NCBI RefSeq assembly: GCF_017875325.1
Contig: NZ_JAGGMN010000001.1
Coordinates: forward strand, 1,570,140 to 1,634,139
Source of the DNA: Methanofollis sp. W23
GTDB lineage: Archaea; Halobacteriota; Methanomicrobia; Methanomicrobiales; Methanofollaceae
Direction of reading: 5' to 3'
Length of the DNA: 64,000 nucleotides
In this document: positions 1-64,000 of the stretch, in pieces
Layout: every line of letters starts with the position of its first letter
Position numbering within the stretch: position 1 is the first letter of the stretch
The notes under the pieces: model-generated
The model's input: only the letters and a program-made list of their open reading frames with translations
What the model was told of the DNA's origin: nothing
The model's database searches: none
Program-made: the position numbers and the translations under genes

Positions 1-60
1 TTAAAACCTATTGAAAATCGTTAGGGTTAAAAACGGTGCCAATAATAAGAATAAAGCACC

Positions 61-855
61 ATGATTCTTTCCCTCCTCGTTGCCTCGGCCGCGGTGGTGA
101 TTACCCTGCTCTATGCATCGGTCCTCGACCACCGCGAACGGCGGGTACCCTTCAAGACCTGGTACCCGATGCTCGCCGTCGCGTTCCCGTCGGTACTCTT
201 TTTTTACGCCGGCCTGATCCTTGGCGGGGACCTGAGAATAGCGATCTACTTCGCCGCGCTCTCCCTGGTATTTTCTGTCGTCTTCTATACCTTCGGGAGT
301 CTTCATCTCTTCGGCGGCGCCGATGCATGGGCCCTGATCTTTCTTTCAGCCTGCATCCCGGCCTTCCCACTTGACCCGCTCTTCGGGATCCCGCCGCTTG
401 GATTCTTCCCCTTCACGGTCCTCACCAATGCCCTGATCCTCAACCTTGCCGCACCGGTGCTCCTCTTTCTCAAGAATGTCGTCAACCGGGATTTCGCCCC
501 ATTCCCGTACATGTTCCTTGGCTATCCAGCAGACGGGCCCCGGATCAGGGACCACTACGGGTTTGTGATGGAAGAGATCGAGGAGGCGAACGACGGCACC
601 CTCACCCGCCGGTTCCTGCGGATCAGGGACTCGTTGCGCCGGACGGTCAAAGGGGGCGAGCGGCGGATGTACACCAAAGACCTGCGTGAACACCCGGATA
701 AATACCGAAAAGAACTCTCCCTGTACTCGCGGGCCGGCACGGTCTGGATCAGTTATGCCGTCCCCTTCATCATCCCGATCACCGCAGGGTTTCTCACCGC
801 GCTGTTTATTGGCGACCTCCTCTATATGATCATGATGATCCTTATAGGGGCCTAA
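61..855 (+). CDS. A24-type prepilin/preflagellin peptidase
   Basis: Membrane aspartyl protease of the type IV prepilin/preflagellin class, expected to clip class III signal peptides of archaellins or pilins at the membrane. Two aspartates sit where the family needs them: D23 in a DxxxRxVP stretch after the first helix, and D88 in GGAD, where alanine replaces the second glycine of the usual GxGD. Hydrophobic segments fill roughly residues 1-22, 36-76, 90-145 and the last 30; a charged cytosolic stretch lies at about 150-225. At 264 residues it is slightly longer than FlaK. The hisI start lies 5 bases after its stop, so cotranscription is likely. No archaellin or pilin gene is in the window, so the substrate is unknown. 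Confidence 0.8.
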
Positions 856-860
856 TACAG

Positions 861-1223
861 ATGGAACTGAATTATACCAACGGACTGGTCCCGGTCATTG
901 TGCAGGAGGCGACAAGCCGCGAGGTGCTGATGCTCGCCTATGCCAACGACGAGGCGGTGCACCTCACCCTGGAGACAGGGTGTGCTCACTACTGGTCACG
1001 CAGCCGGGACAGACTCTGGAAAAAAGGGGAAGAGAGCGGGAATGTCCAGCAGGTCCTGGAGGTGCGGGTCGACTGCGACGCCGACACCCTCCTCTACCTT
1101 GTCGAGCAGACGGGAGCCGCCTGCCATACCGGACATTATTCCTGTTTCTATCGACGTATCGACGGGGAAGAGATCAGTGCACCCGTCTTTGATCCAGCAG
1201 AAGTATATGCTAATAAGGAATAA
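861..1223 (+). CDS. hisI: phosphoribosyl-AMP cyclohydrolase
   Basis: Third step of histidine synthesis: opens the adenine ring of phosphoribosyl-AMP to give ProFAR precursor. The 120 residues match a stand-alone archaeal HisI without the HisE pyrophosphohydrolase domain. The family core SRSRxRLWxKGxxSG is at about 46-60. D71, C72, D73 and D75 (metal site) are followed by C88, H89 and C95, the ligands expected for the zinc/magnesium centre. ATG at 861 follows the upstream gene by 5 bases; no better start exists. No other his genes are in the window, so the pathway is scattered. Identification is secure. Confidence 0.96.
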
Positions 1224-1250
1224 AGACACGTAAACTATGGTGAATTTTTT

Positions 1251-3191
1251 ATGAAAATAGTACCTGATACCAGTGTCGTCATTGACGGACGCATCACCTC
1301 CCTGATAAAAGCCGGAGAATATACGGGTGCGACAATAATTATCCCCGAGGCAGTCGTCGCAGAACTCGAGGCTCAGGCCAACCAGGGGCGTGAAATAGGC
1401 TTTTCTGGACTGAACGAACTTCAAGCGCTCTCCAAAATGGCTGCAGACGAGACGATCGAACTGCGGTATGTGGGCGAGCGCCCCAATCTCAACCAGGTCA
1501 AACTTGCCAGCGGCGGCGAGATCGACGCCCTGATCCGGAATGTCGCCATCGAATATGATGCAAAGTTCATCACCAGCGACGTGGTCCAGTCTGAGGTGGC
1601 AAAGGCCAAGGGGATCGATGTCCTCTATCTCAGGCCCCAGACCGGGGAGGCGACCCCTCTTCTTATCGACCAGTACTTCGACGAGGACACGGTCGCGGTG
1701 TACCTTAAAGAACGGGTCCCGCCGGCGGCAAGGAAAGGATACCCCAATACGATGCACCTAGTGCATCTGCGCGAGAACCCGATGAACGAGTACGAACTGC
1801 GCACCATGGCCCAGGAGATCCTTGAACGGGCAAAACGCGACCCAGACGGGTTTATCGAGATCGAGCGCCGCGGGATCACGGTCGTCCAGATCGGGTCGAT
1901 CCGGATCTCCATCGCCCGCAGGCCGTTCTCCGACGGGATGGAGATCACGGCGGTCAGGCCGATCAGGGACGTGACCCTGAACCAGTACGCCATGGCCGAC
2001 CTCATCAAGGAGCGGGTCAGGGACACCCGCCGCGGGGTCCTGATCGCAGGCCCGCCAGGTGCCGGGAAGAGCACGCTGGCCCAGAGCATCGCGACCTATC
2101 TTGCAGACGAGGAATATATCGTCAAGACGATGGAGGCGCCGCGAGACCTCCAGGTGCCTGACAACATCACCCAGTACACGGCCCTTGAGGGGAGCATGGA
2201 GAACACCGCCGAGGTGCTCCTCCTGGTCCGGCCCGACTATGTCGTCTTCGACGAACTCCGCAAGAACGAGGACTTCAGGGTCTTTGCCGACATGCGGCTT
2301 GCCGGTGTCGGGATGATCGGCGTGGTCCATGCCATGCAGGTGCAGGACGCTCTCCAGCGGTTCTTCGAGCGGATCGACTCGGTGGTCCTGCCCCAGGTCG
2401 TGAGCACCATCATCCAGGTGGAAGACGGGGAGATCACCAGGGTCTTCGATGTCTCGTCCTCTATTAAGGTACCTGAAGGGATGAACCCTGACCTCCATAT
2501 CAGGCCGGTGACCAGGGTGCAGGACGCGATCTCGGGCGAAGCGGTCTTTGAGGTCTTCAAGTACGAGAGCGAGACGATCGTGATGCCGGTCGAGAAGTCT
2601 ACCCTTCCGGCCGAGAAGAAAGAGGAAGAAGCGCCAAAGAAGGCCAGGGCGGTCGAGAGAGCGCCACAGCATCCCCAGGCCCCGCGGGCAGAGCCCCCTA
2701 AAGAGACCGAGGAGCGGAGCAAGGAAGCGACCGAGCAGAGCATCCAGCACGAACTCGGGCGCTATACCTTCGGGCCGGTGGAGGTCTTCATGAAGAGCGA
2801 CACCAAGGCGGTCGCCTATATCGAGGACAAGGACGTGCCGGCGGCGATCGGGCGCGGCGGGAAGAACATCGCGGCGGTCGTCAACAAGATCGGGGTCGGG
2901 ATCGATATCAGGCCCAGGTCAGAACTCCCGAAACCGGCCGAGGCCGAGGCCGAGGCCGAGGAACTCGAGGCAAGCGACGGGCTTCGTCTCCGTATCGAGA
3001 AGAGACACCTGACCCTTGTCGCCCCCGAATACAGGGAGATGATCGTGGACGTCTTTGCCGGGAGAGAGTATCTCTTTACGGCGACGGTGAACGAGAAGGG
3101 CGAGATCGATCTTGCGAAGAGCAGCAGTATCGCCCAGGAGTTGATTCGCAGATACAACAACCATGAGAGCATCAGGCTGAGAGCAGTATAA
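1251..3191 (+). CDS. PINc-KH domain ATPase
   Basis: Archaeal fusion of an N-terminal PIN nuclease domain with a type II/IV secretion-like ATPase and a C-terminal KH domain; the biological role is unsettled, RNA handling being the usual guess. Residues 1-130 carry the PIN fold, starting with the acidic PDTSVVIDGR stretch. The Walker A loop GPPGAGKST is at 267-275 with K273, followed by an acidic VVFDELR Walker B-like strand near 330. A charged, proline-rich linker (about 450-495) leads to a KH GRGG loop near 532-537. The ribosome site GGTGA lies 7 bases before ATG 1251. leuS starts 26 bases downstream. Length (646) fits the archaeal family. Confidence 0.9.
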   Translation: MKIVPDTSVVIDGRITSLIKAGEYTGATIIIPEAVVAELEAQANQGREIGFSGLNELQALSKMAADETIELRYVGERPNLNQVKLASGGEIDALIRNVAIEYDAKFITSDVVQSEVAKAKGIDVLYLRPQTGEATPLLIDQYFDEDTVAVYLKERVPPAARKGYPNTMHLVHLRENPMNEYELRTMAQEILERAKRDPDGFIEIERRGITVVQIGSIRISIARRPFSDGMEITAVRPIRDVTLNQYAMADLIKERVRDTRRGVLIAGPPGAGKSTLAQSIATYLADEEYIVKTMEAPRDLQVPDNITQYTALEGSMENTAEVLLLVRPDYVVFDELRKNEDFRVFADMRLAGVGMIGVVHAMQVQDALQRFFERIDSVVLPQVVSTIIQVEDGEITRVFDVSSSIKVPEGMNPDLHIRPVTRVQDAISGEAVFEVFKYESETIVMPVEKSTLPAEKKEEEAPKKARAVERAPQHPQAPRAEPPKETEERSKEATEQSIQHELGRYTFGPVEVFMKSDTKAVAYIEDKDVPAAIGRGGKNIAAVVNKIGVGIDIRPRSELPKPAEAEAEAEELEASDGLRLRIEKRHLTLVAPEYREMIVDVFAGREYLFTATVNEKGEIDLAKSSSIAQELIRRYNNHESIRLRAV

Positions 3192-3217
3192 GTAGTGAAG
3201 TGCAGGAGTGACAAGAC

Positions 3218-6010
3218 GTGGCAGAATGGGACATACAGAAACTGGAAGAGAAGTATCGCGATACCTGGCCGGCGATGTTTGAGGCCGACCCCGACGAGAG
3301 GGAGAAGTTCTACCTGAATGTCGCCTTCCCGTACCCGAGCGGGGCGATGCATGTCGGGCATGGCCGGACCTATATCGTGCCCGACGTGATCGCACGCTTC
3401 TGGAGGATGCAGGACAAGAATGTCCTCTTCCCGATGGCGTTCCATGTGACGGGAACCCCGGTGATCGGGATCTCCAGCCGGATCGCGAAGGGCGATCCCG
3501 AGACGGTGCGGTTGTACCGCGACCTCTACCGGGTGCCTGAGGACGTGCTGGCACGGTTCGGCGACCCCATGACGATCGTCCAGTACTTTGCCAGGGACTA
3601 TGAGCGGATCATGCACCGGTGCGGGCTCTCCATCGACTGGCGGCGGCGGTTCATCACGGTGAACCCGCAGTACTCGAAGTACATCGAGTGGCAGTACGCC
3701 CATCTCAAGGAGGGCGAGCATGTGGTCAAGGGGGTCCACCCGGTGAAGTACTGCCCGTCCTGTGACAACCCGGTCGGCGACCACGACCTTCTCGAGGGCG
3801 AGAAGGCCGAGATCATGAAGTTCACCCTCATCCTCTTCGAGTGGCAGGGGGCGAAGATCCCGTGCGCCACGCTCAGGCCCGAGACGATCTATGGGGTCAC
3901 GAACCTCTGGGCCAACCCGGAGGTGACCTACCTGCGGGCAGAGGTCGACGGCGAGGCATGGATCCTCTCGCGCGAGGCGGCGTACAAACTGGAGATGCAG
4001 GACCACACGGTCGAGGTGACCGGCGAGGTCTCGGGCGCGGAGATCGTGGGGTCGAAGGCTTCGCACCCGCTCTGCGGCGAGGTGCCGGTCCTGCCGGCGG
4101 CCTTTGTGGACCCTGACGTGGGGTCTGGATTGGTGATGTCGGTGCCGGCCCACGCGCCTTTCGACTATATCGCGCTGCGCGATCTCCAGGAGCAGGGGGA
4201 GTTCACCGGGGTCACGCCGGTGGCGATCATCACCTCAGAGGGCTACGGCGACATCCCGGCAAAGGACGCCATCGAGCGGGCCGGGATCACCCACCAGCTC
4301 GACCCACGGATGGACGAGGTGACCCGCGAAGTCTATGGCGCCGAACTGCTCCATGGCACGCTCCTCGCAAACTGTGGGGACCAGGCGGGCAAACCGGTGA
4401 AGCAGGCCCGCGACGATGTGGCCGCCCTCATGCTCGAAGACTATGGCTCGAAGGTGATGTTCGAGTTCGATACCCAGAACGTGGTCTGCCGGTGCGGCGG
4501 GCGGGTGTACGTGAAGATCCTCCATGACCAGTGGTTCCTCCAGTACTCTGACCCGGCATGGAAGGCCCAGGTGCACGAGCAGATCGACGAGATGAAGATC
4601 GTGCCCCAGGAGGTCCGCGCCGAGTTCGACAGGACGGTGGACTGGCTCAAGGACTGGGCCTGCACCCGCCGGGTGGGCCTGGGAACAAAGCTCCCGTGGG
4701 ACCAGAACTGGATCATCGAGCCGCTCTCAGACTCGACGCTGTACATGGCGTTCTACACGATCGCCCACCACATCAAAAAGATCGAGCCGGAGAAACTCAC
4801 GCCTGAGGTCTATGACTATATCATCTATGGGACCGGGAATCCGACGACGGTGCCAAGAGAGACGCTTGATGCGATCAGGGCCGAGTTCCTGTACTGGTAT
4901 CCCTACGACTACCGGTTCTCGGCAAAAGACCTCATCTCCAACCACCTCACCTTCCAGCTCTTCCACCACCGTGCGGTGATGGAGGAGGACAAGCAGCCGC
5001 AGGGGATGGTCATCTTCGGGATGGGGCTCCTGAATGGGGCGAAGATGTCCTCGTCCAAGGGGAATGTGGTGCTCCTGGACGATGCCCTCAACGAGTTCGG
5101 GCCTGACACGGTGCGGATGTTCCTGGTGGGTTCGGCCGAGCCCTGGCAGGACTTCGACTGGCGTAATGAACTGGTCATCGGTGCAAAGAAGCAGATCGAG
5201 CGGTTCTGGAATACGGTCTCTGAGGGGATCGCCGTCGAGGAGAACGACGGGCGCGAGATCGATGGGTGGCTTATCTCAAGGCTCCAGCACCGGATCGAGC
5301 ACACCACGCTAGCGCTGCAGAACTTCCAGACGCGGCAGGCATTGCAGGAGGCGTTCTTCGGGATCGAGGCCGACCTGAAGTGGTACCGTCGGCGTCTGCC
5401 GACGATCGCCCCGGGGTCGGCGGCGATAAAGGAGCTCTGCTCGGTCTGGGTGCGGTTGCTCGCCCCGGTGGTCCCGTACACCTCAGAGGAACTCTGGCAC
5501 CAACTCGGGCACGAGGAGTCGGTGGCCTTTGCCCGGTGGCCGGTGGCGGATGCCGCAAAGATCGACGAGAAGACCGAACTGGCCGAGGAGTTCCTGGCGA
5601 GGACGGTGGAGGACATCGAGTCGATTGTGCGGATCATCCAGATGGAGCCGCGTGCGGTGAACCTGTACGTGGCCCCGGCATGGAAGCGGCAGGTCTTCTC
5701 GATCATCGCAGGCGCCGCGGACCCCAAGAAGGCGATCACACTGGTGATGGCAGACAAGGACCTGCGCAGCAGGGGCAAGGCGGCGGCCGATGCGGCCAAG
5801 CAGGTGACGAAGTTCATCCACCGCCTGCCCCCTGAACTGGTCGAGACCATCGCCGCCCATGACCTCGACGAGGTGGCGGTCCTCACCGCGGCAAAGGAGT
5901 TCCTGGAGCGCGAGGTCAAGGTCCCGGTCAGGATCCTGGAGGCCGAGGGGAGCGGCGAGATGAAGGCCGACGCCGCTCTGCCGTTCAAGCCGGCGATCGT
6001 CATCGAATAA
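3218..6010 (+). CDS. leuS: leucyl-tRNA synthetase, archaeal type
   Basis: Charges tRNA-Leu with leucine in the cytosol. The class I signature appears as HVGH at 45-48 and KMSSS at 609-613. An inserted editing domain lies between, and the C-terminal region is of the archaeal/eukaryotic cytosolic type (930 residues). The start is GTG at 3218: AGGAGTG at 3204-3210 is well spaced for it, and the protein begins directly with the conserved WDIQKLEEKY helix. It follows the PINc-ATPase gene by 26 bases. Downstream, a T-rich stretch and then a repeat island begin within 10 bases of the stop. Confidence 0.98.
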   Translation: MAEWDIQKLEEKYRDTWPAMFEADPDEREKFYLNVAFPYPSGAMHVGHGRTYIVPDVIARFWRMQDKNVLFPMAFHVTGTPVIGISSRIAKGDPETVRLYRDLYRVPEDVLARFGDPMTIVQYFARDYERIMHRCGLSIDWRRRFITVNPQYSKYIEWQYAHLKEGEHVVKGVHPVKYCPSCDNPVGDHDLLEGEKAEIMKFTLILFEWQGAKIPCATLRPETIYGVTNLWANPEVTYLRAEVDGEAWILSREAAYKLEMQDHTVEVTGEVSGAEIVGSKASHPLCGEVPVLPAAFVDPDVGSGLVMSVPAHAPFDYIALRDLQEQGEFTGVTPVAIITSEGYGDIPAKDAIERAGITHQLDPRMDEVTREVYGAELLHGTLLANCGDQAGKPVKQARDDVAALMLEDYGSKVMFEFDTQNVVCRCGGRVYVKILHDQWFLQYSDPAWKAQVHEQIDEMKIVPQEVRAEFDRTVDWLKDWACTRRVGLGTKLPWDQNWIIEPLSDSTLYMAFYTIAHHIKKIEPEKLTPEVYDYIIYGTGNPTTVPRETLDAIRAEFLYWYPYDYRFSAKDLISNHLTFQLFHHRAVMEEDKQPQGMVIFGMGLLNGAKMSSSKGNVVLLDDALNEFGPDTVRMFLVGSAEPWQDFDWRNELVIGAKKQIERFWNTVSEGIAVEENDGREIDGWLISRLQHRIEHTTLALQNFQTRQALQEAFFGIEADLKWYRRRLPTIAPGSAAIKELCSVWVRLLAPVVPYTSEELWHQLGHEESVAFARWPVADAAKIDEKTELAEEFLARTVEDIESIVRIIQMEPRAVNLYVAPAWKRQVFSIIAGAADPKKAITLVMADKDLRSRGKAAADAAKQVTKFIHRLPPELVETIAAHDLDEVAVLTAAKEFLEREVKVPVRILEAEGSGEMKADAALPFKPAIVIE

Positions 6011-6018
6011 TTTTTATT
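6011..6018 (+). terminator. T-rich terminator after leuS
   Basis: TTTTTATTT directly follows the leuS stop, the oligo-T signal that suffices for archaeal RNA polymerase termination. The H1 hairpin of a repeat island starts at the next base, so the two may act together. Confidence 0.5.
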
Positions 6019-6837
6019 TGGCCGGGGGCTCGCCGCCCCCCGCTCCCCCCCACATGATAGAGCGGGGACTGCAACCCCCTCTTCATGGTCGTCTATTGTG
6101 CCTTCCCGGTCCTATCTTCGTCCCTGGGGTCCGGGCGGCACTCGCCTCCGGCGCGAGCATGAAGGAAGGCGATTCGGTCACGCTCGCACCTGGAAGAGGG
6201 GAGGGATTCTGCACAGCCCCTCTCTGCACATCCGGGGTTTCTGAAAATCCACCCCTGATCCAGGCTTCTCTTCCTCCCTTTTCAGGGGCGTACTCTTGGT
6301 CCATGGCGTTTTGTATTACTATGGATCATATGTTCCTCCTGTGGGCCTTGTGGGGGGCGGTTTCCCCCTCGCGTTGGAGAAAATACCGGCATTCCGCCAG
6401 GATCTGAAATGGAGCCTGATCCGGCCCTGGATCAGAGGGTCAGTCCCGGGATCTGGGGACGATATGGCCGTATTTGGGGGGGGGGTCGGCGGGGAGAGAC
6501 CAGGACCCAAGGGTGAGGGGAAGGCACGTCGTTTAGAGGTGCCACTCCATGGACCCCCCACGTGAAGATAGGTCGTGGACGGCATTAATCCTCTTCATGG
6601 CTCTCAATTCTGCCTTCCCGGTCCACTCTTCGTCACAGGGGGCCGGGGGAGCCGCACCCCGAGCATGAAGACGAAAAAAGACGTGATGATCGGATGTGCC
6701 GCCCTCATTGGAGAATTTACACCATTCTCTCGCGCCGGGGGACAGCGACCAATACATCTTCCCTGCCACAAGAAATGTTACCAGATCTCCTCACGCACCC
6801 CACGCGTCATCTCATACCCCCGCCAGACCCTCTCCCG
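6019..6837. repeat. repeat island between leuS and alkD
   Basis: Gene-free gap between two converging genes. An inverted H1 hairpin is at about 6019-6075. A link with CCCTCTTCATGGTC follows, then an H2 hairpin at 6098-6170 with GCCTTCCC/GGAAGGC arms, an E module (ACGCTCGCACC) and a degenerate right TIR at 6201-6218. A second, weaker link-H2 copy is at about 6565-6665, with its right half lost. I see nothing coding in 6220-6560; the open frames there have no ribosome site and no recognisable protein. The 6700-6837 stretch looks unique. Confidence 0.75.
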
Positions 6838-7551
6838 TCACCAGTCCTTCTTCATCGCCGCCGCCCTCATCTCTTCTGGCATCAGTTCGATCGCATACCG
6901 CAGCGCCGTGCGCGGCATCCCCTTCTTGTGCTCCATCACATATGCAAAAATTTCCTGCCTATGCGCTCTGCTCGCTTCCTTGAGGAGCCAGCCATAGCCC
7001 TTCTGCACCAGGTCGTCTTTATCGGTGAGGAGGAGGTCGGCGATCGCGATCGCCTCGTCCAGGAATTTTCCGCGTCGCGCCGGCATGGTCAACGAGACCG
7101 CGGCGCCCCTCCGCATCCAGCGGTTCTCAGACTGCGTCCAGCATTTGAGTTCATCGAGATACTCGGGGTATTCCTGGATGAAGTCGCCCACCGCATGGGT
7201 GCAGAGCCCGTCGCACTCGGCCCAGTTCGAGATGTAGGTCTCGATCCAGTGCCTGAAGACGGCGAGGTCTCCGGGTTCGTAGCGGTCATTCAGGAGGTGC
7301 GCCCACTTCGAGACGATGAACGCCTCCTCCATATATCCCGAGCGGTAGAGTTCCTCGCAGAGGCCGAAGATCTCGGGTTTGTCACGGGCCTTGATCTCCT
7401 TCCAGTATTTTTTTGCGATCACGTGGACTGCCGAGGTCTTGAGGCCATAGCAGACGACCTCCTCCCTGAAGAACCGTCCCGAGTTCTTCTGGACCGCGGG
7501 GTCTGCCTGTTCCCGCAGTTCCTCGCGGATCTGTGTGATGACCGGGTCCAT
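6838..7551 (-). CDS. AlkD-like DNA alkylation repair protein
   Basis: HEAT-like-repeat DNA glycosylase that removes bulky or positively charged alkylpurines without base flipping. The active-site set of Bacillus cereus AlkD (W109, D113, R148, W187) is matched almost position for position by W110, D114, R148 and W188. Length (237) is typical. The chain is all helical with repeats of about 40 residues. It reads away from the surface-protein locus and toward leuS, and stands alone without an ogt or alkA neighbour. The start at 7551 is the first ATG, followed by a conserved-looking amphipathic helix; no upstream in-frame start is better. Confidence 0.9.
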   Translation of the reverse strand: MDPVITQIREELREQADPAVQKNSGRFFREEVVCYGLKTSAVHVIAKKYWKEIKARDKPEIFGLCEELYRSGYMEEAFIVSKWAHLLNDRYEPGDLAVFRHWIETYISNWAECDGLCTHAVGDFIQEYPEYLDELKCWTQSENRWMRRGAAVSLTMPARRGKFLDEAIAIADLLLTDKDDLVQKGYGWLLKEASRAHRQEIFAYVMEHKKGMPRTALRYAIELMPEEMRAAAMKKDW

Positions 7552-8570
7552 GAGGAGTGCTTGGGGGCGGAAACAATAAGAGTTGTGAAAAGACCGTCAG
7601 GGCGGGGGAGACGAGAAGGTCTGGTGATCTTCACTTCCCATTCTGGATGGACTCTCCTGTAGGGTTGGAGACATACCAGGGGACTGGCACGTCCAGGCGA
7701 AGGTGCGGCATGGACTTCAGGGTCAAAAAACGGCCCTGTAGAAACCCGTACCAATTCTCGGTGCGAGGGCGATTCAACCGCCTTCCCCTATCTTTTCGCC
7801 GGGGGCGCGTGCCCCCCTGACCCCAGGGATGAAGATCGGGCCGGGAAGGCACACTCAATCGCCATGAAGAGCGTAATGCCGTCCACCACCTCTCGAATCG
7901 CACGCGGGGGACCGGGGGGGCGGCGGCCAAGCCCCCAGCCAGAGATACCTGTCCAGAGGATCTCTACAGAACCCGAATTTCAGAGAATATGGTTCAGGCA
8001 GGGAAAGCAGAGAGATGGCCATGAAGAAGAAGGTACAATCCGCCGCCCGTCTTCACATGAGGGTGCCCCGGAGAGATCATCAAGAACATTTCTACAATGC
8101 CGCGACACAGAAATCTTCCCTCTCTCCAGAGGAGAGTGTGCATCTCCCCCTCCCCTCATCTTCACGCCCGGGGCGCGGCCCCCGGATCCCCTGAGATGGA
8201 AAAAATCGTGTAGGAAAGGCAGAGTCGAAGTTCTCGAAGGAGAGTGCGCCGTCCTGTGCCTGTCTTCGAAGCCGACCATCCTCCCACAGAGACCTATCAG
8301 GAATCCTTCTCCAGAGCCGAGTATACAGACCTCCCGCCGAGCTATCAGAGCGCATCCAGAATATCTGGCCACAATACCTGACATGATGAAATCCCTCTCT
8401 AAAAAATAGAGAATACCGTTCTTTCATTGATATTGCCGCCCCACCAGAGAGAACCACGCAATCAAGCCCCATTTCACAGACCAAACTCCATATTTCGTCG
8501 TATTCTTGCGTCGCACCGGGTCCGGGAAATTCATACAATCTGTTTAACATATTTGACCGAAAAATCAAAA
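7552..8570. repeat. repeat island upstream of the surface-protein locus
   Basis: Divergent gap of about 1.1 kb. It holds one complete short copy: left TIR 7731-7745, E module, inverted H2 7777-7856 (GCCTTCCC...GGGAAGGC), link ATCGCCATGAAGAG, H1 7886-7940 and right TIR 7956-7974, about 244 bp in all. A decayed second copy follows, ending in a TIR-like TTTCTACAATG at about 8084-8095. A third GC-rich H2 remnant lies at 8140-8200. From 8230 to 8570 the sequence is lower in GC and shows no clear module. The minus-strand frame at 8092-8568 has no ribosome site and no recognisable protein. Confidence 0.75.
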
Positions 8571-8629
8571 TCCATTTATATTGTCCATCGAGAGATGGTA
8601 TCGATCTATAATTTACAGGACGAAATCAC
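8560..8629 (+). promoter_or_regulatory. promoter of the 1389-residue surface protein gene
   Basis: An A-rich BRE-like run precedes TTTATA at 8575-8580, which predicts a transcript start near 8604. AGGA at 8617-8620 lies 9 bases before ATG 8630, a plausible ribosome site. Found by eye only. Confidence 0.5.
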
Positions 8630-11600
8630 ATGAAATCGAAAAAAGATCGACCATATACATTATCACATTCTTCTCATCCAGAACAGTGGATAAAACCGGG
8701 ATTGTTTCTCCTTGTGCTCCTCCTTGCCGGTCTCCTCCTCGCGGCGCCGGTCTCGGCGGCGTCCGAGATATTCCAGACGACCGAGGTGACGGTCGTCAAA
8801 CTGGCCGAGGACGGGGAGACCGTGCTTGACGAGCGGACCGTGAACTACACCTGGATGGAGGAGAACCTCCCGGTGGTCGGGGACGGCGTGACGCATTATT
8901 ATATGCAGGGGATAACATGCGACCTGGATAATCTCTGGGACCCTGAAGAAAAGGAAAATATCGTGGATTACCATGCCATGCGGGGCACCGACGTTCGCGA
9001 CCTCTGCAACCTGGTCGGCGGGATGGGGCCTGATGATATCATCTATATCTACCCGAACGACAACTACGGAGCGGCGAGGCACCCGTACAAGAACGTCTAT
9101 TACACCGACACCGAGCACGGGGGCAACCCCGAGCAGGGGCCGCTGGTCCTGACCTGGTGGCGGCCAGACGACGGGTATGTGCCTGATTATCAGAGCGGGA
9201 TGCGCACCTTCTTCTTTGCGACCACGACAAACGCGGATGGGCAGTACGTCTTTGGGAACGACGATATGCGCCGGTTCCTGGACAAGGAGTACTGGACCTT
9301 TTATGAGGAATTTCCGTGCTCAAAGTCACAGTGCCAGAAGTACGTGAAGAAAATCGAGATCAAGAGCCATGAGCCGGCACCCCTCTTCCCGATCACCGTC
9401 GAGGCCAACCAGACCACCGGTTACTTCCCCCTGACCGTGCAGTTCACCGGCACGACCGAGGCAAAGTCGCCGAAGGCCTGGCACTGGGACTTCGGCGACG
9501 GGACGTCTGCAGACGGGCAGAACCTAACCCACACCTATGAGGAGGCCGGGCTCTTCGATGTGAGCCTCACGGTCACGGCCGCAGACGGGACGGCGACAAA
9601 GACCCGCCACCAGTTCATCGCGGCGCAGGAGCGACCCGTTGCGACGACTCTGGACGTCTTCCCTCCTGAGGCGACGGTGCTCATCGACGGGACACAGGTC
9701 TTCACGGCGATGGTCCGCGACCAGAAGGGACGCGTGATGAAGGACGTCGCGGTCGAGTGGTCGAGTTCCAACACCGCCGTCGGGACGATCGACGACGGGG
9801 TCTTTACGGCCCTGGCCGAGGGGACGACAATAGTCACCGCCTCGGCCGCCGGGATCAGCGGGACGGCCGAGGTCAGCGTGGTCCCAGTCCCGCCCGAACC
9901 AAAGACCTGGTACGTGGACGACGACGGTCCGGCGAACTTCACGTCCATCCAGGAGGCCGTCTATGCCTGCAACCCCGGCGACACGGTCGTGGTGAAGGAC
10001 GGCGAGTACACCGAGAACGTGGTGGTGGACCGGGCGATCGTGCTCAGGTCGGAGAACGGTCCTGAGACGACGGTCGTGACGGCAAAAAGTGTTGTAAAGC
10101 CCCCGATCATGGTGACCGGGAACAATGCAACGGTCAGCGGCATGACGGTCCAGCAGACCGGCAACCCGGCGGCAGGGATCGGGCTTGAAGGGGCGGAGAA
10201 TTGTACGGTGGAAGGGAATGTCGCCACCGGATGTTACCGCGGGATCCACCTGAACTCCTCAGCGTCCTGCACGCTCAGAGGAAATCATGTCACCAGTATC
10301 GATGAGGAGGGGATTGTCCTCTCTTCGTCCTCAGAGAACACCATCGTCGACAACAACGTAAAGTGGCTCGAGATCATCTCATCGAACACCAACACCATTA
10401 CTAACAACACCGTCGAGGGCGGGACATTCGGGATCTGGATGACGTCCTCAGACAACTGTACGATCACGCACAATCAGATATCAAAAATGTATAACCCCAT
10501 CTTTCTCAAATCTTCATCCAACAACACGATCTCCAGAAATACCCTCAAAGGAGATTGTGGTTTCACCTTTGAAGCAAAAACAGCCGACAACGAGATCTAT
10601 CTCAACACTGTACTCTGCGGGGAGGGGCTGAACTACCACTACTCCGCAATGTACCCGAACTCCTGGAACTCCACTGTTCCTCTCGACTACTCCTACAACA
10701 ATACCGATCAGAAAGGATATCTGGGCAACTACTGGAACTGTGCTCAGCCTGATGCGGACCTGAATGGGATCGGAGACATTCCACACAAAATGGGCTATCG
10801 AGAGGTCTACGACCCCTACCCGCTCGTCGCCCCGGCCGAGAACTACAAGATCCTCCCACCGATGCAGACGATCGTCCACGGCCCGTACATCACCGGCACC
10901 ACCGGGACTGAGACGACGATCAACTGGCGGACCGACGTCCCGACGACCGGGCGGGTGGACTATGCCCCGACGGCGGCGTACTCGGACAGGAACTACACCC
11001 TGAGCGTCACCGACGGAGAGGAGACCTGTCTCCACCATGTCAGCCTCACCGACCTCAAACCTGGGACGACCTATCATTACCAGGTGACGGCCGGGCGGAA
11101 TATGACGCAGGACTTCACCTTCGAGACCTTCCCTGAGGCAGGGGAGACGTTCACCTTCATCACCTACGGCGACTCGCAGGAGCAGAAGCCCTACTACACA
11201 CAACTGGAGATGCACAAACTCGTTGCGGACAGGATCGCAGAGGAGGAGGAGGACGCCCTCTTCATCCTCCACCTCGGCGATGTGGTGAGCCAGGCGGACG
11301 ACCCCACCGAGTGGGACCGGTTCTTTGCATCGGCAAAGCCGATGCTTGCGAACACCACGCTGTACACAGTCCTCGGCAACCATGAGGAGGACTATAAGGA
11401 CCTCGCCGACACGACCTTCGCCCTGCCTCAGTGGTACTCCTTCGACTGCGGCGACCTCCATGTGGTGGTGCTGGACTCCACCGGCATGAAGGGCAGCGAG
11501 ATGGCCGAACAGACCAAATGGCTCAAGGACGACCTCAAGGATGACAAGGCCCGCTGGACGGTCGGCGCCTTCCACCACCCGCCGTACAACTCGGGCGGAC

Positions 11601-12799
11601 ACCATGCGAGCGGGTGGCCAGACACCGAGTGGCAGGAGGTTTTCAAGGAGAAGGAGACGGCCGCCATCTTCAACGGCCATGTCCATTCATACCAGCGCCA
11701 TGCGGACAATGGCACGCAGTTCCTCACCGTGGCGACCGGCGGGGGGATGCAGTACGAACTCAACGAGGAGAAGGAACCTGAGTACCAGGCAGGGATGGAA
11801 TATATCCTGGGCTATGAGCGGGTGACGGTGGACCCGGTGAACGCCACGGTGACGATGGAGTTCGTGCCGGTGGCCGACATCACAGATGGCGGCAAGAAAG
11901 TCGGCGGCATCCGCCCGCCAGGCGAGATCTTCGACCGGGTAGTGATCGGCGGGGCCGGCGGGGTCGACCTGGCGCCGGTGACGATCACGACCGATGGCCC
12001 GGCGGTGGCCGGGGAGAATGCCACGGTGGTCGTGACGGTCAAGAACATCGGCGGGACCGAGGCGGGGGACTTTGCGGTCAACCTCACCGTCGATGACGCA
12101 CCTCTCGGGGAGCAGGAGGCCGAGAGTCTTCCTGCCGGCGCGACAGCGACCTTCGCCTTCGCCTGGGCACCCACGGAATCAGGGCCTCATACTTTCGTGG
12201 CCATGGTCGAGGGGCCACCAGGCGAGTACGAGCGCGAGAACAATGTGATGGAAAAGCAGCTCTATGTCCTCTCGCCAGGCGAGGGCCCGGCCTTCAAAGA
12301 AGGGGTGGTCGAACTCGCCCCTGGCTGGAACCTTGTCTCGGTCCCGAAGCGACTGGCGCCAGACAATGACACGGCCCTGATCTTCTCAGAGGTCGACTCG
12401 GCCGGGCACTCGCTCTGCATCTTCGATGCCGGGACGCAGTGCTGGCAGGCCATCGGCCCAGACGACAAGGTCACGCCTCTCACCGGGGTGCTTGTCTATG
12501 CCGAGGATGCGGCCGCCGTGCCCCTCACCTTCGACGCCGACCCCGTTCATGCGCCGCCGGCAAAATCTCTCTCCAGGGGCTGGAACTTTGTCGGTGCGGC
12601 CGGGACCGATCCAGAACCTGCCGCCCTCGCCCTCGTCTCGGCTGAGGGGCAGTGGGAGCAGTGCACCGGCTACGACGCCCTGCGCCAGGTCTACGAGGCG
12701 CCGGTGACCGCCGACCTCCCTGACCACGCCCTCTTCCCTGGCCGCGGCTACTGGCTCGGCATGAACGAGAACGGCACCCTCGCGGGGACCGCACTCTGA
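8630..12799 (+). CDS. secreted multidomain protein with purple-acid-phosphatase-like domain
   Basis: Large exported protein (1389 residues). A signal peptide ends near residue 43 (PVSA). In order: a sulfite-oxidase-like module without its cysteine (about 50-245), shared with the next two genes; a PKD domain (255-330); an Ig-like Big_2 domain (335-420); NosD/PbH1 beta-helix repeats (425-745); a fibronectin-like domain and a calcineurin-type phosphoesterase (745-1080); a CARDB domain (1115-1215); and a paired GWN repeat region (1225-1389). The phosphoesterase keeps D848 (GDS), HLGD, GNHE (H918), HHPP and GHVH (H1017, H1019), so a dinuclear metal site looks complete. There is no C-terminal membrane anchor. 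Substrate unknown; surface polysaccharide or phosphate scavenging are guesses. Confidence 0.85.
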   Translation: MKSKKDRPYTLSHSSHPEQWIKPGLFLLVLLLAGLLLAAPVSAASEIFQTTEVTVVKLAEDGETVLDERTVNYTWMEENLPVVGDGVTHYYMQGITCDLDNLWDPEEKENIVDYHAMRGTDVRDLCNLVGGMGPDDIIYIYPNDNYGAARHPYKNVYYTDTEHGGNPEQGPLVLTWWRPDDGYVPDYQSGMRTFFFATTTNADGQYVFGNDDMRRFLDKEYWTFYEEFPCSKSQCQKYVKKIEIKSHEPAPLFPITVEANQTTGYFPLTVQFTGTTEAKSPKAWHWDFGDGTSADGQNLTHTYEEAGLFDVSLTVTAADGTATKTRHQFIAAQERPVATTLDVFPPEATVLIDGTQVFTAMVRDQKGRVMKDVAVEWSSSNTAVGTIDDGVFTALAEGTTIVTASAAGISGTAEVSVVPVPPEPKTWYVDDDGPANFTSIQEAVYACNPGDTVVVKDGEYTENVVVDRAIVLRSENGPETTVVTAKSVVKPPIMVTGNNATVSGMTVQQTGNPAAGIGLEGAENCTVEGNVATGCYRGIHLNSSASCTLRGNHVTSIDEEGIVLSSSSENTIVDNNVKWLEIISSNTNTITNNTVEGGTFGIWMTSSDNCTITHNQISKMYNPIFLKSSSNNTISRNTLKGDCGFTFEAKTADNEIYLNTVLCGEGLNYHYSAMYPNSWNSTVPLDYSYNNTDQKGYLGNYWNCAQPDADLNGIGDIPHKMGYREVYDPYPLVAPAENYKILPPMQTIVHGPYITGTTGTETTINWRTDVPTTGRVDYAPTAAYSDRNYTLSVTDGEETCLHHVSLTDLKPGTTYHYQVTAGRNMTQDFTFETFPEAGETFTFITYGDSQEQKPYYTQLEMHKLVADRIAEEEEDALFILHLGDVVSQADDPTEWDRFFASAKPMLANTTLYTVLGNHEEDYKDLADTTFALPQWYSFDCGDLHVVVLDSTGMKGSEMAEQTKWLKDDLKDDKARWTVGAFHHPPYNSGGHHASGWPDTEWQEVFKEKETAAIFNGHVHSYQRHADNGTQFLTVATGGGMQYELNEEKEPEYQAGMEYILGYERVTVDPVNATVTMEFVPVADITDGGKKVGGIRPPGEIFDRVVIGGAGGVDLAPVTITTDGPAVAGENATVVVTVKNIGGTEAGDFAVNLTVDDAPLGEQEAESLPAGATATFAFAWAPTESGPHTFVAMVEGPPGEYERENNVMEKQLYVLSPGEGPAFKEGVVELAPGWNLVSVPKRLAPDNDTALIFSEVDSAGHSLCIFDAGTQCWQAIGPDDKVTPLTGVLVYAEDAAAVPLTFDADPVHAPPAKSLSRGWNFVGAAGTDPEPAALALVSAEGQWEQCTGYDALRQVYEAPVTADLPDHALFPGRGYWLGMNENGTLAGTAL

Positions 12800-13110
12800 G
12801 CGCACCCGATATGATCGGTAGCGCAGAATACAAATCTGTTTATTTTTTTCGTTGTTCACGATATAATGGCCAGATGATTGAAACAGAGCATATCCCCCAA
12901 TGAATGCTCTCCTTTTCCAATAATGCCGACACTTCAGAGAGAATAATCGACTTTATACAAGGAATTTCGAGATTCGATGCCCTCAAACCGGCACATCCAG
13001 GTCAACGACGTAAAGGTAATTTGGTTAATATATTTTACACATCCATGAAAAGAGATTTATAGCCCGCCCGATCGAGTATTCATTGTCGCTGATGCGACAG
13101 GTAAGAAATT
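12800..13110 (+). promoter_or_regulatory. leader and promoter region of the 406-residue surface protein
   Basis: Gap of 311 bases without repeat modules. A T7 tract at 12843-12849 can end the upstream transcript. TTTATAG at 13056-13062, after an A/G-rich stretch, is the best TATA box and predicts a start near 13086. AGGT at 13099-13102 sits 8 bases before ATG 13111. A second AT-rich block (TTAATATATTTT) is at about 13026-13037. Nothing coding is seen. Confidence 0.5.
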
Positions 13111-14331
13111 ATGAACTCCATTAGAATCCGTCTTACAAAAAGAACCCCCATGGCATTGCTCTGTCTATGCATTGCCATCGCATTGCTGGTCGTACCGGCG
13201 GCGGCGGGGACGACAAATGTCACCGTGACCCGGTACTGCGACAACAACTATGCTGTCGTCGACATCTCGAACAACTTCACGTACCAGGAACTCATGACCA
13301 TCGGCGAGTACCAGAGCAACGGCGAGGTCATCATGCAGGGCCTGGTCACCTACGATGACTGGGTCGACGCTGGTATGGACCCGGCCGAGTTCTACACCGA
13401 AGAGAACTCAGGATGGGACCCCACTGAGAGCGTCCGCCTCAGTTACTACGGCGCCCACAACGGCACCCTGGTCGAGGACATCGTCGAAGAGATCGGCGGC
13501 ATGCCCGACGGCTCAGAACTTGAAGTCGCCGACTCGACCTATCCAAGGGCGACCAGACACTTCAGCAAGACCAATGTCTACACCCCCACCACTGGCCAGG
13601 GCGAGATGGTCCTCTGCTGGTGGGACTCTGAGTACGGCTTTGCCGACACCTGGAAGAAAGGCATGCGGCTCTTCTTCTACACCCCAGATGACCTCAAACT
13701 CAGCAACATGGACATGAAGGAAGTCTTCGCCCCATGGTATTACCAGTTCTCCACCGACAAGAACAACGAGTCCTTCTCCGGTCCGTCGGCAAAGGGCCTC
13801 TCGGTTCAGACCGTCGACACCATCAACATCTACCCCCCGCACCGCTATGACTTCGCCACCGGCGGCGACACCGTCAAGTACGCGTACGAGGGCGGCGTGA
13901 CCGGCCTGCCGACCGCCAACGATGTGCCGAGCGCTACCACTGTCGACACCTCGAAGATCGCCGCCAATGACAGCGTCTATGAGCAGACCGCCAGTGAAGT
14001 CAACGGCGAGTACGCCGCCCAGCGCTTCGTCTTCAACGTCACCGAGAGTGCGAGCAACATCGAGAAGCTCGCCTTCACCTGGGACGGCACCAGCAGCCAC
14101 GACAACCCCAACGCAGACCAGGGCGCCACCACCTACATCTGGAAGAACGGCACCGGTTACGAGACCCTCTCCGGCGACATCACCTCAAACATCGGTGACT
14201 ACGTCGTCAATGGGAATGTCACGGTGCTCGTGAAGCAGAACACGGCGCAGTTCGAGGACGAAGACGAGAATACATTCCTTTCTCTTCTATCAACCGACTA
14301 CGTTAAGCTCGTGGTGACCCACCACCACTAA
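13111..14331 (+). CDS. secreted protein with sulfite-oxidase-like module
   Basis: Exported 406-residue protein: signal peptide to about residue 32 (PAAAG), then a module of about 200 residues homologous to residues 50-245 of the preceding gene product and to a middle region of the next one. Shared marks are the VEEIGGMPDG turn, the GEMVLCWWDSEYG strand, a GMRLFFYTPDD strand and a NMDM turn. A second beta-rich domain (about 245-406) ends in VTHHH with no membrane anchor or sorting motif. Three AxNAS/T-like sites suggest N-glycosylation. Its exact role is unknown; the three adjacent relatives suggest a duplicated surface component. The oligo-T at 14339 follows. Confidence 0.8.
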   Translation: MNSIRIRLTKRTPMALLCLCIAIALLVVPAAAGTTNVTVTRYCDNNYAVVDISNNFTYQELMTIGEYQSNGEVIMQGLVTYDDWVDAGMDPAEFYTEENSGWDPTESVRLSYYGAHNGTLVEDIVEEIGGMPDGSELEVADSTYPRATRHFSKTNVYTPTTGQGEMVLCWWDSEYGFADTWKKGMRLFFYTPDDLKLSNMDMKEVFAPWYYQFSTDKNNESFSGPSAKGLSVQTVDTINIYPPHRYDFATGGDTVKYAYEGGVTGLPTANDVPSATTVDTSKIAANDSVYEQTASEVNGEYAAQRFVFNVTESASNIEKLAFTWDGTSSHDNPNADQGATTYIWKNGTGYETLSGDITSNIGDYVVNGNVTVLVKQNTAQFEDEDENTFLSLLSTDYVKLVVTHHH

Positions 14332-14338
14332 TCAACCC

Positions 14339-14350
14339 TTTTTTTCTTTT
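14339..14350 (+). terminator. oligo-T terminator
   Basis: T7-C-T4 begins 7 bases after the stop of the 406-residue surface protein gene. The next gene may still be read through, as only 35 bases separate the two genes. Confidence 0.5.
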
Positions 14351-14366
14351 CACTATGGTGATTTTC

Positions 14367-17300
14367 ATGAAAAAATCGATTGGAATTTTCTGTCTTATTC
14401 TGCTTGCTCTCCTCATCGCACCGGCGGCGGCGACGACTCTCTATGTCGACGACGACGGTGGCGAGGGAGTCTACACCACCATCCAGGGAGCGCTCGACGC
14501 CGCCGCAGAAGGCGACACGATCATTATCAGAGCTGGAACCTATTCTCATTTTCAGACTGATAAGCCATACCTCACCATCTCAGGTGAAGGGGCTGATCTC
14601 GTCACGGTCGATTTAAATGGAGTTAGCCTCGAGATCAGAGGAACAGAAACAACACTCGAAGGACTTACGATCCTCAAAGCCTCTATGCTGTGGGTATATG
14701 GTCAAGATTGCATTATCAGAGACTGTGTCTTTGACGCGATGACAGGATCAAATGCCATAGATATTCGTGCGTCGAATTGTACGGTTGTAAACAACAAAAT
14801 CCAAGATCTAAAATCAGATAGCACAGGAATCAATGTAAAAGGCGTATCCCCCACGATCGTCAACAACACCTTCGTCAACTTCCCAGGAAGACACAGTGCC
14901 CTATATCTCAGAACAGAAGCTGCAAACGCGACCGTCGAAGACAACGTCTTCGAGAACTGCACATGTCCTTACACCACGACTCTCCAATATGCGACAGGTT
15001 GCACCATCACCAACAACACCTTCAAGGACAACACGGGTGACGCGATCAGAATCTGGAAAGCAGAAGCAACCAACAACACCATCACCAGAAACACCTTCAT
15101 ACGAAACGGCGGCATCATCTACTGGAGAGAGGCAGGCGACAACAACAGGATCTTCCTCAACACCTTCACTGACAATAAAGGAGCCTTCACCATTCACGAC
15201 GGCACCGTCGCCCCCACCCTCACCCACTGGAACTCCACCGCCCCCCTCACCTACACCTACGATGGCACCACCCACACCGGCTACCTCGGCAACTCCTGGT
15301 CCGACTACGAGGACATCGACGAGGACGGCGACGGCGTCATCGACACCCAGTACGACCTCCCAGACGGCCTGGGCACCGATTACGCCCCGCTGACCGCAGC
15401 AGGCGAGAAGTATAACGTCCTCGTCCCGCAGACGCGGTACGTCGACGACGACGGCGGGGACGGCGTCTACACCACCATTCAGGAGGCAGTGGACGCCGCA
15501 GAGTTCGTCGACACCATCGTCGTCAGGAACGGCACCTACACCGAGAACGTGCTCGTCGACAAGGGCCTGACCATCAGGGCCGAGAACGGGACAGAGGCCG
15601 TGACCGTCACCGCCGCCTCCCCTGAGAAACCGGTCTTCGACCTCAAGGCTGACGGCATCACCGTCGAAGGCTTCTCAGTCCGCGGCCCGACGAACGAACA
15701 TGTCGCCGGCATCGAGAGCGTCGGCTACGACGACTGCCGCATCATCGGCAACGACTGCGGCGGGGCCTGCTACAACGGCATCCACCTCGGCGGCGACGCC
15801 ACCGGCACCCTCATCGAGGCAAACACCTGCCATGACAACACCCGCCGGGGCATCAGCCTCAGGGACGACGTCACCGGCACCACGGTGTACAACAACACCT
15901 GCTGGAACAACGCAGACGACGAACTCTGCGTCAAGGACCAAGCCGCCGACAACGTCATCTGGGCCAACGCCTTCTTCGGCACCGTCGAGTGCCTCAACGT
16001 CAACACCTACCACTCGCCCGACGAGGTGACCTACACCTATGACGGCACCGACCACACCGGCTATGTCGGCAACTACTACAGTGGCTACGAGGGCATCGAC
16101 GAGGACAACAACGGCATCGGCGACGATCCGATGTCTTTCGGCGACTACAAGGATGAGTACCCAATGATGGGCATCTGGCAGGGCGATGCGATCGCAACAC
16201 CAGAGCCGATCCTCACCACCGTCTCCATCGAACCCGAGACCTTCGAGGCCGAGACCGGGGAGACCTGGCAGTTCAACGCCACCGGCCTCAACTGGGACGG
16301 CACCGAGATCCCCGGACCCCTCGTCTTCACATGGGCGAGCAGCGAGCCTGACGTCGGCACCGTGAACGAGACCGGATGGTTCGAGGCCGTCGCACCGGGC
16401 ACCGCCACCCTCACCGCCGCATGCGACGGGGTCGAAGGCACCGCCCAGGTCACCGTCGTCGCCCCAGACTCCCTCCCCTCCATCGAGATCATCAGGTACG
16501 CCCCTGACGGCATCACCGTCGAGGAGAAAAAGAGCGTCACCATCAGGTGGATGCAGCGCCACCTCCCGGTGCTCGGCGGGGAGAACGGCACCGAACTCCA
16601 CTTCCAGAGCATCACCCTCGACGAGGACGACCTCTGGAACCCTGAAGAGACCATCAACCTCGACAAGATCAACAACACTGTGAAAGGCACGGCCCTTGCC
16701 GACCTCTGCGACCTCGTCGGAGGGGTCTACGAAGGCGGCGAGATCCAGTTCACCGGCAGAGACAAATTCCCCGGAAAACTTCCATCCTCCGCAGTCCTCG
16801 CCCCCCACGAACGCCAGGGCCCGGCCATGATCGCATGGTGGGACGCCGAAGACGGCGAGTACCCCGAATGGAGCGAAGGCCCGCAGCTCTTCTTCTTCAC
16901 TCCAGACAGGGTCTTCGGCAACGACGACATGCGAGTCTGTTTCGACGAGGCCTACCACCACTACTGGATGAAGTGGCCCTCTGCCGCAGGCATGTCAGTC
17001 AAGAAGATCGCCACCATCAAGATCGTCCCCGAACCCAGGGAAGACTGGAACCTCGACCTCTCAGGTGCAGTCGTCAGGACCATCGACCGCTCCTACTATG
17101 AGCAGGCCGTCAGTTGCTCCGCCGCCAAACACGGCGCGACCTGGACCGACGACGGCAAGACCTGGTCAGGCGTACCCCTCTGGCTCCTCTGCGGATGGGT
17201 CGACGACGCCGACCAGCACGCCCCATTCCGCGACGACCTCGCCGACGCAGGCTACACCGTCGTCCTCACTGACTACGGGGATGACGGCATCGCTGGCACC

Positions 17301-18014
17301 GAAGACGACCGCGCCGTCGAGTTCGCCAGCGCCGAGGTGAAGAAGAACAACAACATCATCCTTGCCAACGAGATCAACCAGTGGCCGCTCGAAGAGGGCG
17401 ACTGGCCGCTCAAACTCGTCGGTGACGACGTGCCGGCCGAGAAGCGGCTTGGCAGCGTCGACGCGATCAGGCTCGACGGCCTCACCGGCAGCGACGAGGG
17501 CATGGCTCTCACGCTCCACAGGGGCTGGAACTTTGTCTCGGTCCCGCGGACCCTCGCGCCAGGCAACGACACCGCAGAGATCTTCGCAGGTATCGACTCG
17601 GCAGGCCACTCGATCCTCACCTTCGACGCCGCCACCGGACTCTGGAAGACCCTTGGCAAGAACGACACGGTCAGACCTCTCGACGGCATCTGGATCTATG
17701 CCACCCAGAGCACCAGCACCCAGCTCATCTTCGACCCGGCCAAACCAGAGACCCCGCCGACCAAACGGCTTACCGAAGGCTGGAACGCCATCGGCTACTC
17801 TGACACCAATCCAGAACCGACCAGAGACGCCCTCGCCTCGGTCAAAGATACCTGGGCCATCCTCATCGGCTACGACGCCGAGAGTCAGGCATATGAACAC
17901 TCGGCCATCAACGGCGCCGTCGGAAGCCACACCGACACCCTCCCGATGATTCCAGGGAAGGGTTACTGGCTGTATGTCCGTGCGGACGGCACCCTGGCGG
18001 CCATCAGCACCTAA
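14367..18014 (+). CDS. secreted beta-helix protein with tandem sulfite-oxidase-like modules
   Basis: Exported protein of 1215 residues. ATG 14367 is preferred over the in-frame ATG 14355 because GGTGA at 14358-14362 is correctly spaced for it and the protein then begins with a normal signal peptide. Two blocks of NosD-type beta-helix repeats follow, each opening with YVDDDGG and TTIQ (about 24 and 355). Then come a Big_2 domain (610-690), one module shared with the two upstream genes (695-890), and a second one (890-1045) whose GVPLWLLCGWVDD and ANEINQWPLEEGDWP stretches resemble the molybdopterin domain of sulfite oxidase but lack its cysteine context. The C-terminus repeats the GWN pair region of the 1389-residue protein. 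Probably structural or adhesive. Confidence 0.85.
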   Translation: MKKSIGIFCLILLALLIAPAAATTLYVDDDGGEGVYTTIQGALDAAAEGDTIIIRAGTYSHFQTDKPYLTISGEGADLVTVDLNGVSLEIRGTETTLEGLTILKASMLWVYGQDCIIRDCVFDAMTGSNAIDIRASNCTVVNNKIQDLKSDSTGINVKGVSPTIVNNTFVNFPGRHSALYLRTEAANATVEDNVFENCTCPYTTTLQYATGCTITNNTFKDNTGDAIRIWKAEATNNTITRNTFIRNGGIIYWREAGDNNRIFLNTFTDNKGAFTIHDGTVAPTLTHWNSTAPLTYTYDGTTHTGYLGNSWSDYEDIDEDGDGVIDTQYDLPDGLGTDYAPLTAAGEKYNVLVPQTRYVDDDGGDGVYTTIQEAVDAAEFVDTIVVRNGTYTENVLVDKGLTIRAENGTEAVTVTAASPEKPVFDLKADGITVEGFSVRGPTNEHVAGIESVGYDDCRIIGNDCGGACYNGIHLGGDATGTLIEANTCHDNTRRGISLRDDVTGTTVYNNTCWNNADDELCVKDQAADNVIWANAFFGTVECLNVNTYHSPDEVTYTYDGTDHTGYVGNYYSGYEGIDEDNNGIGDDPMSFGDYKDEYPMMGIWQGDAIATPEPILTTVSIEPETFEAETGETWQFNATGLNWDGTEIPGPLVFTWASSEPDVGTVNETGWFEAVAPGTATLTAACDGVEGTAQVTVVAPDSLPSIEIIRYAPDGITVEEKKSVTIRWMQRHLPVLGGENGTELHFQSITLDEDDLWNPEETINLDKINNTVKGTALADLCDLVGGVYEGGEIQFTGRDKFPGKLPSSAVLAPHERQGPAMIAWWDAEDGEYPEWSEGPQLFFFTPDRVFGNDDMRVCFDEAYHHYWMKWPSAAGMSVKKIATIKIVPEPREDWNLDLSGAVVRTIDRSYYEQAVSCSAAKHGATWTDDGKTWSGVPLWLLCGWVDDADQHAPFRDDLADAGYTVVLTDYGDDGIAGTEDDRAVEFASAEVKKNNNIILANEINQWPLEEGDWPLKLVGDDVPAEKRLGSVDAIRLDGLTGSDEGMALTLHRGWNFVSVPRTLAPGNDTAEIFAGIDSAGHSILTFDAATGLWKTLGKNDTVRPLDGIWIYATQSTSTQLIFDPAKPETPPTKRLTEGWNAIGYSDTNPEPTRDALASVKDTWAILIGYDAESQAYEHSAINGAVGSHTDTLPMIPGKGYWLYVRADGTLAAIST

Positions 18015-18031
18015 TTTTTTGAGGTAGATCC

Positions 18032-19075
18032 ATGACGAACACAACAAAAGTATCCATCGTTCTCATCCTCTCCCTCGCCCTTGTCGCAGGCGTCATGGCG
18101 GCAGAAGAGGTGCCGCAGATGCCAGACGAGTACAAAGGCAAGGTCACCATCGACGGCAAACTGGCCCCTGCGGGCACCACCATCACCGCCCTCATCGACG
18201 GCGAGGTGCGCGGCACCCTGACCGTCGATAAGGAAGGCACCTTCGGCGGCAACAAAAACATCGACCAGAACCTGGCAGTCACCGGGTATGCCGACGACAA
18301 AGGCAAGACCGTCTCCTTCACGGTGAACGGGAAACCTGCCGGGCATGCCACCACCTTCAGGCCCGGCGAGGTGCACGCCATTGCCCTGACGGCAAAGGGC
18401 GATGAGAGTTCTCCAGGAGGCCCGAGCAGCCCTGGAGGAAGAGGTGGGGGGAGATCGGCCGCGGAAACCCTCGCTCCTGACCTCAGGGCAGGGGCCGTCA
18501 CCGTCAACACCACCCTGACCGTCACCGCCGACGACCGCACCGCCTGTCTCACCGTCCTCGAAGGCACCAGGGTCAGCAGCGACACCCCTGACCCGCTCGA
18601 CGCGATCACCATCACCCCACTTACGGCAGGCGACCTGCCCGAGATCCCGGCGGACGCGACCTTCACCTTCGCCGGACTTGCGGTCGAGTGCGGGCCAGAA
18701 GGGACCGCCTTCGACCCACCGGCCTCGCTCACCTTCACCGTCCCGGCAGAGACCTGGGCAGACCTCGACCCTGACCGCCTTGTCGTGAAATGGTACGACC
18801 CCGCCGCAGGGAGATGGGTGGACCTTGAGACCACCGTCGACCCTGAGACCATGACCATCACCGCCGAGGTCTCGCACTTCAGCACCTTCGCCCTCTTCAC
18901 CGAGGCCCCGACTGCCGGCAACGCCGACCTTCCAGGCGCCAGGGTCACCGACCAGACCGGGAAAGATGCCAGCGGCGGCGAAGGCACAGACTGGACCATC
19001 CCGGTCATCGGGATCGTCCTGGTCCTGGTCGTCGCTGCGGGCGCCGGACTCTATCTGAAGAAGAAAAAAGAATAA
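18032..19075 (+). CDS. membrane-anchored surface protein
   Basis: Signal peptide to about residue 23, a small carboxypeptidase-regulatory-like beta domain (25-120, with VTIDGKLAPAGTTITALIDG), a Gly/Ser/Arg linker (125-147), a beta-sandwich region of the type found in methanogen surface proteins (150-290), and a C-terminal membrane helix (about 322-341) ending in KKKKE. It is the only member of the four-gene locus with an obvious anchor, so it may tether the secreted neighbours; this is inference. GAGGT at 18021-18025 serves ATG 18032. The gene starts 17 bases after its neighbour, so it is probably cotranscribed. Confidence 0.8.
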   Translation: MTNTTKVSIVLILSLALVAGVMAAEEVPQMPDEYKGKVTIDGKLAPAGTTITALIDGEVRGTLTVDKEGTFGGNKNIDQNLAVTGYADDKGKTVSFTVNGKPAGHATTFRPGEVHAIALTAKGDESSPGGPSSPGGRGGGRSAAETLAPDLRAGAVTVNTTLTVTADDRTACLTVLEGTRVSSDTPDPLDAITITPLTAGDLPEIPADATFTFAGLAVECGPEGTAFDPPASLTFTVPAETWADLDPDRLVVKWYDPAAGRWVDLETTVDPETMTITAEVSHFSTFALFTEAPTAGNADLPGARVTDQTGKDASGGEGTDWTIPVIGIVLVLVVAAGAGLYLKKKKE

Positions 19076-19077
19076 AC

Positions 19078-19749
19078 GGCTGTGTAGAATTCCTCTAGAT
19101 AGCCATCTCGGCGGGGGGCTCGCCGCCCCCCGAACCCCCCCGTCCAGGATAGGCGGGGAACGGCAATCCCCTCTTCATGATCATTGTTTGTGCCTTCCCA
19201 CCCCTATCTTCATCCCGGGAGTCCGAGCGGCACTCGTCCCCGGCACAGTGGTGTGGGAAGGCATGAACGCATGGGTGCGCAACGAAGAGGAGAGGATATT
19301 TCCACCACATCCATCGCTATCTCCTGAGAGGGAGAGAGTTGGAGACTTTTGGGATATGCTCTCTGTCAAAAGTATGAGAATTTCAGTTCTGTAGAAACCC
19401 TTGCCAATTCTTAGAATATGCCTGACAGAATCGCCTTCACTTATACTCACGCCGGGGGCGCGTGCCGCCCGCATCATCGGGATGAAGATGAATTCCAGAA
19501 GGCAGAATCGTTGGACCTGAAGAGGGGTTGTCCGTCCTTTCTCGGCCTTCCAGGTCCACTCCTCGTCCTCGAGGCCAGGTGAAAACAAACAAAAACGAGT
19601 CCGAAACCCTGGCACGATCGATAGAGAGGGAAATTGATGCACACGCTCTCCTGAAGGGAATATGGATCTCTCCAGGGTCAAAAAAACAGAACCGCTCACA
19701 CTCTGCGGCGATCGCCCCCTGAGATGAGGGAAAAAAAGAATAAACGAGT
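19078..19749. repeat. repeat island after the surface locus
   Basis: Convergent gap. Left TIR GGCTGTGTAGAATTCCTC at 19079-19096, inverted H1 19104-19160, link CCCCTCTTCATGATCATT, H2 19190-19262 (GCCTTCCC/GGGAAGGC), then a less conserved stretch and an inner TIR at 19386-19400. A decayed inverted H2 follows at about 19430-19507 and a link remnant at 19508-19530. The rest (19540-19740) is mostly unique, with an A7 run and ACAGAACCG near 19680-19695 that may be a worn right TIR. No gene seen. Confidence 0.75.
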
Positions 19750-20058
19750 TCAGCTCTTCTGCAACTTCTTTGCCCGTTCCTTGGAGTTGTACCCGGTGAC
19801 GGCATCAAGGTACTTCCTGAAGCGGCGGTTCGTGTCCAGGATCGCCTCGTCCTCGGCCTCCATGTCAGACTCGGTGTCGACCACCACGGTCTTTCCCTTC
19901 TCGCCAAGAGAGACGTCAAGCCGCTTGAGCGCCCCGTACGAGATGACATAGTGCCCGTCCTTCTCCTCGGGCTCCACACCAAAACACTCAGAGAAAGAGG
20001 CGATCATCCGCTCCTCCATCCCTTTCGTGAACCCCCGCTTGATCTTGTACTCCTGCAT
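19750..20058 (-). CDS. conserved small archaeal protein (DUF5611-like)
   Basis: Soluble 102-residue protein with an alternating alpha/beta pattern: an N-terminal basic helix (EYKIKRGFTKGMEERM), a GHYVISYGALKRLDVSLGEKGKTVVVDTES beta region, and a C-terminal charged helix. It resembles the DUF5611 family of methanogens, whose function is unknown. On the minus strand, TTTATCC lies about 26 bases before the ATG, so the transcript may be leaderless. The neighbours do not suggest a role. Family assignment is from memory and only moderately sure; the coding call is firmer. Confidence 0.75.
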   Translation of the reverse strand: MQEYKIKRGFTKGMEERMIASFSECFGVEPEEKDGHYVISYGALKRLDVSLGEKGKTVVVDTESDMEAEDEAILDTNRRFRKYLDAVTGYNSKERAKKLQKS

Positions 20059-20541
20059 ACCATCAGGTGTGCAGGCCGACCGGATAAACCCTTAGACCAG
20101 GCAGGCATCCGGCTAAAAACATTCCAGGGACCGCATAAAAACCCCATCTCCAGGGGCGGTCGAGCGCGCGACCAGAGATGCCTGGGAGAGGCAGAAGGCC
20201 AGACCCTCCTCTCCTCCCCCTCACCATAGATCAGGATCTCTGAGTCTGGCTGACCCCTCGCCCCTGGGTGGACGTATTCCGGCGCCACCCCTCAGGATGA
20301 AATTGGGCAGGGGGTGAGGATCTCGATGCCGTCCCTCCATTCTAAACGAGATGACGGCTCCTGTTCCTGAGGCCCTGGAAAACCCCTCACCTTTCATCGA
20401 TCATGCCGTGGGCGCGGCGCCCCCTGACCCCCATGAGAACGATCAGAGCAGGAAGGCAGGACCGATGAATCTGAAGAGAGATGTGACCTCCACCACCCAT
20501 CGCCCGCACCGATCCAGACGTCTTCGCCATAGCCTGAGAAT
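20059..20541. other. divergent gap with decayed repeat
   Basis: The first 250 bases look unique. At about 20400-20515 a worn repeat remnant is visible: a GGGCGCGGCGCCCC core, GGAAGGCAGGACC arm and a link-like TGAATCTGAAGAGAG, but no clear TIRs. The frame that extends the PAC2 gene upstream through this stretch is not credible as protein. Confidence 0.45.
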
Positions 20542-20542
20542 C

Positions 20543-20575
20543 TTTTTATGCTCCCCTGCCCATGGTAGGTTGATG
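20543..20575 (+). promoter_or_regulatory. TATA box for a leaderless PAC2 transcript
   Basis: TTTTTAT at 20543-20549 is centred about 27 bases before ATG 20573, so transcription probably starts at or next to the start codon. This supports 20573 as the start. Confidence 0.5.
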
Positions 20576-21298
20576 TCGTCCGAACCAGATGTCAAAGTCA
20601 CATCTGAACCCCTCCGCGGGGAACACCCGGTCGTGCTCATGGGCTTTCCTGGCAACGGGCTTGTCGGGAGCATCGCCCTCCAGTACCTCGTCGAACAACT
20701 GGACTTCGACCTGATCGGGAATATCACCAGCAAATACTTCCCGCCGGTCGCCATGATGGCAAACGGGGTCATCAACGTACCGGTCAGGATCTATGAGAAA
20801 GACAATGTCGTGGCCATCGTCGCAGATATCCCCATCCACCCGATGATCTGCTATGAGGTGGCCAACGGGATCATGGACTGGATCACCCCCTACCAGCCAA
20901 GGGAGGTCATCGCGATCGCCGGGATCGTCACGAACGAACCGGAAAAACGGGTCTTTGGGGTTGCCACCCAGAAGGCGATGCTCGATCGCATCCAGGACCA
21001 CACGGTCGTTCTCCCTATGGGGAGCATCTCGGGGATCGCCGGAAGCATCCTGACCGAGTGCAAGATCAGGGAAATCCCGGGGTTCGGGTTCCTGGGCGAG
21101 ACCGTCAACACCCCTGACCCCAGGTCGTCGGCGGCCACCCTCGCGGTCCTCAACACCCTCTACGGTTTTGAGGTCGATATCGACCCGCTCCTTGAACAGG
21201 CGGCCGATATCGAGGCGACGATGCACAAACTCGCCGAAGAGGTGCAGCGGACCGAGCCTGTACAGCAGAAGAAAGAGTATCTTCCGATGTACGGGTGA
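20573..21298 (+). CDS. PAC2 family protein (proteasome assembly chaperone-like)
   Basis: Soluble 241-residue protein of the PAC2 superfamily, related to proteasome assembly chaperones and common in archaea. The family fold is marked by GFPGNGLVGSIALQYLVEQL near the N-terminus, FPPVAMMANG, DIPIHP and the GSISGIAGSIL segment; it ends in a charged helix. The open frame extends to 20351, but those codons are repeat-derived; ATG 20573 is chosen because the conserved region and a correctly placed TATA box both point to it. The downstream DUF473 gene starts 5 bases after the stop, so the pair is an operon. No proteasome genes are nearby. Confidence 0.88.
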   Translation: MSSEPDVKVTSEPLRGEHPVVLMGFPGNGLVGSIALQYLVEQLDFDLIGNITSKYFPPVAMMANGVINVPVRIYEKDNVVAIVADIPIHPMICYEVANGIMDWITPYQPREVIAIAGIVTNEPEKRVFGVATQKAMLDRIQDHTVVLPMGSISGIAGSILTECKIREIPGFGFLGETVNTPDPRSSAATLAVLNTLYGFEVDIDPLLEQAADIEATMHKLAEEVQRTEPVQQKKEYLPMYG

Positions 21299-21303
21299 TC
21301 GAG

Positions 21304-21702
21304 ATGAAGATGACTGCATTGACAGGGATCTCAGGCCCCGTACTCAATGAACTCAAGATGGGCAAGCCCAGAACCCTCGAACTCCAGAGCGCCCATAACG
21401 TGATCTCGATCGCTTCGCTTGAACCCGGGCCCGACACCTATCTCTTCCTCACCAACGTCGACCTCGAGGACCTCTCTCCAGGCGACGTCGGGATCATCGC
21501 GAGGGTGCTCTCGGTGAGCGTCAGCATGAAACGGGTGGTCGACTATATCCACCCGGTCTATTATGAGGAGCGGGAACGGCTCACGGCGCGGGTCCAGCTG
21601 CGCTCCTGCGCAAACTCGATGGTGAAGACGGTGCGGACCGGACCGATCTGTCAGCCGATCGAAGTCGAGGTGGTCAAGGCCTCCCACTACCGGGCGATCT
21701 GA
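21304..21702 (+). CDS. DUF473 family protein
   Basis: A 132-residue soluble protein that I match to DUF473, an uncharacterised archaeal family. It begins MKMTALTGISGPVLNELK, has a middle strand-rich part (DTYLFLTNVDLEDLSPGDVG) and a cysteine pair region ending near CANSMVKTVRTGPICQP. ATG 21304 is preferred over GTG 21295 because GGGTGATC just upstream is spaced for it. It is translationally close to PAC2, and tRNA-Arg follows 56 bases after the stop. Function unknown. Confidence 0.8.
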   Translation: MKMTALTGISGPVLNELKMGKPRTLELQSAHNVISIASLEPGPDTYLFLTNVDLEDLSPGDVGIIARVLSVSVSMKRVVDYIHPVYYEERERLTARVQLRSCANSMVKTVRTGPICQPIEVEVVKASHYRAI

Positions 21703-21758
21703 CCTCCCCCCTTCAAAAATTTAATTATCTTGAAGAACAATAGTTATTGGCTCAGCCG

Positions 21759-21833
21759 GGGCCTGTGGCTTAGCCAGGATAGAGCGCCGGGCTTCTAACC
21801 CGGACGCCGGGGGTTCGAATCCCTCCAGGCCCG
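21759..21833 (+). tRNA. tRNA-Arg (anticodon TCT)
   Basis: All four stems fold: acceptor GGGCCTG/CAGGCCC (21759-21765 with 21826-21832), D stem GCTT/GAGC, anticodon stem CCGGG/CCCGG with loop CTTCTAA (21792-21798), and T stem with loop TTCGAAT. Anticodon TCT reads AGA. The discriminator is G and CCA is not encoded. No intron. A TTTAATTA box about 40 bases upstream is a plausible TATA element, and a T7 run at 21858 can end the transcript. Confidence 0.97.
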
Positions 21834-21857
21834 TCTTATTCTGCGACGTTTCAATAA

Positions 21858-21864
21858 TTTTTTT
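21858..21864 (+). terminator. oligo-T terminator after tRNA-Arg
   Basis: T7 tract 25 bases after the mature tRNA end, the usual archaeal stop signal. Confidence 0.5.
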
Positions 21865-23530
21865 CTGCACGACTCTGTTCATGCAGTCGTACCTGATCTC
21901 TCCTGCCCTTCCCGCACAAGTGTGACTCCCCCGCCCGCCCAATTGTCTCTTGCCTGGGCTCTTCAAAAGCCCCTAACTTTGAAGTGTTCACTCCGCTCAC
22001 AGATCGAAAAGCAGAGATTTTCTTGAACCCATTCGTTCGTTTCCATCGGCCTGCGAAGAATTTGTCTTCCCAACTCCCTCTGGCCGTCAGCGATGATCAA
22101 CCCACCTGCCGCCCCCACCGCTCCTCTGTTCGGGGGTCCGGGGGCAACGCCCCCGGGATGAAGATTGGATCAGGAAGTCATATTCAAAATCAATGAAGAG
22201 GGAGTGCCATCCACGACCAATCGTGCGCGGGGGGTTCAGGAGGACGACTGGAAGGAGTCGAGAAGATCTCTGATCTTCAAATGGTCAGTCCCACGCCAGA
22301 GAGAGATATCCCTTTATCGATAGTGGGGAAAGCCATAAACTTTCACTGTCGAGCACAAAGAACTTGGAAATATTTTCAAGGATCTTCATCAGCCATCTCA
22401 CACCACAGATTCATCGAAGACATTCTTCTTCTCATCTTCGCACTCCCGTTGAGTGATCACTCCAGAGAATTTTTCCAGAGCAGGAACTCTCGAACATGTG
22501 AACAGTCCGCGATACGATGAAGAGGGAGGACAACCTTCATCTTCTATTCGTCTTCACTGCGACCTCACTGACGATGATCTTTGGGCTCTGTAGAAATCCT
22601 CTCGATGAATCCCTCTGACTGAGGGCTAGCCATCGAGTTCGCTCCGCTCACACCCCACCACACGATAGGGTGAGGGCGGCAGTACCCCCTTCACGATCAT
22701 TTATTCTGCCTTCCTGACTCTATCTTGCTCCCGGGGGTCCGGGAGCTCGGCCCCCGGCGAGATGATCTGGGAAGGGGGGTGAGTTGCACCTGCATCGAAA
22801 ATTGGCGAGGGTCTCTACAGAATCGATCTTCGCACCTTTCCAGCAAAATTTCAGCATCTGAGGGAAAGATCAATCTCCAGGGAAAGGCATGGGATCTCAC
22901 ACTACTATAGTATAGAGAGAGAGACGCGTCTCTCTCTGTACTCTTCGAGGTGCACGCGTGCCTCGACCGCCTTCTTCAATGCTCGTCCCGGGGGCGAGTG
23001 CCGCCCGGACCCCCAGGATGAAGATTGGGGCGGGAAGGCACAACCAACGATCATGAAGAGAGAGGTGCCATCCCCGCGACATAGTTCCATCTAAAGGAAT
23101 ACCATGAAAATGATCCAGAAGATCGCCTCTCAGGGTTTCCATAATGATTTGAGTCCACCAAACACCGTCTGAACTGACACGAAGATTTCGGATACATCTT
23201 CCGAATGATCAGGCCTCTGCCTTCCCTGTCCTATCTTCGTCGTGGGGGGTCCGGGGGCAACGCCCCCGACATGGTGTTGTGGGAAGGCGTGATGATCCGA
23301 CGTGCCGCCCTGATCATAGAATCTTCCCTGCCATCTCGCGCCGGGGGGAAACCCCCCGGTCCCCCCACGACGAAGATAGCCGAGGGGCGGCGATGAAACA
23401 CGATCCCCACCGGTTCTCCTCTCTTGAAAAGAGAGAGAAAGAGAGCACGTGACGAGAAATTTTCATCATGTATGCTTGAACCCCACGTTCATGCCCGATT
23501 CTACAGAGCCAAAAAAAGAAATTTAAAAAT
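21865..23530. repeat. 1.7 kb repeat island between tRNA-Arg and metG
   Basis: The largest gap in the window. A worn inverted H2/H3 is at 22105-22175, link at 22176-22215 and truncated H1 at 22216-22250. A complete short copy spans 22584-22823: TIR GGCTCTGTAGAAATCCTC, worn H1, link, H2 22708-22775, E module and right TIR (GGTCTCTACAGAATCG). An inverted H2 lies at 22965-23040 with link and part of R6 at 23100-23160. Then H2 23217-23290, inverted H3 23330-23395, R4 23445-23490 and right TIR 23493-23505, which abuts the metG terminator. Stretches 21870-22100 and 22260-22580 look unique and non-coding. Confidence 0.75.
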
Positions 23531-25531
23531 TTAGCAGATCTTTGTCCCCGGCTTGACGTCCCTGACGGTCGTCAGGAGGGAGGCCTCCTCGCCGGCGGCA
23601 AGGATCATGCCATTGCTCTCGATCCCGAAGATCTTCGCGGGCTTGAGGTTGGCGATCATCACCACGTTCTTCCCGACGAGGTCTTCAGGACTATAGAACG
23701 GCGCAATCCCCGAGACCACCTGGCGCTGTTCATCGCCGAGGTCAAGCTGGAACTTGAGAAGTTTCTTGGACCCCTTCACCGGTTCGACGGTGAGGACGCG
23801 GGCAACCCGCAGGTCCATCGTTGCAAAGTCGTCAATAGAAATCTGGTCTGCGTCTGTCATAACATTCAGTTCCTTCTTTTTCGCTTCTTCCACCCGGCCC
23901 TCAAGGATCTTTTCGAGGGCGGCGACCTTGTCGTCCTCAAGTTTGGCAAAGAGCGGCGAGGGCGCAGGGAGCGGACCCTCCTGCACCGGCACACGCCCTT
24001 CGTCGATCGGGTGGTCAGAGACGGCATCCTCGTGGCCGAACATCTCCCAGGCCCGCTGGGCGGCCTCGGGCAGCACCGGTTCGACCAGGAGGGTGAGGGC
24101 CTTGGCCACCTGGAGACAGTCGACGATGACCTGGGCGGCGGCCTCGCGGTCTTCCTTGACCAGTTTCCAGGGGGCGTGCTTCTGGATATGGGAGTTCCCG
24201 TAGGCGGCCAGGGCCATCATGGCGTCGACCGCACCCTTGAACTCGTATTCCCGCACCTCGGCCTCGACGGCCGCAAGCGAACGCTCGATCTCGGCCGTCA
24301 CCTCAGGCGCTGCCGTCCCCGCCGGCACCCCGCCGAAGAACTTGTGGGCAAAGTGGAGGGTGCGGTACAGGAAGTTGCCCAGGGTGTTGACGATCTCGGA
24401 GTTCACCCGCTCCTGGAAAACCTTCCACGAGAAGTTCAGTTCCTTGGTGTGGTTGGTGTACGAGAGGAGATAGTAACGGAGGTAGTCGGCAGGGAGGCCC
24501 TGGTCAAGGTAGTCCTCGTTCGTCCAGACCACGTAGCCCCGCGACTTCGAGAATTTCTGGTCGTCGATCTTGACCATCCCTGAGGCCACGACCGCCGAGG
24601 GGATGCCATACCCCGCACCCTTGAGAAGGGCCGGCCAGAAGATGCAGTGGTGGTAGATGATGTCGCTGCCGATGAAGTGGACAATATCGCCGTCGCCGCA
24701 CCAGTAGCGCTTCCAGTCGTTCCCGGTCTCCTCGGCCCACTCCCTGGTAAAGGAGATGTAGCCGATGGGAGCGTCGACCCAGACATAGACGACCAGGTCG
24801 TCGCGGCCAGGGAACTTCACGCCCCAGTCGAGGGTGCGGGTGATGCACCAGTCGCGCAGTTCCTCGCGCACCCATCCGGTGGCGTAGTTGCGGGCGTTGG
24901 CCGTGCCCCCAAGGTGGCTGAGGTGGTCGAGGAGGAACTCCTTGAACTGCCCGAGTTTGAAGAAGTAGTGCTCCTGCTCGCGCATCTCGGCCGGCGACCC
25001 ACAGACCTTGCAGACCGGGTTTTTGATCTCGCCAGGCTCCAGGTGGCGCCCGCAGCCGCGGTCGCACTCGTCGCCCCGTGCCTCGGCGCCGCAGTACGGG
25101 CAGATGCCCTCGACATACCGGTCAGGGAGGAAACGCTTGCAGGTGGTACAGTAACTCTGCTGGATTATCTCAGAATAGATGTAGCCTTTGTCCACAAGGC
25201 CCTGGACCATCGCCTGGGTCTGTTGGTGGTTCATCTCGTCGTCGGTCATCCCGAAGTGGTCGAAGGTGATCTCCATGCGCTTGAAGGTCTCGTCGAAGTG
25301 CGCGTGGTAGCGCATGGCGAGTTCGCGGGGGGTCGTGCCCTCCTGCTCGGCGCTGATCACGATCGGTGTGCCATGGTTGTCAGACCCACAGATAAAGACC
25401 ACGTCCTCCCCGCAGCGGCGGAGATATCTGACATAAAAGTCAGCAGGGACATAGGTCCGGAGATGTCCGAGGTGACAGGGGCCGTTTGTATAAGGGAGCC
25501 CACATGTCACCAGCAACGGTTTGCCACTCAT
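23531..25531 (-). CDS. metG: methionyl-tRNA synthetase
   Basis: Charges initiator and elongator tRNA-Met. HLGH is at 20-23, KFSKS (the KMSKS loop) near 330. The zinc knuckle has cysteines at 128/131, 144/147, 156/160 and 174/177, which points to a two-zinc enzyme. A C-terminal tRNA-binding (OB-fold, EMAP-II-like) domain fills about 557-666, fused here and not a separate gene as in some archaea. Length 666. GAGGT lies 6-7 bases before the ATG on the minus strand, and TTTAAATAAT (25565-25575 in plus coordinates) is a TATA box. The 3' end runs straight into a repeat TIR. Confidence 0.98.
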   Translation of the reverse strand: MSGKPLLVTCGLPYTNGPCHLGHLRTYVPADFYVRYLRRCGEDVVFICGSDNHGTPIVISAEQEGTTPRELAMRYHAHFDETFKRMEITFDHFGMTDDEMNHQQTQAMVQGLVDKGYIYSEIIQQSYCTTCKRFLPDRYVEGICPYCGAEARGDECDRGCGRHLEPGEIKNPVCKVCGSPAEMREQEHYFFKLGQFKEFLLDHLSHLGGTANARNYATGWVREELRDWCITRTLDWGVKFPGRDDLVVYVWVDAPIGYISFTREWAEETGNDWKRYWCGDGDIVHFIGSDIIYHHCIFWPALLKGAGYGIPSAVVASGMVKIDDQKFSKSRGYVVWTNEDYLDQGLPADYLRYYLLSYTNHTKELNFSWKVFQERVNSEIVNTLGNFLYRTLHFAHKFFGGVPAGTAAPEVTAEIERSLAAVEAEVREYEFKGAVDAMMALAAYGNSHIQKHAPWKLVKEDREAAAQVIVDCLQVAKALTLLVEPVLPEAAQRAWEMFGHEDAVSDHPIDEGRVPVQEGPLPAPSPLFAKLEDDKVAALEKILEGRVEEAKKKELNVMTDADQISIDDFATMDLRVARVLTVEPVKGSKKLLKFQLDLGDEQRQVVSGIAPFYSPEDLVGKNVVMIANLKPAKIFGIESNGMILAAGEEASLLTTVRDVKPGTKIC

Positions 25532-25559
25532 CTCATACCTCTTGGTGGTGAAGATATAG

Positions 25560-25578
25560 ATAGATTATTTAAACCAGA
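25560..25578 (-). promoter_or_regulatory. metG TATA region
   Basis: Read on the minus strand, TTTAAATAATC lies 34-44 bases before the metG ATG, giving a short leader that carries the GAGGT ribosome site. Confidence 0.5.
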
Positions 25579-26085
25579 TTCAGTGGTCCTGGTGAGAGGG
25601 TGGTGACGCCAAACCTGGTGCAGGGGGACGGGCGTGTACCCCTCGAAGCACAGCCTTACGGCACCCTCCCCTGCAGGCAGGCATCGGTGATCTGTCAGTG
25701 TGGTCGCGCCCTCCTCGAACCTGAGCATTTTTTGACCCTGGAGAAAACTTCGCCTTTTCGTGGGTCACATATGATTCAGCCGCCTTCCTACCCCTTTGGC
25801 CGGGGGCTCTGCCCCCGGACCCCCGGGAGGAAGATAGGGTCGGGAAGGCTGAATCGATGACCATCAAGAGAGTGGTGCCGTCCTCGACCTATCGTGGCGC
25901 GGGGGGTTCGGGGGGCGGCCAGGCCCCCCGACAGGGAGATTCATCACGAGGATTTCTACAGAGCCATTTTTACAAAGAGCATATCCCAAAAAACTCTTGG
26001 GTGAACATCCCCTCGAACAAAAGTGCGTCCTTCCAGAAATTCGAAACGCTCTCCTCCTGATGAATAGTGGAGGATTGCGTCCCGT
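25579..26085. repeat. repeat island with a complete short copy
   Basis: Divergent gap between metG and an unknown gene. A complete short copy spans 25734-25965: worn left TIR after a T7 tract (GACCCTGGAGAAAACTT), inverted H2 25776-25852 with a GCCTTCC/GGAAGGC outer stem extended by GATTCAGC/GCTGAATC, link ATGACCATCAAGAGAG, H1 25886-25935 and right TIR 25948-25965 (GAGGATTTCTACAGAGCC). No gene seen in the flanking 25579-25730 or 25966-26085. Confidence 0.8.
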
Positions 26086-26156
26086 CTTCATGGATTTTAT
26101 TCTGCCTTCCCGGCCCTCGCGCCATCCCTATATGGAGGGAAGGAACATTTCTGGTG
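26086..26156 (+). promoter_or_regulatory. promoter inside a truncated H2 repeat
   Basis: The leader of the next gene carries link and H2 ends (TCTTCATGG, then TCTGCCTTCCCGGCCC and GGAGGGAAGG) with the hairpin core missing. CTATAT at 26128-26133, derived from the repeat's CCTATC, lies about 26 bases before ATG 26157 and is the best TATA box, implying a leaderless transcript. Confidence 0.45.
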
Positions 26157-26927
26157 ATGAAGCGGATACCGGTCAGGACACGGGGGTTTGGGGCCGAGGT
26201 CGGGACGCCGGCGGTGGCAGACCTGGCCCGGTGGGTGGAAAGTCGAAAAGGACGGGGCGGCGACCTGCTTGCATACCAGATCGAACGCTCGGCCACACTC
26301 CAGGAGGGCGTGGACCTCCCGGCCGCCGGCGGGGTCTTCTATGGGGCGCGGGTGCGCCAGTGTCTTGCCGGGGTCGTCGAAGGGGCGGTGACCGGGGAAG
26401 TGGGGGCCGCCCCAGACGCCGTGTTCGACGACCTCCAGGGGTGGAAGGGCGCCTGGCTCTCTCTTCCCGCCCCCTCGGTGCTCGGGTTCGAGGACCGCTA
26501 TTATGGCGATCCTGAGGAGGCGAAGGAGGAAGTCTGCCGTGCCTTCCGCCACCTGCTGCGCGAGATGCGGGACGTCGGCGTGGGCGGGCACGTGCTCCTC
26601 ATCGACGAGGTCGACGAGGTCGAACTCGACCTCCTTGCCGGGACCAGGTGTATCGTTTTCCCGCTCAGGCGCAGTCCCACCACCCTCGAAGCAGTGCTCG
26701 AACACCAGTCCCTCCTCCCACTCGCCCCGTCAGAACTCGGGTGGGCCGAGGACCTCATCGACTGCTATGATGTCCGCGAACTCTCGCTCCTCCACCCCGA
26801 CCACCAGGCGCTCGGCGAGGCGCTTGGGTTCTTCGACCCTGACGAGATCTCGGCAGGGGGCTACACCGCGGCGGGCGAGGAGGAGGCCTGGGCCGCGCTC
26901 CTCGAAGAGGCGTACGTCCTCAAGTGA
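26157..26927 (+). CDS. conserved-looking protein of unknown function
   Basis: A 256-residue soluble, acidic protein I do not recognise. It starts MKRIPVRTRGFGAEVG and has a run of helices with GHVLLIDEVDEVELDLLAG near the middle and a C-terminal EEEAWAALLEEAYVLK helix. There are no membrane segments, cysteine clusters or nucleotide-binding loops. Codon use is strong GC3 like its neighbours, so it is a real gene. The open frame extends to 26067 but that part is repeat DNA; ATG 26157 (or GTG 26154) follows a TATA box at leaderless distance. It stands alone between two repeat islands, so context gives no role. Confidence 0.75.
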   Translation: MKRIPVRTRGFGAEVGTPAVADLARWVESRKGRGGDLLAYQIERSATLQEGVDLPAAGGVFYGARVRQCLAGVVEGAVTGEVGAAPDAVFDDLQGWKGAWLSLPAPSVLGFEDRYYGDPEEAKEEVCRAFRHLLREMRDVGVGGHVLLIDEVDEVELDLLAGTRCIVFPLRRSPTTLEAVLEHQSLLPLAPSELGWAEDLIDCYDVRELSLLHPDHQALGEALGFFDPDEISAGGYTAAGEEEAWAALLEEAYVLK

Positions 26928-27588
26928 ACTTCTCCGCACCTGGGACCAGGAAAGGGTTCTTGCGCGTGGGAAGGATCGATCTTTGATCCTTCTCCCTGTG
27001 ACACAGCCAGAAATCTCTTGGCCTGCCGCTTCTCCGATCCCCTCTGCGTGGCGGAACGACCGAAGAAGTTCGATAAAATCTTAGAGTTTCGAGTTTCTTG
27101 GGGCAAGATCCCCCAGCGCGAGACAGCGGTGAAGATGCTGTAATAGGAGCTGCACACCGACGGATCATCATGCCTTCCCCCATCATCACGCCGGGGGCGC
27201 TGCCCCCGGACCCCCGGGAGGAAGATAGAGTCGGGAAGGCAGAACCAATAGACTTGAAGAGGGATTCGCCATCTACGACCAATCATGTGGCGGGTATAAA
27301 CGGACCAAACATGAGAGACCTGTAGGGGCTTCGAGGGATCGGGGGGACGGCACGCCTCCTCGCAGAGGCAGTCATCCAGAGTTATTTTACAAAGCCGAAA
27401 ATTTTCAAGTTTCAATATGTGAGCGGAGCGAACACAAGAAAACCGGAGGATTTCGAGGAACTCCTGGTGTGAAGATGAAAGAAGGCGGGCGACATACCAA
27501 GAACTGGTGAGGGATTCTACAGAGCCATCACAGAAGGGGGTACAGGGTTCGCCCCGGCCCGGAGGCCGCGGCATTCTGATCAACCCCT
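26928..27588. repeat. repeat island before the DHH gene
   Basis: Convergent gap. An inverted H3 remnant (CCCCCAGCGCGAGACAGCGGTGAAG) is near 27110-27135. An inverted H2 is at 27169-27240 with GCCTTCCC/GGGAAGGC arms, then link (GACTTGAAGAGGG) and worn H1 27275-27355. A degenerate TIR lies at 27372-27390 and a clean right TIR at 27511-27526 (GATTCTACAGAGCC), 63 bases from the DHH gene end. The first 150 bases look unique. Confidence 0.7.
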
Positions 27589-28554
27589 TTAGAGCGTGTC
27601 CGCGACTTTGAGGAGTTCCTTATAGTGGCGGTTGCGCTTCAGGAGCCAGAAGAAGAAACGGTCCATGAGGGAGAAGGAAAAGTTCCCGCCTGCGGCATTG
27701 GGATGGCCGCCGCCGCCAAACTTCCTGGCGATGAGGTGGCTGACCGGCGGGACCGAGCGGATGGAGAACCGTCCGTTTTTAGAGACGATCACCTCGATGT
27801 CGGTGCCCAGAGCGTCCCTGATCGCGTGGGCGGTCTCTGAGGGGTAGCCGTGGAGGGGGGCAAAGACGACAGTATATTTTTCCCGGTAGACCTTCGCCTC
27901 CTTGATGCTGGCCCCGATCGCCGCGTCCATCTCTGCCCTGATCTCGGCATAGATCCCCTCGACCTTGCGATCGGAGAACTTCCCCTGCGAGAGGAGGTTT
28001 CTGACATGCGGGAGGAGGTGACGGCGCTGGGTTACCAGGCCGAGGACGTCGGCGCGGGGGTCCTCTTTCTTCCAGAGGTCATAGTCGCAGACGACCCTGG
28101 CCACCTCTGCGGCGGTATGGTCGCCGGGCCTGAGTTCCTTTGCGACGATCCCGGTGGCGCAGACCGAGGTGTCGATGGTGAGGTGGGCGCAGTGCGGCCT
28201 GACCAGGTCGGCCTCGGCATCGGTCCAGCGGTGGTGGTCCCGCCATTCAACCTTCCATCCGTTCTCGGCGGCGGCCTTCACCGACGCCTCGACTCCTTTC
28301 TTATATCCAAGGTCGCTGATCGAGAGGACGTCACCCCGGCCAGGGAGTCCGGCGATGAGTGCAAGGATCGAGGTATACCCGCCGACCGATGCAAAGATCG
28401 TGGTGATCTTCCCATACACCATCCGGTGGATGGCGTCGGCCCCAGCGGCGTCGAGGTCGTTGTGCGTGAGGTGGAGGATCCCGTTCTTCCGCCCCTCCAC
28501 CGCGGCGACAAGATCCTCGTCGGTGGTCTTCCTGCCTACGATGACGCTTACCAT
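27589..28554 (-). CDS. DHH/DHHA1 family phosphoesterase
   Basis: Metal-dependent phosphoesterase of the DHH superfamily (RecJ, NrnA/GdpP relatives). HNDLDAAG at 31-38 is motif I, D81 lies in the second acidic motif, DHH at 106-108 is the name motif, and GGGGHPNAAGG near 279-289 is the DHHA1 substrate-binding signature. 321 residues with no extra OB domain or PAS region, so it is closer to oligoribonuclease/pAp or cyclic dinucleotide phosphodiesterases than to RecJ. Substrate not decided by sequence. Start ATG 28554 is the first in frame; tRNA-Phe is divergent. Confidence 0.9.
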   Translation of the reverse strand: MVSVIVGRKTTDEDLVAAVEGRKNGILHLTHNDLDAAGADAIHRMVYGKITTIFASVGGYTSILALIAGLPGRGDVLSISDLGYKKGVEASVKAAAENGWKVEWRDHHRWTDAEADLVRPHCAHLTIDTSVCATGIVAKELRPGDHTAAEVARVVCDYDLWKKEDPRADVLGLVTQRRHLLPHVRNLLSQGKFSDRKVEGIYAEIRAEMDAAIGASIKEAKVYREKYTVVFAPLHGYPSETAHAIRDALGTDIEVIVSKNGRFSIRSVPPVSHLIARKFGGGGHPNAAGGNFSFSLMDRFFFWLLKRNRHYKELLKVADTL

Positions 28555-28642
28555 TATCTATTCTTGGAACCGGAGAGGGATAAAAAGGGCGGCGTGCGAG
28601 ACCGCACCGTTTATTAATCAGGACCACCAATATGATATGGCT

Positions 28643-28716
28643 GCCCTAGTAGCTCAGACTGGGAGAGCGCCAGACTGAAGATCTGGTTGTCCCCGGTTCA
28701 AATCCGGGCTGGGGCA
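28643..28716 (+). tRNA. tRNA-Phe (anticodon GAA)
   Basis: Acceptor GCCCTAG (28643-28649) pairs with CTGGGGC (28709-28715) using two G-T pairs; D arm GCTC...GAGC; anticodon stem CCAGA/TCTGG with loop CTGAAGA (28675-28681), anticodon GAA; T arm CCCGG/CCGGG with loop TTCAAAT. Discriminator A, no encoded CCA, no intron. TTTATTAA about 30 bases upstream fits a TATA box. A T7 run follows at 28764. Confidence 0.97.
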
Positions 28717-28763
28717 CTTCTTCTCATTTTCGATTCGAAAACCAAACACGTTAGCATAAATGC

Positions 28764-28770
28764 TTTTTTT
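28764..28770 (+). terminator. oligo-T terminator after tRNA-Phe
   Basis: T7 tract 48 bases downstream of the tRNA. The rest of the 280-base gap to the next gene contains GC-rich CGCGGCCG and GGGGCGGCCGCCCC palindromes but no gene and no clear repeat module. Confidence 0.4.
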
Positions 28771-28995
28771 CTGCCCGGTAGCAGATACCCCAGATACCCG
28801 CGGCCGTAAAGAACGTCCGGTAACAAGATCGATCAGCCATAAACCGGGCACGCACCTCGCGCATGGATCGGGCCTGGCGAACTCCTCATGATGCCCCGCG
28901 GTACCAGGGGCGGCCGCCCCCGCCGAGAAGAAAGATGACGCACACGCTCCCCACACAGGACGACACCCTTATCCCTGCCCTGCCCGAGAGGGGAG

Positions 28996-29670
28996 ATGAG
29001 CACCATGCTGCCAGACGTGATCATCCATACGAGCGTGAGCATCGACGGCGCGGTCACCGGGTTCGAACCCGACATCGCCCTCCATTACGAGGTCGCCGCT
29101 GAGTTCACGCCCGACGCCATGCTGGTCGGGTCGAGGACCGCGAAGAGCGGCATCGAGCACTACCTGGAGGAGGTCCCGCCAGAAGAGGACGGAGACCTGG
29201 CACGGCCGGCGGCGCATGCCGGGGACACCCGTCCGCTCTGGGCCTTCGTCGACAGCGGAGGGAGGTTGCAGGGTCTCCTCCATGTATACCGGCGCTCAGA
29301 CTACTGCCGGGACATCGTCGTCCTCGTCGCCGAAGAGACCCCGGCGTCGTACCTCGAATATCTCCGCGCACGCGACTATCCCATCATCAGGACCGGGGGC
29401 GACCACGTCGACCTGCAGACCGCGCTGGAGGTACTCCGCCGCCGGTTCAGCGTGCAGGTCGTCGTCTCGGATAGCGGCGAGCGGTTGAACTCCGCACTCC
29501 TGGAAGCGGGCCTTGCAAAGACCCTCAGCCTCGTCATCACTCCTTTCGTCGCCGGTAGGGGGGCGACACACCTCTTCGAAGGTCTGGAGTCAAAGAGAGA
29601 GGACTTTGTCCTGGAGCGTGCCGGCAAAGTGGGAGACAGGTGCGTCCACCTTGTCTACCAGGTCGGGTGA
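28996..29670 (+). CDS. RibD C-terminal/DHFR-like reductase family protein
   Basis: A 224-residue protein with the dihydrofolate-reductase-like fold of the RibD C-terminal family. The N-terminal VIIHTSVSIDGAVTG matches the conserved S-x-DG strand, DAMLVGSRTA is the glycine-turn strand, and VVVSDSGERLNSALLEAGLAKTLSLVITP aligns with the EGG-type C-terminal half, although SDSGERLN replaces the usual EGGGxL. The window has a second relative at 36902-37594 that looks like the true riboflavin reductase, so this one probably has another substrate. ATG 28996 follows GAGAGGGGAG; ATG 29005 is an alternative with better spacing. Confidence 0.8.
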   Translation: MSTMLPDVIIHTSVSIDGAVTGFEPDIALHYEVAAEFTPDAMLVGSRTAKSGIEHYLEEVPPEEDGDLARPAAHAGDTRPLWAFVDSGGRLQGLLHVYRRSDYCRDIVVLVAEETPASYLEYLRARDYPIIRTGGDHVDLQTALEVLRRRFSVQVVVSDSGERLNSALLEAGLAKTLSLVITPFVAGRGATHLFEGLESKREDFVLERAGKVGDRCVHLVYQVG

Positions 29671-31190
29671 AGAGGCGCATAACTGGCTCTGTAGAACCCC
29701 TCTCCTCTTGTGTGGGGGAGACATGTGTTACTCCTCTGGCCGGGGGGCATCCCACGGGGCGGGAAGGCAGAATAGATGACCCTAAAGAGAGTGCTGCCCT
29801 CCTCGACCTATCATGTGGCGGGGGGTTCGGGGGGTGGCCAGAGAATTTTTGTCGCCCTGTTCGCACCTGTGCACCGGCATACACCTCTTCGCACCCCATA
29901 CCTGCCACCGAACAAATGATTTTTAGAACGCCGTTCATCACTATGGCTCCATTCGTTCAGTTCTCGTCTTCGTGTGCACCCGGATCCAGACCGCACACAC
30001 ACACCCACAGAGACCAGGAGAGATCAAGGGTGGGGCGTGTGCTCTCTTTTTGGTGCAATATAGTACTATGAGAGAGAGAGATCTCTCTCCTCTCTTTAGA
30101 ATAGGTACTCCACGCCCGTTCCTCTGTCCGCGTCCATGGTACTTTTTCAGTGCAATCCCGGTGCAGAGCGGGTGCACATGTGCCAACTCCCCAGGCGCCC
30201 GACCCCGTGTGGAGATGGGCAGAGGACGGCATCCCATCTTTCAAGAAATCCAGCCCTGTAGAGATCCTCGTGATGAATCTCTCTGGTGGGGGGCTTGGCC
30301 GCCCCTGGTGAGATGATGGGGAAGAGGGGCGAGTCACGCTCACTCCAGGAATTCGTGAGGGTTTACCATGAAAATGATCCTGACGATAATCTTTTCGGGT
30401 TTTTATAAGAATTTCAACCATCCAGATCTCTTTGAAGATTATATGCAGATTACAGAGACGCCTTCATCATGATCGGTGTTCTGCCTTCCCGACCCTATCG
30501 CCATCCTGGGGGTCCGGGCGGCACTCGCCCCCGGCGAGAACGTGAGGGAAGGCGTGATGATCAGGTGTGCCACCTCAGATCGTAGATTTTTCCTGTCATC
30601 TCGCGCCGGGGACGGCAACAAAGTGGTGGTCCCATGGGGGGTCCTGCTCTAACAGGGGAGCACGGATCCACACACTCTGGAGACCAATGATCATGTTCAT
30701 CACGTATGCGTGAGCCGGGGGCTCATGCCAGATTCTACAGAACCGCTCTGTAGAAATCATCGTGACAGTTCTCTTCGCCGAGTGAATGACCACTCGAAGA
30801 TTTCCAATCATCTCGACAGCTCGAAAAACGGCTCTGTAGAACCCCTCTTGATGGTTCTCTTCGACGAGGGGCTGGCCGCCCCCAGCATGACTGTGTGGGA
30901 AGGCGATTGAGTCACCCTTGCACCGAGAAGAAGTGAGAGTTTCTAAAAAACCCGAAAATTGAAGATTTTCTCATGCTCGCTCCGCTCGCACCCCGCGTGA
31001 AGATCGGTGGCGGACGGCATTTCCTTCTCCATGATCATTGAGTGTGCCTTCCCGCCCCGGTCTTCATCCCCTGCGTTCGAGGGCAGAGTCTCCAAGCACG
31101 GAGAGGTGGGACGGTACGCCGCTCAGAACTTTTATTCCATATGCCTGAACCAGGAGTTCTTGAGAAATTCTTCAGAACCAGAAAAAAAAG
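29671..31190. repeat. 1.5 kb mosaic repeat island
   Basis: Convergent gap packed with partial copies. Left TIR 29685-29702 with a truncated inverted H2, link (ATGACCCTAAAGAGAG) and H1 29810-29850. 29860-30240 shows no clear module apart from a GAGAGAGAGATCTCTCTC dyad at 30069-30086. Then TIR 30253-30269 with truncated H1, R6 at 30352-30425, H2 30478-30560, H3 remnant 30590-30625, and R4 30690-30730 ending in two TIRs back to back (30731-30760). Another TIR 30834-30852 begins a worn copy that ends in TTTCTAAAAAACCC at about 30943. A mixed H2/H3 hairpin sits at 31040-31125. Nothing coding is evident. Confidence 0.7.
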
Positions 31191-31203
31191 AGAGACGAAC
31201 CCT

Positions 31204-32382
31204 TCACTCGGCCGCCAGTGCCGTGATCGGGGAGAGCCGCGAGGCCTTCCAGGCAGGGTACACACCCGAGAGCACGCAGATCCCGATGCCCACCCCGATC
31301 CCGATGACCACATTCATCAGCACCGACGGGGCGAAGAGATACGAGATATCTTCGAGCATCACCGTGACGAGGATCCCCCCCGCGATCAGGCTGAGAACCC
31401 CGCCGATCACTGCCCCGAGCGCTCCCAGGATCGCGGCCTCGTACAGGAACATCTTGATGATCTCCCTGCTCTTGACCCCGATACTCCTGAGGATCCCGAT
31501 CTCGCGGGTCCGCTCGGTCACCGACATCATCATCACATTGAAGATGCTCACCGCCGCGACCAGGAGCGAGATCCCGGCGATCCCGGTGACCGCCAGCGAG
31601 ACCGCACCCAGGACCCCCGAAATCATCTCAATCAGGGCCTTGGGGTCCGAGATATCGACCGTCTCCTTTCTCCCGTTGAGACTCTTGTCCAGGTTCTCCC
31701 GCACCGCCTCGACCTCGTCGAGGTCCTCGACGATGACCAGGGCCTTGTCGTAGCCGCGGTCTTTCCCGTTGATGTCCTGGTACAACCGGTCGGTGATGAT
31801 GATCGAACTGTAGGTCGAGATCCCGCCACCAAACCCGGTGTTCTTCAGGATGCCGGCAACCCTCACCTTCTTGCCCTCCTCCTCATCGCCGATGGTGATC
31901 CTGCTCCCGATCTTGAGGTCATGCGCCTCGGCGATGTCCGAGGAGATGAGGGCGCGGTCGCCGCCATGGATCATCACGCCCTTCTCGACCTCAAGGACGA
32001 GAGGAATATCGCCGGGGTCGAGCCCATAGACCGAGGCATAGGTGTCCTCGCCGGCAGCCCGTATACTCGAAAATGTCGAAGAGAACGGGACGACCGGGTT
32101 GCCCATGCTTGCCCGCTCGATCTTTCTTATCTCAGGGATGCTGAGTTTCTCCTCGCTCCCGCCGAAGAACCCGCCCCCCTCCATTGCCGGAGTGACGGTG
32201 ATCTGCCCACCTTCGTCGCCGAAACCGCTCGTCACCGAGACCTGGAGGGCCGAGCCCAGGATCCCCATCGTCGTGATGGCAAAGACCCCGATGACGATCC
32301 CGATCGCCGCAAGGACCGACCTCAGGAGATGGAGACGGACATTGCGCTTGGCCAGGTCGAAGTAGATGTCGGTGCCGATCAT
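31204..32382 (-). CDS. ABC transporter permease, MacB/FtsX type
   Basis: Membrane subunit of a MacB-like ABC exporter. Residues 1-45 contain the first membrane helix (SVLAAIGIVIGVFAITTMGILG), followed by a long extracellular periplasmic-core-like domain (about 45-265) and three closely spaced C-terminal helices forming the FtsX domain (265-392). 392 residues is normal. It overlaps the ATPase gene by 4 bases, so the two are cotranslated. With the upstream surface-protein gene it forms the common methanogen triplet of S-layer-like protein, ATPase and permease, thought to act in export or mechanotransmission at the envelope; substrate unknown. Confidence 0.92.
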   Translation of the reverse strand: MIGTDIYFDLAKRNVRLHLLRSVLAAIGIVIGVFAITTMGILGSALQVSVTSGFGDEGGQITVTPAMEGGGFFGGSEEKLSIPEIRKIERASMGNPVVPFSSTFSSIRAAGEDTYASVYGLDPGDIPLVLEVEKGVMIHGGDRALISSDIAEAHDLKIGSRITIGDEEEGKKVRVAGILKNTGFGGGISTYSSIIITDRLYQDINGKDRGYDKALVIVEDLDEVEAVRENLDKSLNGRKETVDISDPKALIEMISGVLGAVSLAVTGIAGISLLVAAVSIFNVMMMSVTERTREIGILRSIGVKSREIIKMFLYEAAILGALGAVIGGVLSLIAGGILVTVMLEDISYLFAPSVLMNVVIGIGVGIGICVLSGVYPAWKASRLSPITALAAE

Positions 32383-33056
32383 GCCACCAGCCTCCCGTCC
32401 TTGAGCCTGACCACCCGGCCGGCGTACTCCGCCGTGCTCGGGTCATGGGTCACCATCACCACGGTCTTGCCGGCCTCGTTCAGTCTCTTCAGGAGGTCCA
32501 TGATCTGGACACTCATCTTCGAGTCCAGGTTCCCGGTCGGTTCGTCGCAGAGGAGGATCGCCGGGTCATTGACCAGGGCCCGTGCGATGGCCACCCGCTG
32601 CTGCTGCCCGCCCGAAAGTTCGTTGGGGGTATGGGTGGCCAGTTCGGCGTCAAGTCCGACCTTCTCCAGGAGGGCGAGACCCCGGCCGTTCTGTTCCTGG
32701 TGTTTGTGCTTGATGATATAGGGATACTCCACGTTCTCCCTGGCCGTCAGGACCGGGATGAGGTTGAACTTCTGGAAGATGAACCCGATGGCGTCCCGGC
32801 GCAGTTCGGTGAGGGCGTCGTCAGAGAGCGTCCTGGTGTTCACCCCGTTGATGATGACGTCTCCTTCGGTCGGCGTGTCCAGGCAGCCGACCTGGTTGAG
32901 GAGGGTCGACTTGCCTGAGCCGGACGGGCCCATGATCGCCACAAACTCCCCGGGGTCGATGGAGAGCGAGACGCCGTCAAGCGACCTGACGTCTCCGGCG
33001 ACCCTGGGATAGACCTTGACGACGTCAACGAGGCGGATGACCGGCTCGTCTCCCAT
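32379..33056 (-). CDS. ABC transporter ATP-binding protein, MacB/LolD type
   Basis: Nucleotide-binding subunit partner of the downstream permease. Walker A GPSGSGKST near residue 44-52, LSGGQQQR signature, DEPTGNLD Walker B with D-loop and a switch histidine (VTHDP) are all intact. ATG 33056 is chosen over 33068: its A overlaps the TAA of the preceding gene (TAATG) and GGTGGAGG is spaced for it. 225 residues. Belongs to the lipoprotein-release/macrolide-export subfamily of ABC ATPases. Confidence 0.95.
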   Translation of the reverse strand: MGDEPVIRLVDVVKVYPRVAGDVRSLDGVSLSIDPGEFVAIMGPSGSGKSTLLNQVGCLDTPTEGDVIINGVNTRTLSDDALTELRRDAIGFIFQKFNLIPVLTARENVEYPYIIKHKHQEQNGRGLALLEKVGLDAELATHTPNELSGGQQQRVAIARALVNDPAILLCDEPTGNLDSKMSVQIMDLLKRLNEAGKTVVMVTHDPSTAEYAGRVVRLKDGRLVA

Positions 33057-34258
33057 TATTTCCTCCACCTGTTCAGGAGCCCGGTGCTCTTCAGGATCGC
33101 TCCGATGACGCCAAGCCCGACCAGGCCAAAGAGGATCATCACCGGCAGGGGGATGGACTCGTCCTTGGGCTGGGTGGCGTCGGCGCCGTGCGCACCACCT
33201 GAGAAGGTCTGGTGCTGGTCGATGTTGACCTGCATCGTCTTGGTGTATGGGGTGCCCTCGGCGTCGCGGTAGGTGATCACGATGGGGACCGAGGTGGCGT
33301 CCTCGGCACTGAAGTCGAGTTCAAAGCTTGCAAGGTCGTCAGGGTCGAGGCTGCCGATGGCGTACTCAGGGTAGGGGTTCTCAGGCACGGCAGGGTCGTC
33401 TGAGGTGACGACGACCGACTTCGCGGCCTCGAGACCGGCATTGGTGATGTCGCCGCTGACCGAGTACGAGCCAAACCCGCCATGGACCTCGATATTGTTC
33501 ACCACCAGTTCGGCCCTGGTGTTGGACTGGCCAAAGACGACCGGGATGGTGACAGTGGCGGTGTGGGTGTTGGGCCCGGTATGGTAGGCGACGTCAAAGT
33601 GAAGGTCGGTCTCCTGGTGGGCGGTGACGTCAAGGCTCACATTGGCCTGGGCCGAGGAGGCGAGGGTGCCGACAAACCATCCGGTCTGGGCGGCCTCGAT
33701 CCCTTCGCCGGTCGGGGTGACGGTGATCCCGGTCACCGACGAGGCGCGGGGGTTACCGACGACGAGGGTGATATGTTCCTTCTTCCCTTCGGTGAAGGCG
33801 TCGGGCTGCCCGGTGACGACCGTGGTGAGCGGTGTCTCCTCGACTCTCACCGGGACATTGGTGTTGAGAGTGCCGTCTCCCCCATAGTCCAGAGAGAACC
33901 AGGGGTAGTAGACGCCGTCACGAGTGTTCTGGTCGGCCTTGACCGTGAAGGTGTACGAGGCGGTGTTCCCTGGCCCGATGGCCCCTGCCGCTCCATAGTT
34001 CGTGTCGCTGAGGGTTCTGATATCATTCCCTTTCAGCACGGCCCTGCTGATCTTGACCGGTTCGAGGCCGCCGTTCTTGACTTCGACAGTGACAGTGCCG
34101 GTGTCACCGGGCATGAGGGTCGCGGGGGAGACGCTGGTGTTCGTGACCGATACTGGTGATGCCGCTCCGGCCGTCATCGCCGCAGGGACGGCGGCGGCAG
34201 CAGAGCAGACAAGGACCATCAGCCCTATGATAAGGGCGAGGGGTGTGCGAGATGTCAT
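33056..34258 (-). CDS. S-layer-like surface protein (COG1361 type) with membrane anchor
   Basis: Exported 400-residue protein: signal peptide to about residue 33, three or four Ig-like CARDB/NEW3-type beta domains (for example SPATLMPGDTGTVTVEVKNGG and a later repeat), then a single C-terminal helix (PVMILFGLVGLGVIGAILKS) with a short basic tail. It is coupled by TAATG to the ABC ATPase and permease, so it is the external component of that system. Several NxS/T sites suggest glycosylation. A TATA-like TATTAAATAC lies about 70 bases before the ATG; the divergent promoter region is listed separately. Confidence 0.9.
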   Translation of the reverse strand: MTSRTPLALIIGLMVLVCSAAAAVPAAMTAGAASPVSVTNTSVSPATLMPGDTGTVTVEVKNGGLEPVKISRAVLKGNDIRTLSDTNYGAAGAIGPGNTASYTFTVKADQNTRDGVYYPWFSLDYGGDGTLNTNVPVRVEETPLTTVVTGQPDAFTEGKKEHITLVVGNPRASSVTGITVTPTGEGIEAAQTGWFVGTLASSAQANVSLDVTAHQETDLHFDVAYHTGPNTHTATVTIPVVFGQSNTRAELVVNNIEVHGGFGSYSVSGDITNAGLEAAKSVVVTSDDPAVPENPYPEYAIGSLDPDDLASFELDFSAEDATSVPIVITYRDAEGTPYTKTMQVNIDQHQTFSGGAHGADATQPKDESIPLPVMILFGLVGLGVIGAILKSTGLLNRWRK

Positions 34259-34295
34259 GGATATACTGATCTCCGTGGGTGGACGTCGGCGCCCA

Positions 34296-34392
34296 CCCTT
34301 GTGTAAAGTAGGTTGTACATTTTGTATTTAATACATTACCATATGTCAAGGGGAGCATTCATATAGACAAACCCACCTTACATTTCTCTGCA
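34296..34392. promoter_or_regulatory. divergent promoter with inverted 15-base sites
   Basis: TGTAAAGTAGGTTGT (34302-34316) and ACAAACCCACCTTACA (34367-34382) are near-perfect inverted copies, about 12 of 15 positions matching. One lies downstream of the TATA-like palindrome GTATTTAATAC (34324-34334) for the minus-strand surface/ABC operon; the other lies just after TCATATAG (34359-34366) for the plus-strand Yip1 gene. Each site would cover a transcript start. Confidence 0.4.
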
Positions 34393-34431
34393 CCAGGCCG
34401 CGGCCGCGGCCACTGCTATATGGAGCACATT

Positions 34432-35019
34432 ATGGATTCAGACGCATCTCTTATCGACATCCTTACCGCCCCCGACCGGTTCTTTCGGTCGCTGGGCGAG
34501 AGAATCGAGAATATCAAGGTACCGGGCCTCATCATCTTCATCACCGCACTGCTTGCGGCGATGACCGGCTACCTCGCTGCCGGGGCCGTGCCCATGACCG
34601 GGATAAGCGGTGCCGACGCAGAAGCGTTCAAGACATTGATCGCCCCCTTCGCCGCTGTCTTCGCCTTCATCGCTGTCTTCATCGGCTGGGGCCTCCAGTC
34701 ACTGGTCCTCCACGTGATCGCGAAGGTTCTCGGCGGCACCGGGTCATTCAAGTCGACCCTCGCCGTCATCGGCTACGGGAACCTCCCCCAGATCCTGGTG
34801 AGCATCCTGGCCCTTGCCCTTCTCCTCGTCTACCATATGGACATCGAGAACCTGGGCGCCGCCCTCGGCATCACCGTCCTGGGACTCATCTTCACCCTCT
34901 GGTCGGTGGTGATCTGGTTCTTCGGGTTCAAGCATGCCCATGAACTCACCACTGCAAAGGCGGGCATGATCGTCGCGATCGTCTTCATCGTCTCGATGGC
35001 CCTCTCTATCCTGCTCTGA
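34432..35019 (+). CDS. Yip1-family membrane protein
   Basis: A 195-residue integral membrane protein with five hydrophobic helices, similar to the Yip1 domain family. An N-terminal amphipathic stretch (LTAPDRFFRSLGERIENIKVPG) is typical of that family in archaea. ATG 34432 is preferred to ATG 34420 because TGGAGC is spaced 6 bases before it. It is transcribed divergently from the surface-protein/ABC operon and shares a possible operator with it, so coregulation is inferred. Function unknown. Confidence 0.8.
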   Translation: MDSDASLIDILTAPDRFFRSLGERIENIKVPGLIIFITALLAAMTGYLAAGAVPMTGISGADAEAFKTLIAPFAAVFAFIAVFIGWGLQSLVLHVIAKVLGGTGSFKSTLAVIGYGNLPQILVSILALALLLVYHMDIENLGAALGITVLGLIFTLWSVVIWFFGFKHAHELTTAKAGMIVAIVFIVSMALSILL

Positions 35020-35940
35020 GAGGGCGCAACACACCCCTGGACCTTCCAACCCGCACACATCATCATCGGTGGGACACGAACTCTCCCTCATCCCACCTCT
35101 TCTTTTTTGGGGCCTGTAGAGTGGCTTCCTTTTCCCGACGCGAGTAAAATGCTCCAACTTCCCCTCAGTTTCTTGCCAGGGGTTCATCGAATGTTTTGTC
35201 TTCTCATGTCCGCTCTCGCTCGTCCCCTGATTGGCCCCCAGGACGACGATTGAAATGGGAAAACAAGGGCGATGAGTGTGAAGACGAGAGGCGGCCCCCT
35301 GCAGACCTTCATCCGCGAGGGGACCGGGGGCGGCACGCCCCCCAGTGTAGGAGGGTTCAGAATTTCGGCTCTGTAGAATGAGCATGAGGCGAGAACATGC
35401 CTCAAGCATACGAGATGAACATTTTTCGTTGCTGGATCATTCTATTTTAAGACCGGAGAATTGGTGAGGATCATGTTCCATCGCCGCCCCCACCTCTCTT
35501 CGTCGTGGAGGGTCCGGGGGGCACTCGCCCCCTGGTGCGAGATTCCAGGGAAGTTGCTGCGATTGAGGGCGGCACGCCTGATCGACGTGCCTTCCCCCAT
35601 GTTTGTGCCGGGGGCGCTGCCCCCGGACCCCTGGAACAAAGATTGGACCGGGAAGGCACTATCAATGATCATGAAGAGAGTATTGCCGTTCGCCGCCTAT
35701 CTTCGGCGCGGGGGGGTTCGGGGGGCGGCCAAGCCCCCCGTCGAAGAGAGCCCTCGAGATGGATTTCTACAGGGCCGAAATCTCAAATTTCGAGCATTCA
35801 AGACTATCTTTGATCTGCGGGCCCTTTAGAAGACGAGATATTCTACAGAGTCAAAATTGCGCTAATGCGGGTGCTGCTCCTCATGAAGCCTCATCCCGCG
35901 TCACATGCAGGCAAAGGGAGAACCGCAACACAGAAATAGA
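35020..35940. repeat. repeat island with a complete long copy
   Basis: A T6 tract and worn left TIR (GGCCTGTAGAG) are at 35104-35120, followed by a degenerate H1-type region to 35350. A complete long copy spans 35364-35780: TIR GGCTCTGTAGAATG, reversed R4 (CAAGCATACGAGATGAA), H3 35484-35575 with a GCCGCCCC/GGGCGGC outer stem, inverted H2 35588-35668, link ATGATCATGAAGAGAG, H1 35690-35745 and right TIR 35764-35780. Another right-type TIR (ATTCTACAGAGTC) follows at 35850-35862. No gene seen. Confidence 0.8.
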
Positions 35941-35962
35941 GTAACTCTACACAGACGAAGGT

Positions 35963-36457
35963 ATGAAAAATGTATTGTTCATCCTTGCTCTTGGATTCGT
36001 AGCCGTCGCGGCGGTCTTTGCGGGATGCACGGGCACATCGCCCGAGGCGACCCCGACCCCAACCCCGACCGAGGCCACGACGGCGGCCCCGACCGAGACC
36101 ACGCCCGCCCCGTCCATCCAGCCAGAACCGACCGACGAGATGCCTGACAATTATCTGGTCCGGGCATCCGCCCAGAAAGACCCGATCTATCACACGATCA
36201 CGGTCACCTTTGACGGCGGCAAGGGCCAGATGAATCTGAAGGAACTCACAGCGACGGTCACCCGCTCGGACAACGAGATCGAGACAAAGAGCATGACCAA
36301 GCCGTCAGGGAAATCGGTCGCGACCGGGTCGACCCTTGAGTTCAACGGGACTGCACAGCAGGACAGGATCCAGGTCTGGGTCACCATGGACCGCCCACTC
36401 GGTACCGACGGGGAGACTGAGTTCAAGATCTACGACTCGGTCCTGCCCATCGACTGA
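35963..36457 (+). CDS. lipoprotein-like secreted protein
   Basis: A 164-residue protein with a short signal helix and a lipobox-like AGC (C22) followed by a Thr/Pro-rich spacer of about 40 residues. The C-terminal 100 residues form a beta-rich domain (HTITVTFDGGKGQMNLKELTATVTRSDNEI...). Archaeal proteins of this layout are taken to be lipid-anchored on the outer face. I do not know a function; similar short proteins are common in Methanomicrobiales. GAAGGT directly precedes ATG 35963. Eight T residues follow at 36471. Confidence 0.75.
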   Translation: MKNVLFILALGFVAVAAVFAGCTGTSPEATPTPTPTEATTAAPTETTPAPSIQPEPTDEMPDNYLVRASAQKDPIYHTITVTFDGGKGQMNLKELTATVTRSDNEIETKSMTKPSGKSVATGSTLEFNGTAQQDRIQVWVTMDRPLGTDGETEFKIYDSVLPID

Positions 36458-36901
36458 CCCTGTTCACCTCTTTTTTTTGTGCTCGGTAAAGTTCGGCATG
36501 AATCCTGGGCTCAAGTAAACACAATGAAAATGATTGAATTTCTCAGGAGGAGAGGGATCCTTGCTCCCCTTGAGACGCAGGGACACCACGGGGGGACCAC
36601 CACTCGACTGCCCCACCCATGCCAGTCCTCATCCCGGGGGACCGGGGGGCGCAATCCCGGTGCGAGATGGCAATAAAGATTTGACGATTCGGACAGGTCG
36701 ATCACACTGAAGAATGTTCTATCCTCTACGTCCTGGCTTTAATGGGATCTGATGTGTTCAGATTCTCATGCAAACCAAAATAAACCCTCACTTATTCTTA
36801 GTGTGAGCGCGATTGGACCGCCGCCCCATAGTCTCTTGCCGGGACGAGAAGAGGGGGGAAGACGGTTGAATCGCGCTCGCACCCAGAAAGAGCAAGAGTT
36901 T
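36458..36901. repeat. worn repeat island, boundary shared with the reductase gene
   Basis: Convergent gap. T8 at 36471-36478, a very worn left TIR and R4 (GGCATGAATCCTGGGCTCAAG at 36495-36515), an inverted H3-like hairpin at 36595-36670, then E module and worn inverted H2 at 36800-36880. The right TIR (GAGTTTCTACAGGGC, 36896-36910) runs into the end of the next gene and contains its stop codon. No gene. Confidence 0.65.
36471..36478 (+). terminator. oligo-T terminator
   Basis: T8 tract 13 bases after the lipoprotein gene stop, at the edge of the repeat island. Confidence 0.5.
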
Positions 36902-37594
36902 CTACAGGGCTTGAGTCTCTTTTTCGACACGCCAGTGCAGCAGCACGCCGTCGTCGACCTGCTCGACCCCGGCAAGTTCGAGGCGCGGGAATTCGGACTC
37001 TTTCACAAACCCCTCGCCGTCGACCGGGGTGGGGGCGCCCTCTCCCCCGATGATGACCGAACCCACATAGGTGATCAGTTCGTCCACCAGCCCTGCCTGG
37101 AAGAGCCCCCAGATCAGCGTTCCCCCGCCTTCGACCATCAACCGCTTCACGCCGCGGCTGGCCAGTTCGTGCATCAGGCGGGCGAGGTCAATCCCCTCCT
37201 CGCCGGCGACGACGACCTCGGCCTTCTCCTGCAGGGCTTCGACCAGTCCTGCCGGTGCCGCCGCCGAGACCGCAACGACCCGCCGCCCCTCCCCCTTGCA
37301 GAGGATGTCGGCATCTAAGGGGGTCCTGGCCATCGAATCGACGACGACCCTGAGGGGATGCTCGTCCTCCCCTCGCGCCCTGCGCGCGGCCTTCAGTTCG
37401 GACGATTTGACAGTGAGCGACGGATCGTCGGCAAGGACCGTGCCAATCCCGACCATGATCCCGTCAGCACCGGCTTTAATCTCATCCACCCGTTTAAAAT
37501 CGTCTGCGCCAGAGATCTTTACCTGCCGCCGTTCCCGTGTCGAGATCTTGCCGTCCGCGCTCATCGCGAGGTTGACAAAGATATATGGACGCAT
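36902..37594 (-). CDS. arfC: 2,5-diamino-6-(ribosylamino)pyrimidinone 5'-phosphate reductase
   Basis: Second-stage reductase of archaeal riboflavin/F420 precursor synthesis, turning the ribosylamino side chain into ribitylamino with NAD(P)H. 230 residues match the archaeal stand-alone enzyme (MJ0671 type) with no deaminase domain. Motifs: NLAMSADGKIS at the N-terminus, GIMVGIGTVLADDPSLTV, and LMVEGGGTLIWGLFQAGLVDE. TTATT lies about 26 bases before the ATG on the minus strand, so a leaderless transcript is possible. The stop codon TAG and last codons fall within a repeat TIR. The divergent neighbour is a histidine kinase. Confidence 0.92.
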   Translation of the reverse strand: MRPYIFVNLAMSADGKISTRERRQVKISGADDFKRVDEIKAGADGIMVGIGTVLADDPSLTVKSSELKAARRARGEDEHPLRVVVDSMARTPLDADILCKGEGRRVVAVSAAAPAGLVEALQEKAEVVVAGEEGIDLARLMHELASRGVKRLMVEGGGTLIWGLFQAGLVDELITYVGSVIIGGEGAPTPVDGEGFVKESEFPRLELAGVEQVDDGVLLHWRVEKETQAL

Positions 37595-37655
37595 GCCCTG
37601 AGGTTTGACGGAGAATTACTTATTCGTGTGCTTTGCCCGGAAAGAAATGAAAGGG

Positions 37656-37691
37656 CATAAATAACGATCCTGTTTACCTCTCAATTGTACA
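37656..37691 (+). promoter_or_regulatory. TATA box of the histidine kinase gene
   Basis: CATAAATA at 37656-37663 lies about 30 bases before ATG 37692, predicting a leaderless or nearly leaderless mRNA. Confidence 0.45.
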
Positions 37692-39110
37692 ATGTTTTCA
37701 AGGGGTTCAAACATATCAGATGTCTCTTTTAATCACTGGGCATCAGATATCCGCATAATAGGTGTAATAGGATTTTTACTGGCCCTGTTGATCCTTACCG
37801 TCTTTTATTCGATCTTCTACGATGTAGAATTGAGACAGTCATCCCTCTATTACATACCCCTTGTCATAGTGGCGGTCTGGTACTCCAACCGCTCGATCTG
37901 GACGGCGGCGGCCCTCTCCCTGGGGTACGTCGTCGTCACCCTCTTCCTGGCCATCGGGGGGTATTCTGTTGACCCGGTCCTCCTCTTCCTCTTCACTCTC
38001 CTCTACCTCTGGGGGATGACAGCGGTCATCCTCTTCTCCTCTGAACCGCCATATCGTGCGGGCGCGCTCTACGACTCGTCTCTCTTCTTCTCACTGGACC
38101 CGGTATCCCTTGAGGTCAGGGGGATCAGCCATGACCTTGCTGACCGTCTGGGATTTCCAGGTTTTTCCCCTGGAAAAACAGTCCCGCTGGCATCACTCTG
38201 CGTCGATCCCGGAGATGCCAGGGTCCTCGTCGGGCGGGCCCGTAGCGGGATGATGGAAGGGTCCCCCTGTGAACTCGTCCTCAGGGGGCGTGCAGGGGAG
38301 CAGGTACCGGTCCTCCTCACCTGCGTCAGTGAAGGCGCGACATGCCGGTGCTCTGTCCTCGACCTTACCTCTCTTCGTTCATACCAGGAGATGGAGCAGA
38401 AGGCCGGGGTCGAAGCGGCCAGGTGGCAGGACTTTGCGACTACGGCGGCCCATGAACTCAGGACCCCGCTCCAACCGGTGCTCGGCTATCTCGGTCTCCT
38501 CCATGACGACCATACCCATTATGGGATCAATGATGAGGCGGCGCGGATGCTCGGCGTCTGCCTTGAGAATGTCAACCGGGAACGGCGTATCGTAAACCGG
38601 ATGCTTGAACTCAGCCTTCTGGACAGTGGAAAAGTGAAGAGCAGGCCCACCGAGGTGGACCTTGCCGCGCTGATCGAAGAAGTGCTCAAGAGCCATGGCT
38701 TCACCACCAGGGCCAGGTGCGAGGTCTCGGTCCCGGAGGGTATGACGGTCCGGGTCGATAAGGAGCACCTCTACCTGGTCCTGGAAGGGCTCGTCTCCAA
38801 TGCGGTCGAGTACAGCGACGACCCGAGGGTCGTTGCGATCACCTGCGGTCAGGAGGGGGGGCGGCAGTGGGTGAGGGTGAGGGACAATGGTCCAGGGATC
38901 ACACCCGACAAACTGAAGCGGATCTTCGAGCCCTTCTCCCTTGGCGACAGTGAGACCTTGAGCCGCAGGTATGGGAGGATGGGGCTTGGCCTGCCGATCG
39001 CCGAGCGGTATGCCCGCCAGAACGGCGGGTGGATCGAGGTGGAGAGTGTGCCGGGCGAAGGGAGCACCTTCACTCTTATGCTGGAACGAGAAGAGAGCGA
39101 CGTAGCCTGA
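37692..39110 (+). CDS. membrane sensor histidine kinase
   Basis: A 472-residue kinase: four or five membrane helices (about 22-125), a PAS-like domain (130-235) and a HisKA/HATPase pair. The phosphoacceptor is H254 in AAHELRTPL. N box (LVSNAVEY), G1 (DNGPGI) and G2 (GMGLGLPIAERY variant RMGLGLPI) are intact, so the enzyme should be active. There is no response regulator next door, so the partner is unknown; methanogens often encode such orphans. Stop at 39110 is followed in 25 bases by a repeat TIR. Confidence 0.92.
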   Translation: MFSRGSNISDVSFNHWASDIRIIGVIGFLLALLILTVFYSIFYDVELRQSSLYYIPLVIVAVWYSNRSIWTAAALSLGYVVVTLFLAIGGYSVDPVLLFLFTLLYLWGMTAVILFSSEPPYRAGALYDSSLFFSLDPVSLEVRGISHDLADRLGFPGFSPGKTVPLASLCVDPGDARVLVGRARSGMMEGSPCELVLRGRAGEQVPVLLTCVSEGATCRCSVLDLTSLRSYQEMEQKAGVEAARWQDFATTAAHELRTPLQPVLGYLGLLHDDHTHYGINDEAARMLGVCLENVNRERRIVNRMLELSLLDSGKVKSRPTEVDLAALIEEVLKSHGFTTRARCEVSVPEGMTVRVDKEHLYLVLEGLVSNAVEYSDDPRVVAITCGQEGGRQWVRVRDNGPGITPDKLKRIFEPFSLGDSETLSRRYGRMGLGLPIAERYARQNGGWIEVESVPGEGSTFTLMLEREESDVA

Positions 39111-40283
39111 TGGGCCTGAATCGATGCTTCCCTGACTCTGTAGAAACCCTCACCTATTATGCGGAAGGGATGTGTGTCACCCGCCTTCCTACCCTCTTTG
39201 GCCGGGGGCGCTGCTGTCCTTGACCTATCGTGTGGCGGGGGTTTGTGGGGGGCGGCCAAGCCCCAACCAGAGAGATTCATCACGAGGATTTACCATGAAA
39301 ATGATCCAGAAGATCATCGCTTTCGGTTTTCACAAGTATTTGAGCTCACCAGATCCCTTTTAATCCAAAAAAAATAGGATACAACATCCATCATTGTGAT
39401 CGGGCCTCTGCCTTCACGGCCCAATCACCATCCCAGGGGTCCGGGGGCAGCGCCCCCGGGGCGTATGGTGAGGGAAGGCATGATGATCAGAACGTACCCC
39501 CCCATCGCAGATTCTTTCCTGTCATCTCGCACCGGGGGGTTGCACCCCCCGGACCCCCCACGGCGAAGATAGGGTCGGGGCGGCAATTGGGTGGGGGTCC
39601 TCCCGGTGTCCTACTCCTAAGAGGGAGCAAGGATCCACCTTCCAGAGCCCAACCAGAGTTTTCATCGCGTATGCATGAGCCAGGGGTTCATGTCCAATTC
39701 TACAGAACCGCTTCCCTCTCCTTTTCGCCGAAAAGCAACACCGAAGTTTTAAAGATGATCAAATCTCAAAACTTTCCTGGGACGAATATCTCTTCGAACC
39801 AAAATCTTTTCTTCCAGAAATTCTGACCCATCCTACACCTTGGGCGTCCCACCCCCCAACCCCCACTGATGAAGAGTGACGGAGGTTCACATCCCATCGT
39901 CACGATCATCGCTCTGCCTTCCCGCCCCAATCGCCATCCTGGGAGTCCGGGGGCGAGCCGCCCCCCGGGGCGGGGGTGTGGGAAGGCAGAAGGCATGCAT
40001 GGATCCGCAACGAAAAGGGGAGGAATTTCTCATCCTCTCTACTGCTCTCTTCTGGGTGGAGGAGGGCGGGAGAGTGTTGGGATGACCTTCTCATCATAGT
40101 CATATTCTGCCTTCCAGTCTCCATCTTCATGCCAGGGGGGTCCTGGGGGCGACATGGTGCTCGACTTCGATCCGCTTCTCGAACAAAATGGATGAGGGGC
40201 AAGAATCGATCCAGTTCTGAGATGTTATTTTCATCGCGTATGCGTGAACCTCAGGGCCATGCTCGATTCTACAGAACCCAGAA
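39111..40283. repeat. 1.2 kb repeat island
   Basis: Convergent gap between the kinase and the methyltransferase. Left TIR 39133-39150; fused H2/H1 remnant 39180-39265; R6 39285-39360 (TTTACCATGAAAATGATCC); H2 39408-39480; inverted H3 39505-39585; R4 39655-39696 and right TIR 39697-39710; worn H1 39840-39880 with link; H2 39912-39985; partial H2 40105-40160; R4 40228-40265 and right TIR 40266-40280, which is 8 bases from the methyltransferase stop. No gene. Confidence 0.75.
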
Positions 40284-40287
40284 GAGA

Positions 40288-41283
40288 CTATAAGTGAGAT
40301 GACCGGTTTTTTCTCTCTTTCAGCGCCCGCTCGATCGCCCACCGCCCTCTCCCGAACTCTTCCTGCAAAATTTCGATGGACCGCTTCCGTGTCGTTCCCT
40401 TATTTCGCAGTTCCTCGTATTGCCGGTCAAGGCGACGGCGTTCGTCGGCGGTCCAGCGCTTCCGCTGGTTCTTTGGGGTGCCGAGGACCGGGGTGCGGAG
40501 CGAACTGAGGAGAAAACCCGGAGTGACCGCCTGGAGGTCATGGACTCCGTTCTCGAAGATCGTCTCCGAGACCTCGAACCCGACGAACTTTCGGCCAAGC
40601 CCGGTCGCCACCCTCGCCGTCGAGAACCCGCCCATAAAGAAGTCACAGATCACGTCGTCTGCATTGCTGCTGTACTGGATCATCCTGGTGAGGAGCGCGG
40701 TCGGCAGTTCGTTCTTGTTCTTCACCTGCCCTGGTTTATACTCGCGATTGATGACCCAGACGTCCTCCCTATCCCGGTAATTGAGAGAGCCGCCGTCGGG
40801 GGCGTGTTCGCCTGTCCCATACCTTGATTCAAGGTTGAAGGTCCGTTCGCCACCCGGTTTTTCGTAGAAAAGAATGTGGTAGTGGGACGAGACATATTTC
40901 CTGCTGGTATACACTCCGAAGTTGTACTTCCAGATGATATGATTCACCTCGCGCAGCGAAGTCTGCCGCAGGGCATGGAGGATATGGTAGAGGTTGGTGT
41001 AGCCTGAGACGATATAGATCGAACCGCCGGGCCTGAGCACCCGTTCGGCCTCCTGGATCCAGTTGAGACTGAACTCTCCGTATTCAGATTCAGGAATCTC
41101 GACATATCCATCGACCACATAACCTTCGTCACGATTGTAGTGACGGTGGAGGGTGTCGCCGCCGATCCCGTACGGTGGGTCGGTGATGATCAGGTCGACG
41201 GACCCGTCTTCGATCACCTCCCTGGCACCGGTGATGCAGTCTCCGTTGTAGAACGTGTTCCCGTCACGTGTAATAGACTTCAT
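40288..41283 (-). CDS. orphan site-specific DNA methyltransferase
   Basis: A 331-residue amino-methyltransferase. DPPYG at 35-39 is the catalytic motif IV and comes before the AdoMet motif (CDFFMGGFSTARVA, near 220, an FxGxG variant), so the order is beta class, as in N6-adenine or N4-cytosine enzymes. The C-terminal tail (RKRWTADERRRLDRQYEEL...) is basic and probably helps bind DNA. ATG 41283 is used: AAAGGA sits 6 bases ahead, whereas the longer frame starts with TTG inside that site. No restriction nuclease gene adjoins it, so it is either regulatory, defence against a foreign enzyme, or part of a lost system. Confidence 0.88.
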   Translation of the reverse strand: MKSITRDGNTFYNGDCITGAREVIEDGSVDLIITDPPYGIGGDTLHRHYNRDEGYVVDGYVEIPESEYGEFSLNWIQEAERVLRPGGSIYIVSGYTNLYHILHALRQTSLREVNHIIWKYNFGVYTSRKYVSSHYHILFYEKPGGERTFNLESRYGTGEHAPDGGSLNYRDREDVWVINREYKPGQVKNKNELPTALLTRMIQYSSNADDVICDFFMGGFSTARVATGLGRKFVGFEVSETIFENGVHDLQAVTPGFLLSSLRTPVLGTPKNQRKRWTADERRRLDRQYEELRNKGTTRKRSIEILQEEFGRGRWAIERALKERKNRSSHL

Positions 41284-41455
41284 CGCTATTCCTTTCAAGG
41301 ACTCCCGTCGTGATCACACCCCACCAGGGGGCATGGGCGGGAGTGCTGACATACTGTATCTCTCTTCTTGTGATTCATGGTTCTGCCGCACATGGCATAC
41401 ACCACAAATCTTGTCTATGATCTCTGCACATCTCTGAGGGAGACGTGACTATTGA

Positions 41456-42106
41456 ATGGATCTTGGTGCACTCTTTATGGACGCAGCCCGCTATACGAAG
41501 GGCACCTTCTGGGGGCGGGGGAAGAACACCCTCAAGTTGCTTGTCAGTGTGGTCATCTTCCCTCTTTTTTTTGGGTATCTTGTTCAGGTGCTGCGCGGAG
41601 AGGACCCGGCACCGCCGGTGCGGTGGTCTTTCAAGATGTTTCTTGACGGGATCAAGGTGTGCCTGATCTGGTTCCTCTATACTGTCCCTGTGCTCGTGGC
41701 ATTTGTGGCCCTCGTCGGTTCTGTAGTGGTTCTTTATGTGACAGACGGCGTCAGCGCGATCGAGCCGCACCTGACCGAGATCATCGGGGGGGTGCTGATC
41801 GTCTGTGTGCTCTACATCCTGACAGGCCTGTTTGTGAACCTTGCAACGATCAAGTTTGCCCGCGAGCAGAGATTGTTTGCGGCATTCTCATTTGGAGAGA
41901 TCTGGAGGTGCATCGGCCGCATCGGGCTCTGGCAGTATGTCGCCGCCGTGATCCTTCTCGCCGCCTTTGTGAACACAGTCATCGGCCTTGTCCTGCTCGT
42001 CCCAAACGACGTGGTGGCGTTTGCCCTCTTTGCGCTGGCCATGGTTCCGCTGTCGATCTTCCAGGCCAGGTATTTTGCCAGGATCTATGACCTGGCGATG
42101 GGGTGA
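41456..42106 (+). CDS. DUF4013-like membrane protein
   Basis: A 216-residue protein with six hydrophobic segments and an N-terminal amphipathic part (AARYTKGTFWGRGKNTLKLL). The pattern of glycine-rich helices and an FAREQRLFAAFSFGEIWR turn matches DUF4013-type membrane proteins of methanogens. Function unknown. ATG 41456 is the first in frame; no strong ribosome site precedes it. It is divergent from the methyltransferase and 68 bases upstream of another membrane protein gene. Confidence 0.7.
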   Translation: MDLGALFMDAARYTKGTFWGRGKNTLKLLVSVVIFPLFFGYLVQVLRGEDPAPPVRWSFKMFLDGIKVCLIWFLYTVPVLVAFVALVGSVVVLYVTDGVSAIEPHLTEIIGGVLIVCVLYILTGLFVNLATIKFAREQRLFAAFSFGEIWRCIGRIGLWQYVAAVILLAAFVNTVIGLVLLVPNDVVAFALFALAMVPLSIFQARYFARIYDLAMG

Positions 42107-42174
42107 ACACACTCCAATTGCCAGATGTCAAGGTATATTAACAGTGGCCGCGAACACGATTTGTAACGCTGTAC

Positions 42175-42579
42175 ATGAATCGAAGCCGGTTTTTCCTCTG
42201 TATCGCTCTCATTGCCGCCGTGGAGGTCATCGTCTTCACGCTCGCCCTGAGCGCGGGCTATGACGCTGTTGCGGAACTCTCGTTCTATATCGCCCTGCTC
42301 CTGGTCTTTGTCTGCAGGCAGCGGGTGAAGGGAGTGATCTGGGACGAACGGTTGAGCCGGGTCGAGGAGCAGGTGGCCGAGAAGACCTTGAAGATCGCGC
42401 TCTTCCTGATGATCTTCTTCGGACTGGGATTTTTCGTCTCAGGGGCGCTCCTCGATCTTGAGAGGGCGATGAATGACGGGATGTTCCTCCTTGAACTCTC
42501 AGGTGGGATCATCCTCCTGTACCTGGTCCTCTGGATCATCGCGATTAAGCCGTTCTGGGATGAAGGGGACGATGAATAA
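42175..42579 (+). CDS. DUF2178-like membrane protein
   Basis: A 134-residue protein with four helices. A cytosolic WDERLSRVEEQVAEKTLK stretch between helices two and three is characteristic of DUF2178 proteins, which usually accompany a small HTH regulator. That partner overlaps its end by 8 bases here. The pair resembles the widespread two-gene units in which a membrane protein may modulate a regulator; this is inference. Confidence 0.75.
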   Translation: MNRSRFFLCIALIAAVEVIVFTLALSAGYDAVAELSFYIALLLVFVCRQRVKGVIWDERLSRVEEQVAEKTLKIALFLMIFFGLGFFVSGALLDLERAMNDGMFLLELSGGIILLYLVLWIIAIKPFWDEGDDE

Positions 42580-42772
42580 TAAACTCAAGGTCTACCGAGC
42601 ACTGCACGACCTCACTCAGGAGCAGCTGGCAGTGGCGCTGGGAGTGACCAGGCAGACGATCATCGCCATCGAGAAGAAAAAATATGATCCTTCCCTTGAT
42701 CTTGCTTTTAAGATCGCCCGCTATTTTAATGTGACAATCGAGGAGATCTTCTCGCCTGACAAAGATCAGTGA
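42572..42772 (+). CDS. XRE-family HTH regulator (short)
   Basis: A 66-residue protein that is little more than a helix-turn-helix: LTQEQLAVALGVTRQTIIAIEKKKYDPSLDLAFKIARYFNVTIEEIFS. This is the compact XRE/YgzD-type regulator. ATG 42572 overlaps the membrane protein gene end by 8 bases and GAAGGGG is upstream, so the two are translationally coupled. Targets unknown. Confidence 0.9.
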   Translation: MNNKLKVYRALHDLTQEQLAVALGVTRQTIIAIEKKKYDPSLDLAFKIARYFNVTIEEIFSPDKDQ

Positions 42773-43642
42773 CCTCACCCGCGGCCGGGAATCGTCTGCT
42801 GCTCGCGCCGTGGACTCTGTGCTCGAAGATCAGAGTTTTTCTCGACGACACGAAGAACGTCTCTGTAGATCTCCTCCCCTATTCATGGTGTGAACATGAC
42901 TCCTCCTTCTCATTCACGCATACATGATGAACATGATCGTGGGTCTCCAGAGGGTGTGGGCCAGTTTTTCCCCTTGAGCGCGGGACTCCATGAGGGGATC
43001 ACCACCCGCCTGCCGCCCCCGCCTCTCCTCGTTGTGGGGGGTCCGGGGGGGTGCAACCCCCAGCGCGAGATGACAGGGATGACTCTACGATCTGGGGCGG
43101 CACGAATGATCATCACGCCTTCCCCCACGCTCTCGCCTGGGGCGCGGCGCCCCGGACCCCCGAGACGGCGAGAGGAGGGGGAAGGCAGATCGCCGATCAT
43201 GCTGAAGGCGCCTCTCTCATCTTCAACGAGATCAGGATGGTTCAAATTCTCATACAAACCTGGAGAGATAATCGTCAGGATCATCTTCATGGTAAACCCT
43301 CAGTTCTTTTGGTTCGAGTATGATTCAACCGCCCTCCCCCCTCGTCTCGCCGGGGACGAGTGCTGCTCGGACCCCCGGGATGAAGATTGGGCAGGAAGGC
43401 ATATTCGTAATCCCTGGAGAGGGAGTGTCCTCCTCGACCCATCATGGTGTGGGGGGGGGCGGGGGACGGCCGTGAGCGCCCCCCGTCAGAGAGAGTCATC
43501 CAGAAGATTTCTACAGAGCCAGAATTCCTGGATATGCTTTAGATCTCAAGTCTCAGGTGGTGGCGTGCCATCCCCCGCGAGAGGCGCCAGGTCCGGCAAA
43601 GATATATCATGGCCCAGGTGCACTTCCCGCCGAGGGGGAGAG
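42773..43642. repeat. repeat island before the oxidoreductase operon
   Basis: Left TIR 42859-42876 (GTCTCTGTAGATCTCCTC), reversed R4 42895-42930, H3 43000-43105 (GCCGCCCC/GGGGCGGC), inverted H2 43113-43190, reversed R6 43240-43300, a second inverted H2 43325-43402, link, H1 43425-43480 and right TIR 43503-43520. The copy is about 660 bp, a long form with an extra R6-H2 segment. The open frame that runs from 42890 through this island is not credible as protein: its residues come from GC-rich repeat DNA. Confidence 0.8.
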
Positions 43643-45298
43643 ATGGACGAGATCGCAGTGCTCATCGGAGGGAAAGCAGGCGAGGGGATCAATATCGCAG
43701 GGTCGGTGGTCATGCGGCTCATCGCGGGCTGCGGGCTGCGGGCCGCGATGTACTATGACTACCAGTCCCTGATCAAAGGAGGACACAACTTCGCCGTGAT
43801 CAGGGGGGCGGCCGAACAGCCGTACTGCCACCGGGAAGGGCTCGACCTGGTCCTTGCCCTGGACCAGGAGACGGTCCGCCGCCACCATGGAAGGCTCCGT
43901 GCCGGCGGCCAGGTCATCTACGACACCGGGCGGGTGCAGGAGGGGGAGGGGACCGGCATTCCCCTTGACGAGATCGTGAAAGACGAGGGCGCCCCGGCGG
44001 TGACACGGAACATGGGGCTGATCGGGGGCTTCTGCAAGGCCTGCGCCATCCCGTGGGAGACGGTGGAGGCAGTGCTCAGTCGTGCGGTGCCAAAGGCGGT
44101 GGAAGCGAACCTCAGGGTGGCCGGGCGCGGCTACGAGGCGGCCGAGATGGTCAGGCCTCTCCCGGCCAGGGCGGCGGGGATAAGGGTGCTCCCGGCGATC
44201 AGCGGGAACGAGGCCATCGCCCTCGGTCTGGTGGAGGCCGGGCTCGAGGGATATATCGCCTACCCGATGACGCCCTCCTCAGGCATCCTCCACTTCCTGG
44301 CCGCACGGCAGGAGGAGTTCAGGACGAGCGTCGTCCACCCTGAAAACGAGATCGGGGTGATGCTGATGGCCCTGGGGGCGGCGTACGCCGGGCGGCGGGT
44401 GGCAGTCGGCACCTCGGGCGGGGGGTTCTGCCTGATGACCGAAGGGTTCTCCCTGGCCGGGATGGCCGAACTCCCGGTTTTGATCGTCCTCGCCCAGCGG
44501 CCCGGCCCGAGCACCGGCGTCCCGACCTATTCTGGCCAGGGCGACCTGCTCTTTGCGCTTTCGGCCGGGCAGGGTGAGTTCCCGCGCCCGGTCGTCGCCC
44601 CGGGCACGCTCGAAGAGGCCTGGTACTGGGCCGGGGCGCTCCTCGACCTTGCCTGGCGGTTCCAGACCCCGGCGGTCCTGCTCACCGACAAAAATCTCGG
44701 CGAGGGGATGTACACTTTCCACGGCGCACCAGAGAGGCCGCCTCTCCCGTCGGTCCGCTGGGATGGGGACGGCGGGTACCGGCGGTATGCTCCCGGTCCT
44801 GACGGCGTCTCGCCGCTCGCAAGTCCGGGGACGGCCGGCGCGGTCGTGAAGGTGAACTCGTACGCCCACGACGAGAGGGGGATCACCACCGAAGACCGGG
44901 CGACCGTCGCCAGGATGGCCGAGAAACGGAACGAGAAGGAGAAGGCGATGGCCGAGGTGCTCAGGAGTTACCCCTCGGTCATGACCGCCGGCGACCCCGC
45001 GGCCGGAACCGTCCTCCTCTGCTGGGGCTCGACCGCCGGGGTCTGCACCGAGGCAGCAAAAGACCTGGGGCTGCGGGTGGTCAGGCCGGTCGTCCTCTCG
45101 CCCTTCCCGGTCGAACAGTTCAGTGCGGCGATCGGGGGGGCCGAACAGGTCGTCGCCGTCGAGGAGAACCTGGACGGGCACCTTGCCAGACTGGTCAGGG
45201 CAGAGGGCTACCGGGTGAACGCCGTGATCGGGAAGTACGACGGGCGCCCCTTCTTCCTGGAAGATCTTGAGCGACAGTTGAAGGGGGTGGGGGCATGA
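43643..45298 (+). CDS. 2-oxoacid:acceptor oxidoreductase, fused gamma-alpha subunit
   Basis: Subunit of a thiamine-dependent 2-oxoacid:ferredoxin oxidoreductase. Residues 1-185 are the gamma domain (IGGKAGEGINIAGSVVMRL), and the remainder is the alpha domain with YPMTPSSGILHFLA, HPENEIGVMLMALGAAYAGRR and GTSGGGFCLMTEGFSLAGMAELP. 551 residues. GAGGGGGAGAG precedes ATG 43643, and the conserved domain starts there. The beta subunit gene overlaps by 4 bases. Substrate is not fixed by the sequence (2-oxoglutarate, aromatic or branched 2-oxoacids are options). No ferredoxin delta subunit gene follows, so electrons must leave through a free ferredoxin. Confidence 0.92.
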   Translation: MDEIAVLIGGKAGEGINIAGSVVMRLIAGCGLRAAMYYDYQSLIKGGHNFAVIRGAAEQPYCHREGLDLVLALDQETVRRHHGRLRAGGQVIYDTGRVQEGEGTGIPLDEIVKDEGAPAVTRNMGLIGGFCKACAIPWETVEAVLSRAVPKAVEANLRVAGRGYEAAEMVRPLPARAAGIRVLPAISGNEAIALGLVEAGLEGYIAYPMTPSSGILHFLAARQEEFRTSVVHPENEIGVMLMALGAAYAGRRVAVGTSGGGFCLMTEGFSLAGMAELPVLIVLAQRPGPSTGVPTYSGQGDLLFALSAGQGEFPRPVVAPGTLEEAWYWAGALLDLAWRFQTPAVLLTDKNLGEGMYTFHGAPERPPLPSVRWDGDGGYRRYAPGPDGVSPLASPGTAGAVVKVNSYAHDERGITTEDRATVARMAEKRNEKEKAMAEVLRSYPSVMTAGDPAAGTVLLCWGSTAGVCTEAAKDLGLRVVRPVVLSPFPVEQFSAAIGGAEQVVAVEENLDGHLARLVRAEGYRVNAVIGKYDGRPFFLEDLERQLKGVGA

Positions 45299-46137
45299 CC
45301 TGGATCACCGATGCCCAGAATACCTGGTGCCCTGGATGCGGCAACTTCACGGTGCAGCACGCCCTCAAGGACGTCTTTGCCGGTCTCGTCGCAGACGAGG
45401 GGCGGCGGCCAGAAGAGTTCGTGCTCGTCACAGGGATCGGGTGCCATGCCAAGATCGCCGACTACCTCGCGGTCAACAGTTTTTACGCCATCCATGGCCG
45501 GACCCTGCCGGTGGCGACCGGGATCACCCTGGCCAACCCGGACCTCACCGTGGTGGCCTGCGCCGGCGACGGTGACGCCTATGCCGAGGGGCTTGGCCAT
45601 CTCGTCTTTGCCGCCAAGCGCAACACCGACATCACGGCCGTCGTCCACGACAACCGGGTCTACGGCCTCACCACCGGACAGTACACCCCGACCTCGTACA
45701 CTGGGTTCAGGGGACGCTCGACCCCCAAAGGCGCGAAAGAACGCCCTTTCAACCCGGTCGAACTGGCCCTCGCCTCAGGAGCGACCTTTGTGGCCAGGGC
45801 TTACACCCGCCGCCTCGACCACCTCAGGGAGGTGCTGCGCCGGGCGGTCCTCCACCGGGGTTTCTCCTTTGTGGAGGTGCTCCAGATCTGCGCCACCTAC
45901 AACAACCTCACCGCCTCCTACCACGACCAGGCCTACGAACTCGACGGCCACGACACCGCCGACCTGACCGCCGCGCTAGAGCGGGCACGTGAATGGGACT
46001 ACTCGGATGGCGCCCCTATCGCCCTTGGCGTCTTCTACGAGGTCGAGCGGGAGCGCGAGGCCTGGCCGCCGATGGGACGGTTGCCAGACCACCGGCGCAG
46101 GGAGGTGATCAGGGGGGTGCTGGAGGAGAGGAGATAA
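45295..46137 (+). CDS. 2-oxoacid:acceptor oxidoreductase, beta subunit
   Basis: TPP- and [4Fe-4S]-binding subunit partner of the upstream protein. CPGC at 12-15 supplies cluster cysteines with later ones, GIGCHAK is the second cysteine site, and GDGDAYAEGLGH followed by HDNRVYGLTTGQYTPTS is the TPP/Mg loop. 280 residues, normal for the family. ATGA overlap with the alpha gene indicates coupled translation. Confidence 0.93.
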   Translation: MTWITDAQNTWCPGCGNFTVQHALKDVFAGLVADEGRRPEEFVLVTGIGCHAKIADYLAVNSFYAIHGRTLPVATGITLANPDLTVVACAGDGDAYAEGLGHLVFAAKRNTDITAVVHDNRVYGLTTGQYTPTSYTGFRGRSTPKGAKERPFNPVELALASGATFVARAYTRRLDHLREVLRRAVLHRGFSFVEVLQICATYNNLTASYHDQAYELDGHDTADLTAALERAREWDYSDGAPIALGVFYEVEREREAWPPMGRLPDHRRREVIRGVLEERR

Positions 46138-46515
46138 GGGAGAGGGAGGGGGAAAGAGGTGACTTCCTTGATTTGGGGTCCACCGCCCTGCCGTCTCCAA
46201 ACTGTAGCCACCGTAGGGGGTTCGGGGGCCGCTTCCAATCACATCTTCTGCTGTGCCGTCCCCTGCCAAACGTCCCAGAGCGGGGGTCCGGGGGAAACCC
46301 TGACCCCCATATCAAGAGGATAGAGGCAGACGGACCGTCCGTAGAAGAGAAAGGGACAATACCCCGCCACTACTCTGCCTCCCTCTTCAATCGCCACCCG
46401 GGCGGCAAGTCACAGAAAAAATGTGAGCGCTCTCCCATCACCCCCCCTGCCCGCCGTCACCGACCAAGACGATCCCTTTATTGCCGGGCATGTCCAGGAG
46501 ACACCCGGTGAGAGC
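46138..46515. other. gap with strongly decayed repeat
   Basis: Worn H1-like (GTAGGGGGTTCGGGGGCCG at 46211-46229) and H2/H3-like (GAGCGGGGGTCCGGGGGAAACCCTGACCCCC near 46276-46306) hairpins without TIRs. No gene; the ferritin frame extends back here but without a start signal. GGTGAG at 46507-46512 is the ferritin ribosome site. Confidence 0.5.
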
Positions 46516-47031
46516 ATGATATCGCACACAATACTTGAGGCGCTGAACCGCCAGATCAACCGTGAACTCTACTCGGCCTACCTGTACCTCTCGATGTCGG
46601 CCTGGTTCTCGGACCGCGGTCTCCCCGGTTTTGCGAACTGGATGCAGGTCCAGGTGAAGGAAGAACAGTTCCACGCGATGAAGTTCTACGACTATTGTAT
46701 CGCACGGGGTGGACGGGCGACCATGCTCGCGATCGAGGCCCCGCCCAACGAGTGGGAGTCGCCGCTCGCGGTCTTCGAGGCCACCTATGCCCATGAACAG
46801 CGGGTGACCCAGATGATCCACGACCTCGTCGACCTCGCCATGAAGGAGAAGGACCATGCCACCACCAACTTCCTTCAGTGGTACGTGGACGAACAGGTCG
46901 AGGAAGAGGCCAACGACACCGAAATCATCGGGAAACTCCAGTTGATCGGGGACGAGACCAACGGCCTCTTCATGCTCGACAAAGAACTCGGCACCAGGGC
47001 CTTCACCCCGCCGGCACAGGGGACACCCTGA
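46516..47031 (+). CDS. ftn: ferritin
   Basis: Iron-storage four-helix protein of 171 residues that assembles as a cage. The di-iron ferroxidase residues match the FtnA numbering exactly: E17, E50, H53, E94, Q127 and E130, with Q127 at the third-iron position. The start at 46516 follows GGTGAGAGC; earlier codons in the frame are not protein-like. Terminator T-tracts follow at 47034-47045. It would store and detoxify iron, matching the metal and oxidative-stress genes elsewhere in the window. Confidence 0.97.
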   Translation: MISHTILEALNRQINRELYSAYLYLSMSAWFSDRGLPGFANWMQVQVKEEQFHAMKFYDYCIARGGRATMLAIEAPPNEWESPLAVFEATYAHEQRVTQMIHDLVDLAMKEKDHATTNFLQWYVDEQVEEEANDTEIIGKLQLIGDETNGLFMLDKELGTRAFTPPAQGTP

Positions 47032-47033
47032 TC

Positions 47034-47045
47034 TTTTTTCTTTTT
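47034..47045 (+). terminator. oligo-T terminator after ferritin
   Basis: T6-C-T5 starts 3 bases after the stop codon. Confidence 0.55.
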
Positions 47046-47800
47046 GGGTCGTCGCAGACCAGAGACGATCTCAGAGGGATCTGCAGAGACCTTCACTTCC
47101 GATCACTCGGCCACGCCTCAGACCCTACAAGATGATCGAGAAATAGAGGGCGGCACGACTCTGTAGAAACAGGCATGAAGGTGGGGTTCAAGCATACGCG
47201 ATGAAAATTGTTCTGAGCAGCGCTACAGAGTTTAAGAGGATCCTTCTCCTCGCGATTGGGCATCTGGGAGATCCGGTTTCATCGCCGCCCCCTGCATATC
47301 TTCATCGTGGGGGGGTCCGGGGGGTGCAACCCCCCGGCGTGAGACGGCAGTGAAGGTTCTGCGATTGGGGGCGGCACCCATGATCATCACACCGTCCCAT
47401 ACCCTCGTGCCGGGGGGCGAATGCCGCCCAGACCCCTGGGATGAAGATTGGGCCGGGAAGCCGTAATCAATGATCTTGAAAAGGAAATTGCCATCCTCCA
47501 CCTATCGCTCGCGCGGGGGGTCCAGGGAACGGCAAGCCCCCCGTCGAAGAGATCATCAAGAGGATTTCTACAGAGCCGAAATTATCTCAACTCCCTCTGG
47601 TCGACCCCCCATACCTCCCACACCAGGATAATAGAGAGGACAGCAATTCCTTTTTTTATAACTCTTTGAGCGAGCCTTCCCCCTATCTTCATCCGGGTCG
47701 GGGGCAGAGTCCCAGGTGAGTATGATGGGTGAGGCAGACACGTCACACTCACACCAGGAGTTGATGAAGAATTCTACACAGCCAGAACATCGGCATTTGA
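47046..47800. repeat. repeat island with a complete long copy
   Basis: A complete long copy spans 47156-47577: left TIR CGACTCTGTAGAAAC, reversed R4 (GGTTCAAGCATACGCGATGAAAAT), H3 47278-47380 (GCCGCCCC/GGGGGCGGC), inverted H2 47392-47466, link ATGATCTTGAAAAGG, H1 47500-47545 and right TIR 47560-47577 (AGGATTTCTACAGAGCCG). Same module order and nearly the same length as 35364-35780. A partial H2 with E module (CACACTCACACC) and right TIR is at 47675-47784. No gene seen. Confidence 0.8.
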
Positions 47801-48150
47801 GATAATTATTGTATTAAATATATTAATTCAATAAAATCTAAGATGCAGGCGCAGATTAGTGAGATAACTATATATTTGGGGATGACAAGATCCCAATCTA
47901 AGGGAGGTGACAGCAGCCTGACAACCACCAGTCCGGAAAATCTGCACCGCCAGCCTGAACCCTGCACGGGCGGCAGGGAGGCACAATCGATCACCCATCC
48001 AGCCGGGGCATCCGGCCCTGCATACCGTTCTTCTCTCCTCGGCCCGCCGGACACGCGACACTTTTGAACACCAAAAGTCTCTTCGAAATAAAAAAACCGC
48101 TCAAAAGAGCGGATGCTCGCATGCTGAATACCAGATCTGGAGGGAAATAG
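47801..48150 (+). promoter_or_regulatory. AT-rich leader of the DUF2193 gene with hairpin
   Basis: Low-GC 350 bases unlike its surroundings. CTATATATT at 47868-47876 is a strong TATA candidate, giving a leader of about 250 bases; AAATAAAAAA at 48086-48095 is a second. CCGCTC-AAAA-GAGCGG at 48097-48112 is a perfect 6-bp stem with a tetraloop, 27 bases before the GGAGGG ribosome site (48139-48144). The hairpin could regulate translation or mark a start site. Confidence 0.45.
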
Positions 48151-49650
48151 ATGAACGCACTTTATACAAAAATGGTAGACGAAGCCATGGCGGCCCAGCG
48201 CGCCGACGTGGCGACGATCAAAGAGAAGCGAGGGACGAAGTACACCGTCCCGGACGGGAAGGCCTACCTTGATGCGGTCACGCAGATGGGGGTCGCCGAA
48301 GGACAGAGCAAGGAGGTGATCGACCTCCATGTGGAGTCGGTCAAGGCCCATTACGGGCGCCTCTCCGCCCTCACCAACTATGTCAGGCCAGAGGACGACC
48401 CCTTTGTCGAGCACTACCAGACGCCCCCGGTGCTTGAGATCCTCTGCGAGGAAGACCCGGGCTTTAAGAAGAGCCTGGAAGCCTTCATCGAGGGGATCGG
48501 GAAGGCCGAGGCCATCATCGGGCGCGAGTCGGCCCGCCGGTACGCCGGGTTCTACGGCCCGACCTGCGTCGTGGACTTCGCCCTCATCCCGGGCAGCACC
48601 TCGAACGTCGTCAACCAGATCCTCAGGACCGTCGATATCCCGACCCCCCACAAACAGGCGATCCTCGCGGCAAAGTCATGGGGGATGAACACCAGTTACG
48701 GCGTCGGCGAGGTCTTTGCCAACGCGCTGGAGGCCGGCGACACCCTGACCGACGCCACCAGAAAGGAGGTTGAGCAGCTCCAGGCGATCTACGACCACCC
48801 GGTCGATGCCCAGGTCGACCTGATGGAAAAGGCCGGGATGACATCCTTCGACCCGAAGAAGTACATGGAAGGGTACAAACAGGACATCAGACCCTTCGTG
48901 AAGGCTGCGATCGACGCCGGGGTCCACTACGGCAACATCGTCACCGTCCCGGCCTACTGTGTCGGCGACATCTCCCACCACATCGCCCAGTCCACCTACA
49001 ACATGTGCAAGGACGACGTGGTCATGGCGGTGATCGAGGCGGTGACCGACGTCATGGAAAAAAGCCTGCGTGCCTCCCTCGACAAGGTCAGGAGCGAGTC
49101 CCAGGTCCTCTCCCTGGCCACTGGATCATCGGCGGCGGCGACCGAGTACATCCTCGAACTCGACGGCTTCAACGCTCCCGTCGTCGTCGACCTCCTCACC
49201 AAACGCTTTCACAACTATGTCCAGCTCTACCCGACCCGCGGGGCGGCCGCGGAGTTGCACAACTGCGACTTCATGGACATGATCTGGCGGGGATGGCGGC
49301 TTCTCGACTCGGCCAGGCGCAAACGCAACGGTGGCGGCGACAAACTCGTCCCGCTCGCCGCCGGCTACCCTGTCGACCTCTCGCCCATCCACGAGAACGA
49401 GGTGTTGATGATCCCGCAGCGCTACGCCTACCCGGCCTCGGCGATCACGGTGCGTTTCTCGGCCCTGATGCGCCTTGCCGACTATCCTTGCCTGCTGACC
49501 AGCGAACCGGTGACGGCGACGATGATGACCAATGTCATCGCCCTCCACCCCGAGCAGATCGCCGCCCCGGTCCGGGCCTGCAAGGACTGTGCCTCGGCCT
49601 CGATGGTCGACTTCAGGCACGAATACTGCCAGTGGAGAGAGGCGGTCTGA
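48151..49650 (+). CDS. DUF2193 family methanogen protein
   Basis: A 499-residue soluble protein of DUF2193, an uncharacterised and strongly conserved family of methanogens. It has no signal peptide or membrane helix. Conserved-looking cysteines occur in GPTCVVDFAL, PAYCVGDISHHIAQ, NMCKDD, LHNCDFMD and YPCLL, and the C-terminus carries CKDC (C477, C480) with C493 in RHEYCQW, so a metal or iron-sulfur site is plausible. GGAGGG is perfectly placed before ATG 48151. A DUF2180 zinc-ribbon gene and aqpM follow within 250 bases in the same direction. Function not known. Confidence 0.92.
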   Translation: MNALYTKMVDEAMAAQRADVATIKEKRGTKYTVPDGKAYLDAVTQMGVAEGQSKEVIDLHVESVKAHYGRLSALTNYVRPEDDPFVEHYQTPPVLEILCEEDPGFKKSLEAFIEGIGKAEAIIGRESARRYAGFYGPTCVVDFALIPGSTSNVVNQILRTVDIPTPHKQAILAAKSWGMNTSYGVGEVFANALEAGDTLTDATRKEVEQLQAIYDHPVDAQVDLMEKAGMTSFDPKKYMEGYKQDIRPFVKAAIDAGVHYGNIVTVPAYCVGDISHHIAQSTYNMCKDDVVMAVIEAVTDVMEKSLRASLDKVRSESQVLSLATGSSAAATEYILELDGFNAPVVVDLLTKRFHNYVQLYPTRGAAAELHNCDFMDMIWRGWRLLDSARRKRNGGGDKLVPLAAGYPVDLSPIHENEVLMIPQRYAYPASAITVRFSALMRLADYPCLLTSEPVTATMMTNVIALHPEQIAAPVRACKDCASASMVDFRHEYCQWREAV

Positions 49651-49677
49651 ACCGATTCGCGGTCAGGTGAGGCAATC

Positions 49678-49884
49678 ATGAAATGCTATGTCTGCGCCCA
49701 GGAGGGCAAGGATACTGAGGCCGCAGGGATCTGCATCGTCTGCGGGATGGGCCTCTGCACCGGGCACATGGTGCGGGAGGACGTCGACCTCTGGGAAGGG
49801 GGATATCCCTTCCCTGCACAGAAACTCGAGAAGAAACTCCCCAGGATCCTCTGTCCGGAGTGCGCGGCGGCGTTGAAGGAGTGA
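49678..49884 (+). CDS. DUF2180 small zinc-ribbon protein
   Basis: A 68-residue protein with four Cys pairs: CYVC at 3-6, CIVCGMGLC near 19-25, H29 and CPEC near 60-63. This is the DUF2180 pattern, a B-box-like zinc finger found in methanogens beside DUF2193. AGGTGAGG precedes ATG 49678. It lies 27 bases after DUF2193 and 6 bases before aqpM, so all three are an operon. It may mediate protein-protein contacts; function unknown. Confidence 0.9.
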   Translation: MKCYVCAQEGKDTEAAGICIVCGMGLCTGHMVREDVDLWEGGYPFPAQKLEKKLPRILCPECAAALKE

Positions 49885-49890
49885 CGATCC

Positions 49891-50634
49891 ATGGCATCAC
49901 TCGCAAAGCGGAGTGTCGCCGAACTGGTCGGGACCTTCATCCTGGTCTTCTTCGGGGCCGGGGCGGCGGCGGTCACCCTGATGCTCGCCCACGGGGCCGC
50001 GGCGCCGAACGAGTTCAACGTCGGGATCGGCGCCCTCGGCGGTCTGGGCGACTGGCTTGCCATCGGTCTGGCCTTCGGGATCGCCATCGCGGCGGCGATC
50101 TACGCCTTCGGCCGGGTCTCGGGGGCGCACATCAACCCGGCGGTGACCATCGCCCTCTGGGCCATCGGGAAGTTCCCGGCAAGAGACAGCGTCGCCTATA
50201 TCGTCGCCCAGTTCGTCGGGGCCGGCATCGCCAGTCTGGCCTTCTTCGCCTGCGCCGGTATGGACGCCGTGACTATCGGCGGGCTCGGTGCCACGACGCC
50301 CTTCCCCGGCATCTCGATAGGACAGGCGGTCCTGGTCGAGGCGATCGGCACTTTCCTCCTGATGCTCGCCATCATGGGAGTGGCCGTGGACAAAAAGGCC
50401 CCGACGGGATTTGCCGGTCTGGTCATCGGGCTGACCGTCGCCGGGATCATCACGACGACCGGGAACATCGCCGGGTCGTCGCTCAACCCGGCCCGTACCT
50501 TCGGGCCGTACTTCGGCGACTGGCTCATCGGCGGCACCAACCTCTGGGGGTTCTTCCCCATCTACGTCATCGGACCCATCCTCGGGGCGGTCGTCGCGGC
50601 GTTCCTGTATCAGTGGGTCGCTGCGGAGGACTGA
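49891..50634 (+). CDS. aqpM: aquaporin AqpM
   Basis: Archaeal MIP channel of 247 residues with six helices. NPA motifs are at 82-84 and 199-201. The selectivity filter residues F62, I187, S196 and R202 occupy the same positions as in Methanothermobacter AqpM, whose wider, isoleucine-containing filter conducts water and poorly glycerol and has been proposed to pass small molecules such as H2S. It is the last gene of the DUF2193-DUF2180 operon, starting 6 bases after the zinc-ribbon gene, so its substrate may relate to that enzyme-like protein. Identification is secure. Confidence 0.95.
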   Translation: MASLAKRSVAELVGTFILVFFGAGAAAVTLMLAHGAAAPNEFNVGIGALGGLGDWLAIGLAFGIAIAAAIYAFGRVSGAHINPAVTIALWAIGKFPARDSVAYIVAQFVGAGIASLAFFACAGMDAVTIGGLGATTPFPGISIGQAVLVEAIGTFLLMLAIMGVAVDKKAPTGFAGLVIGLTVAGIITTTGNIAGSSLNPARTFGPYFGDWLIGGTNLWGFFPIYVIGPILGAVVAAFLYQWVAAED

Positions 50635-51635
50635 AAGACGAGGCCCAGGAACGTCGGCCATGACATGAGCAGACTATCTCATACATCTCATATGCGCGTC
50701 ACCCAGGAGAGAGAGAGGGGGCGGAGAAGGGTCGCGCTCTCCTCTCCCTATAGGGAGGGCACAGGGGGGGGGACACGCACCAGCACCACCGTCCCTCCCC
50801 CTCTTTTCTTTGAGATCTCTGAGTTCAGTCTCTCCTCGTGCAGGCTGAATGGTCCGGCAGGGGGAGGGTCTGACCGGCGTGCCTTCCTCGCACGATTCCC
50901 CACACGATCGCATCTGGGGCTTAAGGAAATGTTTGATCCCCGACTTTGTAGAATAACTTCTGAAGCGAACGCATTCCCCACGTATATGGGATGAATATTT
51001 CTTTTCGCGTGCTTTCTCTCTCTTTTCAAGACTGAAGAACCGGTGGAGGCCGTGTGCGATTCACCGCCTTCCTATACGCCTGCGCTGGGGGCGCCTCCCC
51101 CAGACCCCCGGGATGACGAGAGGATCGGGAAGGCAGAGAACAGAACCATAAAAACGGGACGCAATCCTTCACCACTCTTCATCCGCGGGGGGTCGGGGAG
51201 CGGTCAGCCCGGGGGTGGAGGAGAGAGTTTAGAATTTCTCGAAAGATGCGTTTCGGTTTGAGGAGATGGTCACCTCCAGAGAGTTTTGGGATATGCTCTA
51301 TGAAAATATCCCGAATGCCGGGCCTCTTGATTTACATGACGATTTGAACTCACGAAATCTCATTGAGACCAGTACGCAGAGAATAGAAATTCCTCCAGAA
51401 GGATCAGCCCTCTGCCTTCCCGTGCCTATCTTCATCCCTGGGGTCCGGGCGGCACTCACCCCCGGCGCGAGTGACGGGGGAAGGCACGCATGGATGACCA
51501 TAACGAGGGTTCTGCCGTCCCCGTCCTATCGTGACGCGGATCCCGGGGCCGTGCTGCCCCCCCGCAGAGATGGCCACCGTGAGGATTTCTACAGAGCCCA
51601 AAGCCAAAAAAAACCCTCTATTATCTGCCAGCCCC
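50635..51635. repeat. repeat island between aqpM and the SMR gene
   Basis: Convergent gap. 50700-50930 is unique apart from a truncated H2 arm (GTGCCTTCCTCGCACGATTCCCC). Left TIR 50941-50953, reversed R4 50957-51010, inverted H2 51050-51140 (GCCTTCC/GGGAAGGC), link, worn H1 51175-51215. Then an R6-like stretch 51265-51360, H2 51413-51487, link (TGGATGACCATAACGAGGG), worn H1 51520-51565 and right TIR 51581-51598 (GAGGATTTCTACAGAGCC). An A8 run (on the SMR side a T8 terminator) lies between this TIR and the SMR gene end. Confidence 0.75.
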
Positions 51636-51962
51636 TCAGTGGACGCCCCCGCCCATGTTCAGCCCGACGACGCCGGCGACGATGAGGAGAATCGATGCGG
51701 CCTTGAAGAAGGTGAACGATTCCTTGAAGACGAGGATCCCGACCACCGCGACGAGGGCGGTGCCGAGCCCCGCCCAGACGGCGTAGGTGACACCGACGTC
51801 CAGATCCTTCAGGACAAGGGAGAGGAGCCAGAACGAGGCGGCATACCCTACCACCACCCCCAGCGACGGCAGGGGTTGGGTGAACCCGTCGGAGAGTTTG
51901 AGGCAGGTGGTGGCGCAGACCTCGATCCCGATCGCACCGAGAAGGATGAATAAGGCGTTCAT
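51636..51962 (-). CDS. small multidrug resistance (SMR) transporter
   Basis: A 108-residue, four-helix proton-coupled exporter of the EmrE/SugE family. The essential glutamate is E14 in the first helix (GAIGIEVCATTCLKLSDGF), and the GVTYAVWAGLGTALVA helix 3 and GLNMGG end match the family. It would work as a dimer exporting cationic compounds. The frame extends 22 codons upstream, but ATG 51962 gives the canonical N-terminus, and the TATA box at 51988-51995 makes the mRNA leaderless. Divergent from a TrmB-type regulator that could control it. Confidence 0.92.
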   Translation of the reverse strand: MNALFILLGAIGIEVCATTCLKLSDGFTQPLPSLGVVVGYAASFWLLSLVLKDLDVGVTYAVWAGLGTALVAVVGILVFKESFTFFKAASILLIVAGVVGLNMGGGVH

Positions 51963-51985
51963 GCAGATCCCTGGTGTGCGGCACC

Positions 51986-52020
51986 GCGATATAAGATGGA
52001 TGCAACAGGCAGGGTTGCAA
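51986..52020. promoter_or_regulatory. shared TATA box and dyad operator of SMR/TrmB pair
   Basis: GATATAAG at 51988-51995 reads as a TATA box in both directions: about 26 bases before the SMR ATG, and about 60 bases before the regulator's start. TGCAAC-N7-GTTGCA (52001-52019) is a perfect 6-bp inverted repeat just after it, covering the regulator's predicted transcript start near 52018. It is a good candidate for the regulator's own operator. Confidence 0.5.
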
Positions 52021-52053
52021 ACAGTCATCTTCTCCGGGTTCCAGGGAATGGTG

Positions 52054-52815
52054 ATGACCGACGATCCGGTAGCATGCCTGAAGGCGATCGGGTGGAACGA
52101 GTACGAGGCGCGGACCTACGTCGCCCTCATCGGCATGGGCGAGGGTACGGCCAGGATGATCTCAGAACTGAGCGGCGTCCCGCGGGGAAAAATCTATCAC
52201 GTCCTGAACGCACTGGTCAGAAAAGGCTACCTCGACGTCCAGCACGGCACCCCAACGCGGTACGCGGCCGTCGCGCCGGAAGAAGTCCTCGGTGCCATCA
52301 GGGACGATTTCAACCGGAACCTCAACCAGGCCGTCGACGCCCTGAAGAGGATCGGCTCCGAGTACCCGCACCGGTCCCTGATCTGGTCCCTCCACTCCGA
52401 GTGGGCGATCAAAAACCGGGTCAGGCAGATGATCGGCCATGCCGAGCACGAGATCATCGTCCTCTCCGCATACCCGGAATATCTCCGCCAGTTCACGAGC
52501 GTCCTCAAAGAAGCAGCGAAACGCTGTGACCTCTCCGTCATCGTGGACGACCGGCGGAAATTCACCGGCATGAGGCTCCCCATCCATGAGGTCCCGGAGG
52601 CGCACCAGAAGATCATCGAGAATTATGTCACAGACTACACCGCAGACGAATTCACCGTCAAGGGCGACCTTACCCTCGTCATCGACCGACAGGAGTGGAT
52701 CTCGGTGATGCGGATCAGGGAGCGACGCGAGGCGGTCACCAGCACAACCCCGGCCATGGTCAGGTTGCTCATGGGCGAGGTCATCGAGATGTTGAACGCA
52801 GAAGAAGAGAGATGA
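52054..52815 (+). CDS. TrmB-family transcriptional regulator
   Basis: A 253-residue regulator. The winged-helix TrmB domain (LKAIGWNEYEARTYVALIGMGEGTARMISELSGVPRGKIYHVLNALVRKGYLDV) is followed by a C-terminal phospholipase-D-like effector domain (about 105-245) with SLIWSLHSEWAIKNRVRQMIGHAEHEIIVLSAYPEYL. The start ATG 52054 has AGGGA spaced 6 bases ahead; the long upstream frame from 51787 is antisense to the SMR gene. Head-to-head with the SMR exporter, so it probably controls it and itself; the ligand is unknown. Confidence 0.9.
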   Translation: MTDDPVACLKAIGWNEYEARTYVALIGMGEGTARMISELSGVPRGKIYHVLNALVRKGYLDVQHGTPTRYAAVAPEEVLGAIRDDFNRNLNQAVDALKRIGSEYPHRSLIWSLHSEWAIKNRVRQMIGHAEHEIIVLSAYPEYLRQFTSVLKEAAKRCDLSVIVDDRRKFTGMRLPIHEVPEAHQKIIENYVTDYTADEFTVKGDLTLVIDRQEWISVMRIRERREAVTSTTPAMVRLLMGEVIEMLNAEEER

Positions 52816-53610
52816 GAAAACATGGACACCGGCCCTGTTGGGGTGCTCTGGAGAATCATCTTGACGGTTCTCTTCGCCGGGGGGCAGGGCGCCCCCCGAA
52901 CCCCCCACACGGAGATAGGTGGCGGATTGCAACCCCCTCTTCATGGCCATCTCTCCGCCTTCCCGTCCCAATCGCAATCCCGGGGGTCCGGGGGCAGCGC
53001 CCCCGGCATGGTGGTGTGGGAAGGCGTGATGATCAGACGTGTCGCCCCCCATCACAGGATCCTCACCGCCATCTCGCGCCGGGGGTTTCACCCCCGGACC
53101 CCCACGGACGAAGATAGGTTGGGGCGGCGATGGAATAGGATCCACACCTATTCTCTTCTCTTGAAAAGAGAGAGAGAGAGAGCACGTGACGAGAAATTTT
53201 CATCCCGTATGCTTGAGCCAGAGGTTCATGCAAAATTACCATGAAATAATCCAGACGATCATCTCTTCAGGTTTACATGAGAGTTTGAACTCGCCATATC
53301 CATTTGATGCCGATACGCAGAGGATAGAAAATTCTTCAGATGAATCGGCCGCCCTCAATCGTCGAGATTTCCTTGCCATCTCGCGCCGGCGGGAAACCCC
53401 CCGGACCCCCCACGACGAAGATAGGTGGGCGCGGCCATGGAACACGATCTCCGCCGATTCTCCTCTCTTGAAAAAGAGCGATCAAGCAACGAGAAATTTT
53501 CATCACGTATGCCTGAGCCCAAAGCGTATGCTCAATTCTACAGAGTCCAAAAAAATGAAAGCCTCTCCACACCCCGGCCACCATCTTTTTTCCTGAAGCA
53601 ACTGATAGAC
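52816..53610. repeat. repeat island with H1-H2-H3-R4-R6-H3-R4 order
   Basis: Worn left TIR (GGTGCTCTGGAGAATCATC) 52840-52858; inverted H1 52872-52930; link CCCTCTTCATGGCC; H2 52958-53027 (GCCTTCCC/GGGAAGGC); H3 53060-53130; R4 53175-53225 (GAGAAATTTTCATCCCGTATGC); R6 53233-53300; second H3 53370-53445; R4 53485-53525; right TIR 53534-53549 (AATTCTACAGAGTCC). An A7 run follows before the DUF362 gene. No gene seen. Confidence 0.8.
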
Positions 53611-53618
53611 AGGGTACT

Positions 53619-54728
53619 ATGACAGCCAGGGTCTACTTTGCAGAGGCCGGGATCGGCCCGCGGCGTGAGAACACCCTCGACAAGATCAGGCGGCTCTTCG
53701 ACGCCGCGGGGATCGCCTCGTGCATCGGCGACGGCGACCTGACGGCGATCAAACTCCACTTCGGGGAGTGGGGCAATGACACCCATATCAGCCCGGTCTG
53801 GGTGCGGGAGGTGGTCGACCGGGTGCGATCGGCCGGGGGCAACCCCTTCCTCACCGACACCAACACCCTGTACTCGGGGATGCGGGAGAACACCGTCGAC
53901 CACCTCACCACCGCCCTCCGCCACGGGTTCGGGTATGAGGTGACCGGGGCGCCGCTGGTCATCGCCGACGGTCTCAGGTCAGGGAACTGGCGGGAGGTCG
54001 AGATCAGGAAGAACTATTTCGAGCAGGTGAAGATCGCCGGCGACATCCTGGACGCCGAGAGCATGGTCGTCCTCTCCCATGTGAAGGGGCATGGGATGGC
54101 AGGGTTCGGGGGGGCGATCAAGAACCTCGCGATGGGGTGCGCCCCGGCCGCCGGGAAGATGGCGCAGCACCAGGGGCTCTGCCCGGTCGTGGACGAGGAC
54201 GCCTGCGAGGGGTGCTGGGCCTGCGTCAATGCCTGCCCGAAGGGCGCCCTCGAAGCGGGGGACGAGACGGTGGAGGTGGTCTCGACCCGGTGCATCGGGT
54301 GCGGCGAGTGCATGACCGTCTGCCCGACCGGAGCGCTCGACTTTGACTGGGAAAACGGGCTGGTGCCCTTCATGGAGATGATGACCGAGTACGCCCTCGG
54401 CGCCGTGCAGGAGAAGGAGGGGAAGGTCGGCTACCTCAACTTCCTCGTGGACATCACCCCTGACTGCGACTGCTGCCCATGGAGCGACTCGCGGATCGTT
54501 CCCGACATCGGGATCCTGGCCTCCACCGACCCGGTCGCCATCGATGCCGCAAGTTTCGACCTGGTCAATGCGAGGCCAGGGATCAGGGAAAGCCGCCTTC
54601 TCGGCAACTATGCACCAGGCGAGGACAAGTTCAAGGGCGTCGCCCCGTACACCGACGGGATGTGCCAGGTGCGCTACGGCGAAGAGATCGGTCTTGGCAC
54701 TGCCGACTATGAACTCATCACCATCTGA
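53619..54728 (+). CDS. DUF362 iron-sulfur protein
   Basis: A 369-residue cytosolic protein of the DUF362 family with an inserted ferredoxin domain. Two complete [4Fe-4S] motifs, CEGCWACVNACPKGAL and CIGCGECMTVCPTGAL, lie at about 192-240. A further DCDCC cluster (near 285) and HGMAGFGGAIKNLAMG are conserved marks. It presumably transfers electrons to a catalytic centre formed by DUF362 residues; the reaction is unknown. AGGGT precedes ATG 53619. The next gene overlaps its end by 20 bases, so the two are coupled. Confidence 0.9.
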   Translation: MTARVYFAEAGIGPRRENTLDKIRRLFDAAGIASCIGDGDLTAIKLHFGEWGNDTHISPVWVREVVDRVRSAGGNPFLTDTNTLYSGMRENTVDHLTTALRHGFGYEVTGAPLVIADGLRSGNWREVEIRKNYFEQVKIAGDILDAESMVVLSHVKGHGMAGFGGAIKNLAMGCAPAAGKMAQHQGLCPVVDEDACEGCWACVNACPKGALEAGDETVEVVSTRCIGCGECMTVCPTGALDFDWENGLVPFMEMMTEYALGAVQEKEGKVGYLNFLVDITPDCDCCPWSDSRIVPDIGILASTDPVAIDAASFDLVNARPGIRESRLLGNYAPGEDKFKGVAPYTDGMCQVRYGEEIGLGTADYELITI

Positions 54729-55680
54729 AGGGCCAGACTTCGCCACCCTCAGGGAGGAGGAGGCCGGGCTTGCGGCGGCGGCCGCCGGGATCTCTGGAAC
54801 GCCAGGGGTGACCGCCCTCGCCTACTTCGTCCTCAGGGCCGGGCCTGGAGAAGGGGCGGCGGTGGCAGGCGAGGTCGTCGGGCTCTCCAGGTACCGCCCT
54901 GCACAGGCGACTGAGGCCGACGCCCTCCTCACGATCGTCCTGGAGTGTCCGAGATGTCCGCCCATCCTGGTCAGGGAGGAGCGAACGATCAGGAAGGGGA
55001 CCGGGTGTGCGGCGGTGGCGTTCAGGGTGCGCGACCTCCCCGCCTTCACCAGGGCATGTGCGGCCGCGGCGATCCCTCACCGCCAGGCCGGTGCCGGGAC
55101 CGTCGAGGCCGGGCGCCCTGCCCTCACCGGAGTGCGTTATCTCTTCACCACCGACGGCACCCCTGACCCCGAAGGACGGGAGGTCCCCCTCTCGCTCCAT
55201 GTCCCTGACCGCCCCTACCTCGCGGCCGCCAGGTGCCCCGACCACCTGGCCATCCGCCTCGACCCCCGCGACCGGGCGGCGGCGGTGCTCGAGTGCCTCC
55301 ACCTCACCGGCGGGGTCTATGAGGGTTCGGAGTATGTCGGCCGTTTCCGCTCGGTCAACAGCGTGGTGCGGGTGAAAGAGGCAGACTTTGCCCTCAACTT
55401 TGTTTCAGGGACCACACCCGGCGCGACCGACCCCTTCCTCGCCCGTTTCGGCCCCGGCGTCCACCACCTGGCCCTTGCGACCCACGGCGTCGCGGGCGTC
55501 GCGGCCGGGATGGAAGAGGACGGCATCGGGTTCGCCCTCCCGCTCTCTGGATCGCCGGCCGCCGGCGTCAGGCAGATGATGGCCGCGAGGTCAGGACTGA
55601 CCGGGCTGATCGTCGAGTATATCGAACGCTTCGACGATTTTACAGGCTACTTCGATCCCGGCGCCATCGTGCGGCTCTGA
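54709..55680 (+). CDS. VOC-fold dioxygenase-like protein (4-HPPD family)
   Basis: A 323-residue, two-domain vicinal-oxygen-chelate protein. The iron triad of 4-hydroxyphenylpyruvate dioxygenase looks intact: H179 (CPDHLAIRLD), H253 (GVHHLAL) and E303 (LIVEYIER). The C-terminus DFTGYFDPGAIVRL resembles the family's helix. Spacing between the ligands is shorter than in classical HPPD, so the substrate pocket is different. Start ATG 54709 lies inside the DUF362 gene; the open frame to 54544 is antisense-like upstream and no earlier start has a ribosome site. A dioxygenase is unexpected in a strict anaerobe, so it may be a non-oxidative VOC enzyme or an oxygen detoxification/halogenated compound enzyme. 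Coupled to the iron-sulfur protein. Confidence 0.8.
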   Translation: MNSSPSEGPDFATLREEEAGLAAAAAGISGTPGVTALAYFVLRAGPGEGAAVAGEVVGLSRYRPAQATEADALLTIVLECPRCPPILVREERTIRKGTGCAAVAFRVRDLPAFTRACAAAAIPHRQAGAGTVEAGRPALTGVRYLFTTDGTPDPEGREVPLSLHVPDRPYLAAARCPDHLAIRLDPRDRAAAVLECLHLTGGVYEGSEYVGRFRSVNSVVRVKEADFALNFVSGTTPGATDPFLARFGPGVHHLALATHGVAGVAAGMEEDGIGFALPLSGSPAAGVRQMMAARSGLTGLIVEYIERFDDFTGYFDPGAIVRL

Positions 55681-55685
55681 CCCCC

Positions 55686-56384
55686 TTATTCGACAGGAGG
55701 TTCGCCAGCCAGGGCCCGCACCGCCAGGCCCCTCAGGTACACCACCTGACCATGCTCAGGGCAGACCTCCAGGACGGCGTCGCAGGCCTCACGCGCCTCT
55801 TCATACCTTCCCAGACGGTACAGGGACCATGCCACGTTCTTGCGGGCGTCCAGGTCGGTCGGGTCAAGTTCAATGGCCCGGTCGAAGTTCCTGACCGCCT
55901 CCTCGTGTCGCTCCATCAGGGCGAGGACAATCCCCCGCATGAACCAGACCGCCTGGTTCTCAGGCTCGATCTCGGCGGCCCGGTCATAGGCGGCAAGGGC
56001 GCTGTGCAGGTGGCCCACCGCCTTGAGGGACCGGCCGAGGATGTACCAGGCATAGGCATAGTCGGGGTCGACCGCCACCGCCCGGCGGGCACTCTCTGCC
56101 GCCTCCCAGAACTCGTCCACATAATAGAGGGCCATCCCCCGCCGCAGCCAGACCTCAGGGAGGTCGGGGTTGACGGCAAGTGCCTGATCGAAGCATGCAA
56201 TCCCCTCATCGATCCGCCCGGTCTCGGTCAGGACCAGTCCCTTCCGGTACAGCGCACCAGGGTGGCCGGGCTCTTCCCTCAGGGCGGCGTCAAATCTCTC
56301 CAGCGCCCCGGCATAGTCCCCCTTCTCCAAACAGGCGTTTCCGTCTGCGACCAGCCGCGCCGGACTCTCCACCAGTTGCTGCAT
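55686..56384 (-). CDS. tetratricopeptide repeat protein
   Basis: A 232-residue soluble protein made almost wholly of about six TPR units (for example GNACLEKGDYAGALERFDAAL and AIELDPTDLDARKNVAWSLYRLG). There is no signal peptide and no catalytic domain, so it is a protein-binding scaffold. It ends 5 bases from the VOC gene stop, convergent with it, so there is no repeat island here. Start ATG 56384 is the first in frame. Confidence 0.9.
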   Translation of the reverse strand: MQQLVESPARLVADGNACLEKGDYAGALERFDAALREEPGHPGALYRKGLVLTETGRIDEGIACFDQALAVNPDLPEVWLRRGMALYYVDEFWEAAESARRAVAVDPDYAYAWYILGRSLKAVGHLHSALAAYDRAAEIEPENQAVWFMRGIVLALMERHEEAVRNFDRAIELDPTDLDARKNVAWSLYRLGRYEEAREACDAVLEVCPEHGQVVYLRGLAVRALAGEPPVE

Positions 56385-56467
56385 GAGGCCGGGATCGGTG
56401 CGTCCCCAGATAAAATCTACGGTGGAACGAGGGGTTCATCACCCCACGCCTCCTACCCTGAGAGGCA

Positions 56468-57025
56468 ATGGACCTCCCCACTGTATTCCTCATCGCGGTC
56501 GGTCTGGCCATGGACGCCACCGCAGTCTCGGTCGCAGGCGGCGTCTCGGTCAGGGAAGGCAGGTTCAGGACCGCCCTCACCCTCGCCCTCATCTTCGGCG
56601 GGTTCCAGACCGGGATGACCATCCTCGGGTGGTACGCCGGGTCGGCCCTCGCCGGGTTCATCGGCTGGATCGACCACTGGGTCGCCTTCTTCCTCCTCCT
56701 CTTCATCGGCGGAAAGATGGTCTACGAAGGCCTGAAAGGAGAAGAAGGCGAACCGGTCGCCTTCGAGAAGCCGCTCGTCCTCCTGACCCTGGGGGTCGCC
56801 ACCTCCATCGACGCCCTGGCCGTCGGGCTCTCCTTCGCCGTCCTCGGGTCGGCCGTCCTGGTGCCGGCGGCGATCATCGGGATCGTGAGCGCCGTCCTCT
56901 CGCTCGTCGGGTTCTGGTGCGGCGGAGTCTTTGGTGGGAAGCACCGCGAACGGGCCGAGGTCATCGGCGGGGCGGTGCTGATCTTCATCGGGGTGCGGAT
57001 CCTCTTCGAGCACCTCTTCATCTGA
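56468..57025 (+). CDS. mntP: manganese efflux pump MntP
   Basis: Six-helix membrane exporter of 185 residues that removes excess Mn(II). Conserved acidic residues lie in the first and fourth helices (LAMDATAVSVAGG with D16; TSIDALAVGLSF with the matching aspartate), and FIGGKMVYEGLKG is the loop signature. The two halves are related, as expected of the family. It overlaps the msrA 3' end by 8 bases, convergently. No mntS-like or riboswitch element is seen in the short leader. Confidence 0.9.
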   Translation: MDLPTVFLIAVGLAMDATAVSVAGGVSVREGRFRTALTLALIFGGFQTGMTILGWYAGSALAGFIGWIDHWVAFFLLLFIGGKMVYEGLKGEEGEPVAFEKPLVLLTLGVATSIDALAVGLSFAVLGSAVLVPAAIIGIVSAVLSLVGFWCGGVFGGKHRERAEVIGGAVLIFIGVRILFEHLFI

Positions 57026-57497
57026 CCGGCCTGACACGCCGGCGCATCTTCTCGAAATAGTGCTGGTGATACTCTTCGGCCCGCCAGAACCGTCCGGCGG
57101 GCACGATCTTGGTGACGACCGGGCGCCGGTATTTCCCTGACCGGTCGAGTCTCTCTTTTTCTGCAAGGGCGAGGTCCCGCTCTCCCTCATCGGTGAAAAA
57201 GATCGCCGAGCGGTACTGACTCCCGACGTCTGGCCCCTGGCGGTCAGGGGTCGTCGGGTCGTGGAGCGTCCAGAAGTGACTGAGGAGGGCGGCATAGGTG
57301 ACCTTCCCGGGGTCGTAGACCACCTCCACCGTCTCGGCATGTCCGGTCTTCCCGGTGCAGACCTGGCCATAGGTGGGATGGTCGGCGGTCCCTCCCATAT
57401 ACCCGACCGCCGTCTCGAAGACGCCGACCACCTCCCGAAATGCTTCCTCGACTCCCCAGAAACACCCGGCCGCGAAGTATGCTCGCTTCAGGCTCAT
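57018..57497 (-). CDS. msrA: peptide methionine sulfoxide reductase MsrA
   Basis: Reduces methionine-S-sulfoxide in proteins. The GCFWG active-site motif is at residues 10-14 with the catalytic cysteine C11, and GHAETVEV, the conserved His-Glu stretch, is near 50. The 159-residue length is normal. ATG 57497 is chosen over the frame start at 57548 because GAGGAGGGGGC precedes it and the conserved domain begins right after. Divergent from nfi; the 3' end overlaps mntP by 8 bases. Confidence 0.95.
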   Translation of the reverse strand: MSLKRAYFAAGCFWGVEEAFREVVGVFETAVGYMGGTADHPTYGQVCTGKTGHAETVEVVYDPGKVTYAALLSHFWTLHDPTTPDRQGPDVGSQYRSAIFFTDEGERDLALAEKERLDRSGKYRRPVVTKIVPAGRFWRAEEYHQHYFEKMRRRVRPVR

Positions 57498-57556
57498 GCC
57501 CCCTCCTCTGCACGAGGGGTGATAGCCCTTATGGGGAGGGGGCGCCACCTCTCCTC

Positions 57557-58225
57557 ATGCACCCGCTCTGGCCAGACGACCCCGACGCGGCCCTCGCCCT
57601 CCAGGCACGCCTCCGCGATCATATCGTCGCCAGAGGTGCACCGGCCCCGGCCCTGGTCGCCGGGCTCGATGCCGCATACTCTCGGGACGGGGCGAGGGTC
57701 TACGGCGCCGCCGTCCTCTTCTCATTTCCCGGCCTGGAGCAGATAGACAAGGCATGGGCCGCGTGCGAGGTGCGGTTCCCGTACATCCCAGGGCTCTTTG
57801 CCTTCAGGGAAGGCCCGGCCCTCTGTGCCGCCCTCGAAGCGCTGGACCGGCCCCCCGACCTCATCCTCGTCCACGGCCACGGCATCGCCCACCCGCGCCG
57901 GTGCGGGATCGCCTCGCACCTCGGCGTCCTCCTCGGCCTCCCCTCCATCGGCGTCGCCGACCGTCTCCTCGTCGGCGAGGCCCGAGCACCAGGTCAAGAG
58001 AGGAACGACGCCACCCCGGTGTTCTTTGAGGGCGAGGTGGTCGGGTGGGCGGTGCGGACCAGGAGCGGTGTCCGCCCGGTCTACGTCTCCCCTGGCCACC
58101 TCGTCGGTCATGCCGCGGCGGTCGACCTGGTCCTTGCCATGAGCAGGGAATACCGGCGACCAGAACCCCTCAGGGCCGCCCACCGCTGCGCCTCCGCGGC
58201 CAGGGCGGGCGAAACCAAGCGTTGA
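57557..58225 (+). CDS. nfi: endonuclease V
   Basis: Cleaves DNA near deaminated bases, chiefly hypoxanthine. Conserved acidic residues appear in AGLDAAYS (D41), [33 protein letters not shown] (the core with the H/G-rich loop) and [13 protein letters not shown]. 222 residues. ATG 57557 is used; CTTATGG lies about 27 bases before it, suggesting a leaderless transcript, and the longer frame back to 57440 is antisense to msrA. Sits in a small DNA/protein repair neighbourhood with MsrA. Confidence 0.92.
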
Positions 58226-58251
58226 TATCAGGGCAGGGTATAGGGGGAGCC

Positions 58252-60705
58252 ATGGAGAGGGTGGAGAAGAAAGAGAAGACCCGCACCGAGACCATGAAGG
58301 TGACCGGGATGCACTGCGCCACCTGCGCCGTCACCATCGAGAAGGCCCTTCAAGGGACGAAGGGAGTCCGCGGCGCCTCGGTGAACCTCGGGGCCGAGCA
58401 GGCTTCGGTGGAGTACGACCCCTCGCTGGTCTCGGCGGCCGAGATCGAGGAGGCGGTGACCGGCGCAGGCTACGGGGTCGTCACCGGAAGGGCCACCCTC
58501 AAGGTCGGCGGGATGATGTGCGCCACCTGCGTGAAGACGGTCGAGACAGCATTGCAGGCGCTTCCTGGCGTCCACACCGCCATGGTGAACCTCGGGGCCG
58601 AGCGGGCCTATGTCACCTACAACCCCGCAGTCGTCGGCGTCGCTGAGATGAGAGCGGCGATCGAGGGCGCCGGGTACCGGTACCTCGGGATGGAAGGCGA
58701 GGAGACCGGCGAGATCGAGCGCACCGCGCGGGAGGCCGACCTCAAGGACCGACTCAGGCGGACCGTCGTCGGTGCCGTCGCCTCGGCGGCCCTGATGGCG
58801 CTGATGTTTGTTGCACCGCCCCTCCCGGTGGCGATGCCCTACGTCCTCCTGGTTGTCGCCACTCCCCCGTTCCTCTACCTCTCATGGCCGATCTTCCTTG
58901 GGGCCTGGCGGGCCCTGAAGAACCGGACCCTGAACATGGACGTGATGTACTCGATGGGCATCGGCGTCGCCTTCGGCGCCTCGGTGCTGGGGACCTTCGG
59001 GGTCGTGCTCACCACCGATTTTCTCTTCTATGAGACGGCGGTGATGCTCGCCACCTTCCTCACCCTGGGGCGGTACCTGGAGGCCAGGGCGAAGGGACGG
59101 ACCGGCGAGGCGATCGCCGCCCTCGTCCGTCTCAGGCCAAAGACCGCCACCGTGCTCGTCGACGGCGGGCGGGTGGAGCGGCCTATCGACGAAGTGACGC
59201 CTGGAGACGTGGTGCTGGTCCTGCCAGGCGCCCAGGTCCCGGTCGACGGCGAGGTGAGGCGGGGGGAGAGTTATGTGGACGAGTCGATGGTCACCGGAGA
59301 GCCGGTCCCTGTCGGGAAAGGGCCTGGCAAAAGTGTCGTCGGCGGGACGGTCAACGGCGACGGGGTGCTGGAGGTGAGGGCGACGCGGGTCGGGAGAGAC
59401 ACCGTCCTGGCCCAGATCATCAGGCTTGTCGAGGAAGCGCAGGGGACGAGGCCGCCGGTCCAGCGGATCGCCGACACCGCGGTCACCTACTTTATCCCGA
59501 CAGTCCTTGCCATCGCTACGGCATCCTTCCTGATCTGGTATTTTGTCCTGGACGCCCCGCTCATCTTCGCCCTCTCCACGCTCATCGCCGTCCTGGTCGT
59601 CGCCTGCCCCTGCGCCCTCGGACTTGCCACGCCGACGGCGATCACCGTCGGGGTCGGGCGCGGGGCAGAACTCGGGATCCTGATCAAGAGCGGCGAGGCA
59701 CTGGAGGTGGCCGAGGGCCTGGACGTCGTCGCCTTCGACAAGACCGGCACCCTCACCAGGGGGACGCCGGCCGTAACCGACGTGGTGGGGATCGGCGAGG
59801 ACGAGGTGGAGGTGCTTGCCCTCGCCGCCGGCATCGAACAGAACTCGCAGCACCCGGTGGCCGCCGCGATCGTGCGCCGGGCAGAAGATGAGGGGGTCGC
59901 ACGCCCTGAGAGCACGGGCGTCGAGACGGTACGCGGCAAGGGGATCGTCGCCGCGGTCGGCGGGCGGCGGGTAGTTCTCGGCAACCGCGCCCTCCTCGCG
60001 GACGAGGGGGCCGTGCTGGCGGGCCGGGCCGCGGAAGTGGGTGAACGGTATGAAGCCGAGGGCAAGACTGTCTCGTACCTCGCGGCCGACGGCGAGGTCG
60101 TCGGGGTGGTCGCCGTCGCCGACACCCTCAAACCGACGGCGATGAGGGCGGTCGAGGCCCTGAAAGAGATGGGGCTCCCGGCCGTGATGGTCACCGGGGA
60201 CAACCCGCGCACGGCCAGGGCCGTCGCCGACCAGGTCGGGATTGACCGCGTCCTGGCCGGGGTGCTCCCCGACGAGAAGGTGGCCGAGGTGCGGGCGCTC
60301 CAGGAGAAGGGGGGGCATGTTGCCTTTGTCGGGGACGGGATCAACGACGCCCCGGCCCTGGCCCAGGCCGACCTCGGGATCGCCATCGGCGGCGGGACCG
60401 ACGTGGCCATCGAGAGCGGCGACGTCGTCCTGGTCAGGGACGACCTCACCGACGTCCCGGCCGCAGTGCAACTCGCGAGAAAGACCATCGGCCGGGTGAA
60501 ACTCAACCTCTTCTGGGCCTTCGCCTACAACGCCGCCCTCATCCCGGTGGCCGCGGGGGTGCTCTACCCCTCCTTCGGGATCGTCTTCAGGCCCGAGTTC
60601 GCGGGCCTCGCCATGGCCGCCAGTTCGGTCACGGTCGTCACCCTCTCGCTCCTCCTGAAAGGATATATACCGGAAGCGAAGAGGGGAGAGCCAGGGGAAG
60701 TCTGA
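58252..60705 (+). CDS. copA: copper-translocating P-type ATPase CopA
   Basis: Cu(I) exporter of the P1B type, 817 residues. Two N-terminal heavy-metal domains carry HCATC (C22, C25) and MCATC (C90, C93). The transport site is CPC at 452-454, the phosphorylation site DKTGT begins at D496, and the [10 protein letters not shown] motif is near 697-706. TGE (VTGEPVP) is also present. GGGGGAGCC lies 3 bases before ATG 58252. A 48-codon YHS gene overlaps its stop. No copper-responsive regulator gene is adjacent. Confidence 0.97.
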
Positions 60706-60851
60706 TGGAGATCGATCCGGTCTGCAAGATGGAAGTCGACCCGGCGACGGCGAAACACACCACCGAGTACAGGGGAAAGACCTACTACTTCTGCGCTCCA
60801 GGGTGCAAGAAGGCGTTTGAGGCGGAGCCTGAGAAATATCTGAAAGAATAA
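60705..60851 (+). CDS. small YHS-domain protein
   Basis: Short gene (48 residues): [20 protein letters not shown]..., ending CAPGCKKAFEAEPEKYLKE. This is a YHS domain, a metal-binding module common beside copper ATPases; conserved C7, C30 and C34 are the probable ligands. The ATG overlaps the copA stop (TGATG), so it is translationally coupled and probably passes copper to or from CopA. Intrinsic-type terminator at 60869-60893. Confidence 0.92.
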   Translation: MEIDPVCKMEVDPATAKHTTEYRGKTYYFCAPGCKKAFEAEPEKYLKE

Positions 60852-60868
60852 ATATCTGAAAGAATGAG

Positions 60869-60893
60869 AGGTCGGGGGGGAACGACCTTTTTT
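60869..60893 (+). terminator. hairpin plus oligo-T terminator of the copA operon
   Basis: AGGTCG (60869-60874) pairs with CGACCT (60883-60888) around a GGGGGGAA loop and is followed by a run of T. The T-run is also the outer edge of the next repeat island's TIR. Confidence 0.6.
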
Positions 60894-60894
60894 C

Positions 60895-61847
60895 GACTCT
60901 GTAGAATCGGGCATGAGCCCTGGGCTCAAGCATACGGGATGAAAATTTCTCGTCACTTGCTCTCTCTCTTTTCAAGACAGGAGAACTGGTGGAGACTTCG
61001 TTCCATCGCCGCCCCCACCTATCTTCGTCGTGGGGGGTCCGGGGGGTTTCCCCCCGGCGCGAGATGGCAGGGAAATCTCGTCGATGGGGGCGGCCGATCC
61101 ATGAGAAGAATTTTCTATCCTCTGTGTATTGGCTTCAACGTGATATGACGAGTTCAAAATCTCATGTAAACTTGAAGAGAGGATCTTCTGGATCATTTTC
61201 ATGGTAAATCCTCTGGATCTCTCTCTGGTGGGGGGGCGTGCCGCCCCCCAAACCCCCCGCACCAAGATAGACAGAGGACGGCAATCCCCCTTCAGGGATT
61301 TTGAATATGCCTTCCCGGCTCAATTTCATCCTGGGGGTCAGGACGGCACTCGCCCCCGGCGAAAGACGGCAGGAAGGCATTTGAATCACGTTCAAATCCA
61401 GCATCGGTGAGAATTTCTACAAACCCAGAATATCCATTTAGAACCCATAGAACAAATACGCACCCCACTCACCAGACCGACCCTCGCCCCCACGAAAATA
61501 CGCTCATATCATCCTCCATTCCTGGATCTGGACCCCTGACCCCGGCCCAGATCAGAGAGATCTCTGGATCGAGCATATAGGCCTCAGTCCACAGAACCCA
61601 GGCATTATCATGGACCCTCCCCGGCTCCTGTTGCCCCGTATGAGTGAGAGTGATGTCCCCCACCCCCCCGACCCGATAAAAGGACCTGCGTGCCTCGTGG
61701 CTGCACGGAAATTGCCGTGATTCAGGGGTGGGGAAGACCCGAAGATGGGCGGCGGGGAGGTGAGAATGGGGTGTTTCCATTCTCAGAACCCCATTTCCCG
61801 ACTGAAAACCTCCATCCCTCCTGTTGGATATACTGAATACGACATCA
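60895..61847. repeat. repeat island after the copA operon
   Basis: One copy spans 60895-61426 (about 530 bp): left TIR ACTCTGTAGAATCGG, reversed R4 with an AGCCCTGGGCT palindrome, H3 60999-61110 (GCCGCCCC/GGGGGCGGC), reversed R6 61150-61210, inverted H1 61215-61270, link, H2 61305-61380 (GCCTTCCC/GGAAGGC) and right TIR 61409-61426. 61430-61847 shows no module and no gene; it carries a minus-strand T-poor tail of the lipoprotein gene. Confidence 0.8.
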
Positions 61848-62423
61848 TCAGAATTCAGGGTCAAGATAGTAGATCGTGTCGCCGTCATAGATCATAACCT
61901 CACCTCTGAGAATCCCGTTTCGGTCATCAAAGACATACCATCGCCTCGTATGCTTGTCAAGTGCCTGATGATAGTCTTTTGGGAGGGGATCTTTGGATGA
62001 TATCCATCCTTCCGCCCCACAATATCCTCTGAATACTTTCTCCTCCTCCATGTCAACCCAGAAATAGAACGAAAGGTCATTTTTCATGAATTCGACCTCC
62101 ACATATGGGTGGTCAAGAACTTCTTCGTCGAACTCCTGCCTTACCGAGGTGATATTCCACCCGTGATCGAGGAGAAGCGTGGCGCGCCTGTCCGTGAGAA
62201 CCGTCGAGATCGTTGACGTAAGATTTGCGGTGAAGAGTTCAGGGTCTTTGATCTCGATCTCAGAGAGATCGATCGCGATCTCACCGTGGTGAAGGACCGG
62301 GAGCGTTGGCGTCTCGTTCACCGGCACCACTTCAGGTGGCGGGGTCGTGGTGCACCCCGAGGAGAGCAGAAGCACGATGAGAACCAGGAGGAACAGGAAC
62401 AGGATCGTGATTTGACGTGCCAT
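61848..62423 (-). CDS. lipoprotein-like protein
   Basis: A 191-residue exported protein. A hydrophobic N-terminal helix (ITILFLFLLVLIVLLL) leads to a lipobox-like SSGC (C24), followed by a Pro-rich spacer and a beta-rich domain of about 150 residues. Function unknown. Start ATG 62423 is the first in frame. Nothing nearby suggests a partner. Confidence 0.75.
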   Translation of the reverse strand: MARQITILFLFLLVLIVLLLSSGCTTTPPPEVVPVNETPTLPVLHHGEIAIDLSEIEIKDPELFTANLTSTISTVLTDRRATLLLDHGWNITSVRQEFDEEVLDHPYVEVEFMKNDLSFYFWVDMEEEKVFRGYCGAEGWISSKDPLPKDYHQALDKHTRRWYVFDDRNGILRGEVMIYDGDTIYYLDPEF

Positions 62424-62791
62424 CAGTATCCCTGATCCCGATCTGCGACCCGTCTATATGTGATCTCTGACCACTTCCTCTACAGGCCGCTCCACGGATA
62501 AACAAGAGCCTCTGAAAAAGATACAACGTATTCTGACCTCCAAAAGAGGAGATCATCTCCCGAACAGAACTCCAGATGATAATCCCGACTGATCCCCCAG
62601 CTAGACAGCATATCACGACGACACCACCATCCGATCACCTGGAAGAAACCAATCACCGACCAGAACACCAGGAGAATCCGCAGCGCCGGACAATATCACG
62701 AAATCTCGAAAATATTCTGCAAAGAAATATACTTTTAAGTAGAGGCGGGTCTCAAATAGAGACGCAATTAATTTTACAGGTGAGCGATGGA
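62424..62791 (+). other. unique gap and leader of the arginine decarboxylase gene
   Basis: Divergent gap without repeat modules or a believable gene. A promoter is plausible at about 62725-62745, where TATACTTTTAAG lies in an AT-rich stretch; the leader ends with GGTGA (62779-62783). The open frames here are not protein-like. Confidence 0.4.
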
Positions 62792-63295
62792 TTGACCAGA
62801 ACATTTGTGCCGAAACGGGTATTTTTCACCTGCGGCGTGGGGCGGGACTCCGAATATCTCGGGTCCTTTGAGATGGCGTTGCGAGCAGCGAAGATCGAGT
62901 GCTACAATCTGGTAACGGTGAGTTCAATCCTGCCGCCCAAGTGCCAGATCATCTCGCGCCGTGAAGGGCTCGCCGACCTTGAACCAGGAAGCGTGGTCTT
63001 CACCGTCATGTCACGGATCGCCTCCAACGAACCACACCGGAGGATCTCGGCCTCTGTCGGCGTGGCAATCCCTGAAGACATGGAACACCAGTGGGGATAT
63101 TTCGCCGAGCACCACGCCTTCGGCGACACCAAGGAAAAGACCGGCGACTATGCCGAGCGCCTTGCCTACAGAATGTATAACAGCATCACCGACAAGACCC
63201 CGGAAGAAACCCTGAACATTACCGAGAGTGCCGTCGTCGATGAAGAAGGCTCCTGGACTACGGTACTCGCAGCCACCGTCTTTCTCATGGAGTAG
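62792..63295 (+). CDS. pdaD: pyruvoyl-dependent arginine decarboxylase
   Basis: Makes agmatine for polyamine and agmatidine synthesis. The proenzyme self-cleaves in VSSILPP, probably between S44 and S45, so the alpha chain gains a pyruvoyl group. 167 residues match the Methanocaldococcus enzyme. No ATG is suitable; TTG 62792 is chosen because GGTGA is 8 bases ahead. GTG 62780 is an alternative, four codons longer. The following zinc-ribbon gene begins 2 bases after its stop. Confidence 0.9.
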   Translation: MTRTFVPKRVFFTCGVGRDSEYLGSFEMALRAAKIECYNLVTVSSILPPKCQIISRREGLADLEPGSVVFTVMSRIASNEPHRRISASVGVAIPEDMEHQWGYFAEHHAFGDTKEKTGDYAERLAYRMYNSITDKTPEETLNITESAVVDEEGSWTTVLAATVFLME

Positions 63296-63297
63296 AG

Positions 63298-63756
63298 ATG
63301 ACATCACGCACACGCGCCCACCACACGGTCTGCCCGTTCTGCAACGAGGAGGTCTACCTCGAGGAGTTGGTCGGCGGGAAGTGCCCGCTCTGTGGTTCTC
63401 CGCTGGAGGATATGGACGACGAGTGCCTTGAGATCGGTGACGACCTCGACCGCTCAGATCTCTCCTGGCTTATCTGCCACTACTTCCTCTTCAAAAGACT
63501 CGACGACCTCGGCGCCAACCCCTTCCAGGTCATGGAGGTCATTGAGAAGTACGAAGAGAAGAGGGGAACCGGGAACGAAGGGGAGAAACTCTCCTTCGAG
63601 ATCGAGGTGCCATACACCCTCAGGGAACGGGTCATACCAAAGCGCTGTGCAGACTGTAGCCGCCTCTTCTTCAAAGGCGGGAAAAAGATCTTCAGGTGGG
63701 ACGCGGAGAAGCCGATAGACTCTGTCATCTACCGCTGTCCCACCTGTTCTCAGTGA
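63298..63756 (+). CDS. zinc-ribbon protein of unknown function
   Basis: A 152-residue soluble protein with two zinc-binding regions: CPFCNEEV and CPLCGSPL near the N-terminus (C12, C15, C29, C32), and CADCSRLFF with CPTCSQ at the C-terminus. The middle is helical (LSWLICHYFLFKRLDDLGANPFQVMEVIEKYEEKRG). Such double ribbons suggest RNA, DNA or protein contacts. It starts 2 bases after pdaD, so cotranscribed. A 9-bp hairpin with loop follows. Confidence 0.8.
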   Translation: MTSRTRAHHTVCPFCNEEVYLEELVGGKCPLCGSPLEDMDDECLEIGDDLDRSDLSWLICHYFLFKRLDDLGANPFQVMEVIEKYEEKRGTGNEGEKLSFEIEVPYTLRERVIPKRCADCSRLFFKGGKKIFRWDAEKPIDSVIYRCPTCSQ

Positions 63757-63769
63757 ACATATTCCACAC

Positions 63770-63811
63770 GATCCAGGGAGTTTTCACCCTGGATCAGAAC
63801 TCTCCTTTTTT
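63770..63811 (+). terminator. hairpin and T-tract terminator
   Basis: GATCCAGGG (63770-63778) pairs perfectly with CCCTGGATC (63787-63795) around AGTTTTCA; a T6 tract starts at 63805. The T-tract leads straight into the TIR of the next repeat island. Confidence 0.65.
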
Positions 63812-64000
63812 CGGTCCTGTAGAAATTCTCTTGATGGTGCTCTTCGACGGGGGCATGCCGCCCCCCAAACCCCCGCATGAGGAGAGGCAGAGGACGGCAA
63901 TTCCCTCCACACGGCTGTTGATTCTGCCTTCCCGGTCCTATCTTCATCCTGGGGGGTGCGGGCGGCACTCGTCCCCGGCCAAAGAGATAGATGGGAAGAC
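63812..64000. repeat. repeat island cut by the window end
   Basis: Left TIR 63813-63830 (GTCCTGTAGAAATTCTC), inverted H1 63840-63890, link and H2 starting at 63920 (GCCTTCCC); the right end lies outside the window. Confidence 0.75.

Follow-up and report, generated by a model that had tools for sequence, protein, structure and literature searches.

The SUOX-family molybdoenzymes (sulfite oxidase, SorT, SoxC and YedY/MsrP; PF00174) have their fold and a DGY-like motif in common with a module that recurs in the surface proteins considered here. Extracellular enzymes of this family are normally loaded with their cofactor inside the cell and exported by the Tat pathway. PruR is a secreted SUOX-fold protein that lacks the Mo-ligand Cys and binds pterins, and it is a signalling protein (PMC13259868). 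In a review, its site was assigned the residues Trp160, Tyr104 and N/D102 (A. tumefaciens numbering), and its pocket is reportedly too small to hold the whole Mo cofactor (PMC13259868). On the transport side, the closest described system is WtpABC, the ABC importer of tungstate and molybdate; its published descriptions include neither a phosphoesterase nor a lipoprotein, and no SUOX-fold proteins that are secreted. WtpA alone was reported to bind tungstate very tightly, with Asp160 of the Pf protein setting tungstate selectivity (PMC10221389).

The window (the whole 64,000-nucleotide stretch that was analysed, G000:C1:1570140-1634139) belongs to the genome of Methanofollis sp. W23, which is 2.9 Mb in size and 99.7% complete. 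An ORF check recovered, all on the plus strand, the four ORFs, P1 to P4, that a preliminary description of the sequence had placed there. P1 (8630..12799; 1389 aa) is a predicted Sec-exported protein without a twin-arginine motif. It begins with the module (8765..9385), and Pfam searches then identified PKD, Big_2, a beta-helix (NosD/Beta_helix; 9899..10876), a purple-acid-phosphatase-like metallophosphoesterase (Pur_ac_phosph_N plus the calcineurin-like Metallophos domain; 10892..11809) and CARDB; sequence comparison placed a GWN-pair domain (12308..12784) at its C-terminus. P2 (13111..14331; 406 aa) is predicted to be secreted and combines a divergent module (13204..13845), assigned the SUOX fold by homology, with a C-terminal domain that has no assigned fold. 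P3 (14355..18014; 1219 aa), also predicted to be secreted, contains beta-helix regions, Big_2, a module (16476..17036), a second SUOX domain that we call the S type (17037..17492) and a C-terminal GWN-pair domain (17508..18011). P4 (18032..19075; 347 aa), characterized by the ORF check and by operon comparison, as P3 was in addition to Pfam, is predicted to be secreted and to be anchored in the membrane at its C-terminus, where a hydrophobic stretch is followed by KKKKE. The genes are separated by ~20 bases (P2–P3 and P3–P4) or ~310 bases (P1–P2). No RR motif occurs in the first 30 residues of P1–P4, and all four proteins are likely to reside on the cell surface.

The module is ~190 residues long and occupies aa ~46-252 of P1, ~32-245 of P2 and ~708-894 of P3. 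Its presence in three consecutive secreted proteins, asserted in the preliminary description, is borne out by pairwise identities of 29-35%, with scores 19-52 SD above those of shuffled sequences. The description of a four-gene locus built on this module thus holds for P1, P2 and P3 but not for P4, in which sequence comparison detected no module. Likewise, the sequence marks listed for the module are clear in P1 and P3 but degraded in P2 (DIVEEIGG, SNMDM), while the GWN region does end both P1 and P3 (44% identity, E 2e-38). The genome contains 12 module copies in four areas, and of 61 genomes sampled from the order, 31 gave matches; among named records, the nearest to the P1 module is 97% identical and comes from Methanofollis. 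The family matches no Pfam model, P1–P4 gave no match to PF00174 at E<=1, and a module profile searched against the sequences of solved structures returned chance hits only. A connection to the SUOX family was nevertheless obtained by profile comparison, in which a small lipoprotein of the SUOX type matched both the module (prob 97, E 2e-11) and canonical archaeal SUOX proteins (E 1e-17). PF00174 does match this lipoprotein, as well as a large paralogue encoded at another place in the genome. Two loci (L092:6786-10499 and L091:6927-10505) encode three consecutive modules plus GWN, and their P4-like neighbours are 1527 and 1943 aa long. Five others (L032, L045, L055, L078 and L094) come from bins that carry bacterial labels (Clostridiaceae, Chloroflexi, Peptococcaceae, Anaerolineales and Bacillota), and may represent either archaeal contigs placed in the wrong bin or genes that bacteria have acquired by transfer.

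AlphaFold2 models were built from alignments of relatives, with 63 sequences for the P1 module and 35 for the P3 module together with the S domain. The P1 model was of high confidence (pLDDT 94, pTM 0.90), and its best solved match was PruR (7kom, Z 11.7, 132 of 134 residues aligned), followed by sulfite oxidases at ~11. All matches with Z >5 were SUOX folds, except for one integrative-model chain (9a64), and the first unrelated structure appeared at Z 4.4. In the P3 model, the module and the S domain formed blocks with pLDDT ~95 and ~90, the GWN region being poorly modelled; here PruR 7kom was matched by the module (Z 13.2), and chicken sulfite oxidase 3hbg by the S domain (Z 15.9). The S domain (aa 895-1046) is accordingly predicted to be a second, distinct SUOX-fold domain, which the preliminary description had not separated. 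By these models, the modules of P1 and P3 and the S domain all have the SUOX superfamily fold. The resemblance to the molybdopterin domain noted from sequence is therefore retained, and the structure search that had been suggested as a check gave, for the P1 and P3 models, SUOX folds as the high-Z matches. A new fold was also considered for the module, and is ruled out by the identity of the high-Z matches.

Like PruR, whose chain is covered almost entirely by the structural match (Z 11.7-13.2 for 7kom; other entries are 7kos, 7kp2 and 7rkb), the module is a compact, secreted SUOX-fold unit with no Mo-ligand Cys, as judged from topology, and with a D-x-aromatic motif as putative counterpart of the pterin site. 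The two differ in that the module is archaeal, ~60 residues larger and only 10-14% identical in sequence, and in that modules are arrayed in surface proteins of 270-2000 aa linked to WtpA, whereas PruR is linked to a cyclic-di-GMP enzyme. The D-G-[YFW] motif is highly conserved among 207 modules (D in 203, G in 195, an aromatic residue in 175), and its spacing, together with the DGY motif of SUOX proteins, suggests that D144-G-[YFW]146 is the counterpart of N/D-x-Y in PruR. The residue following a conserved Lys, a candidate counterpart of PruR Trp160, is W in 65/207 modules and Y in 63/207. The earlier suggestion that the fold serves as a binding scaffold is consistent with the predicted folds and with the PruR precedent.

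A further reading is that the P1–P3-type proteins are SUOX-family enzymes that work outside the cell with Mo or W. The SUOX fold itself would fit it, as would the PF00174 relatives encoded next to module genes and two invariant residues of the P3 S domain, a Cys and a His, whose placement relative to the Mo site is uncertain. Several observations make this very improbable. In a profile alignment with canonical archaeal SUOX proteins, the Mo-ligand Cys column of the lipoprotein is occupied by Ser/Thr. In the module, the strand equivalent to the Mo-Cys strand, identified by topology and not by superposition, ends in Gln (Gln93 in P1; 197/207 modules), so that Cys is probably absent from the exact Mo site, in line with the preliminary description. 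The Cys of DLCxLVGG, conserved in 181/207 modules, is positioned in the helix after the Gln93 strand. TatC was not found in this genome at E<=0.001, although the same search was positive in 11 of 14 control genomes, and no heme or other redox domain was found among the scanned proteins. Since neither TatC nor an RR motif in P1–P4 was detected, ordinary SUOX catalysis is unlikely, and so the Sec-exported P1–P4 are unlikely to be ordinary cofactor-loaded enzymes. The window proteins thus differ from SUOX molybdoenzymes in their lack of a detected Mo-ligand Cys, of Tat export and of a PF00174 match. A Cys following a helix in the S domain was considered as a catalytic residue: its spacing to the G-x-P-L motif fits sulfite oxidase, but the model places it before the strand and not at its end, and it is no more than a candidate.

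The P1 phosphoesterase shares its domain pair (PF16656 + PF00149) and six metal ligands (D848, D884, N917, H982, H1017 and H1019) with purple acid phosphatase-like metallophosphoesterases. It differs from them in being fused to a module and in lacking the usual D-x-H His, which is replaced in the sequence GDSQ. The preliminary description was right that the 1389-residue protein joins module, beta-helix and phosphoesterase, but went slightly too far in stating that all metal ligands are present. At the corresponding position (aa 847-852 of P1, window 11168-11185), the phosphoesterases of these loci have GDS or GDT followed by Q in place of D-x-H, and a distinct active site is possible.

To describe the genomic context of the module, ORFs surrounding 72 loci (71 from genome contigs, plus the window and own-genome stretches) were clustered and ranked without prior choice. 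The most frequent neighbour was a substrate-binding protein (48 loci). The SUOX lipoprotein came next, in 32 loci, a permease and a metallophosphoesterase were present in 22 loci each, and an ABC ATPase in 21 (an upper bound because the cluster includes some unrelated ABC ATPases); P4-like proteins, which form two clusters, were found in 17. The representative substrate-binding protein is WtpA, scoring 324-332 bits against a TIGR03730 cut-off of 243. The best matches of the representative permease and ATPase were WtpB (307, under the cut-off of 340) and WtpC (286, under the equivalog cut-off of 440). A recurrent gene order was observed, consisting of a P3-type protein (S-S-S-module-S-GWN), a P4-type protein, a module protein of ~850 aa, a phosphoesterase, a module protein of ~300 aa, the SUOX lipoprotein, WtpA, WtpB and WtpC. 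The WtpA-family and WtpB/WtpC-type genes thus make up the inner half of a conserved operon, wtpB/wtpC-type genes following WtpA in many relatives. The main operon of this genome lies at G000:C1:1313-1326k, where genes for large surface proteins rich in SUOX modules, for a metallophosphoesterase and for the SUOX lipoprotein adjoin that of a dedicated WtpA. The P3 homologue is the first gene of such operons and the P4 homologue the second, and the P1 phosphoesterase is homologous to their stand-alone phosphoesterase. The linkage is concentrated in Methanomicrobiales (35 loci) and Methanosarcinales (7 loci, some of them from Argoarchaeum and ANME-2c), and Methanothrix has it as well.

WtpA was also searched in the same 61 genomes as the module, 30 of which have listed module positions. 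In 29 of these 30 module-bearing genomes, a WtpA gene lies <=1.8 kb from a module gene, the exception being an 88% complete assembly (G007). This link to WtpA, seen in 48 of 72 loci and 29 of 30 genomes, was missing from the "envelope system" of the preliminary description. With three exceptions, linked WtpA genes gave match spans of 849-858 nt, compared with 801-819 nt for all 32 unlinked genes, and in a tree of 67 WtpA sequences the linked ones form one side of a single branch (SH-aLRT 99). A motif also separates them, NPMLDA[AC]GYR in linked WtpA versus DPNxDPCGYR in unlinked WtpA. By these comparisons, the linked WtpA is, nearly always, a distinct subtype separate from that of the classical importer. 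Both kinds occur in this genome, at 1313056 (linked) and 1481528 (unlinked); both genes therefore lie outside 1570140-1634139, and the window locus contains no transporter or wtp gene.

We consider it somewhat probable (roughly 0.55) that the modules are the surface capture part of a system for acquiring W/Mo, or W/Mo-pterin, and that the window encodes a satellite set of it. The computed results behind this reading are the predicted fold, the domain homology, the loss of the lipoprotein Cys, the operon link, the linked WtpA subtype and the TatC result. From them we infer a candidate ligand, an order of hand-over and a role for the phosphoesterase. P1–P3 would display a cofactor-free, PruR-like SUOX-fold ligand-binding module outside the cell, where it would capture a ligand that carries W or Mo. 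This would most probably be tungsto- or molybdopterin, as a metal-pterin, or a breakdown product of one, and otherwise the oxyanion itself. The phosphoesterase would then remove phosphate, and the SUOX lipoprotein would hand the metal oxyanion to WtpA for import. In the satellite set, P1 fuses the module, the phosphoesterase and the GWN domain, and the set, having no transporter of its own, may serve the same one. Counting against the acquisition reading are the absence of a transporter gene from the window locus, the reported size of the PruR pocket (PMC13259868), the metal ligand missing from the phosphoesterase and the possibility that the linkage reflects co-regulation and not joint transport.

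An alternative arrangement, in which the modules bind tungstate or molybdate directly and act as a surface sponge that concentrates scarce metal for WtpA with no pterin involved, would fit the adjacency of modules and WtpA. It would also fit the linked WtpA itself, in which both Ser of the site are conserved, as is the Asp corresponding to Pf Asp160, judging from alignment to AF_0094 and not from coordinates. We regard it as unlikely, given that WtpA alone is reported to be a very tight tungstate binder (PMC10221389) and that the use of a pterin-binding fold and a phosphoesterase would be left unexplained. The SUOX fold and the phosphoesterase favour a pterin-bound metal over a bare oxyanion, without deciding between them. 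In characterized WtpA, Glu218 directly binds W. In this order, a Ser stands at the equivalent position in linked WtpA and in most of the unlinked ones, the two own WtpA genes (L002:506-1528 and L122:4418-5542) being included in this observation, and tungstate coordination may therefore differ in Methanomicrobiales. Loss of this W ligand was considered as a mark of the linked subtype and ruled out, because Ser is found in both kinds.

It is also conceivable, but quite unlikely, that the modules are PruR-like pterin sensors, or parts of surface signalling or adhesion proteins, and that the Wtp link is regulatory. PruR, which has this fold, is a signalling protein (PMC13259868), the partner domains of the module (PKD, Big_2, CARDB, PEGA and DUF3344, as well as beta-helix) would suit surface proteins of this sort, and satellite copies occur away from wtp. 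However, the wtp-linked loci examined have no recurrent signalling partner; what recurs in them is the phosphoesterase, the lipoprotein and the particular subtype of WtpA.

The preliminary description had regarded the locus as recently expanded, which is not supported. When 117 modules were placed in a tree, the last ancestor shared by any pair of window modules spanned 111-117 of the 117 rows, and the three modules, at 29-35% identity, are among the most distant members of the family; recent tandem duplication within the locus is thus ruled out. The phylogeny of the three copies points instead to a second four-gene block in this genome (G000:C1:428-439k), which shows 66-73% DNA identity to the first over long stretches. 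In the tree, the module of P2 forms a pair with its positional equivalent from that block (100), and the P3 module groups with its own (91) inside a ten-row clade (98), the other rows of which are wtp operon-heading genes from other genera. For the P1 module, the nearest sequences are Methanofollis orthologues. From the grouping of the P2 and P3 modules with their positional counterparts and the level of DNA identity, we conclude that the whole four-gene block was copied, and not recently. Near the second block (L096:16566-19056; G000:C1 about 441.6-444.1k) are genes for two Peripla_BP_2 binding proteins of the metal-chelate/corrinoid type, not Wtp. Some copies may therefore serve another ligand or cofactor, a point that also weighs against the acquisition reading.

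The remainder of the window contains dispersed, mostly intergenic repeats of ~150-370 bp in both orientations (6020-6198, 7780-7982, 19077-19278, 22941-23521, 25727-25974, 30356-30744, 35363-35785, 39210-39600, 42996-43302, 47159-47582, 52845-53560, 60887-61378 and 63812-63995), which share 70-86% identity with one another here and reach 94% with copies in other parts of the genome. The only Rfam matches in the window were two tRNA genes (21759-21833 and 28643-28716), and the scan detected no Moco-type RNA element.

Methanogenesis from CO2 involves formylmethanofuran dehydrogenase, for which W or Mo serves as a cofactor metal, and the supply outside the cell is often very low. While the fold, the importer and the phosphoesterase are each known, their combination, and module genes beside wtp, were not found in the open-access literature. 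A bolder and less probable reading is that methanogens and methane-oxidising archaea scavenge tungsto- or molybdopterin at their surface, in that Cys-less SUOX arrays would catch released cofactor, the phosphoesterase would open it and a dedicated WtpA would import the metal. To our knowledge, a microbial surface system dedicated to scavenging the W/Mo cofactor in finished form has not been described. More generally, a surface apparatus with as many as a dozen copies of the module in one genome, linked to a dedicated WtpA, would show how Methanomicrobiales, Methanosarcinales, ANME-2c, Argoarchaeum and Methanothrix obtain the metal, and would provide a function for a large family that has no Pfam model.

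Follow-up and report, generated by a model that had tools for sequence, protein, structure and literature searches.

The HPPD fold is known mainly from dioxygenases and, as a drug and herbicide target, is treated as an O2-activating scaffold. HPPD uses O2, and hydroxymandelate synthase (HmaS) is also an O2-dependent enzyme. The methylmalonyl-CoA epimerase/glyoxalase-type VOC enzymes, whose chains each hold a single VOC pair and whose ligand set differs, are examples of O2-free VOC chemistry. QuiC (3-dehydroshikimate dehydratase) has a TIM-barrel domain ahead of an HPPD-like domain. Plant HPPD is reported to require a Ser267-Asn282-Gln307-Gln293 network, for which Q307A costs about 99-fold and Q293A about 3722-fold (PMC6750108).

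The locus described here lies in a stretch of 64,000 nucleotides from Methanofollis sp. W23, which we call the window. Its features are given below, where A1 is the alignment of the order-level relatives of the VOC protein (28 rows) and A2 is the wider one (68 rows).

53619..54728, forward strand: DUF362 protein, 369 aa, of lactate-racemase-like fold into which a 2x[4Fe-4S] ferredoxin domain is inserted (PF04015, 177.6 bits against a cut-off of 24; Foldseek match to LarA)
54204..54236, forward strand: first CxxCxxCxxxC motif of DUF362 (C196-C206), from the sequence, cysteines invariant in 10/10
54291..54323, forward strand: second CxxCxxCxxxC motif of DUF362 (C225-C235), from the sequence, cysteines invariant in 10/10
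54709..54728, forward strand: overlap of the DUF362 and VOC genes, exactly 20 bases (ORF coordinates)
54709..55680, forward strand: HPPD-fold VOC protein, 323 aa, ATG at 54709 (AlphaFold2, Foldseek, Z score)
55243..55245, forward strand: H179 codon, putative metal ligand 1, aligned to the first ligand His of HPPD, invariant in A1 and A2
55465..55467, forward strand: H253 codon, putative metal ligand 2, directly after the invariant H252, which is Gln in HPPD (alignment)
55573..55575, forward strand: Q289 codon, equivalent to the LLQ(I/L)FT Gln of HPPD (alignment), invariant in A2
55615..55617, forward strand: E303 codon, putative metal ligand 3 (alignment)
55686..56384, reverse strand: TPR protein (Pfam TPR), directly 3' of DUF362 in three VOC-less congeners (L168, L169, L170; synteny)
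56468..57025, forward strand: MntP manganese-efflux-type protein (PF02659, 4.1e-45; synteny)
57018..57548, reverse strand: MsrA, peptide methionine sulfoxide reductase, start as called (PF01625, 1.3e-61; synteny)
58045..60705, forward strand: CopA-type heavy-metal P-type ATPase, ORF start probably too far upstream (Pfam E1-E2_ATPase, two HMA stretches; synteny)

The overlap of 20 bases had been claimed in a sequence-only reading of this DNA and was borne out by the ORF coordinates (53619-54728 and 54709-55680); the numbering of H179, H253 and E303 was right in the translation of the VOC ORF.

The VOC protein was modelled with AlphaFold2 using alignment A2 (pLDDT 89.7, pTM 0.88). According to Foldseek, the best fold match in the PDB was HmaS (2r5v, E 2.7e-18), with a Z score of 25.9 over 278 residues, an rmsd of 3.0 and 18% identity. 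The HPPD fold covered residues 22-323 of 323, a full-length two-domain match, and the features that define the VOC superfamily, VOC modules in pairs and a metal site in one of the barrels, were seen in the model and the alignment. Thus, the protein is 4-HPPD-like at the fold level, as had been read from the sequence. An identity with QuiC was rejected, since the HPPD fold fills almost the entire chain and NF042435 matched 1 of the 68 A2 members (E 4.5e-4).

The sequence of the window protein was barely recognisable. It scored 24.2 bits with Glyoxalase_4 (Pfam), just under the cut-off of 27, and 15.1 bits (E 0.012) with the HPPD model TIGR01263, below the curated cut-off of 277; two relatives, with 23.2 and 36.6 bits, were also below it. 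Within A2, TIGR01263 (NCBIfam) was matched by 65 of the 68 members at E <= 1e-3 (best, 7.8e-13), and there were weak epimerase/glyoxalase matches to TIGR03081 (38/68) and Glyoxalase_4 (44/68). When the window protein alone was compared with the PDB by phmmer, only chance-level matches were obtained (E 0.17 and worse), and those to neurotoxin light chains were disregarded; in the comparison with methylmalonyl-CoA epimerase/glyoxalase, its best PDB sequence match was only at E 0.29. The family profile matched HPPDs in the PDB at E about 1e-6. With the window protein as sole query, genome_contigs yielded no relative because this copy is too diverged; the A1 profile did find relatives. Although the fold and the metal triad are already known, no curated model covers the full length of this family in Pfam (short Glyoxalase models only) or NCBIfam, the libraries searched. 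A literature search, with subscription journals mostly outside its scope, found no paper on this VOC family or on the VOC-DUF362 pair.

The family was then compared with five true HPPDs, profile to profile (E 1.7e-9 global, 3.7e-7 local). The results showed that H179, H253, Q289, E303 and R307 fall on the first His, the second His, the Gln of LLQ(I/L)FT, the Glu and the Arg of HPPD, respectively, and a block alignment also put H179, H253 and E303 opposite the His, His and Glu ligands of the true HPPDs. These three residues were invariant in the 28 rows of A1 and the 68 rows of A2, as were, in A2, Q289, R307, D178, R183, R189, S215, H252, Y304, G313 and F315. In a set of 113 rows, which holds duplicates because two collections contributed the same contigs, the sole departure from E303 was a contig-edge fragment (L084), and 1 to 3 rows were gapped at the triad columns. 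The conservation of the triad His residues was partly selected for because the patterns used to search genome_contigs contained the neighbourhood of H179 or of H252/H253; E303, Q289 and R307 were outside the patterns. Judging from these alignments, H179, H253 and E303 occupy HPPD-type metal-ligand positions, where they would hold a metal. The 2-His-1-Glu triad was therefore intact, as claimed earlier, and a placement of these residues outside the metal site, the objection foreseen in the sequence-only reading, was not what the alignment gave.

The VOC protein nevertheless appears not to be an HPPD, given a score far below the cut-off, a missing segment and the replacement of two key glutamines. 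The residue before the second His was H252 in every ungapped row of the 113-row set, in contrast to Gln in HPPD. At position 239, the Gln of the HPPD SQI motif, which we equated with AtHPPD Q293 by spacing, the window clade has Ala, Glu or Ile, and all 106 other ungapped rows have Pro. The block alignment also indicated that a segment of ~30 residues, which in HPPD follows the second His and precedes LLQ(I/L)FT, is missing from the VOC family.

Next, the distribution of the family was examined. There were 30 matches in 199 Methanomicrobiales genomes, and 28 were usable after G176 and G052 (weak, one stop each) were dropped; in the phylum sample, 23 of 392 genomes had a relative. The A1 profile scan of genome_contigs gave 104 relatives, and 80 were kept. 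Left out of A2 were the partial L094, L104, L106, L111, L113, L137 and L148, along with six more loci, most of them near-duplicates (L100, L142, L155, L156, L161 and L165); a simple ORF caller gave no VOC gene in five loci (L036, L106, L118, L119 and L138). The 80 loci cover at least 15 phylum-level names. The archaeal hosts were Methanothrix, Methanoregula, Methanolinea, Thermoplasmata, Undinarchaeales and Promethearchaeota. The bacterial hosts were Cloacimonadota, Neomarinimicrobiota, Krumholzibacteriota, Bipolaricaulota, Planctomycetota, Hydrogenedentota, Zixibacteria, Desulfovibrio relatives, Nitrospiraceae, Fermentibacteria-type lineages and Bacillota including Clostridium and Peptoclostridium, with Peptoclostridium litorale DSM 5388 and Clostridium punense DSM 28650 among the named strains. 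We take nearly all of these groups to be anaerobic. The family is rare in Clostridia, since it was found in 1 of 291 genomes, the centre genome itself.

To relate this distribution to oxygen use, heme-copper oxidase subunit I (COX1, PF00115) was searched for and was found in 1 of 42 host genomes, a phylogenetically non-independent sample hand-picked from the 80 loci, with most near-duplicate methanogens dropped and the window's own genome outside it. Because no true HPPD (TIGR01263, E 1e-20) was found in 196 Halobacteriota genomes, HPPDs for comparison were taken from Planctomycetota, where the same search found COX1 in 43 of 59 genomes, including all 6 with a TIGR01263 match. The difference between 1/42 VOC hosts and 6/6 HPPD genomes gave a Fisher p of 5.7e-7, with one genome (G511) in both samples and kinship ignored; within Planctomycetota alone (1/3 VOC hosts versus 43/59), it was not significant. 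Homogentisate dioxygenase (hmgA) was found in none of 47 host genomes. Cytochrome bd was present in 8 of 47 hosts and in 0 of 5 window-genus genomes; therefore, some hosts do meet O2. The search patterns were derived from methanogen sequences, so aerobic members of the family may have been missed, and the anaerobe-biased distribution is no proof of O2-independence, since O2-using defence enzymes are found in anaerobes too. In methanogenic, probably microaerobic systems, Bacteroidota are reported to carry HPPD genes that belong to the usual tyrosine pathway (PMC8674449). These genes are a different case from this VOC family, which is uncurated and tracks hosts without heme-copper oxidase.

With so few heme-copper oxidases in the hosts, no hmgA, no true HPPD in Halobacteriota and HPPD pocket residues replaced, ordinary HPPD work is disfavoured, O2-free chemistry is more likely, and the earlier expectation of a reaction other than that of HPPD is upheld as likely. 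We give about an even chance to the general proposal that these HPPD-fold proteins are metalloenzymes of a widespread, uncurated family, present almost only in hosts without aerobic respiration, which uses a 2-His-1-Glu site O2-independently on a chelating acid. Our confidence is equally balanced for the window protein as an HPPD-fold enzyme with a divalent metal on the triad, a chelating acid as its substrate and O2-free chemistry, encoded as an optional passenger of the CopA/DUF362 locus. Fold, residue identity and host distribution were computed; the metal, the substrate and the reaction type are what we infer from them. One divalent metal, most likely Fe2+ or Mn2+, would sit on H179, H253 and E303 and be chelated by two neighbouring oxygens of the substrate, a 2-oxo or 2-hydroxy acid. 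H252, Q289 and the arginines R183 and R307 may place and polarise this substrate for an O2-free proton-transfer or lyase-type step, possibly an enolisation, isomerisation, epimerisation or lyase reaction as in other VOC enzymes.

The main rival explanation is that the protein is an O2-using Fe(II) 2-oxo-acid oxygenase, switched on in O2-exposed anaerobes for O2 removal or to make a product for repair or signalling. It could account for the complete HPPD/HmaS fold and triad, for cytochrome bd in 8/47 hosts and for the stress-type neighbours of the gene, namely, CopA, ferritin, MsrA and MntP, together with TspO, adjacent to VOC at several Methanothrix loci, and a peroxiredoxin near by. However, CopA, ferritin, MsrA and MntP stay when VOC is absent in Methanomicrobiales and are therefore no markers of VOC function, two catalytic glutamines and a segment of HPPD are missing, and heme-copper oxidase occurs in only 1/42 hosts. 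We therefore consider an O2-using enzyme rather unlikely.

Attempts to deduce a function from the neighbours were dropped because no partner was common across lineages. Neighbours in several lineages (CopA, ferritin, MsrA, TspO and peroxiredoxin) hint at oxidative or metal stress. Seven Methanothrix-type loci have a cupin gene upstream, at a distance of up to about 120 bases. Isoprenoid-type neighbours occurred in two loci only, as an ABC1 kinase and an amine-oxidase-type flavoprotein in L150 and as presumed aconitase-X-like and isopentenyl-type genes in L091.

The DUF362 protein is a 2x[4Fe-4S] protein, as had been claimed, with PF04015 over its cut-off and two CxxCxxCxxxC motifs whose cysteines were invariant. 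Its model was built at low depth (10 sequences; pLDDT 79.6), and the best Foldseek match was LarA (2yjg, E 1.5e-4). This resemblance to lactate racemase is in line with a shared Pfam clan, as DUF362 is reported to belong to the same clan as DUF2088 of LarA (PMC11770544).

A coupling of the two proteins, and from it an electron-requiring reaction, had also been proposed. The neighbourhood survey showed that, in 17 of the 28 VOC-bearing genomes of the order, the VOC and DUF362 genes share a strand and are no more than about 2.5 kb apart; these genomes fall in two clades, corresponding to 5/5 window-genus genomes and 12/12 genomes of genera g5 and g15, which are Methanolinea-type judging from a contig identical to L099. 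In g5 and g15, the gene order is CopA-VOC-membrane protein-ferritin-DUF362, with 1.5-2.4 kb from VOC to DUF362 in the 12 Methanoregulaceae loci. No DUF362 was found in the stretches fetched from the other 11 genomes. Ten of the 80 wider loci had DUF362 near VOC: nine are Methanoregulaceae-type, and the tenth is from Cloacimonadota (L123), where VOC is followed by a DUF362 gene 12 bp away, in the opposite gene order and 41% identical. The pair is therefore not unique to the window, being present in 5 window-genus genomes, 12 Methanoregulaceae loci and this one bacterial contig, and the doubt that it might occur only here is removed.

Could the two proteins then work as a redox pair in which electrons pass from DUF362 to the metal site of VOC? 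The 20-base overlap, the linkage in 17/28 genomes and the independent Cloacimonadota pair would fit such a pair, but the distribution of DUF362 argues against it. An orthologue was present in 164 of 199 Methanomicrobiales genomes (119/132 of the better ones), versus 28 with VOC, so DUF362 is near-core in the order. Five VOC-less congeners keep it in the same place at 74-76% identity, followed, as far as the stretches reach, by MntP, MsrA, a gene that we call endonuclease-V-like and CopA, with the TPR gene in three. In 15 further genomes of the order, no VOC was found in the surroundings of DUF362. Seven of these keep CopA, ferritin and DUF362 together: in G029, G017 and G139, no VOC was found, in G011, G142 and G158, VOC is elsewhere, and in G176, a weak VOC-like match is elsewhere; the other 8 have DUF362 without these neighbours. 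The CopA-type ATPase is thus linked to DUF362 both with and without the VOC gene. HPPD-type sites, moreover, are not known to need an external reductant. Together with the presence of DUF362 in only 10/80 wider loci, these data make a redox pair very improbable, and the proposed coupling was not supported. VOC is an optional passenger of the CopA/DUF362 locus, with DUF362 as its neighbour rather than as a required electron donor; an electron-requiring reaction does not follow.

The copy in the window genus deserves separate consideration. The proteins of the five window-genus genomes group as a clade, set apart by a branch of 3.5 changes per column that is to be read with a long-branch warning, and no match to the gene was found in 7 of the 12 genomes of the genus (the window's own genome counted). 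In this clade, R99, Q133, P239, N319 and V320 were lost in 5/5 and F291 was replaced by Met, all of them nearly universal elsewhere, and E101 was lost in 4/5. The dN/dS ratio among three congeners was 0.23-0.28 for VOC, about twice that of DUF362 (0.10-0.17). These losses would be expected if the gene were drifting, as a relic, relaxed or repurposed, that no longer has its original activity. Against this, D178, H179, R183, R189, S215, H252, H253, Q289, E303, R307, G313 and F315 were kept in 5/5, the structure model is confident, and a dN/dS of 0.23-0.28 means that VOC is under purifying selection, looser than that on its DUF362 neighbour; we regard such drift as improbable. The window-genus VOC is fast-evolving, with the metal-site residues kept and an N-domain motif and the C-terminal Asn-Val lost, and its function may have shifted.

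If the proposal of an O2-free metalloenzyme is true, the HPPD fold has a branch for anaerobes, which would bear on whether such sites began as O2-free VOC enzymes and took up O2 later. It would also caution against taking the names "HPPD" or "dioxygenase", where assigned automatically in genomes of methanogens, Cloacimonadota or Clostridium, as signs of O2-based tyrosine breakdown.

Compared with known systems, the VOC protein has its best fold match in HmaS (PDB 2r5v and 3zgj), with which it has the 2-His-1-Glu site in common. Its full-length fold is also that of HPPD (TIGR01263; PDB 3isq, 1t47 and 1cjx; Z up to 25.8), and the two are tied as fold matches because their Z scores differ by under 1. 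The family resembles HPPD in the triad, the Gln of LLQ(I/L)FT, the Glu-x-x-x-Arg and, outside the window genus, the C-terminal Phe/Asn helix. It differs from HPPD in having His before the second His, in the replaced SQI Gln, in the absent ~30-residue segment and in hosts without hmgA. With methylmalonyl-CoA epimerase/glyoxalase-type VOC enzymes, it has the superfamily in common. As for its neighbour, the window DUF362 matches lactate racemase LarA in fold and differs from it by the 2x[4Fe-4S] ferredoxin-like insertion.

The DUF362-VOC-CopA segment, comprising the genes of the iron-sulfur protein, the HPPD-fold protein and a heavy-metal P-type ATPase, is bracketed by the two long copies of an intergenic repeat dispersed in the window, with a unit of about 310 bases. 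These copies are mutually inverted and share 86% identity, and numerous matches to the repeat were found in a congener (L035). The copies in the window were as follows:

53244-53560, + strand, long copy 1
60888-61198, - strand, long copy 2
53068-53219, partial copy
23304-23521, partial copy
35401-35573, partial copy
47267-47375, partial copy
43012-43111, partial copy
36636-36776, partial copy
39515-39706, partial copy

At 48151-50634 the window also carries a DUF2193 gene (886 bits), after which come one for DUF2180 and a third that we take to be aquaporin-like; this order was preserved across several congeners.

The neighbors of the VOC gene were examined in other lineages. The Methanothrix-type loci have a small cupin gene immediately 5' of it (L090, L096, L100, L102, L105, L109 and L147) and a TspO/MBR gene immediately 3' (L090, L094, L109, L120 and L141). 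In an Undinarchaeales contig (L091:6055-11283), it is placed between putative genes for aconitase X and for type-2 isopentenyl isomerase plus isopentenyl phosphate kinase.

Methanoregulaceae have a conserved locus of CopA (copper-type P-ATPase), (TPR or membrane protein), ferritin and DUF362, found in L038, L044, L046, L047, L050-L052 and L056-L060 (set 1) and in L179, L181, L185, L188-L190 and L192 (set 2), with a glutamate-synthase-domain protein as a frequent extra member. The role of DUF362 may lie in the sphere of metal handling.
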